Below are positions 1 to 64,000 of a stretch of 64,000 bases of DNA, piece after piece. Every line of letters begins with the position of its first letter. The first letter of the stretch is position 1. Below the pieces are notes generated by a model. The model ran no database searches and was not told the origin of the DNA. It saw nothing but the letters and a program-made list of their open reading frames with translations. Position numbers and translations under genes: made by a program. This DNA comes from Streptococcus sanguinis (GTDB taxonomy: Bacteria > Bacillota > Bacilli > Lactobacillales > Streptococcaceae). The stretch lies in NCBI RefSeq assembly GCF_900635155.1, contig NZ_LR134002.1, positions 1,922,001-1,986,000 on the forward strand, in the 5' to 3' direction.

Positions 1-639
1 CACGAAGACCTAGTCGCTACTGACCACGCAGCTATGGAAGTCATCGACCCTAACCGCCGCTATCAAGACCGCGACAACTACAACTGGATCCGCGATGCAG
101 AAAAGAACCAGTTGGTTGTTGGAACTCAGGCTCGCATTCTCTACCAAGACTGTATGGGCCGTGTCAATATCGCCCTCAAGTTCAATGAATTAGTACGCGA
201 AGGCAAGATTGGTCCTGTCATGATTGGCCGTGACCACCACGACGTATCTGGTACGGACTCTCCATTCCGTGAAACTTCTAATATCAAGGACGGTTCTAAT
301 GTTACTTGCGACATGGCGGTTCAATGTTACGCTGGTAATGCAGCTCGCGGTATGAGTCTGGTAGCTCTCCACAACGGTGGCGGAACTGGTATCGGTAAGT
401 CTATCAACGGTGGCTTTGGCTTGGTACTGGACGGCAGCGAACGCATCGATGAAATCATCAAATCTGCTATCGCTTGGGATACAATCGGCGGAGTGGCACG
501 TCGTAACTGGGCTCGCAATGAGCATGCTATTGAGACAGCTATCGAATACAACCGTCTCCATGAAGGAACAGACCACATTACGATTCCATTCCTGACTGAC
601 GAAGATTTAGTCAAAGAATCTGTTAAGAAATTGTTCTAA
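1..639 (+). CDS. hutU: Urocanate hydratase, C-terminal part
   Basis: Second enzyme of histidine breakdown: hydrates urocanate to imidazolone propionate using tightly bound NAD+, in the cytoplasm. The frame is open from base 1, so only the last 212 residues are present; the family is roughly 550-680 residues long. Visible family signatures are RDHHDVSGTDSPFRE (about residues 77-91 of the visible part) and the glycine-rich run HNGGGTGIGKSINGGFG (about 124-140). It is followed on the same strand by the formimino-transfer genes, which fixes it as the hut operon. The operon promoter, and a hutI gene if there is one, must lie upstream of the window. The assignment is secure. Confidence 0.96.
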   Translation, partial: HEDLVATDHAAMEVIDPNRRYQDRDNYNWIRDAEKNQLVVGTQARILYQDCMGRVNIALKFNELVREGKIGPVMIGRDHHDVSGTDSPFRETSNIKDGSNVTCDMAVQCYAGNAARGMSLVALHNGGGTGIGKSINGGFGLVLDGSERIDEIIKSAIAWDTIGGVARRNWARNEHAIETAIEYNRLHEGTDHITIPFLTDEDLVKESVKKLF

Positions 640-667
640 TAGGAAAAACTTGTCCCCCAACTTCCAA

Positions 668-695
668 CCTGAGCTGGGTATGTGCCTAGCTCAGG
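668..695 (+). other. Intergenic hairpin between hutU and ftcD
   Basis: Perfect 8-bp inverted repeat CCTGAGCT / AGCTCAGG with a 12-nt loop, in the 122-bp gap after hutU. No T-run follows directly, so it is not a classical terminator. A processing or mRNA-stability element inside the operon is the simplest reading. The following AT-rich stretch contains a TATAAA-like box at about 725, but I cannot identify a convincing promoter. Confidence 0.4.
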
Positions 696-761
696 AGGAG
701 GTTCTGCTTTATTAAGTTCATATTATAAATTAAAATAATTGATATCACGAGGTAATATCTT

Positions 762-1661
762 ATGGCAAAAATTGTTGAATGTATTCCTAACTTTTCTGAA
801 GGCCGCAACCAAGCGGTCATCGACGGTCTAGTGGAAACAGCTAAGAGCGTGCCAGGCGTAACACTTCTGGACCACTCTTCTGATGCCAGCCACAACCGCA
901 GCGTCTTTACCTTGGTCGGCGATGATCAAAATATTCAGGAAGTTGCCTTTCGTTTGGTTAAATACGCTTCTGAAAATATTGACTTGACCAAGCACCAGGG
1001 TGAACACCCTCGTATGGGCGCAACTGATGTCCTGCCTTTTGTACCGATCAAAGACATCACAAGTGAGGAATGCGTAGAAATTGCGAAGACTGTATCTGAG
1101 CGGATCAACCGTGAGCTCGGTATCCCTATCTTCCTCTATGAAGATGCAGCGACTCGTCCTGAGCGTAAGAACTTGGCTAAGGTTCGTAAGGGACAGTTTG
1201 AAGGCATGCCTGAAAAACTCTTGGAAGCTGACTGGGCACCTGACTACGGTGAAAGAAAGATTCACCCAACTGCTGGTGTCACTGCTGTCGGAGCTAGAAT
1301 GCCACTCATTGCCTACAACATCAACTTGGATACAGACAATCTGGAAATTGCCAACAATATTGCCAAAATCATCCGTGGTTCAAGCGGTGGCTACAAGTAC
1401 TGTAAAGCTATCGGCGTTATGCTGGAAGACCGCAACATTGCTCAGGTTTCCATCAACATGGTCAATCTGGAAAAATTCCCACTCTATCGTGTCTTTGAAA
1501 CTGTTCGCTTTGAAGCCAAGCGCTATGGAGTTGGAATCCTAGGCTCAGAAGTCATCGGTTTGGCTCCAGCCAAGGCTTTGATTGATGCAGCTGAATACTA
1601 TCTGCAAATCGAAGACTTTGACTACGGCAAGCAAGTTCTGGAAAACCATTTGCTGGGCTAG
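762..1661 (+). CDS. ftcD: Glutamate formimidoyltransferase
   Basis: Transfers the formimino group of formiminoglutamate to tetrahydrofolate, giving glutamate and 5-formimino-THF; cytoplasmic. The 299-residue protein corresponds to the stand-alone transferase half of vertebrate FTCD. It begins with the family signature MAKIVECIPNFSEGRN and contains HNRSVFTLVG and GEHPRMGATDVLPFVP. The start follows GAGG at a 9-nt spacing. fchA begins 14 nt after the stop, so the two halves of the bifunctional animal enzyme are separate adjacent genes here, together channelling histidine carbon into one-carbon metabolism. Confidence 0.95.
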   Translation: MAKIVECIPNFSEGRNQAVIDGLVETAKSVPGVTLLDHSSDASHNRSVFTLVGDDQNIQEVAFRLVKYASENIDLTKHQGEHPRMGATDVLPFVPIKDITSEECVEIAKTVSERINRELGIPIFLYEDAATRPERKNLAKVRKGQFEGMPEKLLEADWAPDYGERKIHPTAGVTAVGARMPLIAYNINLDTDNLEIANNIAKIIRGSSGGYKYCKAIGVMLEDRNIAQVSINMVNLEKFPLYRVFETVRFEAKRYGVGILGSEVIGLAPAKALIDAAEYYLQIEDFDYGKQVLENHLLG

Positions 1662-1675
1662 GAGGACAGAAACCT

Positions 1676-2302
1676 ATGAAATTAGTAGATTTAAGTTTGA
1701 CAGAATTCGCCCAAGTCCTAGGCTCAGATGCTCCTGCACCAGGAGGCGGCTCTGCCGCTGCTCTTTCCGCAGCGAACGGTATTTCCCTGACTAAGATGGT
1801 TTGTGAATTAACCCTTGGCAAGAAAAAATACGCAGAATTTGAAGCAGAAATTGCTCAAGTGCATGCAGAAAGTGCTCGACTGCAAGAAAGCCTGCTCACA
1901 GCTATTGACAAGGACACTGAAGCCTTCAATCTAGTCTCTGCTGTCTTTGATATGCCTAAGGAAACAGAGGAAGACAAGGCTGCCCGTCGTGAAGCGATGC
2001 AGAAAGCTCTCAAGGAAGCGACCAAGTCACCTTATGGTATGATGGAAGATATCTTTGCTGCCCTGCAAACAACTCAAAAAGCTGTTGGCAAGTCCAATAC
2101 CAATGCTGCCAGCGACCTGGGAGTCGCAGCTCTCAACCTTAAGGCGGGTCTGCAAGGAGCTTGGCTCAATGTCCTCATCAACCTGTCAGGTGTCAAGGAT
2201 GAAGCATTCGTCGCAGACTACCGCAGCAAGGGTGAAGAGCTCCTACAAAAAGGCTGCGCTCTAGCCGATGAAATTTATCAAGAAATTTTGAAAGTTGTCT
2301 AA
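1676..2302 (+). CDS. fchA: Formimidoyltetrahydrofolate cyclodeaminase
   Basis: Converts 5-formimino-THF to 5,10-methenyl-THF and ammonia. The 208-residue, largely helical protein shows the N-terminal signature APAPGGGSAAALSAANG (about residues 19-35) and a lysine-rich middle region typical of the FTCD cyclodeaminase family. An AGGAGG ribosome site overlaps the ftcD stop region 10 nt before the ATG, consistent with coordinated translation. It acts directly after FtcD, and its product can be converted to 10-formyl-THF for the Fhs encoded next. Confidence 0.94.
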   Translation: MKLVDLSLTEFAQVLGSDAPAPGGGSAAALSAANGISLTKMVCELTLGKKKYAEFEAEIAQVHAESARLQESLLTAIDKDTEAFNLVSAVFDMPKETEEDKAARREAMQKALKEATKSPYGMMEDIFAALQTTQKAVGKSNTNAASDLGVAALNLKAGLQGAWLNVLINLSGVKDEAFVADYRSKGEELLQKGCALADEIYQEILKVV

Positions 2303-2368
2303 TAGATAAACGGAAGAGAAGTCTGCTCTTTCCCATGAATGGACTTCCTTTTCTCAAGAGGTAACAAT

Positions 2369-4042
2369 ATGGTTTTATCAGATATTGAAATTGCGAATTC
2401 GGTTCAAATGAAGCCCATCAAAGAGGTGGCAGAAAAGCTAGGAATTGCTGAAGATGCCTTGTCTCTTTATGGAAATTACAAGGCAAAAATCAGCGCCGGC
2501 CAACTAGAAGCACTAAAAGACAAGCCAGACGGCAAACTGATTCTCGTGACAGCTATTTCTCCGACACCAGCAGGAGAAGGTAAGACCACGACTTCTGTCG
2601 GATTGGTCGATGCTCTGGCTGCTATCGGTAAAAAAGCCGTTATCGCTCTGCGGGAGCCTTCACTCGGACCTGTCTTTGGTATCAAGGGCGGAGCTGCTGG
2701 CGGTGGTCACGCCCAGGTGGTGCCGATGGAGGACATCAACCTCCACTTCACTGGTGACTTTCATGCCATCGGTGTTGCCAACAACCTACTGGCGGCCCTC
2801 ATTGACAACCACATCCACCACGGCAATGCCTTAGGCATTGACTCTCGTCGCATCACTTGGAAGCGGGCAGTGGATATGAATGACCGGCAACTACGCCACA
2901 TCGTGGATGGCTTACAAGGCAAGGTCAACGGTGTTCCACGTGAAGATGGTTTTGACATCACAGTTGCTTCTGAGGTTATGGCTATTCTCTGTCTGTCAGA
3001 AAATATTACCGACCTCAAGAACCGTTTGGAAAAAATCATCATTGGCTACAGCTTTGAAGGTAAGCCAATAACTGCTAAGGATCTGAAAGCTGGTGGCGCT
3101 ATGGCTGCTGTGCTCAAAGACGCTATCCATCCAAACTTGGTTCAAACTCTGGAACACACACCAGCCTTGATTCACGGTGGACCTTTTGCCAACATTGCTC
3201 ATGGCTGTAATAGCGTCTTAGCTACCAAGCTAGCTCTCAAATATGGCGACTATGCAGTCACAGAAGCTGGTTTCGGTGCTGACCTTGGTGCTGAAAAATT
3301 CATCGATATCAAATGCCGTACATCTGGCCTGCGCCCATCTGCTGTAGTTCTAGTTGCTACCATCCGCGCTCTCAAGATGCACGGCGGTGTAGCTAAGAGT
3401 GATTTGGCCGAAGAAAATGTCCAAGCTGTTGTAGACGGACTGCCGAACTTAGAAAAACATCTGGAAAACATTCAAGATGTTTATGGATTGCCAGCAGTCG
3501 TTGCCATCAATAAATTCCCGTTGGATACCGAAGCGGAACTACAAGCAGTTTATGACGCCTGCCAAAAACGCGGAGTTGACGTAGTGATTTCTGACGTCTG
3601 GGCGAATGGCGGAGCCGGCGGTAAAGAGTTGGCTGAAAAAGTCGTTGAACTGGCCGAAGGAGACAATCACTTCCAATTTGTATATAATGAAGAGGACTCT
3701 ATTGAAACCAAGCTGAACAAAATTGTTACTAAGGTCTATGGAGGCAAGGGCGTTCGCCTGACTCCTGCTGCTAAACGCGAGCTCAAACAACTGGAAGAGC
3801 TGGGCTTCTCCAACTATCCTATCTGTATGGCTAAGACGCAGTACTCCTTCTCAGACGATGCTAAAAAGCTAGGCGCACCTAAAGACTTTGTTGTGACTAT
3901 CAGCCAGCTCAAAGTTTCTGCCGGTGCAGGCTTCATCGTCGCTCTGACTGGTGCGATTATGACCATGCCAGGACTGCCTAAAGTACCAGCCAGCGAAAAG
4001 ATTGATGTTGACAAAGACGGCAATATCAGCGGTTTGTTCTAA
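2369..4042 (+). CDS. fhs: Formate--tetrahydrofolate ligase
   Basis: Interconverts formate, ATP and THF with 10-formyl-THF. In this operon the reverse direction could recover ATP from histidine-derived one-carbon units (inference). The 557-residue length is typical. The P-loop is [14 protein letters not shown], followed by [22 protein letters not shown], both hallmarks of the family. I chose the ATG at 2369 rather than 2339 because AAGAGG sits 7-8 nt upstream of it and [11 protein letters not shown] is the usual start; the ten extra upstream residues look non-coding. Streptococci often carry another fhs elsewhere, so this may be a hut-dedicated copy; that cannot be checked here. Confidence 0.95.
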
Positions 4043-4054
4043 TAAATACCAAAA

Positions 4055-4654
4055 ATGACAAATGTAACCCTTCTAAGAGCAAACGATTTTCAAGTTTCCG
4101 ATTGGTCGGGGGGAAAGACAAAACAGCTTTATCTTTCCCCGCCAACTGGCCACTATAGCAAGCGGGACTTTGACTATCGACTCTCAACAGCGACTGTGGA
4201 GTTGGCTGAAAGTCAGTTTTCTGACCTCAGCGGCTTTCACCGCATTCTCATGAGCCTGGACCACACACTACATCTCCACAATGCCAGCCGGCAGGAGGAA
4301 ACGGTTCTAGCTCCCTTTACTCCCTATGTATTTGAAGGGAGTGATTCTATCACAAGTCGGGGGACTTGTACCGACTTTAACTTAATCTACAACGACCATT
4401 ATCAGGGACAGATGATTGCCATCTCGAATGGGCAAGAGCTTAGCCGAGATGACGAAATTCAATTTATCTATGCTTTAGAGGATCTGACTGTGACGGGAAC
4501 AAACCTGCCAGCGCTTAACCTAGAGGCAGAGCAGCTTCTGATAGTGGAAAAAGAGACTCAGGAAACTGAGCTGCATATAATGTTTTCGAGTAACCAGCCA
4601 AAGGGGACACCCCTTGCTATTTGGGCTGGTTTGACCCACATCCCTACTAAGTAA
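4055..4654 (+). CDS. hutD: HutD family protein
   Basis: Member of the HutD family, cupin-fold proteins found in hut operons whose role is not settled; a regulatory or metabolite-governing function has been proposed for the Pseudomonas protein. Length is 199 residues. Diagnostic features are SDWSGGKTKQLYLSP near the N-terminus, FDYRLSTATVE, the pattern FSDLSGFHRILMSLD, and CTDFNLIYN in the middle. The start lies 12 nt after the fhs stop with no clear Shine-Dalgarno sequence, so translation probably depends on coupling to fhs. Confidence 0.9.
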   Translation: MTNVTLLRANDFQVSDWSGGKTKQLYLSPPTGHYSKRDFDYRLSTATVELAESQFSDLSGFHRILMSLDHTLHLHNASRQEETVLAPFTPYVFEGSDSITSRGTCTDFNLIYNDHYQGQMIAISNGQELSRDDEIQFIYALEDLTVTGTNLPALNLEAEQLLIVEKETQETELHIMFSSNQPKGTPLAIWAGLTHIPTK

Positions 4655-4729
4655 AGATACCATGATGCCTTGTCACCAGTCTATCTTTACTTGGAAAGGA
4701 TCCCATATCTCTAAAGGAGAAACATTATT

Positions 4730-6070
4730 ATGGATGCAACTAAACTCACTGTACAAGAACAAGAACAGGAAAAAGCGAAATTCAGCTTTTCCGGTGCAAC
4801 TCTCTACGGTATCAATGCCGTTATCGGTTCAGGGATTTTCCTCCTACCGCAAAAGATTTATAAAGGACTTGGTCCTGCCTCTCTAGCTGTCATGCTTGGA
4901 ACCGCCCTTCTCGTTATTCTCTTAGCCGTCTGCTTGGCAGAAACTGCTGGTTATTTTAATAAAAACGGCGGAGCTTTCCAATATTCCAAAGCGGCCTTTG
5001 GAGACTTCATTGGATTTAACGTTGGTTTCCTAGGCTGGGTCGTAACTGGTATTGCCTGGTCAGCTATGGCTGCTGGTTTTGCCCGACTCTTTGTCATTAC
5101 CTTCCCAGCTTTCACTCCTTACGAGCGTTTGCTTAGTATCGCTTTGATTATCTTGCTCAGCTTAATGAACATTGCTGGTTTGAAGACCTCAAAAATTTTC
5201 ACACTCACTGCAACTGTAGCTAAGTTAATCCCAATCATTGCCTTTGCAGCATGTGCTATCTTCTTTATCAAAGGCGGAGTAGATAAAGGAAATTTCACTC
5301 CTTTCCTACAGCTTGAACCTGGAACCAATGTCATGACTGCCATTGCCAACACAGCTGTCTATATCTTCTACGGCTTCATTGGATTTGAAACTATGTCTAT
5401 CGTTGCCGGTGAAATGCGCAACCCAGAAAAGAATGTGCCTCGGGCTATCTTGGGCTCTATCAGTATTGTATCTGTTCTATATATGTTGATTATCGCTGGA
5501 ACCATCGCTATGCTGGGTAGCCGTATCTTGCAAACAGATGCTTCTGTACAAGATGCTTTTGTCGAAATGATCGGCCCTGCAGGCGCTTGGATTGTTTCTA
5601 TCGGTGCCCTCATCTCTATCGCAGGTCTTAATATCGGGGAATCCATCATGGTACCGCGTTTTGGAGCAGCTATCGCAGAAGAAGGCTTGCTGCCTAAGAA
5701 AATTGCAGAAACCAATGCTAAAAACGCTCCTGTAGTTGCTATCTTAATCTCTGGAGCATTCTCAATCGCTCTGCTCTTCTCTGGAAAATTTGAAGAATTG
5801 GCTACCCTCAGCGTGGTCTTCCGTTTCTTCCAATACATCCCAACTGCCTTGGCGGTCTTGAAACTCAGAAAAATGTATCCAGAAAAGAAGGTTGTCTTCC
5901 GCGTACCATTCGGCCCTGTCATCCCTATCCTAGCTGTTGTTGTCAGCCTGGTTATGATTGTAGCTGATAATCCGATGAACGTCGTTTATGGTGTCATTGG
6001 AGCCGCTGTTGCCAGCTTAGTATACTTCTTTATGCACGGCCGAAAAAAGGTTCCTACTAACCCTGACTAA
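4730..6070 (+). CDS. APC-family amino-acid permease, probable histidine uptake
   Basis: 446-residue membrane protein with about 12 transmembrane helices. The N-terminal APC signature is GATLYGINAVIGSGIFLLPQ (about residues 24-43), followed by GFIGFETMSIVAGEMRNPEKN in the centre. By family it is a proton-coupled amino-acid transporter. Its place between hutD and hutH makes histidine (or urocanate) the likely substrate, but this is inference from position. AAAGGAG lies 10 nt before the ATG. It does not resemble a peptide or sugar transporter. Confidence 0.88.
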   Translation: MDATKLTVQEQEQEKAKFSFSGATLYGINAVIGSGIFLLPQKIYKGLGPASLAVMLGTALLVILLAVCLAETAGYFNKNGGAFQYSKAAFGDFIGFNVGFLGWVVTGIAWSAMAAGFARLFVITFPAFTPYERLLSIALIILLSLMNIAGLKTSKIFTLTATVAKLIPIIAFAACAIFFIKGGVDKGNFTPFLQLEPGTNVMTAIANTAVYIFYGFIGFETMSIVAGEMRNPEKNVPRAILGSISIVSVLYMLIIAGTIAMLGSRILQTDASVQDAFVEMIGPAGAWIVSIGALISIAGLNIGESIMVPRFGAAIAEEGLLPKKIAETNAKNAPVVAILISGAFSIALLFSGKFEELATLSVVFRFFQYIPTALAVLKLRKMYPEKKVVFRVPFGPVIPILAVVVSLVMIVADNPMNVVYGVIGAAVASLVYFFMHGRKKVPTNPD

Positions 6071-6105
6071 CTCTAAGCATTATATCCCATCATGGAGGAT
6101 TTTAC

Positions 6106-7647
6106 ATGTCAAAATTGATTCACTTAGACGGAAACAGTCTAACACTTGAAGATGTTATCGCAGTGGCTCGTCATGGAGCCACCTGCGAAATTGTCCAAGA
6201 AGCAAAGAAAGCTGTAGAAGCTTCCCGCAAAATCGTAGATGATATCGTCCGCGAAAAACGGGTAGTCTACGGTGTTACAACTGGATTTGGCTCTCTCTGC
6301 AATGTCAGCATCTCACCAGAAGATACGACCCAGCTGCAAGAAAACCTAATCCGTACGCACTCCTCAGGCTATGGCGATCCCCTGCCAGAAGATGCAGTCC
6401 GTGCTATCATGTTAATTCGGATTAATTCCTTGGTCAAGGGCTATTCTGGTATTCGTTTGTCCACTGTCGAAAAGCTCTTGGAATTGCTCAATAAAGGCGT
6501 TGTGCCTTATATTCCAGAAAAAGGCTCTCTGGGAGCTTCTGGTGACTTGGCACCGCTAGCTCACATGGTTCTGCCTATGCTAGGACTGGGCCGCGCTTAC
6601 TATCAAGGTGAATTGCTCTCTGGACAAGAAGCTTTGGACAAGGCCGGTATCGAGAAAATTGCTCTAGCAGCTAAGGAAGGGTTGGCGCTGATTAACGGTA
6701 CGACTGTCCTGACAGGTATCGGAGCCTTGGCTACCTACGATGCCATCCAGCTGCTTAAACTGTCAGATGTCGCTGGCGCTCTTTCCATGGAAGTCCATAA
6801 TGGTATTACCAGTCCATTTGAAGAAGACTTACACACCATTCGACCTCAGAGCGGTCAGCTAGCTACAGCCCGCAATATCCGCAACCTTCTGGAAGGCAGT
6901 GGCAACACAACCGTAGCCACTCAACAACGGGTCCAAGACCCTTACACCCTGCGTTGTATTCCTCAGATTCATGGTGCCAGCAAGGACTCTATCGCTTATG
7001 TCAAGACTAAGGTTGAGATTGAAATCAACTCTGTTACAGACAACCCTATCATTACTAAGGAAGGCCATGTTATCTCAGGCGGTAACTTCCACGGTGAACC
7101 AATGGCTCAGCCATTCGACTTCCTAGGCATCGCTATTTCTGAAATCGGTAATGTATCCGAGCGTCGCGTGGAACGTCTGGTCAACAGCCAACTGAGCAAG
7201 CTCCCATCCTTCTTGGTCAAACACCCAGGACTCAACTCTGGCTTTATGATTACCCAGTACGCTTGTGCTTCGCTTGCTTCTGAGAACAAGGTCTTGTCTC
7301 ATCCAGCCAGCGTAGACTCTATCCCATCTTGTGAAAACCAAGAAGACTTTGTCAGCATGGGAACTACTGCAGCACGTAAGGCAGCTGAAATTCTCAAGAA
7401 TTCTCGCCGCATCGTGGCAACAGAAATCATGGCAGCCTGCCAAGCTCTGGATCTGAAACCAGAAAACCATGAACTTGGTAAAGGAACCAAGCCAGCCTAC
7501 GACCTCTTCCGTCAGCATGTCCGCTTTATCGAGTTTGACAAGGACATCGAAATCTATGAAGAGCTCAACAAAGCTTCTGAGCTGATTGAAAACGAAGAAT
7601 TCCTAGCAGCCGTTGAAAAGGCTGTAGACTTGAGCATTCAGTTCTAA
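6106..7647 (+). CDS. hutH: Histidine ammonia-lyase
   Basis: First step of the pathway: non-oxidative deamination of L-histidine to urocanate and ammonia, cytoplasmic homotetramer by family. The 513-residue length is typical. The Ala-Ser-Gly triad that cyclises to the MIO electrophile is visible at residues 144-146 within GSLGASGDLAPLAHM. YGVTTGFGSLCNVSI near residue 48 and QDPYTLRCIPQIHGA are further family motifs. GGAGG lies 7-8 nt before the ATG. It is the last gene of the main operon; a rho-independent terminator follows at 7677. Confidence 0.97.
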   Translation: MSKLIHLDGNSLTLEDVIAVARHGATCEIVQEAKKAVEASRKIVDDIVREKRVVYGVTTGFGSLCNVSISPEDTTQLQENLIRTHSSGYGDPLPEDAVRAIMLIRINSLVKGYSGIRLSTVEKLLELLNKGVVPYIPEKGSLGASGDLAPLAHMVLPMLGLGRAYYQGELLSGQEALDKAGIEKIALAAKEGLALINGTTVLTGIGALATYDAIQLLKLSDVAGALSMEVHNGITSPFEEDLHTIRPQSGQLATARNIRNLLEGSGNTTVATQQRVQDPYTLRCIPQIHGASKDSIAYVKTKVEIEINSVTDNPIITKEGHVISGGNFHGEPMAQPFDFLGIAISEIGNVSERRVERLVNSQLSKLPSFLVKHPGLNSGFMITQYACASLASENKVLSHPASVDSIPSCENQEDFVSMGTTAARKAAEILKNSRRIVATEIMAACQALDLKPENHELGKGTKPAYDLFRQHVRFIEFDKDIEIYEELNKASELIENEEFLAAVEKAVDLSIQF

Positions 7648-7676
7648 AGCTGATGACTCTGTAAAAAAGCTAACCT

Positions 7677-7710
7677 AAGAAGCCCGCTCTCGTTCAGCTG
7701 GGCTTCTTTT
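7677..7710 (+). terminator. Rho-independent terminator after hutH
   Basis: Perfect stem AAGAAGCCC / GGGCTTCTT followed by TTTT. It separates the main hut operon from hutG. Confidence 0.85.
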
Positions 7711-7724
7711 CCCGCCAAAAGTCA

Positions 7725-7753
7725 TTGACAGGCTTGGTGGAAACTCTTATAAT
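7725..7753 (+). promoter_or_regulatory. Consensus housekeeping promoter for hutG
   Basis: TTGACA at 7725-7730 and TATAAT at 7748-7753 with a 17-bp spacer: a full match to the sigma-A consensus. The first bases downstream lead directly to the hutG ribosome site. Confidence 0.85.
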
Positions 7754-7789
7754 AAAGTCGCAAGTATCGTTATGGAAAAGGATAAAATC

Positions 7790-8779
7790 ATGTTAGAAGA
7801 TTACTATCAGCTAGATAACAGCTACTATCATAAGAGACTGGATGATGATTTATATGCTGCCAAGTGGGGCATGGTTATTGAGTTTTTGGACTTAAATGAC
7901 CCTAACTTAAGGCCCTTTGATGGCGTCAACTTTGCTTTGATTGGCTTCAAGAGTGACAAAGGGGTTTATATCAACCACGGCCGAGTGGGGGCTGTCGAAG
8001 GACCACAAGCTATCCGAACTCAGCTAGCCAAGCTTCCTTGGCATCTTGGTAGAAACGTCCGCGTCTTTGATGTTGGCGATATTGACGGGCCTAACCGCTC
8101 TCTGGAGCAGCTGCAGCAAAGCTTGGCTCGGGCAGTCAAACGCCTGCGAGAGCTCAATCTCCGGCCCATTGTCCTAGGTGGCGGCCACGAAACAGCCTAC
8201 GGCCACTATCTGGGCCTCAAGTCGTCACTAGGACCTGACCAAGACTTGGCCGTTATCAATATGGATGCCCACTTTGATTTGCGGCCCTATGACCAGACTG
8301 GTCCTAACTCCGGTACCGGTTTTCGCCAGATGTTCGATGACACTCTAGCTCAGAAGCAGGCCTTTAACTACCTTATCCTAGGGATTCAGGAGCATAATAA
8401 CAATCTCTTTCTCTTTGACTTTGTGGCAAAATCCAAGGCTATCCAATTTCTGACTGGTATGGATATTTACCAAATGGGTTACAAGGAAGTCTGTAAGGTG
8501 GTCGATACCTTTTTGGCCGACAAGGAGCAGGTCTATTTGACCATTGATATTGACTGCTTTGCAGCTGGTGCCGCTCCTGGTGTCAGTGCCATTCAGTCGC
8601 TCGGTGTGGATCCCAATCTAGCGGTTCTGGTCTTCCAGCACATTGCTGCCTCAGGCAAACTGATCGGCTTTGATATCGTCGAAGTCTCTCCACCTCACGA
8701 TATAGACAACCATACGGCTAATCTGGCAGCCAGCTTTGTCTTTTACCTGACCCAAGTCTGGGCACAAGCACATGATTGA
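7790..8779 (+). CDS. hutG: Formimidoylglutamase
   Basis: Arginase-superfamily enzyme hydrolysing formiminoglutamate to glutamate and formamide with a binuclear Mn centre. Metal ligands are visible in [23 protein letters not shown] and [18 protein letters not shown] chose the ATG at 7790 (329 residues) over 7772 because AAAAGGA lies 8 nt before 7790, whereas 7772 has no ribosome site. The gene has a near-perfect own promoter and a terminator upstream, so it is a separate unit from the FtcD/FchA route that uses the same substrate. Confidence 0.94.
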
Positions 8780-8805
8780 TAGATTTTTGGCTATTTTAAA
8801 TATTA

Positions 8806-8846
8806 AAAAGAGGATGAAGATAGCTTTCATCCTCTCTTATTTTTTG
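8806..8846. terminator. Bidirectional terminator between hutG and the SARP regulator
   Basis: Stem AAGAGGATGAA / TTCATCCTCT with A-run on the left and T-run on the right. It serves the convergent hutG (+) and the regulator gene (-), overlapping the latter's stop codon. Confidence 0.8.
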
Positions 8847-11800
8847 TTCAAGCCCTGACGCAAGTTTTCCAATTCCTTTAGCTGGTGCCGGTCTCGGTAG
8901 GGATTGAGCTGGCTTTTGGCTGTTTCATAGTAGGTCTCAAAGTCCTGATCTAGCAAGTCTTCAAAGTCTGCTTCCTGCAAGCTGCCAGTCAGCAGGCGAT
9001 ACTTAACCACAGCCATCAGATAGTAGATCAGCCCCTTGTCCCGCGGATTGCCATAGCGACTAATGAGGCTATCCTTTTTCCTCAGAAGATCAAGCACAGG
9101 CAGATAATCTCTCTTCTCACAGCCAATCAAGGCCAAATACACTTCCAACTGGGTCTCTTTCCAAGGGAAGCTGAGAGATTTCAAAGCTGTTTTAGCTTTG
9201 AGGAAAATTCGCTCCGCCTGCTCATAATCTTTCAGCTGATAATAGGTCATACCCAAGCCGATGTAGAAAGCAAAAATCGAAGGCTCTGCTGTTTTATTTT
9301 CCGTCAGCTTAATGGCCTCCTTCTGATGGGTCAGCGCAGTCGTGAAATTTCCGCGAATCTGCTCAATCTCTGCCAGATAGTCTAGAGCCGCCGCAATCTG
9401 AATCGAGTACTTGGAACGCAGCGAAGCCGTCAAGCTGAAACAATCAATAGACTGGTAGAGATGGTGAAGCGACTGCTCCTCATCCCCAATCATGAGATGA
9501 TAGAGCCCCTTGAGCCGGAGATTGATAGCAATGGCCTCGTGATTGTTGGCCTGAACCGAAGCATCCAGAGCCAGCTCCGTATAGTAACGCATCTCCGGGA
9601 TATTCTCCGTCTGGATGCAGTAGTAAATCATCTGCCGATAGCCTTCTAGGAGAAAATCCATCTGCTGCAGCTCCTTGGCCGAAATAATCACCTGCTGGAT
9701 ATTGTCCATCCCCTGCTGGTAATTCCCCGTCCGAATGGCATAGCGTCCTTCTAGATAGAGAAAGCGGAGAACCAATAGCTGAAAATCCTTGTGATTCTGA
9801 TGTTTTCTCTCTAAGCCCTCTATCTCCCGACGTATACGGTCAAACTGGTCTAAAACTGCGGACTGATTGATATCATCCGTCTTTTCGATAAAACCAAACT
9901 CCCGTGAATAAATTGGAAAGAGCTCGTGATGAAACTGCAGCGTAGCCTCAAGATAATGCAGCTCGTACTCCAGAGACTTAATCGGCTGCTTGGACATCTT
10001 GTAGTGATAGGCGATTTCATTGAGCAGCTGAGCATGATAGAGAGAGTCTCCCAGCTGGTCTTCCATGCCTTGGGCAATCTGGTGATGCAGCATTCGCTTC
10101 TTGGCAAGTGACAAGCGCTCATAGGCGTAGATTCTCAAAAGCTCCTGACTGAACCGCACTACCAATTCCTCGCCCTGCTCCTCTTCCATCAAGAGCTGCT
10201 TCTGTCCAAACTCCTCAGTGATTTCGACCACTTCTTCCATCGGCAGACCTAATAACCTAGCTAAGAGCGAAACCGACGCAGGAGCCCTAAAACAAGCCAG
10301 ATAGTCCACCAACTCCTCTTCTTGACTGCTCAGGTAATCCAGCTTCAGAGACAGCTTGGCCTTGATGGACGGAGTCAGCGGATGAAACTTCTCCCCTCGC
10401 AGGAGCTGCTCAGCATATTCCGACAGGAAGAAAGGGATGCCTTGACTGACCCGATAAATATCCTCAAGGCCTTCTTCAGATATGGCTATCTGACCTGTCT
10501 GGGCTTGCAAGTAAGCTGCACTATCCTTAAAATTCAGCGGCTGCAGCTCAATAAAGCCCAGCTTATTGCGTATCAGCAGGTGATTGAAAAAATGTTCCAA
10601 ATAAGAAGGGGTGCTCAGATGCTTGGTCAGCACAAAGGCCACAGGATAGCCGGTCAAATGATTCATAACCTGCTCTAGGACAGCAACACTGGCCTTATCC
10701 ATCCAGTGACAGTCCTCAATCAAGATTATCAAAGCTTTTTTCTTAGAAATCTTCTGCAGAATATCCACCACAAACTGAGCCAGCTTGTCCGCATCCAACT
10801 GAAGACTAGAAGCGCCGCCTGTCAAAATGGGAAAATAACTCTCCAAAATGACCTGCCACTGGCTGATAGAGAGAATCTGGTGCTGAATAACCAAGTCGCC
10901 CAGACCGTCCAGCAAGCCACGCCAAGGCTGGAGCTCTGCCTTCATCTCTTCCTTGAAGCACTCAGCCATGACAATCTGGAAATACTTGGTCTGGTTGGCC
11001 AGTACTTGACGAGTCACTGTCCGCTTTCCAATACCAGTACCACCGACTAGAACCAGAGCACGCGCCTCCTGAGTCTCTATCACTTTAGAGAAATAAGATT
11101 CCAAGCGCTTGATTTCATCGACCCGCCCGAAAAAGTGGTCCGTATTGCGCAGAAACTGCTTGGTCTTGCGCTCGCTACGGTCCTTGGCAAGCACCTCATG
11201 ATATAGTTGCTGGATAGGTTCCGTAGGGCTAATACCCAGTTCCTTATCCAAAATATTGACCAATTTGTAGTAAGTCTCTATCACTTTGCCAGGCCGATCA
11301 TTATCCTGATAGAGCTTCATGAGCAGATGGTAGTTTTTCTCATCAAACTCATCAATGCTGATCAAGCGGCGCAAATTCCGCTCAGCCCCTTCCAAATCCA
11401 GCCGGTCTTTTTCTGTTTCCAGCTGTTGGTAGCAGGCTTGGATATAAAGTTGCTCATATCGGGTCCGCATCTTAGACACCCAATAATCAAAGGCCTCGCT
11501 GTCCTTGAGATAGAAGCCCTGCAGAAAATCACCCTGATAGAGAGACAGATGCTCTGCAGGATGGTTCGTAAAAAGTTCTACATCACTTTCAATCGCACAC
11601 TCGGTATTAAGCGACAGCACAGTCCGGTTAGGAGCGACAATCCACTCCCCTCCTAGTAGCTTGTTAGCTTGATAAATGGTATTGCGCAGATTCTTTTTGG
11701 CAGTCTGATTATCCTTGTTTTCCCAGAGGATTCCTGCAATCTCCTCCCGATTGACTGCACCATTGATGTGGAGATAGTAAAGCAGAGCATTGATTTTGGC

Positions 11801-11881
11801 AAAAGGAAAAAAGACTTCCTCCTGATTGAGAAAGACACTCGGACTTCCCAGCAATTTCAACCTCAACAGATCTTTCGTCAT
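8837..11881 (-). CDS. SARP/BTAD transcriptional regulator with AAA ATPase and TPR domains
   Basis: 1014-residue cytoplasmic regulator. Order of parts: OmpR-like winged helix (about 1-95), bacterial transcriptional activation domain (about 100-245), an AAA/NACHT-type ATPase with Walker A GGTGIGKRTV (about 280) and Walker B-like LIILIEDCHW (about 390), then long TPR-like helical repeats to the end. This AfsR-like architecture is common in actinomycetes and less so in streptococci. It is convergent with hutG, so control of the hut genes is possible but only inferred. GGAGG lies 8-9 nt before the ATG. The ligand is unknown. Confidence 0.88.
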   Translation of the reverse strand: MTKDLLRLKLLGSPSVFLNQEEVFFPFAKINALLYYLHINGAVNREEIAGILWENKDNQTAKKNLRNTIYQANKLLGGEWIVAPNRTVLSLNTECAIESDVELFTNHPAEHLSLYQGDFLQGFYLKDSEAFDYWVSKMRTRYEQLYIQACYQQLETEKDRLDLEGAERNLRRLISIDEFDEKNYHLLMKLYQDNDRPGKVIETYYKLVNILDKELGISPTEPIQQLYHEVLAKDRSERKTKQFLRNTDHFFGRVDEIKRLESYFSKVIETQEARALVLVGGTGIGKRTVTRQVLANQTKYFQIVMAECFKEEMKAELQPWRGLLDGLGDLVIQHQILSISQWQVILESYFPILTGGASSLQLDADKLAQFVVDILQKISKKKALIILIEDCHWMDKASVAVLEQVMNHLTGYPVAFVLTKHLSTPSYLEHFFNHLLIRNKLGFIELQPLNFKDSAAYLQAQTGQIAISEEGLEDIYRVSQGIPFFLSEYAEQLLRGEKFHPLTPSIKAKLSLKLDYLSSQEEELVDYLACFRAPASVSLLARLLGLPMEEVVEITEEFGQKQLLMEEEQGEELVVRFSQELLRIYAYERLSLAKKRMLHHQIAQGMEDQLGDSLYHAQLLNEIAYHYKMSKQPIKSLEYELHYLEATLQFHHELFPIYSREFGFIEKTDDINQSAVLDQFDRIRREIEGLERKHQNHKDFQLLVLRFLYLEGRYAIRTGNYQQGMDNIQQVIISAKELQQMDFLLEGYRQMIYYCIQTENIPEMRYYTELALDASVQANNHEAIAINLRLKGLYHLMIGDEEQSLHHLYQSIDCFSLTASLRSKYSIQIAAALDYLAEIEQIRGNFTTALTHQKEAIKLTENKTAEPSIFAFYIGLGMTYYQLKDYEQAERIFLKAKTALKSLSFPWKETQLEVYLALIGCEKRDYLPVLDLLRKKDSLISRYGNPRDKGLIYYLMAVVKYRLLTGSLQEADFEDLLDQDFETYYETAKSQLNPYRDRHQLKELENLRQGLNKK

Positions 11882-11911
11882 GCAAACGCCTCCAAGAAAC
11901 CTTATAGAACT

Positions 11912-11940
11912 AATATAAACAAAAAGAGACAGTTTGGCAA
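11912..11940 (-). promoter_or_regulatory. Promoter of the SARP regulator
   Basis: On the minus strand TTGCCA (-35) and TATATT (-10) with a 17-bp spacer, about 30 bp upstream of the ATG. Confidence 0.55.
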
Positions 11941-12001
11941 GTAAAGTATTATACCAGCCCTTAATTTCCAGTTTTTAAATTGGTTTTATTTAGGATTTTT
12001 T

Positions 12002-12010
12002 TGTTATACT
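12002..12010 (+). promoter_or_regulatory. Extended -10 promoter of the PrsW-like gene
   Basis: TGTTATACT is an extended -10 element about 30 bp before the ATG. The -35 (TTGGTT at 11980) is weak and at 19-bp spacing. Confidence 0.45.
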
Positions 12011-12041
12011 AGGATGAAAATAAAATTTTAGAAAGTTACTT

Positions 12042-12863
12042 ATGAAGAAAAATATTGTTCTTTTCATTTTTCTCCTTCTGAGCGCGATTGGCTTAGAATA
12101 CGAGACACAAGCCTATACTACTGGCAGTATGTCAGGTACTTCCTATGGGATTGTCGGACTGTCAGCCCTCTTGGCTCTGCTCTATATCGTCCCTGCCCTG
12201 CTTTTGATTCGTCAACTGGGAAAAAAATGGCAGACGCCTGCACTTAGCCTTGGGGTAGCTCTGCTAGGTGGCCTTTTCATTTCTGGCTGGACCTCTGGCT
12301 TGGCTAATACCTATATCCACGAGTGGGTTAGCACCAGCTTCCCAAATACTCTGCTCAGTGACCTAGAAAATGCTATCGCAGCTCCGCTGGTTGAAGAACC
12401 CCTCAAGCTGTTGGCAGTTGCCTTTGCTGTCTATCTAGTGCCCGTCAAAAAGCTCAAATCCTTTTTGCTGCTGGGCATTACGGCTGGCATGGGCTTTCAG
12501 ATTAGCGAAGATTTCTCTTATATCCTCTCTGACCTGCCCGAAGGCTTCTCCTTCACCATCTCTGGGATTCTAGGACGTATCACTGGCGGCATTGCCTCTC
12601 ACTGGCTCTACACCGCCCTAACCACTCTCGGTCTGGCTCTCATGCTACGCTATGCCAAAACTCAGAAAAATTATTTCCGAGTGGGGCTCTTCTACTTCCT
12701 AGCAGCCTTCGTTCTCCACTTCTTCTGGAATTCACCGCTGACTGCTATCGAAACGGACATCCCAATCATCGTACCTGCCATGACTGCTCTGGCTGTCTTT
12801 ATCTTTTACCAAGCCTACCGAACAGCCCATAAAATCGACCAAGAAGAATTGGAAGTAGAATAA
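12042..12863 (+). CDS. PrsW-family intramembrane metalloprotease-like protein
   Basis: 273-residue polytopic membrane protein with about 8 helices. The PrsW signature elements are visible: VEEPLKLLAV (EExxK type, about residues 116-125), GMGFQISEDFSYI (about 150-162), and two later conserved histidines, in SHWLYTAL and in LHFFWN. In Bacillus, PrsW cleaves an anti-sigma factor in response to antimicrobial peptides; family members elsewhere have varied or unknown targets. The ribosome site is weak. It stands alone between its own promoter and a terminator, so no partner can be named. Confidence 0.8.
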   Translation: MKKNIVLFIFLLLSAIGLEYETQAYTTGSMSGTSYGIVGLSALLALLYIVPALLLIRQLGKKWQTPALSLGVALLGGLFISGWTSGLANTYIHEWVSTSFPNTLLSDLENAIAAPLVEEPLKLLAVAFAVYLVPVKKLKSFLLLGITAGMGFQISEDFSYILSDLPEGFSFTISGILGRITGGIASHWLYTALTTLGLALMLRYAKTQKNYFRVGLFYFLAAFVLHFFWNSPLTAIETDIPIIVPAMTALAVFIFYQAYRTAHKIDQEELEVE

Positions 12864-12867
12864 TTTC

Positions 12868-12897
12868 AAAAAACGACCGTTATGGCCGTTTTTTTGT
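12868..12897 (+). terminator. Terminator after the PrsW-like gene
   Basis: Hairpin AAACGACC / GGCCGTTT (one mismatch) followed by a run of Ts. Confidence 0.7.
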
Positions 12898-13080
12898 TGC
12901 AGGAAAATATTTTCCCAATATTTATATTTGAATCATAGTAATAGATTGCCAACATTTGAATTTTCTAGTTTTTATAAGTATATACATAAATCACCTTTCA
13001 TACTCTATAATTCATCCCACAACTTCACCTCAACCCCTCTTCCCATCGCATTTCTACCACATTCTACCCCTGCTCTTTCC
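12898..13080. other. Intergenic region, no gene seen
   Basis: AT-rich and, in its second half, pyrimidine-rich sequence without plausible ORF, ribosome site or strong hairpin. The regulatory palindrome and the start of the next operon lie immediately downstream. Confidence 0.5.
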
Positions 13081-13106
13081 TTAAAGAAATGTTAACATTT
13101 TCTTAA
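13081..13106. promoter_or_regulatory. Near-perfect palindrome upstream of the GT2-GtrA operon
   Basis: 26-bp palindrome centred on GTTAAC, with arms TTAAAGAAAT and ATTTTCTTAA differing at two neighbouring pairs. It lies about 40 bp before a TATACT -10-like box (13144-13149). Position and symmetry suggest an operator. On the minus strand it also contains TTTAAG-N5-GTTAAC, a poor match to a CiaR direct repeat. Confidence 0.45.
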
Positions 13107-13181
13107 AACTAACTTATATTAGGAATTTTTAAGCCGCAGTCTGTATACTTTCTACAAATCATCTAAGAAAGAGGTATGGAT

Positions 13182-14225
13182 ATGGATTATCTAGTGATTC
13201 CGGCCTATGAGCCTGATTATAATCTTATTAAGCTGATAAAAAAAATTCACCATAAGAGTGATTTTCATATCATTGTTATCGATGACGGCAGCTCATCTAA
13301 ATGCCAGATAGTCTTTGAGCAGGCGGAGCAGTACGCGACTGTGCTTCGTCATCAGGTCAATCAAGGCAAGGGGCAAGCGCTGAAAACTGCTTTTACCTTT
13401 ATCCAAGCACTGAAGATATACGGAACGGTGGTAACAGCAGATGCGGATGGCCAGCACAAGGTCTGGGATATTTTCCGCGTAGCGGCCAAAGCTTCTGAAA
13501 ATCCCAATCGGCTGATTCTGGGAGCACGCGCATTTGCTGGCAAGGTGCCTCTGCGCAGCCGCTTCGGCAATAGTCTGACTCGGGCTTTCTTCAGGCTTCA
13601 GACTGGCGTGGGTGTCTCCGATACTCAGACAGGCTTGCGAGCCTTTACGACCAACATGATCCCATTTATGCTAAAGGTAGAGGGCCAGCGCTATGAGTAT
13701 GAAATGAACATGCTCTTAGAATCCAGCAAGGAATATCCCATTTTGGAAGTGCCCATTGAGACGGTCTATATCAATGACAATCAAGGCTCCCACTTCCGGC
13801 CGATTCGGGATGGGCTCATGATTTATAAAAATATTTTTAAATTCGCTCTGACTTCTCTCAGCAGTTTCGTCGTTGACTACATCGTCTATGCTCTGGCTCT
13901 CTTGTTTTTAGCCGCTGTGCCGACCAGCCTGAGAATTCTTTTAGCTAACGGAATTGCCCGCGTGACCAGCTCAATATTTAACTATTCGACCAATAAAAGG
14001 CTGGTCTTTAAGAACGACGACAGTATACTCAAGACAGGAACTGGCTATTTCAGCCTAGCTGTGGTGCTCTTTATCCTAGATACACTGCTGATTCGCCTCT
14101 TCTACGCTGTCTTTGGTCTTAATCTTCTGATTGTCAAAATCATCGTCGGCATTTTACTCTTCACCGTCTCCTGGATGGTCCAAAAGAGATTTATTTTTAA
14201 GGAAAGGACACACACCGTATCATGA
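13182..14225 (+). CDS. Family 2 glycosyltransferase fused to a GtrA-like membrane domain
   Basis: 347 residues. The N-terminal part (about 1-210) is a GT-A glycosyltransferase of the polyprenyl-phosphate sugar synthase type, with VIDDGSSS, TADADGQH (DxD-like metal site) and TQTGLRAF. The C-terminal part (about 225-345) has four transmembrane helices and resembles GtrA flippase-like proteins, with SSIFNYSTNKRLVFK and a terminal WMVQKRFIFK. By family it would charge a lipid carrier with a sugar and help move it across the membrane; the sugar is unknown. I used the ATG at 13182 because AAAGAGG is 7 nt upstream; the ATG at 13176 would be only 1 nt away. Its stop overlaps the next start (ATGA). 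Confidence 0.86.
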   Translation: MDYLVIPAYEPDYNLIKLIKKIHHKSDFHIIVIDDGSSSKCQIVFEQAEQYATVLRHQVNQGKGQALKTAFTFIQALKIYGTVVTADADGQHKVWDIFRVAAKASENPNRLILGARAFAGKVPLRSRFGNSLTRAFFRLQTGVGVSDTQTGLRAFTTNMIPFMLKVEGQRYEYEMNMLLESSKEYPILEVPIETVYINDNQGSHFRPIRDGLMIYKNIFKFALTSLSSFVVDYIVYALALLFLAAVPTSLRILLANGIARVTSSIFNYSTNKRLVFKNDDSILKTGTGYFSLAVVLFILDTLLIRLFYAVFGLNLLIVKIIVGILLFTVSWMVQKRFIFKERTHTVS

Positions 14226-15133
14226 AATTTTTAAAGAAACGCTATGCCTATGCCTCCATTTTCGGGCTGCTTCTGACAGCTTCTTTCAGCTACTCCATGC
14301 TGAAAACCTTTGTCATCGCAGAGACCATTTCCACGGTTTCAAGTACGAGTTCGTCGTCCAATGCCGAGGCTGCCAGCAAGGCTGCGGAAACAGCGACTGT
14401 GACGGATACCAGTTATTCAGACGACAACATCTCGGTCACGTTGACTGAAAAGACCGTCAGCAACACCCAGGTCTACATCGCTGATGTGACCGTCAGCTCA
14501 TCAGAATACCTGAAAACGGCCTTTGCCCAAAACACCTACGGAAACAATGTCACCGCCAAGACCTCAGAAACGGCTGCTAACAACAATGCCATCCTAGCGG
14601 TCAATGGCGACTACTATGGAGCCAACACAACTGGCTATGTCATCCGCAATGGCGCCGTCTACCGCGATACCGTCCGAGAAGACTCCAGCAATGGTGATTT
14701 GGCTATTTACAAAGACGGCTCCTTCAAGATTATCTATGAAAATCAAGTCTCTGCCGATCAACTGGTTAAAGACGGCGTGGTTAATCTCTTGGCCTTCGGC
14801 CCATCTCTTGTAGAAAATGGTGAAATTGTCGTTGATACCAACTCCGAAGTCGGCCAGTCCATGTCTTCCAATCCTCGGACAGCTATCGGTATCATTGATG
14901 AAAACCACTATATCATCATTGTTTCAGACGGACGCACCACAGAAAGCGAGGGGCTTTCCCTCTACCAGATGGCAGAAATCATGAAGTCTTACGGTGTCAA
15001 GACCGCTTATAACCTTGATGGCGGCGGCTCCTCTACACTTTACTTTAACGGTCAGGTCATTAACAAACCTACAACCAACGGAAACACTATCTCAGAAAGG
15101 TCGGTGAGTGATATTGTCTACATCGGTTACTAA
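14222..15133 (+). CDS. Secreted phosphodiester glycosidase family protein
   Basis: 303 residues with an N-terminal signal anchor (about 10-35) followed by a Ser/Ala-rich linker and a NAGPA-type domain (about 90-300). Visible motifs are AVNGDYYGA, GFVIRNG-like GYVIRNGAVYRD, NPRTAIGI, SDGRTTESEGLSLYQMAEIM and the glycine-rich YNLDGGGSSTLYFNG. Family members remove GlcNAc-1-phosphodiester groups or act on surface glycopolymers. The 4-nt overlap with the upstream glycosyltransferase implies translational coupling, so the pair probably adds and trims a cell-surface glycan (inference). Confidence 0.86.
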   Translation: MKFLKKRYAYASIFGLLLTASFSYSMLKTFVIAETISTVSSTSSSSNAEAASKAAETATVTDTSYSDDNISVTLTEKTVSNTQVYIADVTVSSSEYLKTAFAQNTYGNNVTAKTSETAANNNAILAVNGDYYGANTTGYVIRNGAVYRDTVREDSSNGDLAIYKDGSFKIIYENQVSADQLVKDGVVNLLAFGPSLVENGEIVVDTNSEVGQSMSSNPRTAIGIIDENHYIIIVSDGRTTESEGLSLYQMAEIMKSYGVKTAYNLDGGGSSTLYFNGQVINKPTTNGNTISERSVSDIVYIGY

Positions 15134-15587
15134 TCCCAGCAAAAAACGTTTTAGAAAAACAGCCCTCATCTACGCACTATTAACTATTTTCTTCTTTTCA
15201 TTCAGCAGAATCTATGAATCATTCAGCTTCGGCGAAACATCTAGCCACATGCACTATCTATTTGCCATTCCTCTAGCGGGCGGAATCCTACTCCTGCTCT
15301 TCATGAAGGTCATCCCTAACCTCTCTCGGCTCAGCCTCAACCTCTGGAACTCAGCTGTAGCCATTATGACAGCCGGTATGCTCTTCCGTGGCATCGTCAA
15401 CCTATCTGGCCGCTCCACGACGCTGGATATGCCTTATTGGTACGTAGGAACGGCCTTTGCAGCTCTGGCACTACTCTCCATGGTCTTTACTCGAAGTGAA
15501 TGGAATAAAGAATGCCAAGCACAGCCAATACCCAGCAAAAAAGAAGACGCAGAACTAAGTCGCCCTGAAACCTACAGTCAAGTATAA
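15108..15587 (+). CDS. Small four-helix membrane protein, unknown function
   Basis: 159 residues, about four transmembrane segments (roughly 17-34, 48-64, 75-95, 108-125) and a charged C-terminal tail. I do not recognise the family. The start is GTG at 15108, supported by AGAAAGG 7 nt upstream; it overlaps the end of the glycosidase gene by 26 bp in another frame. Overlap and shared terminator place it as third gene of the glycosyltransferase operon, probably with a role in the same surface-glycan process. Confidence 0.72.
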   Translation: MILSTSVTNPSKKRFRKTALIYALLTIFFFSFSRIYESFSFGETSSHMHYLFAIPLAGGILLLLFMKVIPNLSRLSLNLWNSAVAIMTAGMLFRGIVNLSGRSTTLDMPYWYVGTAFAALALLSMVFTRSEWNKECQAQPIPSKKEDAELSRPETYSQV

Positions 15588-15591
15588 ACCA

Positions 15592-15620
15592 AAAAACCTC
15601 AGAAAAATCTGAGGTTTTTA
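15592..15620. terminator. Bidirectional terminator
   Basis: Stem AAAACCTCAGA / TCTGAGGTTTT with a 4-nt A loop, A-run before and T-run after. It ends the glycosyltransferase operon and can also serve the convergent phosphatase genes. Confidence 0.82.
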
Positions 15621-15679
15621 TTGTAGTGATAATATTTCTGTTTCTTCATTACTATGAGCCGTTAAAAAAATTTGCTTTT

Positions 15680-16282
15680 TCATTCACACTCATAAACATC
15701 ACCCGTCAGCGGGTCAATGACTTCTGCTAGCTTAAAGTGTCCCTGCTCATAATGGTAATGACAAATGGCGCAGTTGCCAAAGCGTACCTTGGGGTCGAGG
15801 TCTTGAGCCGCAATCTTGAGATAGAAGGCCCACATGGCACCGCCGTGGCTGACGGCCAAGACTGGCTCTGCATCCGCCTGCTCCATGACCTCAGTCAGAG
15901 TGACTAGCACGCGCTCACCGACTTGGTCCACACCTTCTCCGCCATAGGGGACGAAGAGGTCTTCAAAAGAGGTAGCTCCTGGCCGAAATTTCGGTTGCAG
16001 GCGTTCGGGCTGAGCTTCAAAAAGACCAAAGCTCCATTCTTTAATGCCCTTAAGGCGAGTATAGTCGGTCCGGCCAGAGACAAGTTCCAGCGTATCAGAA
16101 GCCCGCTCCTGAGTAGAAGAGTAGAGACGTCCAAAACGAATGCCCCGCTCTTTCAAATAAGCTCCTGCCTGCCGGGCCTGTTCCTGCCCCAGTTCAGTCA
16201 AAGGAGAGTCGCAAGCTCCCTGCACCAAGCCTTCTTGATTGAAAAAAGTCTGACCGTGCCGCATCAAGTATAAATCTTTCAT
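15680..16282 (-). CDS. Histidine phosphatase (phosphoglycerate-mutase-like), second copy
   Basis: 200 residues. RHG catalytic signature LYLMRHGQTFFNQ at the N-terminus, RASDTLELV, and the second catalytic histidine in AVSHGGAMW. The family forms a phospho-histidine intermediate; streptococcal members are mostly broad phosphatases rather than glycolytic mutases. Its ATG follows directly on the TAA of the upstream paralogue (no gap), so the two are translated together. Both copies share the same layout, including KEWxFGxFE, which indicates tandem duplication. Confidence 0.88.
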   Translation of the reverse strand: MKDLYLMRHGQTFFNQEGLVQGACDSPLTELGQEQARQAGAYLKERGIRFGRLYSSTQERASDTLELVSGRTDYTRLKGIKEWSFGLFEAQPERLQPKFRPGATSFEDLFVPYGGEGVDQVGERVLVTLTEVMEQADAEPVLAVSHGGAMWAFYLKIAAQDLDPKVRFGNCAICHYHYEQGHFKLAEVIDPLTGDVYECE

Positions 16283-16879
16283 TTATTTTTCCTTCCAGTT
16301 GCTAAAATCGTGACCAATCACTTTTTCTAGGTAAAATTGGTCATGTTCAAAAGTAAACTTCAAAATACCGCAATTGGTCATGTGACCTAGACTTTCCAGA
16401 CGCCAGTTTTTCTGCCAAGCTCTGGCAAAATTGGCCATAGCTGCGCCATGAGAGACCATGAGCACGGACTGGCCATCTGTCTCTTGCATGAGCTTGAGAA
16501 CGGTCGCAGCCATGCGCTCCCTGACCTGATCTTGTGATTCACCGCCATAGGTCACAAAGAAATCTCCATAGGGCAGGGGCGGATTAAGATCCTCGCTTTC
16601 CCCTTCAAAAGTGCCAAAGTTCCACTCCTTGAGTCCCTTGACACGCTTATAGGGAATCTTACCGTCCGTTACCAATTCCAAGGTATCACAGGCCCGCTCT
16701 TGAGTAGAGCTATAAGCATCATCAAAAGTAATTCCGGCATCCTTAAAATATTGCCCTGCCACCTTGGCTTGATAGATGCCAAAATCAGTAAGAGGAGCAT
16801 CACACCAACCCTGCACCTTATGGCGTAGGTTGAAAAGCGTCTGGCCATGCCGCATCAGATAAAGAGATTTTGCAATCAT
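16283..16879 (-). CDS. Histidine phosphatase (phosphoglycerate-mutase-like), first copy
   Basis: 198 residues, paralogue of the following gene, with SLYLMRHGQTLFNLRH at the start, STQERACDTLELV and MVSHGAAMANFAR carrying the second catalytic histidine. Broad-specificity phosphatase by family; no natural substrate can be named. It is the middle gene of a minus-strand trio with the HAD phosphatase upstream (11 bp gap) and the second copy downstream, giving three phosphatases in a row. Confidence 0.88.
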   Translation of the reverse strand: MIAKSLYLMRHGQTLFNLRHKVQGWCDAPLTDFGIYQAKVAGQYFKDAGITFDDAYSSTQERACDTLELVTDGKIPYKRVKGLKEWNFGTFEGESEDLNPPLPYGDFFVTYGGESQDQVRERMAATVLKLMQETDGQSVLMVSHGAAMANFARAWQKNWRLESLGHMTNCGILKFTFEHDQFYLEKVIGHDFSNWKEK

Positions 16880-16890
16880 TCATATCTCCT

Positions 16891-17733
16891 TTAGATGAGT
16901 TCTAACTTTTCAAAGGCCTTGTAGAGACCGTCTTGGCTGACCGAGTCTGTCACCAGATCGGCCATAGCCTTGATTTCCGCTCCGCCATTTCCCATAGCGA
17001 CCCCGACCTGACAATAGTCCAGCATAGGAATATCAACCTTGGCATCACCGAAAGCCAGAGTATCCGCCTTGTCAGCGTGAAGATTCTTCAGGAGAACCTC
17101 AATGGCATGTGCCTTGGTGATGTCTTTAACACCTAGGTCACCAAAGAGATCATGCTCACCTTTGCCACCCCAAGTTCCTGCCTTGAGCTCAGGAAAAGCT
17201 GCCTCAGAGTCCAGATGGTCTTGGTAGCTCCTGAGAATAAAGCTGACTTTGTTCAGGTCGTCCCGATAGAGCTCCCCGCCATAAACCAGGCCGTGAAGAG
17301 CTTCTTCTGCCTCCATATTTACTACTTTTTCTGGATTAACACCTTTTCCAAGGACGTAGGTCCGAAGCACTGGTCGCGCTGCTTCGCGGAAGCCTTTGCT
17401 TGCAAATAGACCGTTATTACTCTCTAGGTAAAACTCTAGCCCCCGCTCTTGAAGCCAGTCGACTAGCCTTTTAGCGACATCTCGCGGAATCAGTTGGTGC
17501 AGAATAACCTCCCCCTCATGCTCCACATAAGAACCGTTGCCACCAATCATCCCATCAAAGCCAATATCCCAAATTTCCGGCGGCATCTCAGCCTTGCTGC
17601 GACCTGTGCAGACATAAACCAAATGTCCCTTTTCCCGTGCCTTGCGAATGGCGACAACAGCAGACTCCGGTATATGATTATCATAGTCGATGATGGTCCC
17701 GTCCACATCCAGAAAGATGATTTTTCTTGTCAT
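16891..17733 (-). CDS. Cof-type HAD-IIB sugar-phosphatase-like hydrolase
   Basis: 280 residues. HAD motif I is IIFLDVDGTIIDYDN at the N-terminus; motif II/III include VCTGRSKAE, and motif IV is FGDAKVDIPML near residue 236. The large cap insertion is typical of the Cof/YkrA subgroup, which dephosphorylates sugar phosphates, FMN or related small molecules. The ATG at 17733 was preferred over 17754 because GGAGG and GAGAGGG precede it and MTRKIIFLDVDG is the usual start. First gene of the phosphatase trio. Confidence 0.88.
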   Translation of the reverse strand: MTRKIIFLDVDGTIIDYDNHIPESAVVAIRKAREKGHLVYVCTGRSKAEMPPEIWDIGFDGMIGGNGSYVEHEGEVILHQLIPRDVAKRLVDWLQERGLEFYLESNNGLFASKGFREAARPVLRTYVLGKGVNPEKVVNMEAEEALHGLVYGGELYRDDLNKVSFILRSYQDHLDSEAAFPELKAGTWGGKGEHDLFGDLGVKDITKAHAIEVLLKNLHADKADTLAFGDAKVDIPMLDYCQVGVAMGNGGAEIKAMADLVTDSVSQDGLYKAFEKLELI

Positions 17734-17934
17734 AAAGCCCTCTCCTCCTTGCATTTACCGATTACTTTATTCTAATAATCCAATCTGGCAAATGCTTTCT
17801 TCATTTTTTACAAATTCTCTCATTCTGACCCAGCTCTATTTTATAAAGGCTCCATCCTATTATATATCTTTTCGAAAGCCTTTTCCTATAGAATTATCAG
17901 AGATATTGGTACTATCCTTTCTTTATTTAGAGAA

Positions 17935-17985
17935 AAAACAAGAAGGACAGCTTTTAATCAGCTTGTTCCTTCTGCTTTTTTATTT
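17935..17985 (-). terminator. Terminator after the alpha-galactosidase gene
   Basis: On the minus strand an imperfect hairpin (AGAAGGAACAAGCT / AGCTGTCCTTCT) is followed by TTTTTT, immediately downstream of the stop. Confidence 0.6.
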
Positions 17986-17995
17986 CCCAGCTTAT

Positions 17996-20233
17996 CTACT
18001 CATCCCCTGCTTCAAACAGCCAAAGTTTGGAATCAAAGTCATAGCTCGGCTTTTGCCCAGAATCCTCTAAAAGCTGACCGCTGGAAGCGTCCGTGGTAAC
18101 CAGCCCAACTCGCATAAGCTCAGCCCCCGTATAGGCACGCCCCTCTAGCCGATAGACCTTATCCACAGCCAGTCCTTTCAGTTGCAAGCGCTGATGAGAA
18201 CGATTGACTTGATTGAGGACCTTGAAAGTGCCTAAAAGTGCCGTGTTCTGATCCTGACTGACAACCATCCAAGCTGTCTGCCCATCTCCCTTAAAGGGCG
18301 ACTGCAGTCGATAAAAAGTTCCATTATGAATTAGCTCTCGATGGCGCTTGTAAAAAGCTATCTGTTCCCTGACTTCAGCCAATTCTTCTGGACTTAGCTG
18401 ATTAAGATCCAGCTCATAGCCAAAGGAACCGAAAAAGGCGACATTGCCCCGCGTCTTCAACGGAGTCAGACGATTGGTCTGATGATTGGGCACGATGGAG
18501 ACATGGGCTCCCATGGACGAAAGAGGGTAGAGAAGACTGGTTCCATACTGGATTTTCAAGCGCTCAATCGCATCCGAATCATCACTGGTCCAAGCTTGAG
18601 GAGCATAGTAGAGCATACCTGGATCAAATCGGCCTCCACCTGAAGAGCACGACTCAAATAACAAGCTTGGATACCGACTGATTAAACGCTCATACAAGTC
18701 ATAAACACCCAAGACATAGCGGTGAAAAATCTCTCCTTGCTGATCAGCTGGCCAGGCAGCTGAGAAGACATCCGTCAGAGGGCGATTCATATCCCATTTG
18801 ATATAATCCAGCTGCGCTTCCTCGATAATCGCTGACAGACGCTCAAAAATCTCATCCACTACTTCCGGCCGAGAATAGTCCAAAACAAACTGGTTCCGAC
18901 CATGGTGGGGCTGTCTATCTGGCACTGCCAGCAGCCAGTCAGGATGAGTTCGGTAGAGTTGGCTGTCCTTATTGACCATTTCCGGCTCAAACCAAAGACC
19001 GAACTTCATGCCTAAACCGTGAATTTGCTCTGCTAGCGAGCCCAGCCCCTGCGGCAGCCTTTCTGGATTGACAAACCAATCACCCAGCCCAGCACGATCG
19101 TTAGTCCGCTGGCCAAACCAGCCATCATCTAACACAAAGAGCTCCACCCCTACTTCCTGAGCCTTTTCAGCAAGCTCCAGCAGCTGATCCTCACTAAAGT
19201 CAAAATAGGTAGCTTCCCAGTTATTGATGAGCACAGGACGCGCTCGCTCGCGCCAGTAACCCCTAGCTAGTCGTCGACGAAATAGCTGATGAAAGGCTTG
19301 ACTCATACCGTTGAGGCCCTGCTCAGAATATACCAGCAGAGCTTCTGGACTGGTAAAGGACTGGCCCGCAGCCAGCTTCCACTCAAAGCCAAAAGGATTG
19401 ATGCCTAGCTGCATCCGTGTCACATCATAGGTATCCACCTCAGCCTGAATGAGAAAATTGCCTGAATACACCAAGGCCGCTCCTAGCACTGGACCTGAAA
19501 ATTCCGTCGTTTCCGATCGCTTAAGAGCCACAAAAGGATTGTGGTGGGGACTGGAAATGCCGCGGGTTGACTCAATAGACTGAATCCCCTGCTGAAGCGG
19601 TCGCTCCTTGATATGGCGTTCCCGGGCCCATGCTCCCGATAGCTGCAGCCAGTCATAATCAGCATCTGGCAGATCCAGCGACAGACTAGCTAGGGATTCC
19701 AAATAGCAAGTTTCCCTACCTTGATTAATCACTTTGCTGGAGCGAGCGATAACCGGCCAATCAGCAAAAATCGTATAAAACAGCTGAACTTCCACTTCTG
19801 TCAACTCATCTCGCAGGGTCAAGATAAGAGTCTTAGCCTCCGTTTGAATCTCTGTATAAGTAGCGGGCAGCCCCTCTAAAGCTGGCTTACCATCTACCAT
19901 CTGATGACTGACATAGACAAAGTCAGTAATACGCGAGCCATTTTCCTGCCGCAGACAGATAGCGGGATGGCGAAAGTCTGTCGTGCCGTATTCTGGAAAT
20001 TCCTGCCGTACATGCTCCAAAGAATAGCGTAAATCCCCTTCTTTCCGATAGGTTGTCATGGGCCGATGCTGCAGCTCCACCAGATAAGAATAATCCCGCT
20101 CCGGAACCGCCGCTCCGTAGTATAGCTGCAAGAGTTTACCATCCTCCGAAACCCGAAAGATATAAGAAACCTCGTCGTTAGTCAGATGAAATTGCCTGCA
20201 CTCTTCCTTAAACAAAATACTCGCCTTATTCAT
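17996..20233 (-). CDS. aga: Alpha-galactosidase, GH36
   Basis: Hydrolyses terminal alpha-1,6-galactose from melibiose, raffinose and related sugars. The 745-residue length fits tetrameric bacterial GH36 enzymes, and there is no signal peptide, so it acts on imported sugar. Family motifs: WEATYFDF, LFVLDDGWFG, the nucleophile Asp in YIKWDMNRPL, and ESCSSGGGRFD followed by the acid/base region WTSDDSDAIERL. It lies just downstream of an AraC regulator of the MsmR/RafR type on the same strand. The raffinose ABC transporter and sucrose phosphorylase genes usually linked to it are not in the window. Confidence 0.95.
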   Translation of the reverse strand: MNKASILFKEECRQFHLTNDEVSYIFRVSEDGKLLQLYYGAAVPERDYSYLVELQHRPMTTYRKEGDLRYSLEHVRQEFPEYGTTDFRHPAICLRQENGSRITDFVYVSHQMVDGKPALEGLPATYTEIQTEAKTLILTLRDELTEVEVQLFYTIFADWPVIARSSKVINQGRETCYLESLASLSLDLPDADYDWLQLSGAWARERHIKERPLQQGIQSIESTRGISSPHHNPFVALKRSETTEFSGPVLGAALVYSGNFLIQAEVDTYDVTRMQLGINPFGFEWKLAAGQSFTSPEALLVYSEQGLNGMSQAFHQLFRRRLARGYWRERARPVLINNWEATYFDFSEDQLLELAEKAQEVGVELFVLDDGWFGQRTNDRAGLGDWFVNPERLPQGLGSLAEQIHGLGMKFGLWFEPEMVNKDSQLYRTHPDWLLAVPDRQPHHGRNQFVLDYSRPEVVDEIFERLSAIIEEAQLDYIKWDMNRPLTDVFSAAWPADQQGEIFHRYVLGVYDLYERLISRYPSLLFESCSSGGGRFDPGMLYYAPQAWTSDDSDAIERLKIQYGTSLLYPLSSMGAHVSIVPNHQTNRLTPLKTRGNVAFFGSFGYELDLNQLSPEELAEVREQIAFYKRHRELIHNGTFYRLQSPFKGDGQTAWMVVSQDQNTALLGTFKVLNQVNRSHQRLQLKGLAVDKVYRLEGRAYTGAELMRVGLVTTDASSGQLLEDSGQKPSYDFDSKLWLFEAGDE

Positions 20234-20281
20234 GACCTTCTCCTTTCACATTCTGCAATCACGCTTCCCCTTTCATTATAA

Positions 20282-20313
20282 AAAAGGCCACCCCTTTTGG
20301 TAAGCCTTTCTTT
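20282..20313 (-). terminator. Terminator-like hairpin between the AraC gene and aga
   Basis: Minus-strand hairpin AAGGCTTACC / GGTGGCCTT (bulged) followed by TTTTTT, then a TATAAT box that can serve aga. This suggests aga has its own promoter. Confidence 0.5.
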
Positions 20314-20341
20314 CTAGTATTATTTATCCAAATGTGACTTT

Positions 20342-21190
20342 TTACAGCTCCTGTCCCAGATGAGAGCTAGCCTTGCGAAAATTCAAGGGCGACTGGCCAC
20401 GCGCCTTTTTGAAGGCTTTTGAAAAGCTCTGTGTTCCAGCAAAGCCTGTCTTACTGGCAATCTCTTCCACCGAAAGCTGGCTGCTCGTCAGCAAATCAGC
20501 TGCCATATTGAGCCGCAAATCATTACTGTACTCCTTAATCCCCTTGCCTACTTCATCCTTGAAAAGCCGAGATAGGTAGGAAGGATGCAGAGCCAATTTC
20601 TGAGCTAACTCCTGTACAGATAGACTTTCTGGCAGATGACTGCTCAGCAGTTCCAAGACCTGCTGGACATAAGGATTGACTCGACGACTTTCCGTGATTA
20701 AAGATGTCTGCTTAAGACGTTGGGACAAGAGCTCTAGAAAGCGATAAACTTGCCTTTGCAGAGCTAGTTCAGCTGTTATTCCGCTGCCCTCATAGGCCAG
20801 ACTTTCAAAGACCAAGGCCTTAAATTCCTGCAAAGAAGGCAACTCAAAAGACCATTGGCCAGACTGTAGTCCCAGAGCCTGTAGATAACGAGGCAAGAGG
20901 TGCCCACCCAGTCCCATCCAGACATAAGACCATGGCTCTTCTCCATCAGCCTGATAAAAGACCGACTGACCCGGTGGCACCACAAAGCCCTGCCCTTCCT
21001 GCAAATCATAGCGCTGATTGCCAACGGAGTAAGTCCCCCGTCCCTCCAGTACGATATGAATGACATAAACATCCCGAACAGCCGGCCCAAAGCTATGATG
21101 GGCTTCCGTTTTTGAATAACCACAGAAGGCAAAAAAACAATCTTCTTGGCCAAACTGCATAGACTTAACCAAGGTCAGCGAATGCTCCAT
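20342..21190 (-). CDS. AraC-family regulator, MsmR/RafR type
   Basis: 282 residues: N-terminal AraC cupin sensing domain (about 15-150, with HIVLEGRGTYSVGNQRYDLQ) and two C-terminal helix-turn-helices (about 180-280, with LHPSYLSRLFKDEVGKG and TGFAGTQSFSKAFKKARGQSP). The start at 21190 is fixed by AAGGAGGAGCTG directly before the ATG; 58 upstream codons in the same frame are not credible coding sequence. Its closest functional context is aga immediately downstream, so it most likely activates alpha-galactoside use when inducer is bound. Confidence 0.88.
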   Translation of the reverse strand: MEHSLTLVKSMQFGQEDCFFAFCGYSKTEAHHSFGPAVRDVYVIHIVLEGRGTYSVGNQRYDLQEGQGFVVPPGQSVFYQADGEEPWSYVWMGLGGHLLPRYLQALGLQSGQWSFELPSLQEFKALVFESLAYEGSGITAELALQRQVYRFLELLSQRLKQTSLITESRRVNPYVQQVLELLSSHLPESLSVQELAQKLALHPSYLSRLFKDEVGKGIKEYSNDLRLNMAADLLTSSQLSVEEIASKTGFAGTQSFSKAFKKARGQSPLNFRKASSHLGQEL

Positions 21191-21233
21191 CAGCTCCTCC
21201 TTAGATTTGGATAAAATTTTTATCCTTATTATA

Positions 21234-21275
21234 AAACAAAAACCACTAAACAGCAACTGAATCTGATTAGTGGTT
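21234..21275 (-). terminator. Terminator after metF
   Basis: Minus-strand stem AACCACTAA / TTAGTGGTT followed by a T-rich tract (TTTTGTTTT). A TATAAT box for the AraC gene lies directly behind it. Confidence 0.7.
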
Positions 21276-21287
21276 TCTTCATTCATC

Positions 21288-22166
21288 TTAAAAAGATTGT
21301 ACAGATGGATTATGATTAAAGAGAGCATGAGTAGCCTTATAGATATGGTAGGCTGTTGCAGCATTATTCATAGTGTAAAGGTGTATGCCCGCCACATCCT
21401 GGGTCACCAAGTCAACAATTTGGTCCACAGCATAAGCCAGACCTGCTGCTCTCAGAGACTCTGGGTCATGTTCGTACTTATCCAGAATAGCCCGGAATTT
21501 TCTTGGCAGCTTGATATTCTCGCAGGTCTTGAGCAGGCGCAGAGCCTGATTACGATTGAGAATCGGCATAATCCCAGCATGGATAGGCACTTCAATACCG
21601 GCTAAAATACACTTGTCCTGAAAATCATAAAAGCGCTCATTGTCAAAGAAAAGCTGGGTCACCAAACTAGAACAGCCAGCATCCACCTTTTTCTTGAGAT
21701 TTTGAATATCCGAAATTTGATTTGGAGAATCCGGATGGCCCTCTGGATAGCAGGCTCCGACGATGTTAAAGTGCGGCGCTTCTGTCTTGATGTATTCTAT
21801 CAAGTCAGTCGCATAGGTGAAATCATCCTTAGGCGCTACATCTGGAAAAATATCCCCTCGCAAAGCTAAAATCTGATGGACACCAACCCGATCCAAAGAC
21901 TGCAAGATATTGGACACCATATCCTTGGTCAGATAGACCGCAGGTAGGTGAGCAATCGTTGGAATCTTGAGGTCGTTGGCGATGAACTCCGTCAAACGAA
22001 CCGTTGTCTCCTCAATGTCAAACTTATTATTGCTGGCTGTCACACTGATAAAGTGAGGAGCCAGATCTTGCATCTCTCTCAACGCCTGAAAAATCTTATC
22101 ATTGCCTACTGCCGGATTGGGAGGAAATACTTCAAATGAGAGACTGGGTGTGTGACGACGAACCAT
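21288..22166 (-). CDS. metF: Methylenetetrahydrofolate reductase
   Basis: Reduces 5,10-methylene-THF to 5-methyl-THF, the methyl donor for MetE. 292 residues, FAD-dependent TIM barrel. Motifs: SLSFEVFPPNPAVGNDKI at the N-terminus, ALRGD, the GACYPEGHPDS loop and TQLFFD. The ATG at 22166 is preferred because AAAGGA upstream overlaps the earlier ATG at 22187, which would leave that one without a ribosome site. It follows metE by about 140 bp with a hairpin between them, forming the usual streptococcal metE-metF unit. Confidence 0.95.
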   Translation of the reverse strand: MVRRHTPSLSFEVFPPNPAVGNDKIFQALREMQDLAPHFISVTASNNKFDIEETTVRLTEFIANDLKIPTIAHLPAVYLTKDMVSNILQSLDRVGVHQILALRGDIFPDVAPKDDFTYATDLIEYIKTEAPHFNIVGACYPEGHPDSPNQISDIQNLKKKVDAGCSSLVTQLFFDNERFYDFQDKCILAGIEVPIHAGIMPILNRNQALRLLKTCENIKLPRKFRAILDKYEHDPESLRAAGLAYAVDQIVDLVTQDVAGIHLYTMNNAATAYHIYKATHALFNHNPSVQSF

Positions 22167-22207
22167 ATAACAAAAAGTTCCTTTCAATGATGGTAGTGAT
22201 AGCCGAG

Positions 22208-22242
22208 GACAATCCTAGAAGAACAGCTCCTGCAGGATTGTC
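22208..22242. other. Hairpin between metE and metF
   Basis: Perfect 9-bp inverted repeat GACAATCCT / AGGATTGTC with a 17-nt loop. No T-run follows, so it more likely sets mRNA processing or the metE/metF expression ratio than terminates. Confidence 0.45.
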
Positions 22243-22303
22243 AGCTCCGCTTCAATTTTGGTATGTTCCTCCATCAAGATCAACTTTTGAGGTTCGAGGA
22301 GGA

Positions 22304-24556
22304 TTATTGCAAATGTTGTCTAGCTGCTTTGGCTGCTTCTACTAAGCGCACCAAGCTAGCCTTGGTTTCTGGGATACCACGAGTTTTAAGACCACAGTCA
22401 GGGTTGATCCAGACCTTACTGCTTGGCACCTTAGCCAAGATAGCTTCAATCGTATGGTCGATTTCCCCTTCATTTGGCACGCGTGGTGAGTGGATGTCGT
22501 AAACTCCAGGCCCCACTTCTGTCTGGAAGTTCTTAGCCTTGAGCTCATCCAGGATTTCCAAGTTAGAGCGGCTAGCTTCAAAGGAAATCACGTCCGCATC
22601 CATGTTGTCGATCGCAGGGATGATATCTGTAAATTCTGAGTAACACATGTGAGTGTGGATTTGCGTATCGGGAGCTACTGTAGAGTGTACCAAGCGGAAG
22701 GCTGGAATTGCCCAGTCAAGGTAATCTTCGTACCAGTCGCTGCGACGGAGTGGCAATTTCTCACGAAGAGCAGCCTCGTCGATTTGGATAATTTTAACAC
22801 CTGCAGCTTCAAGATCAAGCACCTCATCCTTGATTGCCAGGGCGATTTGAAGGGTAGAATCCTTGATAGAGATGTCTTCACGTGGGAATGACCAGTTGAG
22901 GATGGTAACAGGACCAGTCAGCATGCCCTTAACAGGTTTGTCTGTACGGCTTTGTGCATAGCTAGACCATTTAACAGTGATTGGGTTGAGACGAGTCACA
23001 TCACCCCAGATGATTGGTGGTTTCACCCCACGCATACCGTATGATTGTACCCAACCATTCTTAGAGAAGAGGTAACCTGACAAGTTTTGACCGAAGTACT
23101 CAACCATGTCATTACGCTCGAACTCACCGTGTACAAGCACATCAAATCCAACTTCTTCTTGCCATTTGATCCATTCGTCAATTTGCTCTGCCAAGAACTT
23201 GTCATAGTCTTCTGCTGACAACTCACCCTTACGGAAGGCCAAGCGTTTAGCACGGACTTCCTTAGTTTGAGGGAATGAACCAATTGTCGTAGTTGGCAAT
23301 GGTGGCAGATTGAGTGTCTTGTGCTGGATTTCCTCACGCTCTGCAAAGACCGGCAGGCGAGTGTAGTCTGCATCTGTCAAGCCAGCGATCCGAGCAGCCA
23401 GCTCTGCATTTTGCCCAACACGCTCTGCTGCAAAGAGAGCTTTGTTAGCTGCAAGTGCTTCTGCACCACCGCCATTGCGGATAGCATCCAAGTCACGGAT
23501 TTCATCCAATTTTTCCACCGCAAAGGCAAAGTGGTTCAAGATTGCTGGTTCAAATTCTTCATTAGCAGTCGTAAATGGCACATGGAGAAGTGAACATGAG
23601 CTTGTCAAAACAAGATTTTCAGCTGGAATTTGCTCAAGCACTGCCAAGCTCTTTTCATAGTTGTTGCGCCAGATATTTTTACCATTGACAATCCCTGCAT
23701 AAAGTGTCTTATCAGCTGGGAAGCCACCTTTTACAAGGTCAAGAGTTTTCTTGCCTTCTACAAAGTCCAGACCAATCGCATCTACTGGCAAGTTTACAAG
23801 GTCTGTATAGACGTCACGAACGTCACCAAAGTAGGTTTGAATCAAAACTTCAAGACCTTTTTTGTCTGCTAAAAGCTTCTTATAAAGGTCCAAGAAGAGA
23901 GCTTTTTCTTCTGCTGACAGATCTTTGACCAGACTTGGCTCATCCAGCTGGATACGCTCTGCACCTAGCTCTGCTAATTTGGCAAAGACTTCTTGATAAG
24001 CTGCAGCCAGGGCATCTACAAAGTCAGCCGGTGCCACACCATCTTCAAAGTCAGATACTTGCAGGAGAGTGAATGGACCAACCACAACTGGACGGGTTAC
24101 CAAGCCCAACTCTTTCGCTTCTGCAAATTCATCAAAAATCTTATGCCCAGCCAGCTTGACTTGGGTTTCTTTTTCAAATTTAGGAACGATATAGTGGTAG
24201 TTAGTGTTAAACCATTTCTTCATCGGAAGGGCACGGACATCCCCTTTTTCGCCCTGATAACCACGAGCCAAGGCAAAATAACGCTCCAAGTCAGTCAACT
24301 CCAAGCCTTGTACAGATGACGGCACCACATTAAAGAGAAAGGCCGCATCCAGCACATTGTCATAATGAGAAAAATCATTTGACGGAAGCTCTGAAATTCC
24401 TTTTTCCTTAACAATATTCCAGTGTTTAGCGCGCAGCTCTTTGGCCGCAGCCAGAAGCTCTTCTGCTGAGATTTCATGTCTAAAGTATTTTTCAGTTGTA
24501 AATTTCAATTCGCGGAATTCGCCCAAACGTGGGAAACCAATGATAGTCGTTGACAT
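22304..24556 (-). CDS. metE: Cobalamin-independent methionine synthase
   Basis: Transfers the methyl group of 5-methyl-THF (triglutamate) to homocysteine using a zinc site. The 750-residue length is typical of the two-barrel enzyme. Zinc ligands are visible: His and Cys in HTHMCYSEF (about residues 638-646) and the C-terminal Cys in [10 protein letters not shown] (about 723-732). N-terminal [13 protein letters not shown] and the LHVPFT region also match. First gene of metE-metF; a MET-box lies about 90 bp upstream, indicating LysR-type (MtaR/MetR) control by methionine status. Confidence 0.97.
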
Positions 24557-24636
24557 AAACGTCCTCCAAAATTTTTCTTGATTTTATCTTATCAGAAAAT
24601 CCCCCCTCTGTATAATTGGAATTTCCCAGAGTTTGA

Positions 24637-24653
24637 TATAGCCTAAAACTATA
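24637..24653. promoter_or_regulatory. MET-box (MtaR/MetR operator) of metE
   Basis: 17-bp element TATAGCCTAAAACTATA, agreeing with the described streptococcal consensus TATAGTTTnAAACTATA except at two adjacent positions. It sits upstream of a minus-strand -10-like TATACA (24609-24614), at the distance expected for a LysR-type activator. Confidence 0.75.
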
Positions 24654-24751
24654 ACCCCTCTCGTCAACCAGTCCAAAATCCCCATTTTAGAAGCACCATT
24701 GACTGTAATTATTGTTTGCTATAGGTAGAAGTTATGACCTTGGAAAAAGAA

Positions 24752-24781
24752 AAACCAGCGATTTTTTATTCTCGCTGGTTT
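24752..24781 (-). terminator. Terminator of the 24800 gene
   Basis: Perfect 10-bp stem AAACCAGCGA / TCGCTGGTTT; on the minus strand it is followed by TTCTTTTT. Confidence 0.75.
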
Positions 24782-24799
24782 CGTAATAGCTTGTCTTGC

Positions 24800-25783
24800 T
24801 TATTCTGTTTCGTGGTAAGCCTTCTTAGCTTTTTCAATATCATAGTATCTGTCAAACTCTTCTTTAGAGTTGACGATATGCTCCTGACTGTCGACAGACA
24901 CCTCTGGAGGAATGGTCACAGCTTCATATACATTCACAGTATCCGGCATAAGTAGACTGTAGACAGCTGCCTCCCTACTAAAACCTTCTGCACTGTTCTG
25001 CGAGTGTAATAAATACACTGTTGTCCCTTTTTTTTCTAGAAGCTTGTAAGCCTTCGAACTACTATCAAATTGAGTCTGGCCTAAAACGGATTTATCTACC
25101 CAAACTTCTCCACCAGGAGTAGTGGTATAAATGCCACTTGCTTTTTGGTCCCAATCAGTCGCTTGCTTTATAAAAGGTTTTCTCACGTAATCTTGAGCTA
25201 AGATCTCAATTTCCTCCATTTTTCGATTCTTTAAATTGAGGAAAAGCGGCTTCGTCTCCTGAGGATTCTTTAAATCTCGTATCCGAATTTTTAAATAGTC
25301 TTGACCCTGCCAAGTGTAAATTCCTCCTAGCTCTGCTGGTAAATAATTAGAATTGTAATTCTCTACAACTTTGTAGAGATCTATCTCCTTTTCTTCTTCA
25401 AGTCTTTTGTCATTGATACGATAGACACTAAGAGTCCAATAAGCACCGTCAGATGGTCTTTCCATCAAACGAAAGGGGAGCTCTTTCAGTTTAACATTCT
25501 GCCGCAGAATATAGCGAGAACTGTTTTGGTCAATTTTGTAAGAAGCATAACTACCGAACTCAGCCATCTTTTTGTCTTCTTCTGGGGTTGTTGAAACCCA
25601 ATGGACAATAGCGCCCGCACCATCCGCAATCATTTCATAATCATCAATCTTTGCTTTACCCGTATACTTATGAAATTGTCCGTAATATTGTTTATTGCAG
25701 TAGAGATAGAGAGTCCAAGCCAGTAAAGATGAGAGTAATACTACTCCCAAGGTAATAACTGTTTTTGTTTTAGTCCATTTCAT
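24800..25783 (-). CDS. Membrane-anchored extracytoplasmic protein, unknown function
   Basis: 327 residues. A single N-terminal hydrophobic helix (about 8-28) with a following Cys that is not in a lipobox context, then a long hydrophilic domain, so it is probably an anchored extracellular protein. I do not recognise the family. It contains YxxYx-rich segments and an acidic C-terminus. It ends at its own terminator and lies 39 bp downstream of the AI-2E-family gene on the same strand, so the two may be cotranscribed. Confidence 0.65.
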   Translation of the reverse strand: MKWTKTKTVITLGVVLLSSLLAWTLYLYCNKQYYGQFHKYTGKAKIDDYEMIADGAGAIVHWVSTTPEEDKKMAEFGSYASYKIDQNSSRYILRQNVKLKELPFRLMERPSDGAYWTLSVYRINDKRLEEEKEIDLYKVVENYNSNYLPAELGGIYTWQGQDYLKIRIRDLKNPQETKPLFLNLKNRKMEEIEILAQDYVRKPFIKQATDWDQKASGIYTTTPGGEVWVDKSVLGQTQFDSSSKAYKLLEKKGTTVYLLHSQNSAEGFSREAAVYSLLMPDTVNVYEAVTIPPEVSVDSQEHIVNSKEEFDRYYDIEKAKKAYHETE

Positions 25784-25822
25784 AATTAAGCTCCTATTTT
25801 TGCAAATTCATCGGCTAAGTAA

Positions 25823-26920
25823 TTAGGCAGCTTCTCCACTTTCATTTTTCTCCTCCTTCTCCACAACAAACTCTCTAACCAAGCGGTAGATAACTGCGAA
25901 TATAGGCGTGAAGAAAATCATGCCGACCAAGCCAAAGAGGTTGCCCCCAATCAGGGCGGCGGCTAAGGTAAAGAGTGTTGGGAGACCGACGGACTGGCCG
26001 ACCACACGCGGATAGATGATATTGCCCTCAATCAGCTGCACTCCCTGAAAGACTGCGATTGAAAGAAGGGCTTTCCAAGGGCTGTCGGTGAAGATAAAGA
26101 TAGCTCCCAGAGCACAAGCTGAGAATGGCCCAATGTAGGGAATGAAAGAGAGCACTCCAGCCAGAACTCCTGTCAAGGCCGCATAAGGCAAACCCGTCAG
26201 CGAGTAGGCGATAAAGACTAAGAACCCTACAATGACGGCCTCAATCATCTGACCCATCAGAAACTTATCATAGGTCTCGACAATGACAGAACCTACGTAG
26301 GACAGGCGTTTGACAGCCTTCTCTGGAAGCATAACCTGCAGGAGACGGCTAGTGATTGTCTGCAAATGCTCCTTGCTGCTCAAAAAAGCAAACATGAGAA
26401 AAATAGACATGATGATAGAAAAGAAATTGCCAAAAATGGCAGAGATATTGCCCGTCAGACTGCCCAGAAGAGAGATGGCTCGGTTGACAATATCGCTGTT
26501 TTGCAGTTGCTTGGTCAAATCTTTCAGCTGACTAGAAGAAAGCAAGCCAGACTGCTGCAGCCACTTGGCTACCTGAGGCGCTACCTTGCCGATTGTTGCG
26601 CTCAGCTGATTGACCGCTGTGGTCAGAGTCGGCACGACAATAGAAACAATTCCTGTCATAATGAGAGCTAAAATCAGCACCTCTAAAACCAAGGCCAGAC
26701 TGCGTTGCAATTTCTGAGGGACTCGGCATTTGTCCAAGAAGTCTTCTAGTTTCTTCATCGGGACATTAAAGATAAAGGCTAGGACTCCACCCAGTATAAT
26801 AGGCGAAAAAACCGAAGTCAGACTCTGCAGGCCAGACCAGATGTTCCCGATATAGAGAACCAGAGCCAGAGCGAGCGCCGCAAAGACAATCAGTTTATAA
26901 GATTCATTTATTTTTTTCAT
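25823..26920 (-). CDS. AI-2E family transporter (UPF0118)
   Basis: 365 residues, about 8 transmembrane helices with a soluble helical stretch between the second and third (about 85-170). Family features are FNVPMKKLEDF, GVLSFIPYIGPF (about 258-269) and the C-terminal FGLVGMIFFTPIFAVIYRLVREF. The family includes the E. coli AI-2 exporter TqsA but also Na+/H+ antiporters and proteins of unknown cargo, so the name does not prove AI-2 transport. It ends with a charged glutamate/lysine tail. Confidence 0.85.
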   Translation of the reverse strand: MKKINESYKLIVFAALALALVLYIGNIWSGLQSLTSVFSPIILGGVLAFIFNVPMKKLEDFLDKCRVPQKLQRSLALVLEVLILALIMTGIVSIVVPTLTTAVNQLSATIGKVAPQVAKWLQQSGLLSSSQLKDLTKQLQNSDIVNRAISLLGSLTGNISAIFGNFFSIIMSIFLMFAFLSSKEHLQTITSRLLQVMLPEKAVKRLSYVGSVIVETYDKFLMGQMIEAVIVGFLVFIAYSLTGLPYAALTGVLAGVLSFIPYIGPFSACALGAIFIFTDSPWKALLSIAVFQGVQLIEGNIIYPRVVGQSVGLPTLFTLAAALIGGNLFGLVGMIFFTPIFAVIYRLVREFVVEKEEKNESGEAA

Positions 26921-26996
26921 AAGGCTTCCTTTTAAGGTTTTGTCATTTCCTTATTTTATCATAATTTTCGCGGGCTTTCGAGCAAAAGGAAATAGG

Positions 26997-27368
26997 TTAA
27001 TCAGCTTTGTCTTCACTCTTAAATTTTTGCAAATCTTGAAGATAGAAACTTCCTGAGATGAGAGCCAGAAGGCCAGCCGCCTCTCCCAAAAACGGAATAA
27101 CTCCTGCAAGGAAAGCAAATAAAAGAAGCTTATGGCTCATCTTATTGACTCTTGAGTCTTCGCTATAATGAGCCATTCCGACAATAGAAAGCCCCAAAAA
27201 CAGCAAGCTTGTTAATACTATCAAGCCGCCCCAACCAGAGTTTTCGACCATCTTGGGAACTAAAGCAACGATTTCCCAGTGCCATCTATTCGAAGAAGCG
27301 TAAAGGATTATCAGGCCTCCTAAGATACCGGCAATTCCATTTACTAATAACAATTTCTTTGATTTCAT
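26997..27368 (-). CDS. Small four-helix membrane protein (DUF4064-like)
   Basis: 123 residues with four hydrophobic segments (about 8-24, 47-65, 78-95, 97-110) and short charged ends. The layout (repeated glycine-rich GIAGILGGLI, then AFLAGVIPFLGEAAGLLALISG) resembles DUF4064-type proteins, but this is a judgement by eye. Function unknown. It is separated from the AI-2E-family gene by 76 bp and may be the first gene of that unit. Confidence 0.65.
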   Translation of the reverse strand: MKSKKLLLVNGIAGILGGLIILYASSNRWHWEIVALVPKMVENSGWGGLIVLTSLLFLGLSIVGMAHYSEDSRVNKMSHKLLLFAFLAGVIPFLGEAAGLLALISGSFYLQDLQKFKSEDKAD

Positions 27369-27500
27369 AGCAATCTCATTCTTTCTTTTTTAAAAATAGT
27401 ATACCTAGCCACTTTCTAATCTGTCAACCTTTATAAAAGAATGACTGTCTCATCTGATAAATCCGTTTTCATTCAAATTATCTTATGATAAAATAGCTTT

Positions 27501-29222
27501 ATGCACAAGAAAACGATTATTGATTTTAAGCAGTTAGGCCAACGCCTGATTTTTACGAATCCCATCAAGGAGCTAAAGACTCGCCGTCTTGACCAAGTGG
27601 AGGAACTTTTGACAGAGATTGAGGGCTGGCAGGAGAAAGGATACTATGCTGTCGGCTATGTCAGCTATGAAGCAGCGCCAGCCTTCGAGGAAAAGTTCCA
27701 AGTTCATTCCGCTCCGCTCCAGAAAGAATACCTCCTCTACTTTACTATCCACGATAAGGCCAAGCAGGCTTCCATTCCCTTGACCTATAAGGAAGTGGGG
27801 ATGCCAGCGGCTTGGCAGGGGCTGACTTCTGAGCAAGAGTACCAGAAAGCTATCGAGACTATCCATCATCATATCCGCCAGGGCGATACCTATCAGGTCA
27901 ACTACACGGTACAGCTGTGTGCGGAGCTCAATCCTGAGGATAGCTTGGCTATTTACAACAGGCTGGTTGTTGAGCAAAATGCGGCCTACAATGCTTATGT
28001 AGAGCATGACGAGACTGCCATCTTGTCTATCAGCCCTGAGCTCTTTTTCGAGGAGCAGCGAGGTCAACTGACCACTCGTCCTATGAAAGGAACTACCAAT
28101 AGGGGACTGACCTTAGAGCAAGATAGAGAGCAGGCTGCCTGGCTGGCTCAGGACGCCAAAAACCGAGCTGAAAATATGATGATTGTCGATTTGCTGCGTA
28201 ATGACATGAATCGCATTTCTCGGACGGGCAGTGAGCGGGTTGAGCATCTCTGCAGCGTCGAGCAATACTCTACAGTCTGGCAGATGACCTCTACCATTAA
28301 AAGTCTGCTGCATGAGGGAATTGGGCTGGCAGATCTTTTCAAGGCGCTCTTTCCTTGCGGATCCATTACAGGTGCTCCTAAGATTTCGACCATGGCTATC
28401 ATCAAGGCGACAGAAAAAGCTGCCCGCGGGGTCTACTGCGGTACAGTCGGCATCTGCCTGCCAGACCAGAGACGGATTTTTAACGTCGCCATCCGTACCA
28501 TTCAGCTGGAGGGAAGGAAAGCTATCTATGGCGTTGGCGGCGGAATCACTTGGGACAGCACGTGGAAATCTGAATACATCGAAACCCAGCAAAAATCTGC
28601 CGTCCTCTATCGGAAAAATCCGCGATTCGACCTGATTTCTACAGGAAAAGTGACGGACGGACAGCTGACCTTGCAAGAGCAACACCTGCAAAGACTGACA
28701 GAAGCAGCTGGCTACTTTGCCTATCCTTTTGACCAAGACACGCTAGAGCAAGAGTTAGAAGAAACCTGCGCTCAGCTAGATAAAGGGCAGGATTACAGGC
28801 TACGTATTTCTCTAAAAAAAGACGGCAGTATTGGGCTGTCAGCGGCTCCTCTACTACCGCTGACAGAGACTTTCAGAAAGGCAAAACTAGTTGAGCAAAC
28901 AGCCAATCTAGCTCAGCCTTTTACCTATTTCAAAACCAGCCATCGGCCACATCTGACCTTGGAGCAGCAAGAGCAGATTTATTACAATGCCCAAGGCCAG
29001 CTGCTGGAAACTTCTATTGGCAATCTGCTGTTGGAACTAGACGGCAAGCTCTACACGCCTCCAGCTGAATTGGGCCTGCTCAAGGGCATCTACCGCCAGC
29101 AGCTACTGGATAAGGGTCAGGTTACTGAGAAAGTTTTAACGCTGGCTGATCTGGCTCAGGCTGAGAAAATCTATGCCTGCAATGCAGTCAGGGGATTATA
29201 CGAGCTGGAGATTGAGGACTAA
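27501..29222 (+). CDS. pabB: Aminodeoxychorismate synthase I fused to aminodeoxychorismate lyase
   Basis: Bifunctional folate-pathway protein of 573 residues. The N-terminal two-thirds (about 1-370) is a chorismate-binding PabB domain with TRPMKGTTNRG, carrying the lysine diagnostic of PabB, AENMMIVDLLRNDMNRIS, and CGSITGAPKISTM. The C-terminal third (about 375-573) resembles the PLP fold-type IV lyase PabC, with LLETSIGNLLLELDG and GLLKGIYRQQLL. Together they would take chorismate to p-aminobenzoate. The glutaminase subunit PabA is not adjacent, so ammonia must come from a partner encoded elsewhere or from free ammonia. Confidence 0.9.
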   Translation: MHKKTIIDFKQLGQRLIFTNPIKELKTRRLDQVEELLTEIEGWQEKGYYAVGYVSYEAAPAFEEKFQVHSAPLQKEYLLYFTIHDKAKQASIPLTYKEVGMPAAWQGLTSEQEYQKAIETIHHHIRQGDTYQVNYTVQLCAELNPEDSLAIYNRLVVEQNAAYNAYVEHDETAILSISPELFFEEQRGQLTTRPMKGTTNRGLTLEQDREQAAWLAQDAKNRAENMMIVDLLRNDMNRISRTGSERVEHLCSVEQYSTVWQMTSTIKSLLHEGIGLADLFKALFPCGSITGAPKISTMAIIKATEKAARGVYCGTVGICLPDQRRIFNVAIRTIQLEGRKAIYGVGGGITWDSTWKSEYIETQQKSAVLYRKNPRFDLISTGKVTDGQLTLQEQHLQRLTEAAGYFAYPFDQDTLEQELEETCAQLDKGQDYRLRISLKKDGSIGLSAAPLLPLTETFRKAKLVEQTANLAQPFTYFKTSHRPHLTLEQQEQIYYNAQGQLLETSIGNLLLELDGKLYTPPAELGLLKGIYRQQLLDKGQVTEKVLTLADLAQAEKIYACNAVRGLYELEIED

Positions 29223-29265
29223 GAGTTCCACAATTTGCCACTTGCTTTTAATCCTCATCAAAAAC

Positions 29266-29319
29266 TTTAGAAATATTTGAGAAATTCTTTAGAAACATTT
29301 GAAGGTTTGGCGCTATACT
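29266..29319 (+). promoter_or_regulatory. Heptad-array promoter A (first ABC module)
   Basis: Four heptads TTTAGAA, TTGAGAA, TTTAGAA, TTGAAGG begin at 29266, 29277, 29288 and 29299, exactly 11 bp apart. TATACT (-10) begins at 29314, 8 bp after the last heptad. The third and fourth heptads occupy the -35 region, as expected for an OmpR-type activator site. Confidence 0.75.
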
Positions 29320-29373
29320 AATTAATAAGAAGAGGAGTTTTCTCTCCTAATATCATGAAAAGGAGAATTGATC

Positions 29374-30282
29374 ATGGAAAATGTTTTGGTTTTACAGCAA
29401 GTCAGCAAAAAATTCGGCCGGCAGTACGCTCTGACCGATGTGAGTCTGACGATAAAAAAAGGAGATATTTACGGTTTAATTGGCAAGAACGGGGCCGGAA
29501 AGACCACTCTGATCAAGGTCATCACCCAGCTCTTGGAAGCAAGCAGTGGCAATGTCTCCCTTTTTGGCTCTCAGAACTATCAAGAATGGACACAGAGCCT
29601 TAAGCGGGTCGGATCGGTCATCGAAACACCGGTCGCTCACAACCACCTGACAGCCTATGAAAATCTCAGCTACTACTGCAAGCTCCGCCATATTCCCCAT
29701 GCGGACAAGGTCATCCGTGAAACCTTGGAATACGTGGACTTGACAGATACCGGCAAGAAGAAATTCCGCGACTTCTCACTCGGGATGAAACAACGGCTGG
29801 GTCTGGCTATCGCGCTTCTTACCAGACCTGACCTAATGATACTAGACGAGCCTATCAATGGCCTGGATCCAGTCGGCATCAAGGAATTCCGCCAGCTGGT
29901 GCAGCGGCTCAACGAGGAGTTGGGAATGACCTTTATCATCTCAAGCCATATTCTGTCTGAACTCTACTTGGTTGGTACCCAGTTCGGCATTATCGAGGAA
30001 GGACGGCTGATTCGCGAGATTTCCAAGGCGGAGTTTGAAGAACAGAGCGAAGACTATATCGTGCTTAAAACATCGCAGTTAGAAGAAGCCAGCCGTCTGA
30101 TTCACGACCAGCTCATGCATCGTATCAAGGTGGTCAATGCTTCTGACGAGATTCATATCTTCACCCATTCGCATGAGATTAGCAATATTGTCAAGGAACT
30201 TGCAGCCGCAGATATACCGGTGCAGGAGATTTACTATGCACGACAAAACCTAGAAAACTTCTTTACAGACTTGGTCAAATGA
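29374..30282 (+). CDS. ABC transporter ATP-binding protein, BcrA/LanF type (module 1)
   Basis: 302 residues. Walker A GKNGAGKTTLIK (about 38-49), signature FSLGMKQRLGLA, Walker B LMILDEPINGLDP and switch His in ISSHILSELY; a C-terminal extension of about 80 residues is typical of bacitracin/lantibiotic-immunity ATPases. It would power export or removal of a membrane-active compound through the two permeases that follow. ATG at 29374 chosen because AGGAGA is 7 nt upstream; the 29368 alternative is TTG. Strong similarity to the ATPases at 31932 and 33694. Confidence 0.9.
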   Translation: MENVLVLQQVSKKFGRQYALTDVSLTIKKGDIYGLIGKNGAGKTTLIKVITQLLEASSGNVSLFGSQNYQEWTQSLKRVGSVIETPVAHNHLTAYENLSYYCKLRHIPHADKVIRETLEYVDLTDTGKKKFRDFSLGMKQRLGLAIALLTRPDLMILDEPINGLDPVGIKEFRQLVQRLNEELGMTFIISSHILSELYLVGTQFGIIEEGRLIREISKAEFEEQSEDYIVLKTSQLEEASRLIHDQLMHRIKVVNASDEIHIFTHSHEISNIVKELAAADIPVQEIYYARQNLENFFTDLVK

Positions 30283-30298
30283 CAAAGGGGGGCTTATC

Positions 30299-31057
30299 AT
30301 GATGGATTTCATTCGAGCCGATTTTTACCGGCTCATACGCTCAAAAGGCTTTTGGATTACTGAGTTTTTATTATTCTGTGCGATTATCTCAACAACCTTC
30401 TTCCATGCAAATATTCATTTTGGAGCAAATATCTCCAGAAATGAGGCTGCTAGTCAATCTCTAGGAAAACTAACCGGCCTTCAAGCTCTGGACTATTTTG
30501 CAGGCAAAACAGACAGTCTGCTCTTTTTCACTATCATTGGTATCAGTATGGTCCTTGGAGTGGATTTGTCTCGGAAACTTTATAAAAACTGTCTGAGCTA
30601 CGGCATCTCTAAGCTCAGCTATTATTTTTCTAAATTCTTTGTCTGCGTTAGTATCGCAGCCTTTCACTTCCTGATGATTTTATCTATCTCCTTTATGACC
30701 GCTAGTCTGTCCAACGGAATTGGCAGCGCCCCTGGCTCTTTTTTGCCTCAGCTGGGAGCTGCTCTCTTCGTCCAATTTCTCGGCACGATTGCATGGATTG
30801 CCATCATTTCTTTTGTACTCTATGCCAGCCACTCCATCGTGTCTAGCTTTCTGACCTATTTCCTTGGCGGTACCTTACTGACTATTCCCCTCATCTTTTA
30901 CCCGGACAATGAATGGCTGATCTATCTGACTCTGCGATTTAACACAGATATGGCAGCAGATGGCGGAGCTGTTATCAAGGCTATCCTGACAGTGGTAACG
31001 GTCACCCTGCTCTTTCTAGGTGGCGGGCTGATGGTTTTCAAAAAGAAAGATTTATAA
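30299..31057 (+). CDS. ABC-2 type permease (module 1, first)
   Basis: 252 residues, six hydrophobic segments, with the N-terminal pattern FIRADFYRLIRSKGFWITE shared by all four permeases of this block, LGVDLSRKLYKNCLSYGISK in the first loop, and the C-terminal MVFKKKDL. The family forms the membrane channel of BcrAB/LanFEG-type transporters. AAAGGGGGG precedes the start at the end of the ATPase gene. An ATG immediately downstream (30302) is an equally possible start. Confidence 0.85.
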   Translation: MMDFIRADFYRLIRSKGFWITEFLLFCAIISTTFFHANIHFGANISRNEAASQSLGKLTGLQALDYFAGKTDSLLFFTIIGISMVLGVDLSRKLYKNCLSYGISKLSYYFSKFFVCVSIAAFHFLMILSISFMTASLSNGIGSAPGSFLPQLGAALFVQFLGTIAWIAIISFVLYASHSIVSSFLTYFLGGTLLTIPLIFYPDNEWLIYLTLRFNTDMAADGGAVIKAILTVVTVTLLFLGGGLMVFKKKDL

Positions 31058-31094
31058 AATGCAGGAACAATCTTAATCATTCAGAGGAGATTTC

Positions 31095-31787
31095 ATGTTA
31101 CATACTATTCAGGCGGAACTCTACCAACTTGTCCGCTCCAAACTTTTTTGGCTAATAGAAGGGCTACTCTTTTTTCTTATTTTCATCAGCTCTCTTGGTG
31201 AACGAAACTTTAATTTTTATATCTCTACGTCTTCTGATTCAGAAGAAACAGTCATCCAAGGTTGGACAGGATTTGAAGCTCTCGGGCAGCTTGCTAAAGA
31301 TTTCCTGCCCTTTGTCATGATTACTGTCCTTGTGCTCATCATCTTTCTGCTAGGTCGTGACCTGACTAGAAAACTATACAAAAATATATTGGCTAGCGGG
31401 GTTTCTCGGAAAGAATTTTACTTATCAAAAATAGCTGTTCTTGTCATAATTATCATCTTTCAACTAATAACAGCCTTTGCTGCAGCCTTTATCTTTGGAA
31501 ACCTCTTCCACGGACTTGGAACTATGCCAAAGAACTTTTTCTGGAGCTTTTTCTTGTCTTTCTTTCGCTCCTTTCTCTTTATTATAACCTGCAGTTCCGT
31601 AGTTACCTGTCTTCTCTACCTGACCCGCTCCACCCTAGCCAGCTATCTCGTCTTTTTCGCCCTGATTATGCTTCAGTCTAGCCTCGTCATCGTTTTCCCT
31701 CAGATAAATTCTGAACTATTCTTATTCCTTATCTTAGCTGGTTCTCTCTTAGGTGGTTACCAAGCTTTTCAGCACAGGGACTTATAA
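31095..31787 (+). CDS. ABC-2 type permease (module 1, second)
   Basis: 230 residues, six transmembrane segments. Shares AELYQLVRSKLFWLIE at the start, LGRDLTRKLYKNILASGVSRKEFYLSK in the middle and a terminal QHRDL with the neighbouring permeases. It follows the first permease by 37 bp, behind an AGAGGAG ribosome site, with no new heptad array. Module 1 therefore has an ATPase with two different permeases, a LanFEG-like arrangement, while the other two modules have one permease each. Confidence 0.85.
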   Translation: MLHTIQAELYQLVRSKLFWLIEGLLFFLIFISSLGERNFNFYISTSSDSEETVIQGWTGFEALGQLAKDFLPFVMITVLVLIIFLLGRDLTRKLYKNILASGVSRKEFYLSKIAVLVIIIIFQLITAFAAAFIFGNLFHGLGTMPKNFFWSFFLSFFRSFLFIITCSSVVTCLLYLTRSTLASYLVFFALIMLQSSLVIVFPQINSELFLFLILAGSLLGGYQAFQHRDL

Positions 31788-31796
31788 ATTTAAGCA

Positions 31797-31819
31797 GTCA
31801 GCCCTTTGGCTGCTTTTTT
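31797..31819 (+). terminator. Terminator after ABC module 1
   Basis: CAGCC / GGCTG stem with CTTT loop followed by CTTTTTT. Confidence 0.7.
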
Positions 31820-31846
31820 ATTGCATTTGGATTGGTTCTGCATTTC

Positions 31847-31900
31847 TTTAGAAATATTTTAGAATTTCTTGAGAAATATTTGAAGTCTAGCTTGTATACT
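31847..31900 (+). promoter_or_regulatory. Heptad-array promoter B (second ABC module)
   Basis: Heptads TTTAGAA, TTTAGAA, TTGAGAA, TTGAAGT start at 31847, 31858, 31869 and 31880 (11-bp phase). TATACT begins at 31895, again 8 bp after the last heptad. Confidence 0.8.
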
Positions 31901-31931
31901 AAAATCAAACCTAAGAAAGCGAGAATATACC

Positions 31932-32840
31932 ATGCAAACTGTTTTAGAAGTAAAGCAAGTTACCAAACAATATGGTCAGCAATATGCCCTCGATCATGTG
32001 AGTCTTTCGATCCAGAAGGGCGAAATTTATGGACTGATTGGCAAGAACGGAGCTGGCAAAACCACTCTTCTCAAGACCATTAGCCGGCTCATTCATGCCA
32101 ACAGCGGAACCGTGTCTGTCTTTGGTTCGCAGAACTCTAAGGAGTGGAACGAAGCCTTGCGCAAGATAGGAACTGTCATCGAAACACCAGTCGCTTACAA
32201 TCAGATGACTGCTTATCAAAACCTCAACTACTACTGCAAGGTCCACCAGATTGCCCAGCCCGACCAGCTCATCAAGGAAACCCTGGCCTATGTCGGACTG
32301 AGCAATACTGGTAAAAAGAAATTCCGCAACTTTTCGCTAGGAATGAAGCAGCGCTTGGGGATCGCTATTGCCCTTATAAGCAAGCCTGAACTCATGATTC
32401 TAGATGAGCCCATAAATGGCCTTGATCCACTTGGCATCAAGGAATTTCGACTGATGATTCAGCGACTCAACCAAGAATTGGGAATCACTTTTATCATTTC
32501 CAGCCACATCTTGTCTGAGCTTTATCTGGTAGCCACCAAGTTTGGAGTGATTGACCAAGGACGGCTTGTCGCAGAATTTACCAAGGATGACTTTGACCGA
32601 GCCAGCGAAGATTATATCGTCCTCAAGACTAGCGATAAAGAACAGGCTGCCAATCTCATCCAAGGCAAGCTCCACTATCAGCTCAAGGACGCTGATAAAT
32701 CTGACGAGTTGCACATTGTCGCCCAAGAACAGGAACTAAATGACATCAACAGGGAGTTGGTCCTATCCAACATTCATGTCAATGGTATCTATGCAGCTCA
32801 CAAAGATTTAGAAAAATACTTTACAGATTTAGTCCAGTAA
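31932..32840 (+). CDS. ABC transporter ATP-binding protein, BcrA/LanF type (module 2)
   Basis: 302 residues, closely similar to the module 1 ATPase: Walker A GKNGAGKTTLLK, signature FSLGMKQRLGIA, Walker B LMILDEPINGLDP, His switch in ISSHILSELY, and the same long C-terminal extension ending DLEKYFTDLVQ. It is paired with a single permease 12 bp downstream. The whole unit from heptad array to permease is a duplicate of its neighbours, and the differences concentrate in the C-terminal extension, where substrate or permease specificity may lie (inference). Confidence 0.9.
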   Translation: MQTVLEVKQVTKQYGQQYALDHVSLSIQKGEIYGLIGKNGAGKTTLLKTISRLIHANSGTVSVFGSQNSKEWNEALRKIGTVIETPVAYNQMTAYQNLNYYCKVHQIAQPDQLIKETLAYVGLSNTGKKKFRNFSLGMKQRLGIAIALISKPELMILDEPINGLDPLGIKEFRLMIQRLNQELGITFIISSHILSELYLVATKFGVIDQGRLVAEFTKDDFDRASEDYIVLKTSDKEQAANLIQGKLHYQLKDADKSDELHIVAQEQELNDINRELVLSNIHVNGIYAAHKDLEKYFTDLVQ

Positions 32841-32852
32841 GGAGAAAAAACC

Positions 32853-33548
32853 ATGTTACATACTTTTCAAGCAGATTTTTACCGTTTCTTTCGTTCCAAG
32901 GCTGTTTGGATTACCGAATTCATCTTTCTACTGACGACCTTGAGCGCAGTCTTTGGCAAATTAAATGCCGTCCAGCTTATACAAGCGGTGTCTAACGCTA
33001 TCGGTAATAATACTTTTATCATCATTATCCTGTCTATGGTCGTCATCGGGACAGATCTGAACAAGCAGCTTTACAAGAATACATTAACCAGCGGTGTTTC
33101 CCGTACCAGTTTCTTCGTCTCTAAAGCCCTAGTCATGGTCTGCGTAACGTTCCTGCAGTTGGCTCTCTATTATAGCATCAACTTTATCCTAGCAGCCATT
33201 CTAAACGGTATTGGTGATTTATCCGCTACCTTCCTGCTTCAGTTTATTCTTCTATTCTTTGTGCAGTGCCTGACTGTCATTGCTTGGACAGCTATTATTT
33301 CCTTTATTCTTTATCTGAGTAAATCTATGATTGCTGCCCTGGGAGGTTACCTTTTCTGCGCATCCTTAACCGGAGCTCTTGCGCAACTTTATCCCAAGTC
33401 TCTGTGGCTACAGCATTTAACCATGAGCTTTGATTTTGAGACACTTCAAAGCAACGGTGTAACCTTGAGAATTGTTCTAATCGCCTTGTTTTTAGGAATC
33501 GTCTTCACCGCAGCAAGTCTTTATACTTTCCACAAAAAGGATTTATAG
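32853..33548 (+). CDS. ABC-2 type permease (module 2)
   Basis: 231 residues, six transmembrane segments, with the shared start FQADFYRFFRSKAVWITEF, IGTDLNKQLYKNTLTSGVSRTSFFVSK after the second helix, and terminal FHKKDL. Partner of the ATPase encoded just upstream. If two permease copies are needed per transporter it would act as a homodimer, unlike module 1. Confidence 0.85.
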   Translation: MLHTFQADFYRFFRSKAVWITEFIFLLTTLSAVFGKLNAVQLIQAVSNAIGNNTFIIIILSMVVIGTDLNKQLYKNTLTSGVSRTSFFVSKALVMVCVTFLQLALYYSINFILAAILNGIGDLSATFLLQFILLFFVQCLTVIAWTAIISFILYLSKSMIAALGGYLFCASLTGALAQLYPKSLWLQHLTMSFDFETLQSNGVTLRIVLIALFLGIVFTAASLYTFHKKDL

Positions 33549-33553
33549 TAGAG

Positions 33554-33582
33554 AATGAGCCAGTTCTTGACTGGCTCATTTT
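33554..33582 (+). terminator. Terminator after ABC module 2
   Basis: Perfect stem AATGAGCCAGT / ACTGGCTCATT followed by TT and further Ts. Confidence 0.78.
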
Positions 33583-33604
33583 AATCTTTCCAATTTTAAA
33601 ATTC

Positions 33605-33658
33605 TTGAGAAATATTTTAGAATTTCTTGAGAAATATTTGAAATTTAGTTTGTATACT
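33605..33658 (+). promoter_or_regulatory. Heptad-array promoter C (third ABC module)
   Basis: Heptads TTGAGAA, TTTAGAA, TTGAGAA, TTGAAAT start at 33605, 33616, 33627 and 33638. TATACT begins at 33653, 8 bp after the last heptad. Nearly identical to array B. Confidence 0.8.
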
Positions 33659-33693
33659 AAAAGTATAAACAAAGTAATTAAAGGAGAAACATC

Positions 33694-34626
33694 ATGCAAA
33701 ATGTTTTAGAAGTGAAAGGACTCACTAAAAAATACGGTGATCAATATGCTCTGAAAGATGTCAGTCTTTCCATCAAGAAAGGAGAGATCTACGGTCTTAT
33801 CGGAAAAAACGGTGCTGGTAAGACCACGCTGATCAAAATCATCACGCAAGTCATCTATCCTAGCGGAGGAACCGTATCTGTTCTGGGCTCTCAGAACCAA
33901 CAAGAATGGACCAGAGCCCTCAGCCATACTGGATCTGTTATCGAGACCCCTGTAGCTCATGCCCACATGTCGGCCTATGAAAATCTGCGCTACTACTGTA
34001 CCGACCGGGGCATTCCAAATGCTGACAAAGTCATCAAAGAAACCCTTCAATATGTCGGCCTGACCGATACTGGAAAGAAGAAATTTCGCAATTTCTCTCT
34101 AGGGATGAAACAGCGGTTGGGCATTGCCATTGCCATTTTGGGGCGTCCCGACTTGCTCATCCTGGACGAGCCCATCAATGGTTTAGATCCAGTTGGGATT
34201 CAGGAATTTAGAGAAATGGTCAAGCGCCTCAATCAAGAATTAGGCATCACCATCATCATTTCCAGCCATATCCTGTCCGAGCTTTATATAGTAGCAACTC
34301 GCTTTGGTTTTATCAATCAAGGGCATTTCATCAAGGAGCTGTCTAAGGAAGAATTTGACCGAGAAAGCGGCGACTATATCATCCTCAAAACGGATAATAT
34401 CAAGCAAGCTGCCCATTTAGTGCAAGACAAGCTAGGCTACCAGCTCAGACCGACCAAAAAGGAAGATGAGCTGCATATTTCCGGTAAGGTACAAGAAATT
34501 CGCAAGATTGCCAAGGAATTAGTCCTAGCCGACATCCCAATCGGGGAAATCTACTACGCCCACAAAGACTTAGAAAAATACTTTACAGACTTAATCAACC
34601 AACAAGGAGGAAACACTCATGTTTAA
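33694..34626 (+). CDS. ABC transporter ATP-binding protein, BcrA/LanF type (module 3)
   Basis: 310 residues with Walker A GKNGAGKTTLIK, signature FSLGMKQRLGIA, Walker B LLILDEPINGLDP and ISSHILSELY. It is a few residues longer at the C-terminus than the other two and its end overlaps the permease start by 8 bp, with AAGGAGG inside the coding end serving the permease. Same inferred role as the other modules: ATP-driven protection against, or export of, a membrane-active molecule. Confidence 0.9.
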   Translation: MQNVLEVKGLTKKYGDQYALKDVSLSIKKGEIYGLIGKNGAGKTTLIKIITQVIYPSGGTVSVLGSQNQQEWTRALSHTGSVIETPVAHAHMSAYENLRYYCTDRGIPNADKVIKETLQYVGLTDTGKKKFRNFSLGMKQRLGIAIAILGRPDLLILDEPINGLDPVGIQEFREMVKRLNQELGITIIISSHILSELYIVATRFGFINQGHFIKELSKEEFDRESGDYIILKTDNIKQAAHLVQDKLGYQLRPTKKEDELHISGKVQEIRKIAKELVLADIPIGEIYYAHKDLEKYFTDLINQQGGNTHV

Positions 34627-35341
34627 TAGTATCAAGGCGGATTACTACCGTCTCTTCCGCTCCGTAGGATTCTGGGGAGTGCAGGCTTTCTGCATCTTTG
34701 GAATTCTCCTCGCCATTTTCACTTCCAAAGTCGTCAGTTCCGACAACGGTATCTTTTTTGCCATAGATGTCGTCTCCTACAACAGTGGCATGCTCTTTAT
34801 TGCCTGCAATGTCATGACTAGCTTGCTCCTAGGCGTTGATCTCAATGACAAACTTTATCACAATAACCTGACTACAGGCAAGACTCGGACCCAGTATTAC
34901 TTCTCTAAAGCACTGGTTATCGGCAGCTTACTTCCTATGCAGTTCATACTGCTCTACATTTTAGGTATTGTCATCGAATTTGTCCGAACCGGCGGTAATA
35001 TGGGAACCCTGCCAGCTAATTTCTGGGGACAATTCGCAATACTCTTTGTCATGCAGGTCATCTGTACCTATGCTTGGTACTGCATTACCAGCTTTGTTCT
35101 CTACTTGACTCGAAACTATAGTGTCGTCTTCATCACCTATATCATGACCTACATCTTACTCGGTCTCCCTAGTCAAATGTTCGATGCCAATAATGAATGG
35201 TTCAAGGCTATCAAGATGGAGTTCGTCTACGGAGACGCTTCAATACTAGGTGTCATCATCAAAACAGCTATCTTTGCTCTCAGTCTGATTACGGTCTTTA
35301 CCTTAGCAGGACTGGCTACACTGAAGAAGAGAGATTTGTAA
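34619..35341 (+). CDS. ABC-2 type permease (module 3)
   Basis: 240 residues, six transmembrane segments. Start IKADYYRLFRSVGFWGVQ, LGVDLNDKLYHNNLTTGKTRTQYYFSK in the first loop and terminal KKRDL match the other permeases, though the overall sequence is the most diverged of the four. Translationally coupled to its ATPase by the 8-bp overlap. Confidence 0.85.
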   Translation: MFNSIKADYYRLFRSVGFWGVQAFCIFGILLAIFTSKVVSSDNGIFFAIDVVSYNSGMLFIACNVMTSLLLGVDLNDKLYHNNLTTGKTRTQYYFSKALVIGSLLPMQFILLYILGIVIEFVRTGGNMGTLPANFWGQFAILFVMQVICTYAWYCITSFVLYLTRNYSVVFITYIMTYILLGLPSQMFDANNEWFKAIKMEFVYGDASILGVIIKTAIFALSLITVFTLAGLATLKKRDL

Positions 35342-35345
35342 AATA

Positions 35346-35382
35346 AAAACTCAGCTAATCACTAAATTAGCTGAGTTTTTTT
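35346..35382 (+). terminator. Strong terminator after ABC module 3
   Basis: 14-bp perfect stem AAAACTCAGCTAAT / ATTAGCTGAGTTTT with 6-nt loop and further Ts. A close copy of its right arm plus the following GAGCGGATTTTGA recurs at 37383-37413. Confidence 0.88.
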
Positions 35383-35451
35383 GAGCGGATTTTGATTGGA
35401 TTATGAGCGGATTTCACTCCTTCTGGTCTAGCCCTCTTTATCGGCTTTCTT

Positions 35452-36069
35452 TCACTGCTTCCAATCTTGCTTTTTCAAGAACAGATTGATGCAGACTCCT
35501 AGGATAAGGTAGAAAGTGACAAAGGCAAGACTGGCTGCCAGACTGGTCGGATATGGAAAGATCTTGCCCATAGGAAAAAGAACATTAGATAGAAATCCGA
35601 GGGGAACAAAGAGCAAGAATAAAATCAAGGCTAGCTTAACCTGAAAAGAAGGCCTTGCCTCGGATAGATTGCGGCCTGTTCCCCACACCAGCAGCCCTAC
35701 TCCCTGGACAATCAGCACCGGCGTTAGCAAGATACTAGTCTTGAGAAAATCAGCTAGGATAATGGAGAGGATGATGCCCAGACCGACCAAGCCAAGAGAG
35801 AGCTGATAGCAAATATTGCTGGCTATTCTCCTGTGCCTGATTGACTGCTCTTCCTCTTTCTGGACTACAGGCTCAATTCCCTTGAGCAGATAATCTGTGG
35901 TCACCTCAAAATAGTCACTCATGGAAATGATCTTATCCAAATCAGGCATACTCTGCTCGCTCTCCCACTTGGAAACGGCCTGTCTGGACACACCGAGTTG
36001 GTCGGCTAGCCCCTCCTGAGAAATGCCCCGCGCTTTTCGCAGGTACTGGATTCTGTCTGATAGATTCAT
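35452..36069 (-). CDS. XRE-family regulator with membrane domain
   Basis: 205 residues. N-terminal Xre helix-turn-helix (about 4-60, [30 protein letters not shown]), then about four transmembrane helices (85-200). Membrane-bound Xre proteins of this kind are common next to ABC transporters and CPBP proteases. It is convergent with the ABC block and could tune it or sense membrane state; no target can be assigned from sequence. Confidence 0.85.
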
Positions 36070-36122
36070 GGATTGTTTTACCTACTCTTTCTTATTTTTT
36101 ATACTTTCTTTCATTGACACTT

Positions 36123-36150
36123 ATTATAGCACAAGGCGGAGAGACTGCAA
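36123..36150 (-). promoter_or_regulatory. Extended -10 promoter of the XRE gene
   Basis: Minus strand TTGCAG, 16-bp spacer, TGCTATAAT (extended -10), about 55 bp before the ATG. Confidence 0.55.
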
Positions 36151-36178
36151 AGTCTGATTGTCACCTCTTCATAAAATG

Positions 36179-37009
36179 CTAGACTTCTTCTTTAGACGGA
36201 AGTGCTTTTTCCTCCCTATCCGTCCGATACCAGAGATAGATACTATAAAGTGTCAGGAGAATCACACCTCCAAAGTAAAAGAAGGGATTGACTTGAGAGA
36301 AATCCAAATTGTTAGCTTGAGCTATCCCAACAAAAGTCGGGATGAGGGTGTTGGAGAGCGCATGAAAGATGTTACAAGCAAGGACAGACTGGGTCTTCTT
36401 ATACAGAGCTGCAAGCCAAAAAGATAGAAGGATACTGAAAATGATAAAAACTGAGAAAAGATCCTGGCTTCGATCATAAAAGCGATCGTAAAACCAGAGA
36501 GGAATATGCCAGATGGCCCAAATAATACCGGTCATCAAGGTAGAGACAAAGAAAGAAAATTTTTTCTCTAAGGCCGGCTGTAGGAAGCCCCGCCAGCCAA
36601 ATTCTTCAATCCCGCCCGATAGGACAATACAATAGATAAAAAACCAAGGAAATCTTACTAAAGCGCCGTCTACCAACTTGCCGCCAGAAGCTAGAGCATA
36701 GAAGGTAGCCAGACCGCCACCATAGATTAGCAAGTAGAGCCAGGTCTCTTTCTTGCCTGAAAAGAGATAGGAGCAAATGGCCTTGAAGCCTTTCTTTTTC
36801 AGTACAATCAGGCTAGCCAGCATAGGCCCAAACATAGCAATACCATTTAGAATAGCTTCAAGAGCAAGATAGGCTGTAGGTGGACTGTCAGGCCAAAGTT
36901 TTTTGAGGATGATGTCTAGCAGCCAGAATCCCCATGTCCAGCCGAAGTTCCAAGCTAGGAACGGCAAAATTAGTTTTGGTTGTGGTTTGATAGTTGTTTC
37001 TGTATTCAT
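36179..37009 (-). CDS. CPBP-family intramembrane metalloprotease (CAAX protease-like)
   Basis: 276 residues, about eight transmembrane helices. The CPBP motif is visible as GGIEEFGWRGFLQP (about 132-145), with the second motif around IWAIWHIPLW and the last conserved His in FHALSNTL. Family members process or protect against bacteriocin-type peptides (Abi/immunity) or act as prenyl-protein proteases; the specific role is unknown. Its location between the ABC modules and the two-component system fits an antimicrobial-response locus. Confidence 0.85.
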   Translation of the reverse strand: MNTETTIKPQPKLILPFLAWNFGWTWGFWLLDIILKKLWPDSPPTAYLALEAILNGIAMFGPMLASLIVLKKKGFKAICSYLFSGKKETWLYLLIYGGGLATFYALASGGKLVDGALVRFPWFFIYCIVLSGGIEEFGWRGFLQPALEKKFSFFVSTLMTGIIWAIWHIPLWFYDRFYDRSQDLFSVFIIFSILLSFWLAALYKKTQSVLACNIFHALSNTLIPTFVGIAQANNLDFSQVNPFFYFGGVILLTLYSIYLWYRTDREEKALPSKEEV

Positions 37010-37463
37010 GAGAATACCTCCTTATAATATAATTAAACTCAAGTTTTTGAGCCAAATCTTCAAAGACAGCGACTCGTTCATTCCAAAATCAAAAACTTGA
37101 TTTCTGCTTTCAGATTAACAAAAAAGCCAGTTGCCTTTCTAGCGACTGGACTTGGAATAAAGAAAAAATCTAGTTGCTTTTTGAATGATTGAACTTGGAA
37201 TCTTTGTCAACTGTCAGTTGCAAGTCAGTTATATCAAGGGTTTAGAGTAGTTGGCTGATTTTTTACTTTGACCAGTAAAATGTCCTCTCTAAGCTGACTA
37301 GCTTTTCAAACCACAAAACAAAAAGGCATCTTTATCATGCCTTTCTTCGACTTAATCTAAAAATAAACCTCCACCAATTCGAAAATTAGCTGAGGTTTAT
37401 GAGCGGATTTTGAGGCTAGCTAATAGAGCTAACTCTTTCTTTTTTTGCTTTTTTAAAAGTCAT
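37010..37463. other. 454-bp intergenic region with stacked hairpins and an imperfect repeat
   Basis: No credible gene. It holds three hairpins that would act on the minus strand after the histidine kinase: 37365-37398 (AAACCTC / GAGGTTT), 37322-37344 (AAAGGCAT / ATGCCTTT, T-rich tail) and 37121-37149 (CCAGTTGC / GCGACTGG, T-rich tail). An imperfect 32-bp direct repeat ends in ACTTGGAAT (37127-37158 and 37170-37201). Sequence 37383-37413 is a near copy of 35364-35395 after ABC module 3. The arrangement looks like debris of a duplication. Confidence 0.5.
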
Positions 37464-38339
37464 TTACAAAGTCACAACCAGTTCAAACCAGTCGTCCTCG
37501 GCTTTCATTGTCAAGTCTCCGCCTAGGATTTCGACTAACTGCTGGGTGATGTAGAGCCCCAACCCTGAAGACTCCTCGCTGCTGGATAGGTTTTCTGAGT
37601 AAAAGCGATTGGTCAGCTTATCCAGATATTGGATAGGCTGCTGGACGATATTTTTGACGGTAAAGATACAATGCTCGCCCTCTTTTTTCAGAGAAATGCT
37701 GGCAGCCTTACGGCCGTGCTTGAGGACATTGCTTATCATATTTTGGACAATGCGCTCTAGAATTTCTGGGTCTGTCTCTAGCTCTAGACCTTCAGCCAGC
37801 TCTACCTGCAAGTCAATCTGGGCTTTCTGGAAGGCATCATAATAAGTAAAAAGCTGCTGGGTTACCAGCTGAGATATATCTGTCGGCTGGACATTGGCCC
37901 GAATGGCTCCCTCCATCAACCGGCGGTACTCCATCAAGGCTTCCAGCCGTTTGGATACCATTCCCAGACTATCTGCAATTTTGACCAGCTGCTGACTTTC
38001 CTGACTATCATCCTTCAGCAGCTGCTGGGTGTAGCCACTGGCAATGGTCAGAGGGGTGCGGATATCATGGGCAATATTACTGATAGCCATATCCAGCGTC
38101 TTCTTTTCCTGCTGGACAACAAAGGTCGTCTTATCTAGCTCCCTAAAGAGCAGCTCTGCTTCCTCTGTCAATTCCAAAATACTGGGGGCATGAGCAGCAG
38201 GAGCCAGACGATTCTGGCTCCCTGTCTGTCGCTTCCGACGAATCTGCTGTGCCACATCCTTGACCGCCAGATGATAGCGTATGAAACCAATAGCCAGAAA
38301 CAGACTGATAAGGGCAAATAAAATGACTAACACCAACAT
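37464..38339 (-). CDS. Sensor histidine kinase with minimal sensor region
   Basis: 291 residues. One N-terminal transmembrane helix (about 2-22), no extracellular domain, then HisKA with the phospho-acceptor in ISNIAHDIRTPLTIASG, and a HATPase domain with N-box QNMISNVLKHG and G-box SSGLGLYI. I chose the ATG at 38339, where AAGGAGG is 6 nt upstream, instead of a GTG at 38363 that would overlap the regulator gene. With almost no sensor it may read its signal through a transporter or another membrane protein, as BceS-type kinases do (inference). Confidence 0.88.
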   Translation of the reverse strand: MLVLVILFALISLFLAIGFIRYHLAVKDVAQQIRRKRQTGSQNRLAPAAHAPSILELTEEAELLFRELDKTTFVVQQEKKTLDMAISNIAHDIRTPLTIASGYTQQLLKDDSQESQQLVKIADSLGMVSKRLEALMEYRRLMEGAIRANVQPTDISQLVTQQLFTYYDAFQKAQIDLQVELAEGLELETDPEILERIVQNMISNVLKHGRKAASISLKKEGEHCIFTVKNIVQQPIQYLDKLTNRFYSENLSSSEESSGLGLYITQQLVEILGGDLTMKAEDDWFELVVTL

Positions 38340-38340
38340 A

Positions 38341-39021
38341 TCAGTCCTCCTTGAGCCGGACACCTAGTCCCCAAACAGTCTCTATGTATTCCTCTGTTGG
38401 GTCCAACTGAGCCAGTTTCTTACGTAGATTGCTGAGGTGGGTATTCAGGGTATTATCCCCAGGCAGATAGCTCTCTTCCCAGACCTGCTCAAAGAGCTCT
38501 TCCTTGGTGTAGATCTTCTTGGGATGACGGAGCAAGAGCTGGAGGATATGATATTCTTTCTTGCTCAGACGGACGCTTTTCTCACCGCAGACCGCCTCAA
38601 AGGTAGCCTTGAGTAGACGGATATTTTTAAAGGACTGGCCTTCTTCCTCGCCAGTCAAAGCCTGCTGGCTGCGCAGCTGCACGGTAATACGGGCAAAAAC
38701 CTCATCCAGATTGAAAGGTTTGACGATATAATCATTAGCACCATTCAGCAGGTACTGACTAACCAGCGCTTTCTCACCAAGGGCCGTCAGCATAACCACT
38801 GGCACCGTAGCATTGCTGCTGCGAATTTCCCTCAACACTTCATCACCATTCTTACCCGGCAGCATGATATCCAAAAGGACCAAATCAATCTCCTCCCGCT
38901 CAAACAGCGAAATGCCCTCTGTCCCCGAATAGGCAGAATAAACCGTGTGTTCCTTCTGAAAAAGTTCTTTTAGAATTTCATGAATATCACTGTTGTCTTC
39001 GATGAGCAAAATATGAGCCAT
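38341..39021 (-). CDS. OmpR-family response regulator
   Basis: 226 residues: receiver domain (about 1-120) with the acidic pair IEDN, phosphorylated Asp in LVLLDIMLPGKNG, TALGEKA and the Lys in YIVKPF; C-terminal winged helix (about 128-225). ATG at 39021 is supported by GGAGG 10 nt upstream; 10 earlier codons are not needed. Upstream of the kinase in one unit, divergent from the hydrolase operon whose promoter carries heptad array D. It is the best candidate to bind the four 11-bp-phased arrays of this block. Confidence 0.9.
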   Translation of the reverse strand: MAHILLIEDNSDIHEILKELFQKEHTVYSAYSGTEGISLFEREEIDLVLLDIMLPGKNGDEVLREIRSSNATVPVVMLTALGEKALVSQYLLNGANDYIVKPFNLDEVFARITVQLRSQQALTGEEEGQSFKNIRLLKATFEAVCGEKSVRLSKKEYHILQLLLRHPKKIYTKEELFEQVWEESYLPGDNTLNTHLSNLRKKLAQLDPTEEYIETVWGLGVRLKED

Positions 39022-39052
39022 AAACACTCGCCTCCAGAAATTTCCTATCACT

Positions 39053-39081
39053 AGTGTAGCAAGGATAAGAGGCTAAGTCAA
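39053..39081 (-). promoter_or_regulatory. Promoter of the two-component system
   Basis: Minus strand TTGACT, 17-bp spacer, TACACT. It lies back-to-back with array D, which starts 25 bp further on. Confidence 0.6.
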
Positions 39082-39105
39082 TAAAAGATGGACTATTCGA
39101 AAAAC

Positions 39106-39159
39106 TTTAGAAATATTTTAGAATTACTTGAAGGATATTTGAGAATCGAACTTTAAAAT
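39106..39159 (+). promoter_or_regulatory. Heptad-array promoter D (serine hydrolase operon)
   Basis: Heptads TTTAGAA, TTTAGAA, TTGAAGG, TTGAGAA start at 39106, 39117, 39128 and 39139. TAAAAT (-10) begins at 39154, the same 8-bp distance as in arrays A-C. It links the hydrolase operon to the ABC modules 4-10 kb away. Confidence 0.75.
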
Positions 39160-39203
39160 AGAAAGAAATAAGAAATGTATGTGCTACAAAAAGGAGGCTC
39201 AAT

Positions 39204-39263
39204 ATGTTTAAAATTTTTTGCAAAATCGTTTTTAAAAGTATTACTTTCGCCCTTGAGGGCTAA
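39204..39263 (+). CDS. 19-residue micro-ORF, hydrophobic cationic peptide
   Basis: Encodes MFKIFCKIVFKSITFALEG. It is the first ORF after promoter D and has a textbook ribosome site (AAAAGGAGG, 6 nt before the ATG); the next gene starts 18 bp after its stop with another good site. The peptide has four lysines spaced among hydrophobic residues and one cysteine, so it could be membrane-active or a leader/uORF. An alternative is a degraded start of an HXXEE-like gene: the HXXEE protein at 44836 also begins MFK and has FAMG near residue 20. Expression is not shown by sequence alone. Confidence 0.5.
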   Translation: MFKIFCKIVFKSITFALEG

Positions 39264-39281
39264 GGAAAAAAGGAGAATCGC

Positions 39282-41066
39282 ATGAAGAAATCATTTATTC
39301 TAACACTTCTAACCATTATAACTCTGGGGCTCTTCCAGCCAGCTACTGCACTGGCTGAGGAGGCTCAAAAGCTACCCTCTGGTATCAAACGTGACCAGAT
39401 CGGCCAGAAAATCCAAGACTATGTCAAGAAATACGAAAAGACAACAGCCGGCATGGCGACGGCAGTCTTTGATAAGGACGGTACCATTTATAAAGGAAAT
39501 TTTGGCTATATGAACAAGGAAAAGGGAGTCAAAGCTGATGACAGCAGCGTTTTTGAATGGGGCTCTGTAACCAAATTAACCGTCTGGCTCTCTGTTATGC
39601 AGCTCTGGGAACAAGGTAAGATTAACCTAGAAGAAGACATCCGCACCTATCTGCCAGATGGTTTTCTCAAGACTCTCCGCTATGATAAGCCTATCACCAT
39701 GCTGGATCTGATGAACCATCAGGCTGGTTTTGAAGAGGGGGCTCATGCTGCTTATCTGGAAAATAAGGGGCAGACGATAGAGGAGATTTTGTCAGTTAGT
39801 CAGCCAACTCAGATTTTTGAACCTGGCACAACAACAGCCTATTCTAATTTTGGAGCAGGCTTAGCGTCCTATATCGTTGAGCGAATCTCTGGTCAGCGTT
39901 TCTCCAACTACGTCCATGAGCATATCTTCCAGCCATTGGACATGAACCAAACCGCCATCCTTCCTGGCTTCGCGGATAATAACTATGTCCGTGAAAAACG
40001 AAAGAAAGCTCAATCTTATGATACAGAAGGAAACTCACTCGGTTCGGCTTACTTTGATTTTGGCTTGTATTCTGTGGGTCAGGCAGCTTCTAGCCCTGAA
40101 GACTTTCAGAAGTTTGGTCAAGCCCTGTTAAAGCAAGAAAAATTGTTTCAGCGCTCAGAAACTTGGAAAACACTTTATACTGCTACTTCAACCTTCCCCG
40201 GAACGGATAGACTGCTAAATGCTCACGGCTTCATGGTCGAAGAATATGGCACTGTTGTTCTGGGACACGGTGGGAATTCCACTGGTTATTCATCTTACAT
40301 TTTACTAGACTTGAAAAACGGTATTGGCCTTACTGTCATGACCAATCAAAAAGGCGAGGATATTTATAATGTTCTGATGCCTGAACTTGTTTTTGGATCC
40401 AAGAAAAAGACTGATAAGGCTACCTTTGAAAATTTCAAGCCGGGCTACTATCGTTCCGCTCGGTACTTCGAGACTGGTCCCCTGTCAGTTGCCCGAACTC
40501 TATTTTATACGAGTTACGTCCCTAAAAGTATGGACAATCCGCAATTAAACCAAAATTATGCGGTGCTAAGCCATGAAGGCGGCCAAGAAAAAATCACTAG
40601 CACCACAGGCGATACACTCAAGATATCGGATACAGAAATCTACAAAGATTATGCCATGTACTTCTTAGCAGTTGCAGGAGTGGTCTACGCTCTCATCAAT
40701 CTATTCATTAGTGGCGTTGCTGGTCTTGTTCGCTCGCTGAAAAAAATGCCATCCAAGATGCCAAAAGCCCTGCGAATCTGGAATACTCTGACTTCGCTGA
40801 CGGTATTAGCAACCGGAGCAAATTTTGCATTATTATTCCTTGCAATGACCAGCGGTAACATCAGCTTTGTAGCTCCTTGGCGCTATACAATCTTTGCTGG
40901 TCTAGGACTCATCTTAGGAGGTTGCCTAGTCTATCCGCTTCTGACCAAAGCTAAAAAAGGACTCGGAAAAGGAAGTGTCTTCCTGACGGTTATGACTAGC
41001 CTATCTGCACTGGCCATCGTAGCCAATATCCTTTATTGGTCTCTTTACCAGTGGTGGGCATTATGA
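39282..41066 (+). CDS. Membrane-anchored serine hydrolase, beta-lactamase fold (copy 1)
   Basis: 594 residues. Signal peptide (about 1-25, TALAEE cleavage region), class C beta-lactamase/DD-peptidase-like domain (about 40-380) with SxxK as S95-V-T-K98, YxN as Y187-S-N189 and HGG at 329-331, then about four C-terminal transmembrane helices (about 445-590). The catalytic domain faces outside. Related esterase/peptidase-like proteins often accompany peptide-resistance genes, but the substrate is unknown. AAAAGGAG is 7 nt before the ATG. First of three tandem paralogues under promoter D. Confidence 0.87.
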   Translation: MKKSFILTLLTIITLGLFQPATALAEEAQKLPSGIKRDQIGQKIQDYVKKYEKTTAGMATAVFDKDGTIYKGNFGYMNKEKGVKADDSSVFEWGSVTKLTVWLSVMQLWEQGKINLEEDIRTYLPDGFLKTLRYDKPITMLDLMNHQAGFEEGAHAAYLENKGQTIEEILSVSQPTQIFEPGTTTAYSNFGAGLASYIVERISGQRFSNYVHEHIFQPLDMNQTAILPGFADNNYVREKRKKAQSYDTEGNSLGSAYFDFGLYSVGQAASSPEDFQKFGQALLKQEKLFQRSETWKTLYTATSTFPGTDRLLNAHGFMVEEYGTVVLGHGGNSTGYSSYILLDLKNGIGLTVMTNQKGEDIYNVLMPELVFGSKKKTDKATFENFKPGYYRSARYFETGPLSVARTLFYTSYVPKSMDNPQLNQNYAVLSHEGGQEKITSTTGDTLKISDTEIYKDYAMYFLAVAGVVYALINLFISGVAGLVRSLKKMPSKMPKALRIWNTLTSLTVLATGANFALLFLAMTSGNISFVAPWRYTIFAGLGLILGGCLVYPLLTKAKKGLGKGSVFLTVMTSLSALAIVANILYWSLYQWWAL

Positions 41067-41238
41067 TGAAGAGCCTGTCTTCCTTAGGGGAGATGGGCTT
41101 CGTCTGCATCATTCTGCAAAGGAGAAAATCCTATGACCAATGAAACAAGAATAACCTGATTCTAAATTAAAAGGAGACTGCGCCGACTATCTGAACTCAG
41201 CTTATGTGAATACTAAAGTTGAACAGAAAGGAAATGCT
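41067..41238. other. Spacer between hydrolase copies 1 and 2
   Basis: 172 bp. Contains an imperfect hairpin (GCCTGTCTTCC / GGGGAGATGGGC) and an 8-codon ORF at 41133-41159 with a decent ribosome site (AAAGGAG). I see no convincing gene. Confidence 0.4.
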
Positions 41239-43020
41239 ATGAAAAAATCATTTATTCTAACGCTTTTAACGATTATAACTATAGGACTCTTCTGGCCAAT
41301 TACTGCATTGGCTGAGGAGCCTCAAAAGCTACCATCTGGTATCGAACGGGACCAGATTGGTCAGAAAATCCAAGACTATGTCAAGGAACATGAAAAGACA
41401 ACAGCCGGCATGGTGACGGCAGTCTTTGATAAGGACGGTACCATTTATCAAGGCAACTTTGGATACATGGATAAGGAAAAAGGCATCAAGGCCGATGATG
41501 ATAGCGTTTTTGAATGGGGCTCCGTAACCAAATTAACTGTCTGGCTCTCTGTTATGCAGCTCTGGGAGCAAGGTAAGATTAACTTAGAAGAAGACATCCG
41601 CACCTATCTGCCAGAGGGCTTCCTCAAAAATCTCCGCTATGATAAGCCAATCACCATGCTGGATCTGATGAACCATCAGGCGGGATTCGATGAGGTAAGC
41701 ATGTACCTACAAGACGATAAAAGTATCGAAGAAATCCTTGAAGAACAACAACCTATCCAGTCCTTTGAACCTGGTACAGTCACAGCTTATTCAAATTACG
41801 GTACCGGCTTGGCGGCTTTGATTGTCGAGCGGATCTCCGGTCAGCGGTTTGTTGATTATGCTCATGAGCATATTTTCCAACCTCTGGGCATGGATAAAAC
41901 GGCTATTTTGCCGGATCTATCAGACAATTCCTACGTTCAGAAAAAGCGTCAAGAGGCCAAAGGATATGACATCCAAGGAAAAGTTCTGAGAAAGGATAGT
42001 TTCATTGTTGGCCTCTATCCTATCGGTGCAGCTACTGGTACCTTGAAAGACTTGGAGAAGTTCGCCCAAGCCCTGCTGGCTCGCAAAACGCTCTTTGAGC
42101 GTCCAGAGACTTGGAGTACCCTCTACAGCCCAAGCCTGACCTATCCTGGAACAGATACTGCTCGTAACGCTCATGGCTTTTGGGCTAACGAATATGGCAC
42201 TACAGTGCTAGGACACGGCGGAAATACACTTGGCTTTAGCTCACGGATAATGTTGGACTTGGAGCACGGTATCGGCTATGTCGTCATGACCAATCAAGGT
42301 ACAGAGCAAAATTATAATTTCCAAATGCCAGAGCTCGTCTTTGGACCACGTAAAACGGCCAGCAAGGAAACCCAAGAGCAGTTCAGTCCAGGCTATTATC
42401 GCACTCTGCGAAATCTTAACCAAGGTCCTCTGGCTATCTTTAAAATGATTCCAGCCTCCGCAGACTACTTGCAGGAACCATCTGATGATCAGCGATTGCC
42501 AAACAACTTCTGGACCATTTATCAGAACAAAGGCAAGACCCATATCGCAGTGGCTGTCGCAGACTATGAGAAAGTCTCTGACTTTGATTTCTTTAAAGAC
42601 TATGTTGTTCTAGGCTTGGCCGGACTTGGTATCATCTACGCCCTCGGCCTCATCATCATCAGCCCGCTTCTAGGAGGCTATCGGCTTATCTTTCGCAAGA
42701 GACAAGACCAGCCAAATCGCACTTGGAAGGCCTGGAACCTCCTAACAGCTGTTGGTATTTTGGCCGTTCCAATCAATCTCTTTCTGCTATTCATGTCAGC
42801 AATTCCAGGAAATTTCAGCGAGATCGCTCAGTGGCGCTACATGCTCTTTGCTGCTTTGGGACTCCTGCTAACCGCAGCCGCTCTGTTACCGCTCTTCAGA
42901 AAGTTCAGAGAAAAGCTCAGCAAAGGCCGCCTCTTCCTAACAGCCATGACCAGCCTATCTGCCTTAGCAGTGGCCACTAATATCCTCTATTGGTCCCTCT
43001 ATCAGTGGTGGGTATTCTAA
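41239..43020 (+). CDS. Membrane-anchored serine hydrolase, beta-lactamase fold (copy 2)
   Basis: 593 residues, same plan as copy 1: signal peptide ending ITALAEE, GSVTKLTVW with the SxxK motif, AYSNYGTGL, LGHGGNTLG and four C-terminal helices ending YWSLYQWWVF. ATG at 41239 is supported by AGAAAGGA; 11 earlier codons in frame lack a site. Identity to copies 1 and 3 is highest around the signal peptide, SxxK region and last 60 residues and lowest just after the hydrolase domain, as if exchange or selection acts differently along the protein. Confidence 0.86.
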   Translation: MKKSFILTLLTIITIGLFWPITALAEEPQKLPSGIERDQIGQKIQDYVKEHEKTTAGMVTAVFDKDGTIYQGNFGYMDKEKGIKADDDSVFEWGSVTKLTVWLSVMQLWEQGKINLEEDIRTYLPEGFLKNLRYDKPITMLDLMNHQAGFDEVSMYLQDDKSIEEILEEQQPIQSFEPGTVTAYSNYGTGLAALIVERISGQRFVDYAHEHIFQPLGMDKTAILPDLSDNSYVQKKRQEAKGYDIQGKVLRKDSFIVGLYPIGAATGTLKDLEKFAQALLARKTLFERPETWSTLYSPSLTYPGTDTARNAHGFWANEYGTTVLGHGGNTLGFSSRIMLDLEHGIGYVVMTNQGTEQNYNFQMPELVFGPRKTASKETQEQFSPGYYRTLRNLNQGPLAIFKMIPASADYLQEPSDDQRLPNNFWTIYQNKGKTHIAVAVADYEKVSDFDFFKDYVVLGLAGLGIIYALGLIIISPLLGGYRLIFRKRQDQPNRTWKAWNLLTAVGILAVPINLFLLFMSAIPGNFSEIAQWRYMLFAALGLLLTAAALLPLFRKFREKLSKGRLFLTAMTSLSALAVATNILYWSLYQWWVF

Positions 43021-43037
43021 TATGAAAGGAGCCAACT

Positions 43038-44819
43038 ATGAAAAAAACATTTTCCCTAATCCTTTTAACTCTTTTGACTCTAGGACTCTTCCAGCCAGCT
43101 ACGGCGCTAGCTGAGGAGTCCCAAAAGCTACCCTCTGGTATCGAACGGGACCAGATTGGCCAGAAAATCCAAGACTATGTCAAGGAGCATGAAAAGACAA
43201 CAGCCGCTATGGAAACGGCAGTCTTTGACAAGGATAGCACCATTTACCAAGGCAATTTCGGTTATATGGATAAAGAAAAAGGCATCAAAGCTGACAACAG
43301 CAGCGTCTTTGATTGGGGCTCTGTGACCAAGCTGACCGTCTGGATAGCTGTCATGCAACTCTGGGAACAAGGAAAGATTGACCTAGAGGAAGATATCAAG
43401 ACCTACCTGCCAGAGAATTTTCTTAAAAATCTGCACTTCGATAAAGCTATCACGATGCTGGATCTCATGAATCATCAGACGGGATTTGATGAATCTCTGT
43501 CTTACACAAAAGGTGATAAAAATATAGAGGAAAATCTACGCATGCTCCAGCCTGTCCAGTCCTTTGAACCTGGAACAGTAACCTCTTATTCCAATTATGG
43601 TGCTGGGCTCGCTTCTCTGATTGTCGAGCGGATTTCCGGTCTGACCTTTGCTGACTATGCCCACGAGCATATCTTCCAGCCGCTTGGCATGGACAAGACA
43701 GCTCTCCTACCGAACTTATCTGATAATCCCTATGTTCAGAAAAAACGTCAAGAATCTAAGGCCTATGATACAAAGGGAAATTCACTAGGGACAGCTTTTT
43801 ATGAGTATGGTCTCTACTCAATTGGCCAAGCAGCCAGTACCTTGGAGGATTTACAGAAATTTGCTCAGGCTCTGCTGGGGCGCAAGGTTCTCTTTGAACG
43901 TCCAGAAACTTGGAATACTCTCTACAATCCCACTTCGACCTATCCAGGTACAGACATCGCCCGCAATGCCCACGGTTTCTGGATCAACGAATACGGAGTC
44001 AGCATCATTGGCCACGGTGGCAATACTGATGGTTTCAGCTCTCGTCTCATGCTAGACTTGGAAAGTGGCATCGGCTACATAGTCATGACCAATCAAAGCA
44101 TGGAAGAGAATTACAACTACCAAATGCCTGAACTGGTTTTCGGAAGACGTAAAACAGCTGACGAAGATACCCAAAAGCAGTTTACACCAGGCTACTACCT
44201 TTCTCCACGTACCTTTCTCCATGGCCCCTTATCCTTTCTAAGACTCATGATGCCCTCAATAGAGAAGATTGACAATCCTGCTCAGAACCGAATCTTGAAT
44301 ACCAATTTTTGGACCATCTATAAGAGCAAGGGAAAGATTACAATTCCCGTCGCTGTGGTAGACTATGAAAAAATCTCTGCTTTCGACTACTATAAGGACT
44401 ATATCATCGTAGGTTTAGGCATTCTTGGAATTGTCTATAGTTTTGGAACGCTCATCATCAGCCTTTTATTAGGAGCTTATCGCTTGATTTCCCGAAAAAC
44501 GGTTGAGCACACAGACCGCACTTGGAAGGTCTGGAATCTACTGACTTCTCTTGGTATTCTGGCTGTTCCCCTAAACCTACTAATGATTATGATACCTTTG
44601 ATGGCTGATGACCTTGATTCTCTAGCTCATTGGCGCTACATGCTCTTTGCTGCCTTGGGACTCCTGCTAACCGCTGCTGCTCTGCTGCCGCTTTTCAGAA
44701 AATCCAGGAAAAAGCTCAGCAAAGGCCGCCTCTTCCTGACGGCCATGACCAGTCTATCTGCTTTGGCGGTGGTCGCTAATATCCTTTACTGGTCCCTCTA
44801 CCAGTGGTGGGTGCTTTGA
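43038..44819 (+). CDS. Membrane-anchored serine hydrolase, beta-lactamase fold (copy 3)
   Basis: 593 residues with signal peptide, WGSVTKLTVWIAVMQLW (SxxK), TSYSNYGAGL (YxN), IGHGGNTDG, and the C-terminal four-helix region almost identical to copy 2 (KGRLFLTAMTSLSALAVVAN). It starts 17 bp after copy 2 behind AAAGGAG, so the pair is clearly cotranscribed. All catalytic residues are kept in all three copies, which argues that none is decaying. Confidence 0.87.
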   Translation: MKKTFSLILLTLLTLGLFQPATALAEESQKLPSGIERDQIGQKIQDYVKEHEKTTAAMETAVFDKDSTIYQGNFGYMDKEKGIKADNSSVFDWGSVTKLTVWIAVMQLWEQGKIDLEEDIKTYLPENFLKNLHFDKAITMLDLMNHQTGFDESLSYTKGDKNIEENLRMLQPVQSFEPGTVTSYSNYGAGLASLIVERISGLTFADYAHEHIFQPLGMDKTALLPNLSDNPYVQKKRQESKAYDTKGNSLGTAFYEYGLYSIGQAASTLEDLQKFAQALLGRKVLFERPETWNTLYNPTSTYPGTDIARNAHGFWINEYGVSIIGHGGNTDGFSSRLMLDLESGIGYIVMTNQSMEENYNYQMPELVFGRRKTADEDTQKQFTPGYYLSPRTFLHGPLSFLRLMMPSIEKIDNPAQNRILNTNFWTIYKSKGKITIPVAVVDYEKISAFDYYKDYIIVGLGILGIVYSFGTLIISLLLGAYRLISRKTVEHTDRTWKVWNLLTSLGILAVPLNLLMIMIPLMADDLDSLAHWRYMLFAALGLLLTAAALLPLFRKSRKKLSKGRLFLTAMTSLSALAVVANILYWSLYQWWVL

Positions 44820-44835
44820 TAAATGAGGTGCTGTT

Positions 44836-45501
44836 ATGTTCAAATTAATTTCTGTTTGGTTAAAAATCTGGATTCCCATTCTCTTTGCTATGGGAATCGG
44901 TATTCTCTTATATCTTATCACACATTGGACTACACTAGATGCTGGAAGCAGATTTGTCGCTATAATCTATGTCATGCTCCCTTTGCACTGTCTAGAGGAA
45001 TGGAGATTTCCTGGCGGTTTTCATTATAACTACAACATGCTTCGGCGCTCTCGAAAGCCCGATCGCTATCCTATGAATCAATTTTCTGATATGCTGACTA
45101 TTATGTTAGCTGAATTAATTGGTATTGTCTGTCTTTTCTACGGTGTCAATCAGATCATTGTCATCTGGAATCTTATCTTTTGCTTTTTTGAAATGATTGG
45201 CCACCTGATTTTTGGGTTCAATATGTACCGACGTTTTCGTACAGTAGGAAAAAGAACCATTTACAACCCAGGTTTTGCGACAGCGGTTGTCTTTACGCTT
45301 CATGCTCTCTACTATGTTCTGAGCCAGTATCCTACAAATCTCCCCAGTTTACCAATAATCATTTTAGCCATTATCAGTGGAACAGTTCTTGTAAGCAGTG
45401 TCGTTCTTATCCCTGAGCAACTGTTCAAATCAAAAGAGACTCCTTATCCTTTTGATAGCAACCGCTATTATGAAAAATATATCGCGAGAGAAAAAAACTG
45501 A
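44836..45501 (+). CDS. HXXEE domain membrane protein
   Basis: 221 residues, about six transmembrane helices. The family hallmark HCLEE lies in LPLHCLEEWRFPGGF (about residue 54-68), with a second conserved His in MIGHLIFGFN and NPGFATAVVFTLHAL later. The histidine/glutamate set suggests a metal-dependent membrane enzyme, but no reaction is established. It follows the third hydrolase by 16 bp and is probably the last gene of the array D operon. Confidence 0.82.
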   Translation: MFKLISVWLKIWIPILFAMGIGILLYLITHWTTLDAGSRFVAIIYVMLPLHCLEEWRFPGGFHYNYNMLRRSRKPDRYPMNQFSDMLTIMLAELIGIVCLFYGVNQIIVIWNLIFCFFEMIGHLIFGFNMYRRFRTVGKRTIYNPGFATAVVFTLHALYYVLSQYPTNLPSLPIIILAIISGTVLVSSVVLIPEQLFKSKETPYPFDSNRYYEKYIAREKN

Positions 45502-45763
45502 GCTCCCTTCCCTATTTCATAATCTTCTTCAAAAATTCTATGAGAAGTCGAAGGCATAACTGAGTGACTAATATTCACCAAAAATCGAAAAGTGGCCTAG
45601 TTTTATTCTGCTATTTTAAGTTTGGACTTGCGATTCAATCAGACATATCTAATATTTGTTAGCTGCTATTTCCAACTCTGTCGCGACAGAAACAATATAG
45701 ACACACCTGACCGGTCTCTCTGGCTTTCTATTTTTTGACCACTAAATTGTATTTAGTTTTTTC
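45502..45763. other. Intergenic region before the TetR gene
   Basis: About 260 bp without a plausible gene. It contains a perfect 14-bp palindrome TCTGTCGCGACAGA at 45677-45690, of operator-like form but unknown ligand. No convincing terminator for the upstream operon was seen. Confidence 0.45.
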
Positions 45764-45823
45764 TTGATTTTTTATCTTTTATTTACTATAATATGAACAA
45801 GTTCATAAAATGAACACATTCAT
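45764..45823 (+). promoter_or_regulatory. Promoter and double operator of the TetR unit
   Basis: TTGATT (45764), 17-bp spacer, TATAAT (45787-45792), followed at once by two related palindromes: ATGAACAAGTTCAT (45793-45806) and ATGAACACATTCAT (45810-45823), 17 bp centre to centre and themselves inside a larger TAATATGAA / TTCATATTA symmetry. The layout predicts repression by the encoded TetR protein. Confidence 0.75.
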
Positions 45824-45842
45824 ATTAAAAAGGGATTTAAAA

Positions 45843-46442
45843 ATGAAAGTAAGTAAAAAAGAAAAAAATCGTCAAGCTATTTTAGAAGTGGCAGGGGAGC
45901 TGTTTCGCTCTAAGGGCTTTGGAGTAGTTTCTATGCGAGAGATTGCAGAAGTCTGTGATATAGCTACTGGAACTCTATATAATTATTTTAAAAGCAAGGG
46001 GCAAATTTTTATTGAAATAGTTATCCAGAAGCAGTTTAAGTTGACTACAAAATTTGATGAAAATGCTGAGACTTATGCAGAGCTTGTGGCAAGTATTAAA
46101 AAGCAGATTATATCTGATGTTGGCACTATAACTGAAGTTGAGAAGTCCGACTGGCAGAGCATTTTTCAAATCCTCACCTCTGATACTGATTCCAGTCAAT
46201 ATTTGAGCAACTTGCTGTATCTTGATAGTCAATATCTTCAATCAATTAAGACTTACTTGGAAAGCAAGGCTCATCTACTGCCAGAAAACTACCCAATCGA
46301 CCTCCTGCTGGAAATACTTTATAACAATTTAGGGCTTTTGGTAATCCGATATCTTTATACGGATATGCCACCATCACTTTTAATGGAAAAAGGATTGGAA
46401 CAGATAGAATTTATCATGGGGCAGGGAGGAATAAAATATTGA
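45843..46442 (+). CDS. TetR-family transcriptional regulator
   Basis: 199 residues. N-terminal helix-turn-helix (about 8-55) with RQAILEVAGELFRSKGFGVVSMREIAEVCDIATGTLYNYFKSK-type sequence; the C-terminal ligand domain is not diagnostic. ATG at 45843 is used because the earlier ATG at 45810 lies inside the second operator palindrome and lacks a ribosome site. It probably represses itself and the membrane protein whose start overlaps its stop. Confidence 0.88.
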   Translation: MKVSKKEKNRQAILEVAGELFRSKGFGVVSMREIAEVCDIATGTLYNYFKSKGQIFIEIVIQKQFKLTTKFDENAETYAELVASIKKQIISDVGTITEVEKSDWQSIFQILTSDTDSSQYLSNLLYLDSQYLQSIKTYLESKAHLLPENYPIDLLLEILYNNLGLLVIRYLYTDMPPSLLMEKGLEQIEFIMGQGGIKY

Positions 46443-46984
46443 GAGATATTTGTACACCTAAGTTTTTACAGGAACTATTTGGACGGAAAACAAGCCTGAT
46501 AACCATAGCTATCACGATGACCTTCTCTATTCTGGTAACTGGATTACTCTGGCGTCTTTCCTTGCCAGATCAGAATTGGCCGTTATGGCAATTCATCACT
46601 TTTTGCCTCTTATCTGTAGACATCAGCGGAGGAGTGATTGCTAATTTATCTCAAGGGACTAATCATTATTATCAGGAGTCTGTAAAACGACGATGTATTT
46701 TCCTCCTGATTCATATTCAGCCCTTACTTCTAGCTCTACTTTTTAATCAATCTTTACTAACCTGTACTATGGTCTGGCTTGGTGCGATGATAGGCGCTCT
46801 GTTTGTTAGCGAACTACTGAAAGATTGCAGGGAGCAAGCATTAACTGGTGCTTCTATGGCGGGGTTGGGTTGCATTCTTCTTATTAGTTACAGTAAATTG
46901 CCAATCAGTATGACAGCTCTTTTATCACTTTACCTGATTAAACTTCTATTCGCTTTTAGTGTAAATCACGATATGACCGCTTGA
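46439..46984 (+). CDS. Small membrane protein cotranscribed with tetR, unknown function
   Basis: 181 residues, about five hydrophobic helices. The start is TTG overlapping the tetR stop (ATTGA), with GGGAGGA 9-10 nt upstream; no ATG fits. I do not recognise the family; segments such as SVDISGGVIANLSQGTNHYY and a cysteine-containing loop LLKDCREQALTG are distinctive. As the only gene coupled to the TetR regulator, it may be the transport or membrane function that the regulator controls. Confidence 0.7.
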   Translation: MRDICTPKFLQELFGRKTSLITIAITMTFSILVTGLLWRLSLPDQNWPLWQFITFCLLSVDISGGVIANLSQGTNHYYQESVKRRCIFLLIHIQPLLLALLFNQSLLTCTMVWLGAMIGALFVSELLKDCREQALTGASMAGLGCILLISYSKLPISMTALLSLYLIKLLFAFSVNHDMTA

Positions 46985-47044
46985 AGTAAAGATTATAAAT
47001 AAAAGTATGCGAGTCTAAAATATGATGAACAGAAAGGAATTCCT

Positions 47045-47992
47045 ATGTTGAAAAGAATCTTTATATTTGTCCTTAAAACAATCACTTGGCTGGTAGGACT
47101 CTTAGCTCTGGCCTTATTGGCTATCTTTCTCTATCACCGCTTTCAAATAGCTCAGGAAAGTAAACTCATTGAGAAGCCGATTGGTCAGCTAGTCGAGGTA
47201 GAGGGTAAGAAGCTCAATGTCTACACTGCCGGCAAGGGCAAGAAGACTTTGGTTTTCCTAGCGGGACTGGGCACCAATGCTCCGGTTCTGGATTTCAAGG
47301 CTCTTTATTCCAAGCTAGAGGATGATTATCGCATCGTCGTGGTAGAACGTCTAGGCTATGGTTACAGCGATGATGGAAACGATGACCGCTCATTGGATAG
47401 ACAAGTGGAGCAGACACGTAAGGCCCTCAAAGCTGCTAAGATATCCGGTCCTTATGTTTTGGTTCCGCATTCGATTGCTGGTTTAGAAACGATTCACTGG
47501 GCCAATCATTACCCAGAAGAAGTAGAAGCTATTATCGGGCTGGATATGACCATGCCCCATACGGAGGTGGCCGACCAGCAGAAATTTTATGGTTCTTATC
47601 AGACTATCCAGCTGGGGAGAATGCTAGGCTTGGCTCGCCTACCGATTTTCTTTGATGAAAATAGCAGCCCAGCCATAAAGTCTGGGGCCCTCAATGATCA
47701 GGAAAAAGCTATCTTTAAAGCCTTGTTCCACCAGCGGTCAATCACTCAGGCGGTCATGAACGAAGTCAAGAATCGGAAGAAAAATGTTGAAACGATTAAC
47801 AAAGAACCCGTGCCTCAGATTCCGACTCTTATCTTTGCGGCTGTCCAGAAAGGCGGAGAAGCTCCCAAGCTAGAGGAAGAGTTTGTCGCGCAAAATGCCC
47901 AAGCCAAACTTGTGACATTAGAAGGCTCCCACTATATCCATGACGAAAAGCCAGAGGAAATCGCCCAGCAAATAAAGGAATTCTTGAAATAA
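47045..47992 (+). CDS. Alpha/beta hydrolase with N-terminal membrane anchor
   Basis: 315 residues. One transmembrane helix (about 10-32) then an alpha/beta-hydrolase domain. The nucleophile elbow is VPHSIAGLE (Ser), an uncommon form of GxSxG; the oxyanion region is FLAGLGTNA, VVERLGYGYSDDG follows, and the catalytic His is in GSHYIHDEKPEEIAQQI. Likely an outward-facing esterase or peptidase; substrate unknown. AGAAAGGAA precedes the ATG. It ends at a bidirectional terminator. Confidence 0.85.
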   Translation: MLKRIFIFVLKTITWLVGLLALALLAIFLYHRFQIAQESKLIEKPIGQLVEVEGKKLNVYTAGKGKKTLVFLAGLGTNAPVLDFKALYSKLEDDYRIVVVERLGYGYSDDGNDDRSLDRQVEQTRKALKAAKISGPYVLVPHSIAGLETIHWANHYPEEVEAIIGLDMTMPHTEVADQQKFYGSYQTIQLGRMLGLARLPIFFDENSSPAIKSGALNDQEKAIFKALFHQRSITQAVMNEVKNRKKNVETINKEPVPQIPTLIFAAVQKGGEAPKLEEEFVAQNAQAKLVTLEGSHYIHDEKPEEIAQQIKEFLK

Positions 47993-48056
47993 TAAATCTT
48001 GAAAAGTATTTAAATTTCAGTTAGACTAAAGTTCCTATAAAACATACATACTTGAA

Positions 48057-48089
48057 AAAGGCTGAGACATTCATATCTCAGCCTTTTTT

Positions 48090-48090
<1 letters not shown>
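48057..48090. terminator. Bidirectional terminator
   Basis: Stem AAAGGCTGAGA / TCTCAGCCTTT with flanking A and T runs, between convergent hydrolase and glucosidase genes. Confidence 0.85.
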
Positions 48091-49550
<1,460 letters not shown>

Positions 49551-49703
49551 TTAATTCTTTATCTACTTATATTATACTCCAATCTCAACACCTTTACTTG
49601 TGAAATGATGCTAAATAGCGGTACTATTCCACTATTTGAACCAGCAGATTTTCTATTTTTATTCTATCTTCAATTCTCCAAAATAGGTTCTCGTAAAAAT
49701 TAG

Positions 49704-49729
49704 AAAAATGAGACTGGAAAACCAGTCTC
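49704..49729 (-). terminator. Terminator of the SemiSWEET gene
   Basis: Perfect GAGACTGG / CCAGTCTC stem with AAAA loop; minus-strand T-run (ATTTTTC). Confidence 0.75.
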
Positions 49730-49741
49730 CTCCTGTTTCTT

Positions 49742-50002
49742 TTAAATCAAAGCTGTGATAGCCGTTACTAAGCCAAAAACAATCCCAGGTGCATTGGCTG
49801 CTGCAAGTGGAATATCTCTTTCTTTTTTGAAAAGTCCATAATAGACCCAGAGACTGCAGTTGATTGCTGCAACCAAGGGCTGGATGAAATTCCCCTTTTG
49901 GCCAGCTAGATTGTTCATGATTTGTGGGAAGTAAGACACATATATCATAACAGACATGAAGGTCGCTACCCAACCCAGAATTTTCATTTGTTTTTCAGAC
50001 AT
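49742..50002 (-). CDS. SemiSWEET-family sugar transporter
   Basis: 86 residues, three transmembrane helices, the half-size bacterial form that works as a dimer. The PQ/PN-loop is YVSYFPQIMNNL in helix 1, and the helix 3 region has AANAPGIVFG; GNFIQPLVAAINCSLWVYYGLFKK matches the family core. Sugar substrate unknown. ATG at 50002 follows AAAGAGG by 9 nt and is preferred over the one at 50020. An 18-bp palindrome lies about 95 bp upstream. Confidence 0.88.
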   Translation of the reverse strand: MSEKQMKILGWVATFMSVMIYVSYFPQIMNNLAGQKGNFIQPLVAAINCSLWVYYGLFKKERDIPLAAANAPGIVFGLVTAITALI

Positions 50003-50095
50003 TTTTATAGCCTCTTTCATTTTTGCTGAATCTTGTTTTATAATCTTCTTTCAAAACAATCAAGTCTTTAAATCTTTTGTTATAAAGTTGTAAAC

Positions 50096-50113
50096 TATCA
50101 CAATCTTGTGATA
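50096..50113. promoter_or_regulatory. 18-bp palindrome upstream of SemiSWEET
   Basis: TATCACAA-TC-TTGTGATA, perfect 8-bp arms with a 2-bp centre. Form and position fit a repressor operator. The rest of the 250-bp gap (50003-50252) shows no gene. Confidence 0.4.
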
Positions 50114-50252
50114 AGAAAGAAGAGTGAGTTTAGAAAAAGTATATATAATCAGAAAAACGCATATTACTATGCATTGAAAAATCTTGATACTGGGTGTTTT
50201 ATTGCTGAAATATTTACTTTATTTTCTGATAAAACTGACTTTTAAGCCAGAT

Positions 50253-51827
50253 TCAATATTTTCCTAAATCTACAACTTGTTGATATCTACTTTCATCATC
50301 AATATGATGGGCAATTTCTAACATCATAACAGGAAGAGAAAATAGTAGTTCATGTACCATGAGGGCGTTTTCTTTATCTAGGGTTGCGGTCACTTCATCA
50401 GCCAATAACAGATTTTTTCTACGAAGAAGAAAACGTGCCAATTCAATCCTTACTCTTTGTCCCCCAGAAATATTCTCCCCGTTATTTTTGATAATAAAAT
50501 CCATCCCACCCGTCAATTCAAAATCTAGTTTGACTTGTTTCAAAACAGCAAGCAACTCTTCCTCAGAAAATTCTTGTCCTAAGGTCAAATTATAACGCAC
50601 TGTATCATTAAAGAGAAATGGATGTTGACTAATAATTCCTATACTGGATACAAAACTTGATGTACATTCATTAACAGTTGTAACGCCGATAATTTCTCCC
50701 TCATCTGCTATTTCTTCTCCAGTAATGAGTCGAAACAAGGTTGACTTACCACAACCACTCGGTCCTTTGATTAAAACTTTCTGACCTGCTTGAACATCCA
50801 AATTTAGATGAGTAAAAAGTTGTCTGTCACCATAGGATTTACTTAAATTTTTAATGTGTAGAGCATTCAATTCTTGCGCATCTTTTTTATCTATCTGTTT
50901 TACATCTCCAATTTCTAATACTCCAAAAATCTTATCTGCTGTCGTTTTTGCCCCTTGTATATCTACAGCATCATACATAATAGTCTGAATAGGGCTCACT
51001 AGCTGACCTGCTGCGATGTACATGGCAACAAGACTTGCCACTGACACTTTCTGCCCAGCCATAGCAAAGTAAAAACCTAAAACAAGTGGTAAAACTTGGC
51101 TTAAAAAGACCATGAAACCGTTGCAAAAGAAAATTATATTATGGGTAAAGCAAAATTTTTGAATGGCTAGTTGATAATGTCGATTAATCTTCCAAAATCT
51201 GTTCTGATTTTCAGAAATTGCTTGGTTCATGAGTAGAGTATGTGCTCCTCGGATACTATCAGATACTTGATTATGCACTTCTACTCTGCCTTGAGCCATG
51301 TCATCACCAGTATGTTTGAGTCTTTTACTCATCAAGAACTGAGGAATAGGACGTAAAATAGTGAAAAAGACAAAAATACTACCTAGTAACAAATTTTGCG
51401 AAATAATATAAATCGCTGTTAGTATTGCTACAAAGCTCCAGCAAATGATATTGACGTATTTTTCTAAGTAATTATCCCCCAAATACTCCATATCTTGTGT
51501 GAGCATGGTGATTTTTTCATCTTCGTTAAAATCTTTTTTTATCATCAGCTTGTCAAATAAATCTGCCCTCATATTCATTTGAATTTCACGTCGAAAAACA
51601 TTATGTGTATGATTACAAAAGAGCATTAAGCTATACAAGACGAAGTATACTGTAAAGCCAAAAATAGCAAACTGTATGATTTTAGAATAAGTCAGTTCTC
51701 CTTGATTTAAGGACAAGGCTTGTGATACGACTAAGGGTTGAGCAAGAGCTAAACCTCCATTTGCCAGTGCACCGATGATAGTATAAAACTTCGTTTTCTT
51801 ATCCAGATAGTGAAATATTTTATTCAT
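50253..51827 (-). CDS. ABC exporter, fused permease and ATPase, peptide-export type
   Basis: 524 residues: six-helix exporter domain (about 1-285) and ATPase domain (about 320-524) with Walker A GPSGCGKSTLFRL, signature ISGGQRVRIELARFL, and Walker B NLLLADEVTATLDKE. It has no N-terminal C39 peptidase. It is short for the class and relatively AT-rich compared with its neighbours. It is the third ORF after a clear promoter and two micro-ORFs, so it most likely exports a small peptide made in the same operon or gives immunity to it. Ribosome site AGGAGGGC lies before the ATG. Confidence 0.86.
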   Translation of the reverse strand: MNKIFHYLDKKTKFYTIIGALANGGLALAQPLVVSQALSLNQGELTYSKIIQFAIFGFTVYFVLYSLMLFCNHTHNVFRREIQMNMRADLFDKLMIKKDFNEDEKITMLTQDMEYLGDNYLEKYVNIICWSFVAILTAIYIISQNLLLGSIFVFFTILRPIPQFLMSKRLKHTGDDMAQGRVEVHNQVSDSIRGAHTLLMNQAISENQNRFWKINRHYQLAIQKFCFTHNIIFFCNGFMVFLSQVLPLVLGFYFAMAGQKVSVASLVAMYIAAGQLVSPIQTIMYDAVDIQGAKTTADKIFGVLEIGDVKQIDKKDAQELNALHIKNLSKSYGDRQLFTHLNLDVQAGQKVLIKGPSGCGKSTLFRLITGEEIADEGEIIGVTTVNECTSSFVSSIGIISQHPFLFNDTVRYNLTLGQEFSEEELLAVLKQVKLDFELTGGMDFIIKNNGENISGGQRVRIELARFLLRRKNLLLADEVTATLDKENALMVHELLFSLPVMMLEIAHHIDDESRYQQVVDLGKY

Positions 51828-51840
51828 AATGCCCTCCTAG

Positions 51841-51870
51841 AAAAAGAGAGAGGCTAGCACTCCTCTCCAT
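51841..51870 (-). terminator. Attenuator-like hairpin before the exporter
   Basis: Minus-strand stem GGAGAGG / CCTCTCT followed by CTTTTTC, between the 23-codon ORF and the exporter. Partial termination here would give more peptide than transporter mRNA, as is usual for precursor peptides. Confidence 0.6.
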
Positions 51871-51885
51871 TTTTATTATATAAAC

Positions 51886-51957
51886 TTAACAAATATTACA
51901 ATTATTGCTTACAACTTCAGGTTTTTTTACAACCTTTTTGTTTTTCTTGATAGACAT
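51886..51957 (-). CDS. 23-residue micro-ORF, candidate precursor peptide with Cys-x-x-Cys tail
   Basis: Starts MSIKKNKKVVKKPEVV and ends SNNCNIC: a lysine-rich leader-like half and a short Asn/Cys core. GAGGGG lies 9 nt before the ATG. It follows the 36-codon ORF by 27 bp and precedes a hairpin and the ABC exporter. A basic leader plus Cys-containing core is the layout of many ribosomally made modified peptides, but no intact modifying enzyme is in the window. It could equally be a signalling peptide or a relic. Confidence 0.5.
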   Translation of the reverse strand: MSIKKNKKVVKKPEVVSNNCNIC

Positions 51958-51984
51958 TTTTGCTTACCCCTCTCTAGTCCACAT

Positions 51985-52095
51985 CTAAAATAGCTTCATA
52001 CAATTATTAATGATTATTCTTGCAATTTGATTGGTATTAAAATATACACTACCATCTTCAGTATCATACCTTAAGACATATCGTGATAATTTCAT
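51985..52095 (-). CDS. 36-residue micro-ORF, resembles the N-terminus of a radical-SAM peptide maturase
   Basis: Begins MKLSRYVLRYDTEDG followed by VYFNTNQIARIIINNC and stops after 36 codons. The pattern MKLSxY...ExxDGxVxxNT resembles, by eye, the N-terminal leader-binding segment of SPASM-type radical SAM maturases, which are ten times longer. AAAGAGGTGG is well placed before the ATG and a good promoter lies 37 bp upstream, so the ORF is probably translated. Either a truncated maturase or a genuine small protein; similarity needs checking. Confidence 0.5.
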   Translation of the reverse strand: MKLSRYVLRYDTEDGSVYFNTNQIARIIINNCMKLF

Positions 52096-52131
52096 ATTAC
52101 CACCTCTTTATTCTTTGATTTCTTTAAATAC

Positions 52132-52160
52132 ATTATATACCTATTAAAATGATAATCCAA
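52132..52160 (-). promoter_or_regulatory. Promoter of the micro-ORF/exporter cassette
   Basis: Minus strand TTGGAT, 17-bp spacer, TATAAT. Confidence 0.65.
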
Positions 52161-52411
52161 GCAAAAGTCAGAAAATTAGAAAGGTTCTATATTTTAATAA
52201 TTTTCAATCAAGTACAAACTAATTTCAAATCTCCTTATCTACTACTATACATGCCTTACTATCACATTTCTGTTCGTAGAGACACAATCTCACTATTCCT
52301 TCCTCTGACGATTCTTATGTCCAGCGTCATACTTAAAACGGTCTATCACGAGACTGTTTTAATCCGTTACCTCACGATAGTCAAGCTCAGAAGTCACTAT
52401 TAGGTTTACCT
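52161..52411. other. Intergenic region, no gene supported
   Basis: AT-rich DNA. An 84-codon open frame on the plus strand (52149-52403) has no ribosome site, overlaps the cassette promoter and shows unnatural composition. I see no operator or RNA gene here. Confidence 0.45.
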
Positions 52412-52438
52412 AAAAAAGACCGGGTTTCTCCGATCTTT
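52412..52438 (-). terminator. Terminator after the VOC gene (copy of the one at 52867)
   Basis: AAAGACCGG / CCGATCTTT stem with minus-strand T-run. Nearly identical to the element at 52867-52893 on the other side of the VOC gene. Confidence 0.7.
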
Positions 52439-52504
52439 CAATTGTTCATATTCTCACATTCTGTTTTAAGAATGATTAAGGTCAACTTCAAATGACTAAT
52501 CGTC

Positions 52505-52852
52505 CTATTTCATTCGATAAAAATCAATGACTAGACCAGCAGGTCCTTTAACTAGCAAAGATTCTGTTCCCCAATCGGTTACAGCAGGACCGTGTAAAAT
52601 CTCGGCATCAAACTCTTTCAACCGTTGATAGTTCTGCTCTACATCCTCAACCTCGATATGAAGAATGATTCCTGACTGAAAATTGTTCAAAGGAATCAGG
52701 TGATTTTGGGACAACATAAGACAATGACTGCCAATCGTAAACTGAGCAAAACTGTCATCAACATAATCGGCCTCTTTATCCAAAATACGCTCCAAGTCAG
52801 CACAGACTTGTAGAACATTTGAAACAATAATATCTAATTGATTTAAATTCAT
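52505..52852 (-). CDS. VOC-superfamily (glyoxalase/bleomycin-resistance fold) protein
   Basis: 115 residues. Shows the paired beta-alpha-beta units of the fold, with the second unit IILHIEVEDVEQNYQRLKEFDAEILHGPAVTDWGTESLLVKGPAGLVIDFYRM typical of the family. Members bind metal and act on, or sequester, small molecules; the activity cannot be given. TGGAGGA precedes the ATG. It is a single-gene insert between two near-identical terminators. Confidence 0.8.
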   Translation of the reverse strand: MNLNQLDIIVSNVLQVCADLERILDKEADYVDDSFAQFTIGSHCLMLSQNHLIPLNNFQSGIILHIEVEDVEQNYQRLKEFDAEILHGPAVTDWGTESLLVKGPAGLVIDFYRMK

Positions 52853-52866
52853 TTGTTATCCTCCAC

Positions 52867-52893
52867 AAAAAGACCGGATTGCTCCGATCTTTT
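52867..52893 (-). terminator. Terminator upstream of the VOC gene
   Basis: AAAGACCGG / CCGATCTTT stem; minus-strand T-run. It can end readthrough from spxB. Confidence 0.7.
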
Positions 52894-53010
52894 CAAGTTC
52901 CTCTCTATGAAAATCAAAGAATAAACAAGTCGTAACCAAGTTTGATGGCAAATCTTTGCTCATCAAACTACGAAAAATCCTTTGGGACTTTTTCTAGGCT
53001 CCGCACTAGA

Positions 53011-53045
53011 TTCCATCATTGAAAATTAAGGTTTCAATGATGGAA
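53011..53045. repeat. Long inverted repeat downstream of spxB
   Basis: Perfect 14-bp arms TTCCATCATTGAAA / TTTCAATGATGGAA with a 7-nt loop, no T-run. A smaller hairpin TCGGA / TCCGA follows at about 53049. May stabilise the 3' end of the abundant spxB mRNA or be a miniature repeat remnant. Confidence 0.55.
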
Positions 53046-53108
53046 TCGTCGGAAGTAAACCTCCGAATGAGGTCTACAAATTTAAAATTTGATTTTCGAC
53101 GAGAGGAA

Positions 53109-54884
53109 TTATTTGATTGCGCGTGATTGCAACCCTTCTTCTTCCAAGAAGAGGCGGAATGGTACGAGTTCTTCTGCTTCGTATTTTTCCTTGAAGGCTT
53201 TGATTGCTTCTTCTGAGTGAAGTTTTGGATCGAGTTCAAGTACTTCTACTGGAAGTGGACGATGTTGCGTGATGCGGGCATCGATGACAACTGTCTTGCC
53301 TTCTTTGTTGAGTTTCACAGCTTCTGCAACGACTGCGTCGATGTCTTCGATGCGGTCTACTGTAAATCCAACAGCGCCTTGAGCTTCAGCGATTTTCGCG
53401 TAATCAGCGTTTGTGAAGTCTACACCAAACAAGTGTTTGTTTGTGTCTTCGTATTTGTTCTTGATAAAGCCGTACTCAGCATTTGAGAAGACAAGGTTGA
53501 TAACTGGAAGGTCATATTGAACGTTTGTAATGACGTCTGGGTAGCACATGTTGAATGCTCCGTCACCCATGATGTTCCATACTTGGCGGTCTGGGTTGTC
53601 TTTCTTAGCAGCAATACCACCAGGAAGAGCGATACCCATTGTCGCAAAGAGTGGAGATGTACGCCACATGTTCTTAGGAGTCATGTGAAGGTGACGAGTA
53701 GATGTTTGAGTTGTGTTACCTACGTCGATTGAGTAGATAGCGTCTTGATCAGCGTATTTGTTAACTGCATTGTAAACTTGGTACAATTGCAATTCACCCT
53801 CAGTTTTACCTTCGAGTTTGTTCATGTAATCGCGCCAGTTTTGGTTGTTCTTAACGTTTGCACGCCACCATGGAGTAGACTCAACAGCATCTACCTTGTC
53901 AAGGATAGCTTGTGCTGCTTGACCTGCATCACCAAGGATAGAAGCGTCAAGGGCATGGCGTTTACCAAGTTTGTAAGGGTCGATATCCACTTGGATGAAT
54001 TTTTCAGTATTCTTGAAGGCTTCGTAAACTTCAGCAAATGGGAAGTTTGAGCCAAGGAAAAGAACTGTGTCTGCTTCGAAGACCACTTCGTTGGCTGGTT
54101 TCCAACCAACACGGTAAGCAGAACCTGTCAAACCTTCATAGTTCCACTCGAAAGCTTCAAAGTTTTTACCAGTTGTGATGATTGGTGCTTTGATTTTACG
54201 TGACAATTCCGTAATCACTTCACCCGCTTTAACGCCGCCAAATCCAGCGTAGATAACTGGGCGCTCAGCCTTGTTCAAAATTTCAACAGCTTTGTCGATT
54301 TCAACTTCGTTCAAAGCAGGAGCGATGAATGAACGCTCATAAGAACCTGATCCGTAGTATGAGTTTTCGTCGATTTCTTGGAAACCGAAGTTTACTGGGA
54401 TTTCAACAACAGCTGGACCTTTTTTAGAAACTGCAGCACGGCAAGCTTCGTCAATCACTTTTGGCAATTGCTCAGCGTAAGCTACACGTTTGTTGTATAC
54501 AGCGATACCGTTGTACATTGGGTTTTGGTTGAGCTCTTGGAAGGCATCCATGTTGAGTTCGTTGACTGGACGTGATCCAAGGATAGCAAGGAATGGAGTG
54601 TTATCCATAGCTGCATCGTAAACACCGTTAATCAAGTGAGTCGCACCAGGACCACCTGAACCAACTGCAACCCCGATTGAGCCGCCGAATTTAGCTTGCA
54701 TCACCGCAGCAAGAGCACCAGTTTCTTCGTGGCGAACTTGCAAGAAGCGGATATCTTTGTCTTCAGCTAAAGCATCCATAAGTGAGCTAAGTGTTCCTGA
54801 TGGGATACCGTAGATTGTGTCTACGCCCCATGTTTTCAATACGTTGAGCATTGCTGCAGATGCAGTAATTTTTCCTTGAGTCAT
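53109..54884 (-). CDS. spxB: Pyruvate oxidase
   Basis: Oxidises pyruvate with oxygen and phosphate to acetyl phosphate, CO2 and hydrogen peroxide, using thiamine diphosphate and FAD. This is the main H2O2 source of oral streptococci. 591 residues; [32 protein letters not shown] (catalytic Glu), [17 protein letters not shown] and the ThDP motif [15 protein letters not shown] are clear. Codon use is strongly biased to preferred codons, as in a highly expressed gene. A cre-like site upstream indicates carbon-catabolite control. Confidence 0.97.
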
Positions 54885-55146
54885 AATAACTCCCCTTCAA
54901 TAAAATAAATTTTCAGTTGTTGAAAACATTTCCATTTGTGAATGAAAACGCTTCAAGAAACTTTACTCTATCAATTTATCATGTTTTTTCGCTCTTGTAT
55001 AAGAATATGCTCAAAGATGATATAGAACTATTACATAACACAAAGCCCTAAATTTTTTCACAAAGTCCAATGTGTTTTATAATAATTTTCATAATCCCTT
55101 TGAAATCAAGCATCATTCACAGAAAAACTTTGTAAGTTAAGGAAAA
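54885..55146. other. spxB upstream region
   Basis: About 260 bp without a gene. It contains the cre-like site (54942-54957), AT-rich sequence with several possible -10 boxes that I could not rank, and the ribosome site AAGGGGAG directly before spxB. Confidence 0.45.
54942..54957. promoter_or_regulatory. cre-like CcpA site of spxB
   Basis: On the minus strand CTTGAAGCGTTTTCAT, differing from WTGNAARCGNWWWCAW at two positions at one end. It lies about 60 bp before the spxB start; CcpA control of spxB is known in oral streptococci. Confidence 0.6.
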
Positions 55147-55176
55147 TAAAAAAGCTCTGTTCTGGAAAAACAGAGC
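55147..55176 (-). terminator. Terminator of the GDSL hydrolase unit
   Basis: GCTCTGTT / AACAGAGC stem followed on the minus strand by TTTTTTA. Confidence 0.78.
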
Positions 55177-55193
55177 CGTATTTTTTGAAGAAA

Positions 55194-55826
55194 CTACAAA
55201 TATTCCTGCAAAACCTTGGACAGGGCTGCATAGCCAGCAATGGTCAGATGGAGGCCGTCTGTTGTGTAATCTGGGCGCAGCTGACCTTCCTCGTTCAGAA
55301 AAGCATCGTAGAGATCGATAAATTGGACATTCATGTAGGCGTTAGACAGCTGACGATAGGCTTGATTGAGGGCCTGAATCTTTTCATTGCTACGGACATA
55401 GACCGTGCTCTTATAGCCTGGAGCTTCATTGACCGGCAGGACCGACAGCAAACGGATCTGAGCCAGAGGATAATCACGAGAAATCTCCTGAATAACGGCT
55501 TCTAAATTAGCCAACGTTTCTGTCTGAGAAATCTCCTTTCCAATGTCGTTGGTACCTATCAGAATAAAGACCTTATCCAGTGCCTGCCCAAAGAGATGGG
55601 CATCCAAATGCTCTAAAAGTAAATCAGTCTTATAACCCCGAATACCGCGGTTGACCAGTCTTTTATCCGTCTGTAAGAGCTCCTGGAGCGGATAGTATTC
55701 TACAATGGAGTCTCCGATAAAGATGATGTCTGGCTCCTTGACGGAGAGTTGATTAAGCTCTCTGTAGTTTTGCTGCAATTTTGCCTGCTCCTTGAGAAGC
55801 CATTCTTCTAATAATTGTACTGCCAT
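55194..55826 (-). CDS. SGNH/GDSL-family hydrolase
   Basis: 210 residues, cytoplasmic (no signal peptide). Block I IIFIGDSIVEYYP (Ser), block III LIGTNDIGK, and block V TDGLHLTIAGY (Asp/His) form the SGNH set. Similar to PAF-acetylhydrolase-like esterases of lactic acid bacteria; substrate unknown. Its ATG overlaps the stop of the HAD phosphatase by one base, and the three genes 58355-55194 form one operon. Confidence 0.88.
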   Translation of the reverse strand: MAVQLLEEWLLKEQAKLQQNYRELNQLSVKEPDIIFIGDSIVEYYPLQELLQTDKRLVNRGIRGYKTDLLLEHLDAHLFGQALDKVFILIGTNDIGKEISQTETLANLEAVIQEISRDYPLAQIRLLSVLPVNEAPGYKSTVYVRSNEKIQALNQAYRQLSNAYMNVQFIDLYDAFLNEEGQLRPDYTTDGLHLTIAGYAALSKVLQEYL

Positions 55827-56656
55827 TATCCTTTTTCCTCTTCTAAGTATTGCTCAATCACCTGTAGAACCCCAGCTTCTGTATTTGCTGGCGCTAGGTA
55901 GTCCGCTGTCTTTTTGACCCGCTCATCACCATTTTCCATAGCGTAAGAAATACCAGCTAATTCAAGCATTTCTATGTCATTTTCACTATCGCCAAAAGCC
56001 ATGATTTCCGAGCTTTGAATCTGCCACTTAGCCATCAGCTGCTGCAAGCCCCAAGCCTTGTGCATCCCATCTTGGAGGATGTCAATGGCTCCGTAACCAC
56101 TGGCAACTGCGCTCAATCGTCCTGCAAAATGCTGATTAATCAGACGAGCATGCTCTACTGCTGCAGCTTCTTCCACCATCATACTCATTTTCAAGACCTT
56201 GTCAAAGGGATAATCCTGAAGGCTAGGCACAAAATTCATCCGCTTATAAAAAAGCTGGGCCATTTCCTTAGTCATGACTTTTTCAATCAAGGGAAACTCT
56301 GTTCCCTCCTGAACAAAGCCGCCTCTTTCAGAGGTCACAACCAGCTGAAGCTCCCTTTCACGACCGGAAAAATAAGCCAGCGCATCCCTTATCAATCCGG
56401 CTTCCCAGAAGCTGCTCATGCTTAGCTGGTTCTTTTCAAAAATCCTAGCTCCGTTGGCGACTACCAAAGTCATTCGTTCTACCAAATCTCCCAATAGCAG
56501 ACGCATCCGTGGAATTTCATTACCAGTAGCCACCACAAAGCGAATGTTTCTCTTATCTAGCTCATCTAAAATAGTAGTCAGACGCGGCAAATCCAGCTGT
56601 CCCTGTCCGTCCAGCAAGGTTCCATCCATATCTGTCGCTATCATCTTTACAGTCAT
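55826..56656 (-). CDS. Cof-type HAD-IIB hydrolase
   Basis: 276 residues. Motif I IATDMDGTLLDGQG, motif II VVATGNE, motif IV FGDSENDIEMLE and C-terminal GDERVKKTADYLAP. Phosphatase of the Cof subgroup acting on small phosphorylated metabolites. The true start is uncertain: ATG at 56656 lies 4 nt after the upstream gene's stop, ATG at 56668 overlaps it; neither has a strong ribosome site, so coupling to the upstream gene is likely. Confidence 0.87.
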   Translation of the reverse strand: MTVKMIATDMDGTLLDGQGQLDLPRLTTILDELDKRNIRFVVATGNEIPRMRLLLGDLVERMTLVVANGARIFEKNQLSMSSFWEAGLIRDALAYFSGRERELQLVVTSERGGFVQEGTEFPLIEKVMTKEMAQLFYKRMNFVPSLQDYPFDKVLKMSMMVEEAAAVEHARLINQHFAGRLSAVASGYGAIDILQDGMHKAWGLQQLMAKWQIQSSEIMAFGDSENDIEMLELAGISYAMENGDERVKKTADYLAPANTEAGVLQVIEQYLEEEKG

Positions 56657-56660
56657 CTTT

Positions 56661-58355
56661 TTATCCATTTCTATTTTTAGCATCTGGCTTAGATTGTACC
56701 TTTTCCAGCAAACTCCAGTTACCACTGGCTTCGTAGGCGGTGATTATCTCCCTAGCTGTATCCGTAATCTCTTCTGGATAGTTCAGGCTCTCTAGTGTAT
56801 TAACCGCATTCTTGGTCAAAGCGCTGCCTTTCTTAATCTTATAGTCAAAGACAATCTCTCCTGCTATATATTGACTGTCAAAGTGATATTGAGCATTGAG
56901 CTGACCAGAGGCTGCTACCAATTCCACATCATGGCTCGAAATCATGTAAAGACAGGGTTTCTGAGCTAGCCAATCAATGATTGCTAGCCCTGCACCTATC
57001 CGCTCAACAGTATTGGTTCCTTTAAAAAGCTCATCGATGAAAAAGTAGTGCAAGCCCTCTTCTTCCAAGGAATCTATCATGCGCTCAATAGCCCTGCTCT
57101 CAGCGATAAAGTAACTATCCCCAGAGCCGATGTCATCGGTCACATCCATTGAGCTCAAGACATGACCATGCTGCAAGGTCATCTTCTCTGCGCAGGCAAA
57201 GCCTAACCCCTGAGCCAAGATAGCATTGATAGCTGCTATTCTCAGGTAAGTCGATTTTCCAGAAGCATTATCACCACTAATCATCATATTCTTAGAAAAG
57301 TCCAAATCATTGCTGACAGGTCGCTCTAAGAGTGGGTGATAGAGACCCTTGCCCTTCATTCCAGATGAGCTTGTAAAACTAGGTTTCGCATAAATTGGCA
57401 GGCTTTCCTTGTAGTTAAGTACAGCAATCGCTGCCTCTAAGCGACCTAGAATCTCCAGCACTTGCCTAGCCTGTTGATTGGCCTTGACCAGACGATTGGA
57501 GATATAGGCCTGAGCCAACTGAGGTATCAGCAAGACGGAGTTGAGATAAAGATAGAAAATCTCCAGCTCAGAGGCACCCGACTGGGGCCGAAAGACTTCT
57601 CCAAAAAGCTTTATTCGGCTGAAAGAAGCCAACGCTTCTTTCAGGGCAGCTTGCTGGGGCAAGGGCAGGCGGGCAATCTTTTTACCAATATAGAAGATCC
57701 GTACCAGATAGCTCATGCTGTCCAACTTCATCTCGAGAGACCAGCGCGTGGCCATGGAGTAAACAATATTAAAGGCCATGCTGATGATGAGAACTATGTA
57801 TCCCAGACTTGGATTGATAAAATAGAGGAAAGGAGAAAGTAGCGGAATCGAAGCCAAAAATAGGTATAAACTTCTCCTGTGATTAGCTTGAGCTGGTTTA
57901 TAGATCAGTTTCTTTGCTTGATTGTGATTTTTCTTGCCAATCTCAGAAAAAAGTAGCTGCAGCTGACTGCGCACCTCTGGATGCTGAGCCAAATAGGACT
58001 GCAAATCATCAAATTCCTGATCTGCCTCGAAATGTAGCATGCGGAGTTTGCTGTAAAGGTACTCTGAACCTAGACTGGATTGAGCTGCTGTATCAATATC
58101 CTGAAAAATATCAAAAAAGTCCAAGTCTCCCCAAGTCTGGTCGTCCACCAAACTATCATAGGTTCCAGCTTCTTCGTCTAATAAAAAGGACTCATATAGA
58201 CTGGACTCACTGTCTGGCCGGCAATCCACCCGTTCACGACTTCCCCAAGCAGTAGCTAAACGTTTCTTAAAACGAAGCTTTCTCCGAATGGCAGAGACTA
58301 TGACAAGCACCAGTACCGCCAAAAAGCCCGGTAATACCAAGATAAATTGTGACAT
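56661..58355 (-). CDS. Membrane-anchored MutS-like ATPase
   Basis: 564 residues. One N-terminal helix (about 4-22) and two more around 170-210, then a MutS lever/ATPase-type C-terminus with Walker A ISGDNASGKSTYLR (about 355), Walker B YFFIDELFKGTN, and the MutS-specific STYLRIAAINAILAQ. It lacks the mismatch-binding domain I and has membrane helices, so it is not the standard mismatch-repair MutS or MutS2. Role unknown. ATG at 58355 is preferred to GTG at 58367 because GAGG is well spaced before it. Confidence 0.85.
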   Translation of the reverse strand: MSQFILVLPGFLAVLVLVIVSAIRRKLRFKKRLATAWGSRERVDCRPDSESSLYESFLLDEEAGTYDSLVDDQTWGDLDFFDIFQDIDTAAQSSLGSEYLYSKLRMLHFEADQEFDDLQSYLAQHPEVRSQLQLLFSEIGKKNHNQAKKLIYKPAQANHRRSLYLFLASIPLLSPFLYFINPSLGYIVLIISMAFNIVYSMATRWSLEMKLDSMSYLVRIFYIGKKIARLPLPQQAALKEALASFSRIKLFGEVFRPQSGASELEIFYLYLNSVLLIPQLAQAYISNRLVKANQQARQVLEILGRLEAAIAVLNYKESLPIYAKPSFTSSSGMKGKGLYHPLLERPVSNDLDFSKNMMISGDNASGKSTYLRIAAINAILAQGLGFACAEKMTLQHGHVLSSMDVTDDIGSGDSYFIAESRAIERMIDSLEEEGLHYFFIDELFKGTNTVERIGAGLAIIDWLAQKPCLYMISSHDVELVAASGQLNAQYHFDSQYIAGEIVFDYKIKKGSALTKNAVNTLESLNYPEEITDTAREIITAYEASGNWSLLEKVQSKPDAKNRNG

Positions 58356-58470
58356 AAATGTCCTCACCCCTTCCAGAAAACCTCTGACTTTTAGACATAT
58401 TATACTACTTAAAAAAGTAAAAAGAAAGGCAAGAAGAGGCGGATAAGACGGTTGGTTTTACAATGGGCAC

Positions 58471-58499
58471 TTTTCAATCTTCCAGTTTTATATTATAAT
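58471..58499 (+). promoter_or_regulatory. Promoter of busR
   Basis: TTTTCA, 17-bp spacer, TATAAT (58494-58499), 37 bp before the ATG. Confidence 0.55.
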
Positions 58500-58535
58500 C
58501 ATAGCTATATTCCTGTCGTAAAATTGGAGGTCCTC

Positions 58536-59177
58536 ATGAGCAAAAAAGAAGTCGCATTCCCACGCTACCAGCAGATTGCTGTCGCCATTGCCGAGCGAAT
58601 CGTTGACGGCAAATATCCCATCGGCAGCAAGATCTATGCCCGCTCTACCCTAGCCAGCAATTTCAATGTCTCCCCTGAAACAGCCCGCAAGGCTATCAAT
58701 GTGCTAGTAGATCTGGAAATCATGGAAGTCCGCCATGGCAGTGGAGCCTTCATTTCCTCCAAGGAAAAAGCTCAGCAGTTTCTCGAGACCTATAAAGATG
58801 TTAACTCTCTGCAGGACCTCAAAAGCAAGCTTCACCAGAGCATCCAGCGCCAAGAGGAAGAATTTGCCAACTTTTCCCAGCTGCTTAATCAGCTTCTAAG
58901 CCGAACTAAGGATGTCCAGCAACGCTTCCCTTTCAATCCCTACGAGCTCCAGCTCTCAGCAGACGCCATCAACCTAGGAAAATCTATCAATGAGCTCAAT
59001 ATCTGGCACTCGACTGGCGCTACCATTGTCGCAATCCAGCAGGGCGACCAACTCCTAATCTCGCCTGGTCCTTATACCAAGCTGGAAGCCGGCAATACTA
59101 TCTACTTTGTTGGCAACGAATTATCAGTCGGTTTGATGCATAATTTATTTTTTAATGAAATTGAAACAAACAAGTGA
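58536..59177 (+). CDS. busR: BusR, c-di-AMP-responsive GntR/RCK_C regulator
   Basis: 213 residues: GntR-type winged helix (about 1-75, with STLASNFNVSPETARKAINVL), a coiled-coil (about 90-130) and a C-terminal RCK_C domain (about 135-213, LGKSINELNIWHSTGATIVAIQQ). This is the architecture of BusR, which on binding cyclic di-AMP represses the osmolyte transporter busAB. Start at 58536 has TTGGAGG 6 nt upstream; 28 earlier codons are non-coding. The transporter genes follow directly, with matching bipartite operators. Confidence 0.92.
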   Translation: MSKKEVAFPRYQQIAVAIAERIVDGKYPIGSKIYARSTLASNFNVSPETARKAINVLVDLEIMEVRHGSGAFISSKEKAQQFLETYKDVNSLQDLKSKLHQSIQRQEEEFANFSQLLNQLLSRTKDVQQRFPFNPYELQLSADAINLGKSINELNIWHSTGATIVAIQQGDQLLISPGPYTKLEAGNTIYFVGNELSVGLMHNLFFNEIETNK

Positions 59178-59196
59178 AACTTCGCTTGTTTTTTCT
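59168..59196 (+). terminator. Terminator after busR
   Basis: AAACAAGtGAA / TTCgCTTGTTT stem followed by Ts. Confidence 0.75.
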
Positions 59197-59299
59197 TTGT
59201 CAAAAAAACAGAATAGACAGGCAAATCCGCTGTCTGACAAGGTTTTTATGACTTTCAGAAATATTCCAGAAAATCACCCTCCTTTTTTATAATAGTCGA

Positions 59300-59324
59300 A
59301 AAAAGCCGTTCTGACGGTCTTTTG
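59300..59324. terminator. Second terminator-like hairpin before busAA
   Basis: AAAAGCCGT / ACGGTCTTTT (one G-T type mismatch) with TCTG loop and Ts, ending just before the bus promoter. Confidence 0.5.
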
Positions 59325-59327
59325 GGT

Positions 59328-59405
59328 TTGACAAAGTGACCACACGATGTTATACTGTGATGGTCTTTTAAGTGACAACTTTATAAAATAAACATGTAGT
59401 CACTT
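59328..59405 (+). promoter_or_regulatory. bus promoter with two bipartite BusR-type sites
   Basis: TTGACA (59328), 17-bp spacer, TATACT (59351-59356). Site 1 is AAGTGAC at 59370-59376 and GTCACTT at 59399-59405, perfect arms with a 22-bp gap. Site 2, overlapping the promoter, is AAGTGAC at 59334-59340 with a degenerate GTCTTTT at 59363-59369, also at 22 bp. A long-spaced GTGAC/GTCAC pair is the kind of site described for BusR. Confidence 0.8.
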
Positions 59406-59424
59406 TTGCAAAAGGAGAAATACG

Positions 59425-60615
59425 TTGAATAAACTAGAAGTAAAACATTTGACTAAAATTTTCGGAAAAAGGCAAAAGCAGGCACTAGAAATGGTGCAGC
59501 AAGCCAAAAGCAAAACGGAAATTTTAGAAAAAACCGGTGCTACTGTCGGAGTTTACGATGTAAACTTTGAGGTTCAAACCGGAGAAATTTTTGTCATCAT
59601 GGGACTGTCCGGTAGTGGGAAGTCTACCCTTATCCGCCTGCTTAACCGATTGATTGACCCGACATCAGGCGACATTTACATCGACGGCCAAGATGTGGCT
59701 AAGATGAACGAAGAGGAGCTGCGTGAGGTTCGGCGCCACAAGCTCAATATGGTCTTTCAGAACTTCGGACTCTTCCCGCATCGGACTATTCTAGAAAATA
59801 CTGAGTTCGGTCTGGAAGTCCGAGGTGTTGATAAAGAGGAGCGCACGCGCCTAGCTGAACAAGCTCTGGACAATGCCGGTCTCCTGTCCTTCAAGGATCA
59901 ATACCCCGATCAGCTCTCCGGTGGGATGCAGCAGCGGGTTGGCTTAGCTCGAGCTTTGGCCAACAATCCTGATATTCTGCTCATGGACGAGGCCTTCTCA
60001 GCTCTAGACCCCCTTATCCGCCGAGAAATGCAGGATGAGTTACTAGATCTGCAGGCAGAGCATGAGCGTACTATTATTTTTATCACCCACGATCTCAATG
60101 AGGCCCTGCGTATCGGTGACCGTATTGCTATTATGGCAGACGGTCAGATTATGCAGATTGGCACTGGTGAGGAAATATTGACCAATCCAGCCAATGACTT
60201 CGTTCGAGAGTTCGTTGAAGATGTGGACCGCTCCAAGGTCTTGACTGCCCAGAATATCATGACAACGCCACTGACCACCAACATTGACATTGATGGACCT
60301 ACCGTGGCTCTCAATCGCATGAAAAAAGAAGAGGTCAGTATGCTGCTGGCTGTGGATAGGAAGCGGCAGCTCAAGGGCAGTCTAACTGCCGAAGCCGCCC
60401 GCGATGCCCGCAAGCAGCATCAAGCACTGGCTGAAGTGATTGATAAGAACGTACGCAAGGTTACTCAGGAAACCCTGATTACCGATATTTTCCCGCTGAT
60501 CTACGATTCACCAGCGCCTCTGGCCGTTGTAGATGATAAGGACAAGTTAGTCGGCGTTATTATCAAAGGTCGAGTCATCGAAGCCTTGGCCAATACTACT
60601 GAATCTGAAGAATAA
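59425..60615 (+). CDS. busAA: Glycine betaine transporter ATP-binding subunit
   Basis: 396 residues, OpuAA type. ATPase with Walker [16 protein letters not shown] (about 62-76), Q-loop [11 protein letters not shown], signature [15 protein letters not shown], Walker [15 protein letters not shown]-terminal tandem CBS domains (about 275-390) that sense ionic strength in OpuA. The start codon is TTG, with AAAGGAG 7 nt upstream. It energises uptake of the osmoprotectant glycine betaine, under BusR/c-di-AMP control. Confidence 0.94.
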
Positions 60616-60629
60616 GGGAGGTTCGCATT

Positions 60630-62354
60630 TTGGATATTTTACAACAGCCAATCCCCGTTTCTCAATGGGTTGAGGCCTTTACTAACTGGGTAACTGATAC
60701 CTTCTCCGGACTTTTCTTGATCCTTCAGGCTATCGGAAATGCCATCATGAATGGAATGACAGATACCCTGCTCTTCATTCCGCCCCTGCTCTTCATCGCA
60801 GTCATCACTATCTTTACCTATTTGATTTCCAAGTGTAAGCTAGGGCTACCCCTGCTCACCTTCCTAGGCCTGTTCTTTGTTTACAACCAAGGTCTCTGGG
60901 AAAATCTTATGAACACTGTGACCTTGGTCATCGTCTCCAGTGCCATTTCCATTATCATCGGTATTCCACTGGGGATTTGGATGGCTAAGAGCAACCGTGT
61001 CGAAGCCATTATCAAACCCTTACTGGACTTTATGCAGACCATGCCGGCCTTTGTCTACCTGATACCTGCCGTGGCCTTCTTCGGTATTGGTATGGTGCCT
61101 GGGGTCTTTGCCTCTGTCATCTTTGCCCTGCCACCGACTGTCCGCTTTACAAATCTAGCCATTCGTCAGATTCCAACCGAGCTAATCGAAGCGTCAGACT
61201 CTTTTGGGGGCACTGGCAAGCAGAAGCTCTTCAAAGTCGAGCTGCCTCTGGCTAAAAATACCATCCTAGCTGGAGTCAATCAGACCATCATGCTGGCTCT
61301 GTCCATGGTCGTTACTGCCTCTATGATTGGGGCGCCAGGGCTTGGCCGCGGCGTTCTTTCCGCCCTGCAGCATGCCGACATCGGTTCCGGCTTTGTCAAT
61401 GGGGTATCTCTAGTTATCCTGGCCATTATCATTGACCGCCTGACCCAAAAGCTCAACCAGCCTCTGGCTAAAAAATCACCGGTCACTGCCAAGGAAAAAC
61501 GCAACAAGATTATGCTCTGGTCTGCTCTGGCTGCTGTCATCCTGACAGCCTTTGTCGGAAATCAAGTGACCAAGCTTCAGCAAAGCAAAAAAGAAAAGGT
61601 CAACCTTGCCTATGTTGAATGGGACTCCGAAGTTGCCTCAACCAATGTCGTAGCGGAAGCTCTCAAGGAAATGGGTTACGATGTCACCATCACACCGCTG
61701 GACAATGCCGTTATGTGGAAGTCCGTTGCTAATGGCGAAGCCGATGCCATGGTTTCTGCCTGGTTGCCGACCACCCACGCTGCTCTCTATGAGGAGTACA
61801 AGGACAAGCTAGTGGACTTGGGGCCAAACCTTGAGGGCGTTAAAACAGGGCTAGTCGTACCAAGCTATATGGATGCCGACTCCATCGAAGACCTGTCAGA
61901 CCAAGCAAAGAAAACCATCACAGGTATTGAGCCCGGTGCTGGTATCATGACCGCGACTGAGAAGACTTTGCAAGAATACAGCAATCTCAGTGGCTGGAAT
62001 CTTTCTTCTTCCTCAACAGGAGCCATGACCACTGCTCTGGATCAAGCTATTAAGAATAAAGAAGATATCATCGTAACCGGCTGGTCACCTCACTGGATGT
62101 TCTCCAAATACGACCTCAAATACCTCAAGGATCCTAAAGGAAGCATGGGTGGCAAGGAAGCTATCCACACTATGACTCGAAAAAATCTAGACAAGGACTT
62201 ACCAGAAGTCAATAAGGTCCTAGACAACTTCAACTGGACTCAAAAGGACATGGAAGAAGTCATGCTTAAGATTAACGAAGGCAGCTCACCAGAAGCTGCA
62301 GCCAAAGAGTGGATCAAAAACCACCAGAAAGAAGTCGAAAGCTGGAGGAAATAA
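60630..62354 (+). CDS. busAB: Glycine betaine transporter permease fused to substrate-binding domain
   Basis: 574 residues, OpuABC type: about eight membrane helices (to about 310) including the permease motif with EASDSFGGTGKQKLFKVELP, then an extracellular betaine-binding domain (about 325-574), with VNLAYVEWDSEVASTNVVAEAL and GEADAMVSAWLPTTHAALY; tryptophans suited to cation-pi binding of betaine are present (WNLSS, TGWSPHWMF). Start codon TTG with GGGAGG 7 nt upstream, 14 bp after busAA. Both genes of this operon use TTG. Confidence 0.94.
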   Translation: MDILQQPIPVSQWVEAFTNWVTDTFSGLFLILQAIGNAIMNGMTDTLLFIPPLLFIAVITIFTYLISKCKLGLPLLTFLGLFFVYNQGLWENLMNTVTLVIVSSAISIIIGIPLGIWMAKSNRVEAIIKPLLDFMQTMPAFVYLIPAVAFFGIGMVPGVFASVIFALPPTVRFTNLAIRQIPTELIEASDSFGGTGKQKLFKVELPLAKNTILAGVNQTIMLALSMVVTASMIGAPGLGRGVLSALQHADIGSGFVNGVSLVILAIIIDRLTQKLNQPLAKKSPVTAKEKRNKIMLWSALAAVILTAFVGNQVTKLQQSKKEKVNLAYVEWDSEVASTNVVAEALKEMGYDVTITPLDNAVMWKSVANGEADAMVSAWLPTTHAALYEEYKDKLVDLGPNLEGVKTGLVVPSYMDADSIEDLSDQAKKTITGIEPGAGIMTATEKTLQEYSNLSGWNLSSSSTGAMTTALDQAIKNKEDIIVTGWSPHWMFSKYDLKYLKDPKGSMGGKEAIHTMTRKNLDKDLPEVNKVLDNFNWTQKDMEEVMLKINEGSSPEAAAKEWIKNHQKEVESWRK

Positions 62355-62365
62355 AAGCATAGAAA

Positions 62366-62397
62366 ACCCTGAGATAACAGTATCTCAGGTTTTTTGA
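62366..62397 (+). terminator. Terminator after busAB
   Basis: Strong stem CCTGAGATA / TATCTCAGG followed by TTTTTT. Confidence 0.85.
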
Positions 62398-62459
62398 TTG
62401 GCTTCTTCCTTGCCTTACAAGACTTTGGCATCTTTTAAAGATTTCTTCTATTTGGAGCA

Positions 62460-64000
62460 TCATTCTTTAATAGCATCTTCGTATCTGTCAAAGGCATAGT
62501 GGCTCTGTGCGTAGAGTGGATTATCCATGGCCAATAGCAAGTATTCGTTTTCTGTTTTATTGCTGTCTCCATCAGAGTCATTCCAGGTAACATCTAAAGC
62601 CAGCCACTGACCATCTACTTTTGCGAAGTTCCAAGCATGCGGGTCAAAATCATCTGTATTTCCACTCACATACATGGTTTCGAGACCAGCTTCCTGAGCA
62701 AGAGCCTGGAAGGTTACAGCATAAGCTTGACAAACTCCCTTACCCTCAAATAGCGGACCAGTAATATCAAAACTAGAAGCATACTTACGAACAACGTCCT
62801 GCATATCTTTATATGCTTTTGAAATAGCCTCTTCTGATTCTTTATTCTCAATAGATTTTTTATAATTTAAGATGCCTTGGTAAGCAGTCTTATCATAGCT
62901 AATATGCTCAATTAAATACTGATTAATTGCCTCAATCTTTTCTCGGTCGCTCATCTGGTCTTTGATGATGTCTTTGACAATCTCTTTGACCTTTTTACGG
63001 GCTTTCTTATATTTGGCTGTTTCGTCAGCATCATATTTAAAGTGTACCACACGCTGCTTGCCATCAATGGTAGGGAGCACTCCCTGCTGAATTACCGGAT
63101 TTTGATCCAAGACATCGCTAATCAATTCACTGACATCTCCTTCACTCAGCTCTGGAAACTCACTGTAATCGACATATTCTGCATCGGACAGAAGGGCCTT
63201 GGCAAAATATTCCTGCGCTGCACTTCTGGCTGCCACTCTTTCCTCAATATCACTAACATCATGAACGACTGTTTTACCCTTGAGATCCAAGTCAGCCTGC
63301 TCTACACTGATATATTTCTCTGAAACACCAGACTTGCTTTCCTCTTTATTGACCTTTTCATTATGCTTATCTACAACAGGCTGGACTTCTTCGACACTGG
63401 CCTGTTCAATGAAAAAGTCCGTTTTGACAGTAGGCATGCCCTTGATAGAGACCAGACATCTGACATCCCGACCTTCTTTTTCAATTTTTTCATAGACGAT
63501 TGGAAAGTTCTGAGTCTGGCCATCCATCATCTGCAGTGGTGCTTCTTCAGGAATGTTTCCCTTCTGCCGTAGGGCGGAAACCTGGTCAGAAAAAGTCCGA
63601 AAATCGATTTGATTCGGCATCAGTTTCGCAAAGCTATCAGATGAGATAGGATTGCTAATCGTGCCTAAAGCTTCTTTGTCTTTGAGGGGAACAACAAGGA
63701 GTTCATAAGGCTTTTTCTCAACCGTTTTCTTACTGTAATCCTGATCGTAAGCCTGCAGCAACCGTTATCTGGCAAGTATCGGATCATCTCCGGAACGGCC
63801 GCCGTTGCGGCTATCATAGTGGGTAGGCAAATCTGTCCGATACACTGTCGAAGTGACCCGATCGACCTCTTTATAGTTATAAAGACCTGTCTTGGTATCA
63901 CTGCCAGGTATGGTTACATACTCTCTTTTTATAATGGAATAAGAGTCCGCTCCCGGTACTTCCGTCCATTCCAGCTGCAGGCGACCATCTCCGAGCAGAC
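62460..64000 (-). pseudogene. Transglutaminase-like protein interrupted by an in-frame TAA, 5' part beyond the window
   Basis: On the minus strand one frame runs from the window end to 62460 but has TAA at 63765-63767. Upstream of it lies LQLEWTEVPGADSYSIIKRE, a fibronectin III/PA-like segment, and the sequence continues smoothly downstream in the same frame (RLLQAYDQDYSKK). A CAA-to-TAA change would explain it. The distal 433 codons hold a transglutaminase-like Cys-His-Asp domain: GKGVCQAYAV (Cys), DPHAWNFAKVDG (His), LALDVTWNDSDGD (Asp). Such proteins are secreted surface proteins in streptococci. Restart at the TTG at 63761 is possible but lacks a ribosome site. Confidence 0.72.

Follow-up and report, generated by a model that had tools for sequence, protein, structure and literature searches.

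The BfrAB two-component system has a regulon in Streptococcus gordonii and S. sanguinis that was reportedly described by Zhang et al. in 2009, with a BfrA consensus said to read TTTCTTTAGAAATATTTTAGAATT, which we take to equal the half of the present arrays formed by heptads 1 and 2. In S. sanguinis, BfrABss controls the ABC operons bfrCDss and bfrXYss as well as bfrH1ss and bfrH2ss (excerpt of PMC5462765). Systems of the LanFEG/CprABC type, such as LcrRS-LctFEG of S. mutans, also have a two-component system adjacent to an ABC-2 exporter whose ATPase is lantibiotic-protection-like (excerpt of PMC5786555). In the PhoB promoters of Escherichia coli, direct repeats extend across the -35 region, with tandem binding and a modelled sigma contact (excerpt of PMC3348028), and the streptococcal CiaR site (NTTAAG-N5-TTTAAG) is a direct repeat of 11-bp period that has a spaced -10 box and similar A/T-rich half-sites, some of these sites driving small RNAs, the csRNAs (excerpt of PMC3091779).

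The locus analyzed here lies in a 64-kb stretch of S. sanguinis DNA, which is referred to as the window. Four arrays of four heptads were found on its forward strand (Table 1), and in each of them the heptads started at +0, +11, +22, and +33, with the -10 hexamer 8 bp past heptad 4, so that the positions, the 11-bp phase, and the 8-bp gap given in the first-pass annotation were all borne out. Heptads 1 and 2 were almost invariant (TTTAGAA-ATAT-TTTAGAA), and heptads 3 and 4 were less strict, heptad 3 of the array at 39106 reading TTGAAGG. No -35 box better than 4/6 was present at the arrays, an absence that fits an activator-type promoter.

Searching the window for TTKAGAA-N4-TTKAGAA-N4-TTKAGAA with up to 3 mismatches gave 11 matches, all at the four arrays (shifted registers counted), against an expected mean of 0.05 and a maximum of 1 in 100 dinucleotide shuffles of the window; chance is excluded as the source of the window arrays. 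A genome-wide scan added three further arrays, C1:735437(+), 1716483(+), and 2107128(-), so that the 8-bp geometry held in seven of the seven arrays of the genome, all of which carried 0 to 2 mismatches to the pattern. The reversed-pattern control, run genome-wide with up to 3 mismatches, gave 4 and 3 matches in two scans, and genome-wide matches at this loosest setting are background. Behind the three further arrays lie a CAAX-type protease gene, another serine-hydrolase locus, and a gene for a PepO-like peptidase; the last is probably a weaker target, because the -10 box of its array ends about 200 to 250 bp short of the coding start, a distance that varies with the start codon chosen.

Table 1. 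Predicted promoter elements and genes of the locus (window coordinates)
Feature	Coordinates	Strand	Basis or remark
Predicted BfrA array 1, heptads 29266/29277/29288/29299	29266..29305	+	motif match, -10 geometry
-10 box TATACT of array 1, 8 bp past heptad 4	29314..29319	+	
ABC ATPase 1, lantibiotic-protection-like	29374..30282	+	PF00005; TIGR03740 under cut-off
ABC-2 permease 1a	30299..31057	+	PF12730
ABC-2 permease 1b	31095..31787	+	PF12730
Predicted BfrA array 2	31847..31886	+	motif match, -10 geometry
-10 box TATACT of array 2	31895..31900	+	
ABC ATPase 2	31932..32840	+	PF00005
ABC-2 permease 2	32853..33548	+	PF12730 slightly under cut-off
Predicted BfrA array 3	33605..33644	+	motif match, -10 geometry
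-10 box TATACT of array 3	33653..33658	+	
ABC ATPase 3	33694..34626	+	PF00005
Permease 3	34619..35341	+	by position; no Pfam match
CAAX/Abi-type membrane protease adjoining bfrB	36179..37009	-	PF02517
bfrB, histidine kinase	37464..38339	-	PF00512/PF02518; presumed start codon
bfrA, response regulator, OmpR/PhoB type	38341..39021	-	PF00072/PF00486
Candidate ordinary sigma-70 promoter of bfrA	39053..39081	-	TTGACT-N17-TACACT
Predicted BfrA array 4, divergent from bfrA	39106..39145	+	motif match, -10 geometry
-10 box TAAAAT of array 4	39154..39159	+	
Micropeptide gene, MFKIFCKIVFKSITFALEG	39204..39263	+	with ribosome site
Serine hydrolase 1, beta-lactamase fold family	39282..41066	+	PF00144
Serine hydrolase 2	41239..43020	+	PF00144
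Serine hydrolase 3	43038..44819	+	PF00144
HXXEE protein, possible operon end	44836..45501	+	PF13787; presumed co-transcription

Domain annotation placed arrays 1 to 3 ahead of ABC modules and array 4 ahead of a micro-ORF/serine-hydrolase operon, as had been proposed from the letters of the DNA. The three ABC modules and one CAAX gene that carry arrays correspond to the reported BfrAB target classes, the comparison being one of class. TIGR03740 was the best match of all three ATPases at 237.6 to 243.7 bits, under its cut-off of 309.75, a difference from the LanFEG/CprABC type. For hydrolase 1, a role in class C beta-lactamase resistance was rejected (66.7 bits against a cut-off of 415 for NF033085), and the assignment is to the fold family only. 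The bfrA product carries a receiver domain (PF00072) and a winged-helix Trans_reg_C domain (PF00486). In the hydropathy profile, BfrB has a single N-terminal hydrophobic helix and an outside sensor domain was not seen, whereas S. mutans LcrS has a 117-aa outside loop (excerpt of PMC5786555). The CAAX/Abi gene adjoining bfrB had no array ahead of it in the window motif scan. In group B Streptococcus, the CAAX/Abi-domain membrane protein Abx1 acts on the histidine kinase CovS (excerpt of PMC3578759). The likeness of the CAAX genes that here adjoin bfrB and sit in the regulon is by analogy only. We know of no CAAX/Abi-protein interaction for BfrB.

A scan of related genomes, which the first-pass annotation had put forward as a check, showed the array together with its 8-bp -10 box to be conserved, with matches in 137 of 284 Streptococcus genomes and none for the reversed control among the matches listed. 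Array and regulator occurred together in 133 genomes, the array alone in 4, the regulator alone in 2, and neither in 145 (raw counts that ignore shared ancestry), and the regulator was thus found in 133 of the 137 array genomes. Among the other four, one had the regulator in two pieces, and in G018, G195, and G198 no close regulator was found; in a further genome, G060, a regulator of 54% identity was present and no array was found with 2 or fewer mismatches allowed. Of the best 80 loci, 37 had a regulator of 62% identity or more, and an array lay nearby in 36 of them, the 37th contig ending first; the other 43, whose regulators reached 46% identity at most, had none nearby. In these 36 of the 37 near-regulator loci, the array stood ahead of an ABC ATPase on the strand opposite the regulator, and one Enterococcus and one Oceanobacillus locus were included. 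TATACT at 8 bp was present in all 30 loci fetched with a search pattern that left out the -10 box, and it was the best-scoring hexamer in 28, tying in the remaining two (L027 and L039) with a hexamer at 13. This co-occurrence, with which the array-bearing near-regulator loci agree, supports the earlier proposal of one operator and one regulon with the OmpR-family regulator encoded at 38341-39021 as its likely reader; the suggested size of about 12 genes is likely too small, as the genome has seven promoters. In the genomes G019-G026, G198, and G241, the second-array leader had a folding z between -1.8 and -4.8 at 10 loci, with L185 at +0.4; 0 of 20 pairs covaried, and Rfam returned no match at gathering scores in the 8 sources searched for a csRNA-like small RNA.

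The arrays are therefore very probably BfrA operators, predicted to be of the activator type with a fixed-phase -10 box and to form one seven-promoter regulon. A different OmpR-family reader, above all CiaR, whose site shares the repeat period and the spaced -10 box, is highly improbable and was rejected: both regulator and half-site differ (TTTAAG against TTTAGAA here), and CiaRH is widely conserved in streptococci (excerpt of PMC9603419), whereas the arrays occur in 137/284 genomes and their distribution follows BfrA. Still less credible is that the arrays are passive copies left by a recent duplication of the ABC module, with no single regulon behind them. The three ATPases are indeed similar and in tandem, and arrays 2 and 3 share 93% identity in a 54-bp core, but the same array stands ahead of unrelated genes, mean identity is 0.89 in the heptads and 0.65 in the linkers, and the design is conserved genus-wide and beyond. 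Identity among the seven arrays was 0.65 to 0.93 in the core, 0.18 to 0.47 in the 60 bp upstream, and 0.20 to 0.57 in the 60 bp downstream; flanks so unrelated argue against simply copied DNA, and passive duplication was rejected on this ground.

We take the operator to be the already described BfrA box of BfrAB. The first-pass annotation had not recognized it as a described streptococcal motif, a view that this apparent correspondence does not support (excerpt of PMC5462765). A text search for the 18-base core motif gave no occurrence in the papers covered, and neither TTTAGA nor bfr occurs in the main text of the pneumococcal regulon paper (PMC11034029). Like the known regulon, the present one belongs to an S. 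sanguinis two-component system over bfrCD/bfrXY-type ABC operons and a CAAX-type bfrH; it differs in its four heptads with fixed -10 box, three ABC modules, hydrolases, PepO, and micropeptide. To our knowledge, the array-bearing serine hydrolases, PepO, and the micropeptide were not part of the account by Zhang et al. The four-heptad/-10 geometry, the extra targets, and the 19-aa cationic micropeptide are apparently new.

In the mechanism that we propose, BfrA, presumably phosphorylated, would bind four direct half-sites on the same helix face, heptads 1 and 2 forming a strong site and heptads 3 and 4 a weaker one over the -35 region, with a presumed order of binding. BfrA would substitute for the absent -35 box and recruit RNA polymerase to the fixed-phase -10 box in the fashion of PhoB, from which the arrangement differs in half-site and in having four repeats per -10 box, whereas the PhoB crystal complex is one dimer on direct repeats (excerpt of PMC3348028). 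The bfrAB genes themselves would be transcribed from the ordinary-looking promoter. Three of the seven promoters would serve LanFEG/CprABC-like ABC exporter modules, two would serve serine-hydrolase loci, of which one is led by the micropeptide, and the remaining two a CAAX-type protease and probably the PepO-like peptidase.

The micropeptide has 19 residues and is cationic, and in this genome its stop lies 18 bp ahead of the hydrolase 1 start. Its DNA pattern matched 16 of 284 genomes, and the reversed control gave 2 matches; the matches in G012, G018, G051, and G274, outside the S. sanguinis type and G046, were set aside, as their frames show no such short ORF. It was the first gene behind array 4 in 12 of the 13 genomes in which the array was seen at that site, and the genes downstream varied. 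Array 4 could be the promoter of a BfrA-induced, stand-alone, cationic amphipathic membrane micropeptide of 19 to 20 aa that feeds back on BfrB or protects the membrane, with the downstream hydrolases and CAAX genes as exchangeable cargo in a BfrA-controlled slot, a tentative reading that we consider unlikely as a whole. It is weakened by the 13th genome, G239 (L097), in which a hydrolase directly follows the array 4 site and the micropeptide is absent. This genome, together with the short gap to the hydrolase start, would suit a leader or uORF that tunes hydrolase translation and has no peptide role of its own, an explanation that is a real possibility though short of an even chance. A hydrolase follows the micropeptide in 8 of 12 copies within the roughly 1.5 kb fetched, as a leader would predict, but none was found in the other 4, in three of which a hairpin comes directly after the micropeptide (T-rich in G188 and G192, weaker in G191). 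Comparison with G046 bears on both sides: 11 of 14 changed codons alter the residue, which favors a leader, but most of the replacements exchange K with R or I with V, and the sequence is better conserved than a substitution null would give (P=0.002, an ad hoc test on one pair), which speaks for the peptide.

The regulon is best read as membrane/antimicrobial-peptide defence, a role that we infer, as we do the activation of its new targets. Its gene content of lantibiotic-type exporters, CAAX proteases, hydrolases, a peptidase, and a cationic micropeptide suggests peptide defence as the root function of BfrAB, and a strong de novo motif is now tied to a regulator that earlier work examined in biofilm formation. 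The operator represents a four-site, phase-locked promoter design of 137 of the 284 Streptococcus genomes and of one Enterococcus and one Oceanobacillus locus. The micropeptide may be a new component of the BfrAB system and could help to explain how a kinase that lacks a sensor domain might be tuned.

The first-pass annotation described four promoters, each with four phased heptads and a -10 hexamer 8 bp further on, and these arrays were borne out. At up to three mismatches, the 11 matches to a three-heptad pattern in the window fell at these four places only, versus 0.05 matches expected by chance (100 shuffles of the window, with a maximum of one match each). A four-heptad search of the 2.36-Mb genome, a single contig, identified three further arrays outside the window. 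Searches at up to three mismatches also returned background, the reversed control giving four and three matches in two genome-wide searches, and therefore only the seven places with zero to two mismatches were counted. The -10 spacing was 8 bp in all seven. At none of them was a -35 match of more than 4/6 found at 15 to 19 bp, in contrast to the candidate bfrA promoter, TTGACT-N17-TACACT, and comparison of the DNA flanking the seven arrays revealed no relatedness.

Positions of arrays and associated features (plain numbers, window; C1, genome positions; L, fetched loci)
Feature	Position	Strand	Remarks
Arrays 1 to 4	29266, 31847, 33605, 39106		heptad starts every 11 bp; -10 hexamer starts 8 bp past the last
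Micro-ORF	39204-39263		ribosome site; start 45 nt past the -10, directly behind array 4
bfrA	38341-39021		response regulator; receiver and Trans_reg_C domains
CAAX/Abi gene	36179-37009		between the ABC modules and bfrB; no array
Array	C1:735437		-10 ends ~200-250 bp ahead of PepO-like M13 peptidase
Array	C1:1716483		heads serine-hydrolase locus: broken-looking copy 1, intact copy, then alpha/beta hydrolase
Array	C1:2107128	minus	ahead of CAAX-type protease
Broken-looking first serine-hydrolase copy behind array	L010, about 4084-4504		intact paralogue next
Array of G239	L097:9913	minus	serine hydrolase starts at nt 59 behind it
Second array of G081	C1:1718075		far from bfrA
Phased TTAAGA-type repeats	L103:10359, L109:9907, L114:1200, L115:10661, L141:4901		
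Second array, no sense ORF	L149-L156, L176, L178, L185		

The BfrA consensus is reportedly TTTCTTTAGAAATATTTTAGAATT, which we take to be heptads 1 and 2 plus the flanks of the arrays found here. BfrABss controls bfrCDss, bfrXYss, bfrH1ss, and bfrH2ss in S. sanguinis, according to a comparative-genomics paper (PMC5462765) that cites Zhang et al. 2009. Because of these targets and the consensus match, we class the operator as the BfrA box and treat the system as known; the original observation was correct, and the operator, not recognized there as a described streptococcal motif, is taken to be a known one.

The guess that the product of bfrA reads the operator was well supported. Its identity to the counterparts in S. 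sanguinis SK355, SK49, and SK1 was 99 to 100%, and the genome was accordingly assigned to S. sanguinis. The regulator was present in 135 of 284 Streptococcus genomes (E ≤ 1e-60). The scan of related genomes that had been proposed found the array including its -10 (at most one mismatch) in 137 genomes, with no reversed-control match among those listed. Both elements occurred in 133 genomes, the array only in 4, the regulator only in 2, and neither in 145 (Fisher P = 1.4e-73, a statistic that ignores shared ancestry). A stricter pattern lacking the -10 was found in 62 genomes, 60 of them with the regulator. Among the best 80 loci, in named genomes, regulator identity was 62% or more at 37 and 46% or less at 43. 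An array was present at 36 of the former, Enterococcus sp. 665A and Oceanobacillus neutriphilus among them, and at none of the latter; the sequence of the 37th (L072) stops short of the expected array place. At all 36 an array lay ahead of an ABC ATPase encoded on the other strand from the regulator, and this divergent arrangement was taken as the ancestral unit. Just downstream of distant BfrA relatives (≤46% identity) at the loci tabulated above, TTAAGA-form repeats phased at ~11 bp were seen, which those regulators may recognize. The S. sanguinis types (G000, G185-G195) carried three to eight arrays, G046 five, and most other array-bearing genomes one or two.

Most of the exceptions to co-occurrence, which were G018, G107, G195, and G198 (array only) and G060 and G182 (regulator only), have an explanation. 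The array of G182 was found once two mismatches were allowed, and the regulator of G107 is split into two pieces. G018 (L148) kept an intact array, which we regard as an operator relic, ahead of an ABC gene shortened to 36 codons, and a close regulator was not found. G198, in which a close regulator was likewise not found, is a draft in ~120 contigs, and 154 bp separate one array from the end of its contig. The regulator search in G195 returned nothing above 34% identity, and this genome also had no micropeptide. G060, with a 54% identical regulator and no array at up to two mismatches, is an exception without explanation. Separately, BfrA of G192 (L174, L202) was only 73% identical, though array 4 and the micropeptide were of the S. 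sanguinis type; allele replacement is possible.

The micro-ORF encodes a cationic micropeptide of 19 to 20 aa, which was present 45 nt behind an exact array in all 11 bfrA-bearing S. sanguinis-type genomes (G000, G185-G194). G046 (regulator 80% identical) encodes MIRVFCRVIFRSIRFAIEDL 47 nt behind an exact array. In G239, whose regulator is 70% identical, the corresponding site also holds an array reading divergently from bfrA but no micropeptide, so that the micropeptide occurred in 12 of the 13 genomes with an array seen at the array-4 site. The S. sanguinis-type micropeptides (six haplotypes) differed by K/R, V/I, and silent changes only. Compared with that of G046, 18 of 57 bases differed, the residue was the same at 9 of 19 positions, and of the 14 changed codons 11 altered the residue; in an ad hoc test of this one pair, 0.2% of 20,000 sets of random substitutions attained the BLOSUM sum of 59 (null mean, 32.0; SD, 9.4). 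Drawn as a helix, the G046 peptide is strongly amphipathic and the S. sanguinis one moderately so (95th percentile of shuffles).

The genes within ~1.5 kb downstream of the micropeptide varied among the 12 genomes: a serine hydrolase in six, a CAAX gene and then a hydrolase in two, an immediate hairpin and no reference gene in three (the hairpins of G188 and G192 being T-rich and that of G191 weaker), and in G046 no reference gene at all. Since BfrB, the histidine kinase, shows a single hydrophobic helix at its N terminus and no domain outside the membrane was seen, a small membrane partner is attractive but unproved. A histidine kinase can be acted on by an Abi protein. PMC3578759 describes one such case, Abx1-CovS, in which a CAAX/Abi protein acts on the kinase.

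In ten genomes (G019-G026, G198, and G241), a second array has no sense ORF behind it and reads toward a convergent gene, approaching this gene at its 3' end; by its sequence (L149) the gene looks like glutathione reductase. The leader behind this array folded better than shuffles at 10 loci (z, -1.8 to -4.8), and the comparable G046 leader showed no folding excess (z, +0.4). In this leader no pair covaried, and an Rfam search gave no match at gathering scores. The second array may drive a BfrA-dependent small RNA, for which the evidence is thin.

For PhoB, PMC3348028 reports binding of direct repeats over the -35 region, with a modeled contact with sigma. By analogy, BfrA dimers would occupy heptads 1 and 2 strongly and then fill heptads 3 and 4 cooperatively, and bound BfrA would stand in for the absent -35. 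TATACT lay at 8 bp in all 30 fetched loci (a best-score rule placed 28 at 8 bp and assigned two ties to 13), and the invariant gap, in 7/7 arrays here and in these loci, fits a strict polymerase contact. To our knowledge, the serine hydrolases, PepO, and the micropeptide were not among the targets in the 2009 study of Zhang and colleagues. The seven-promoter regulon, the four-site phase-locked design, the micropeptide gene, and the genus-wide co-occurrence test extend the known BfrAB system.
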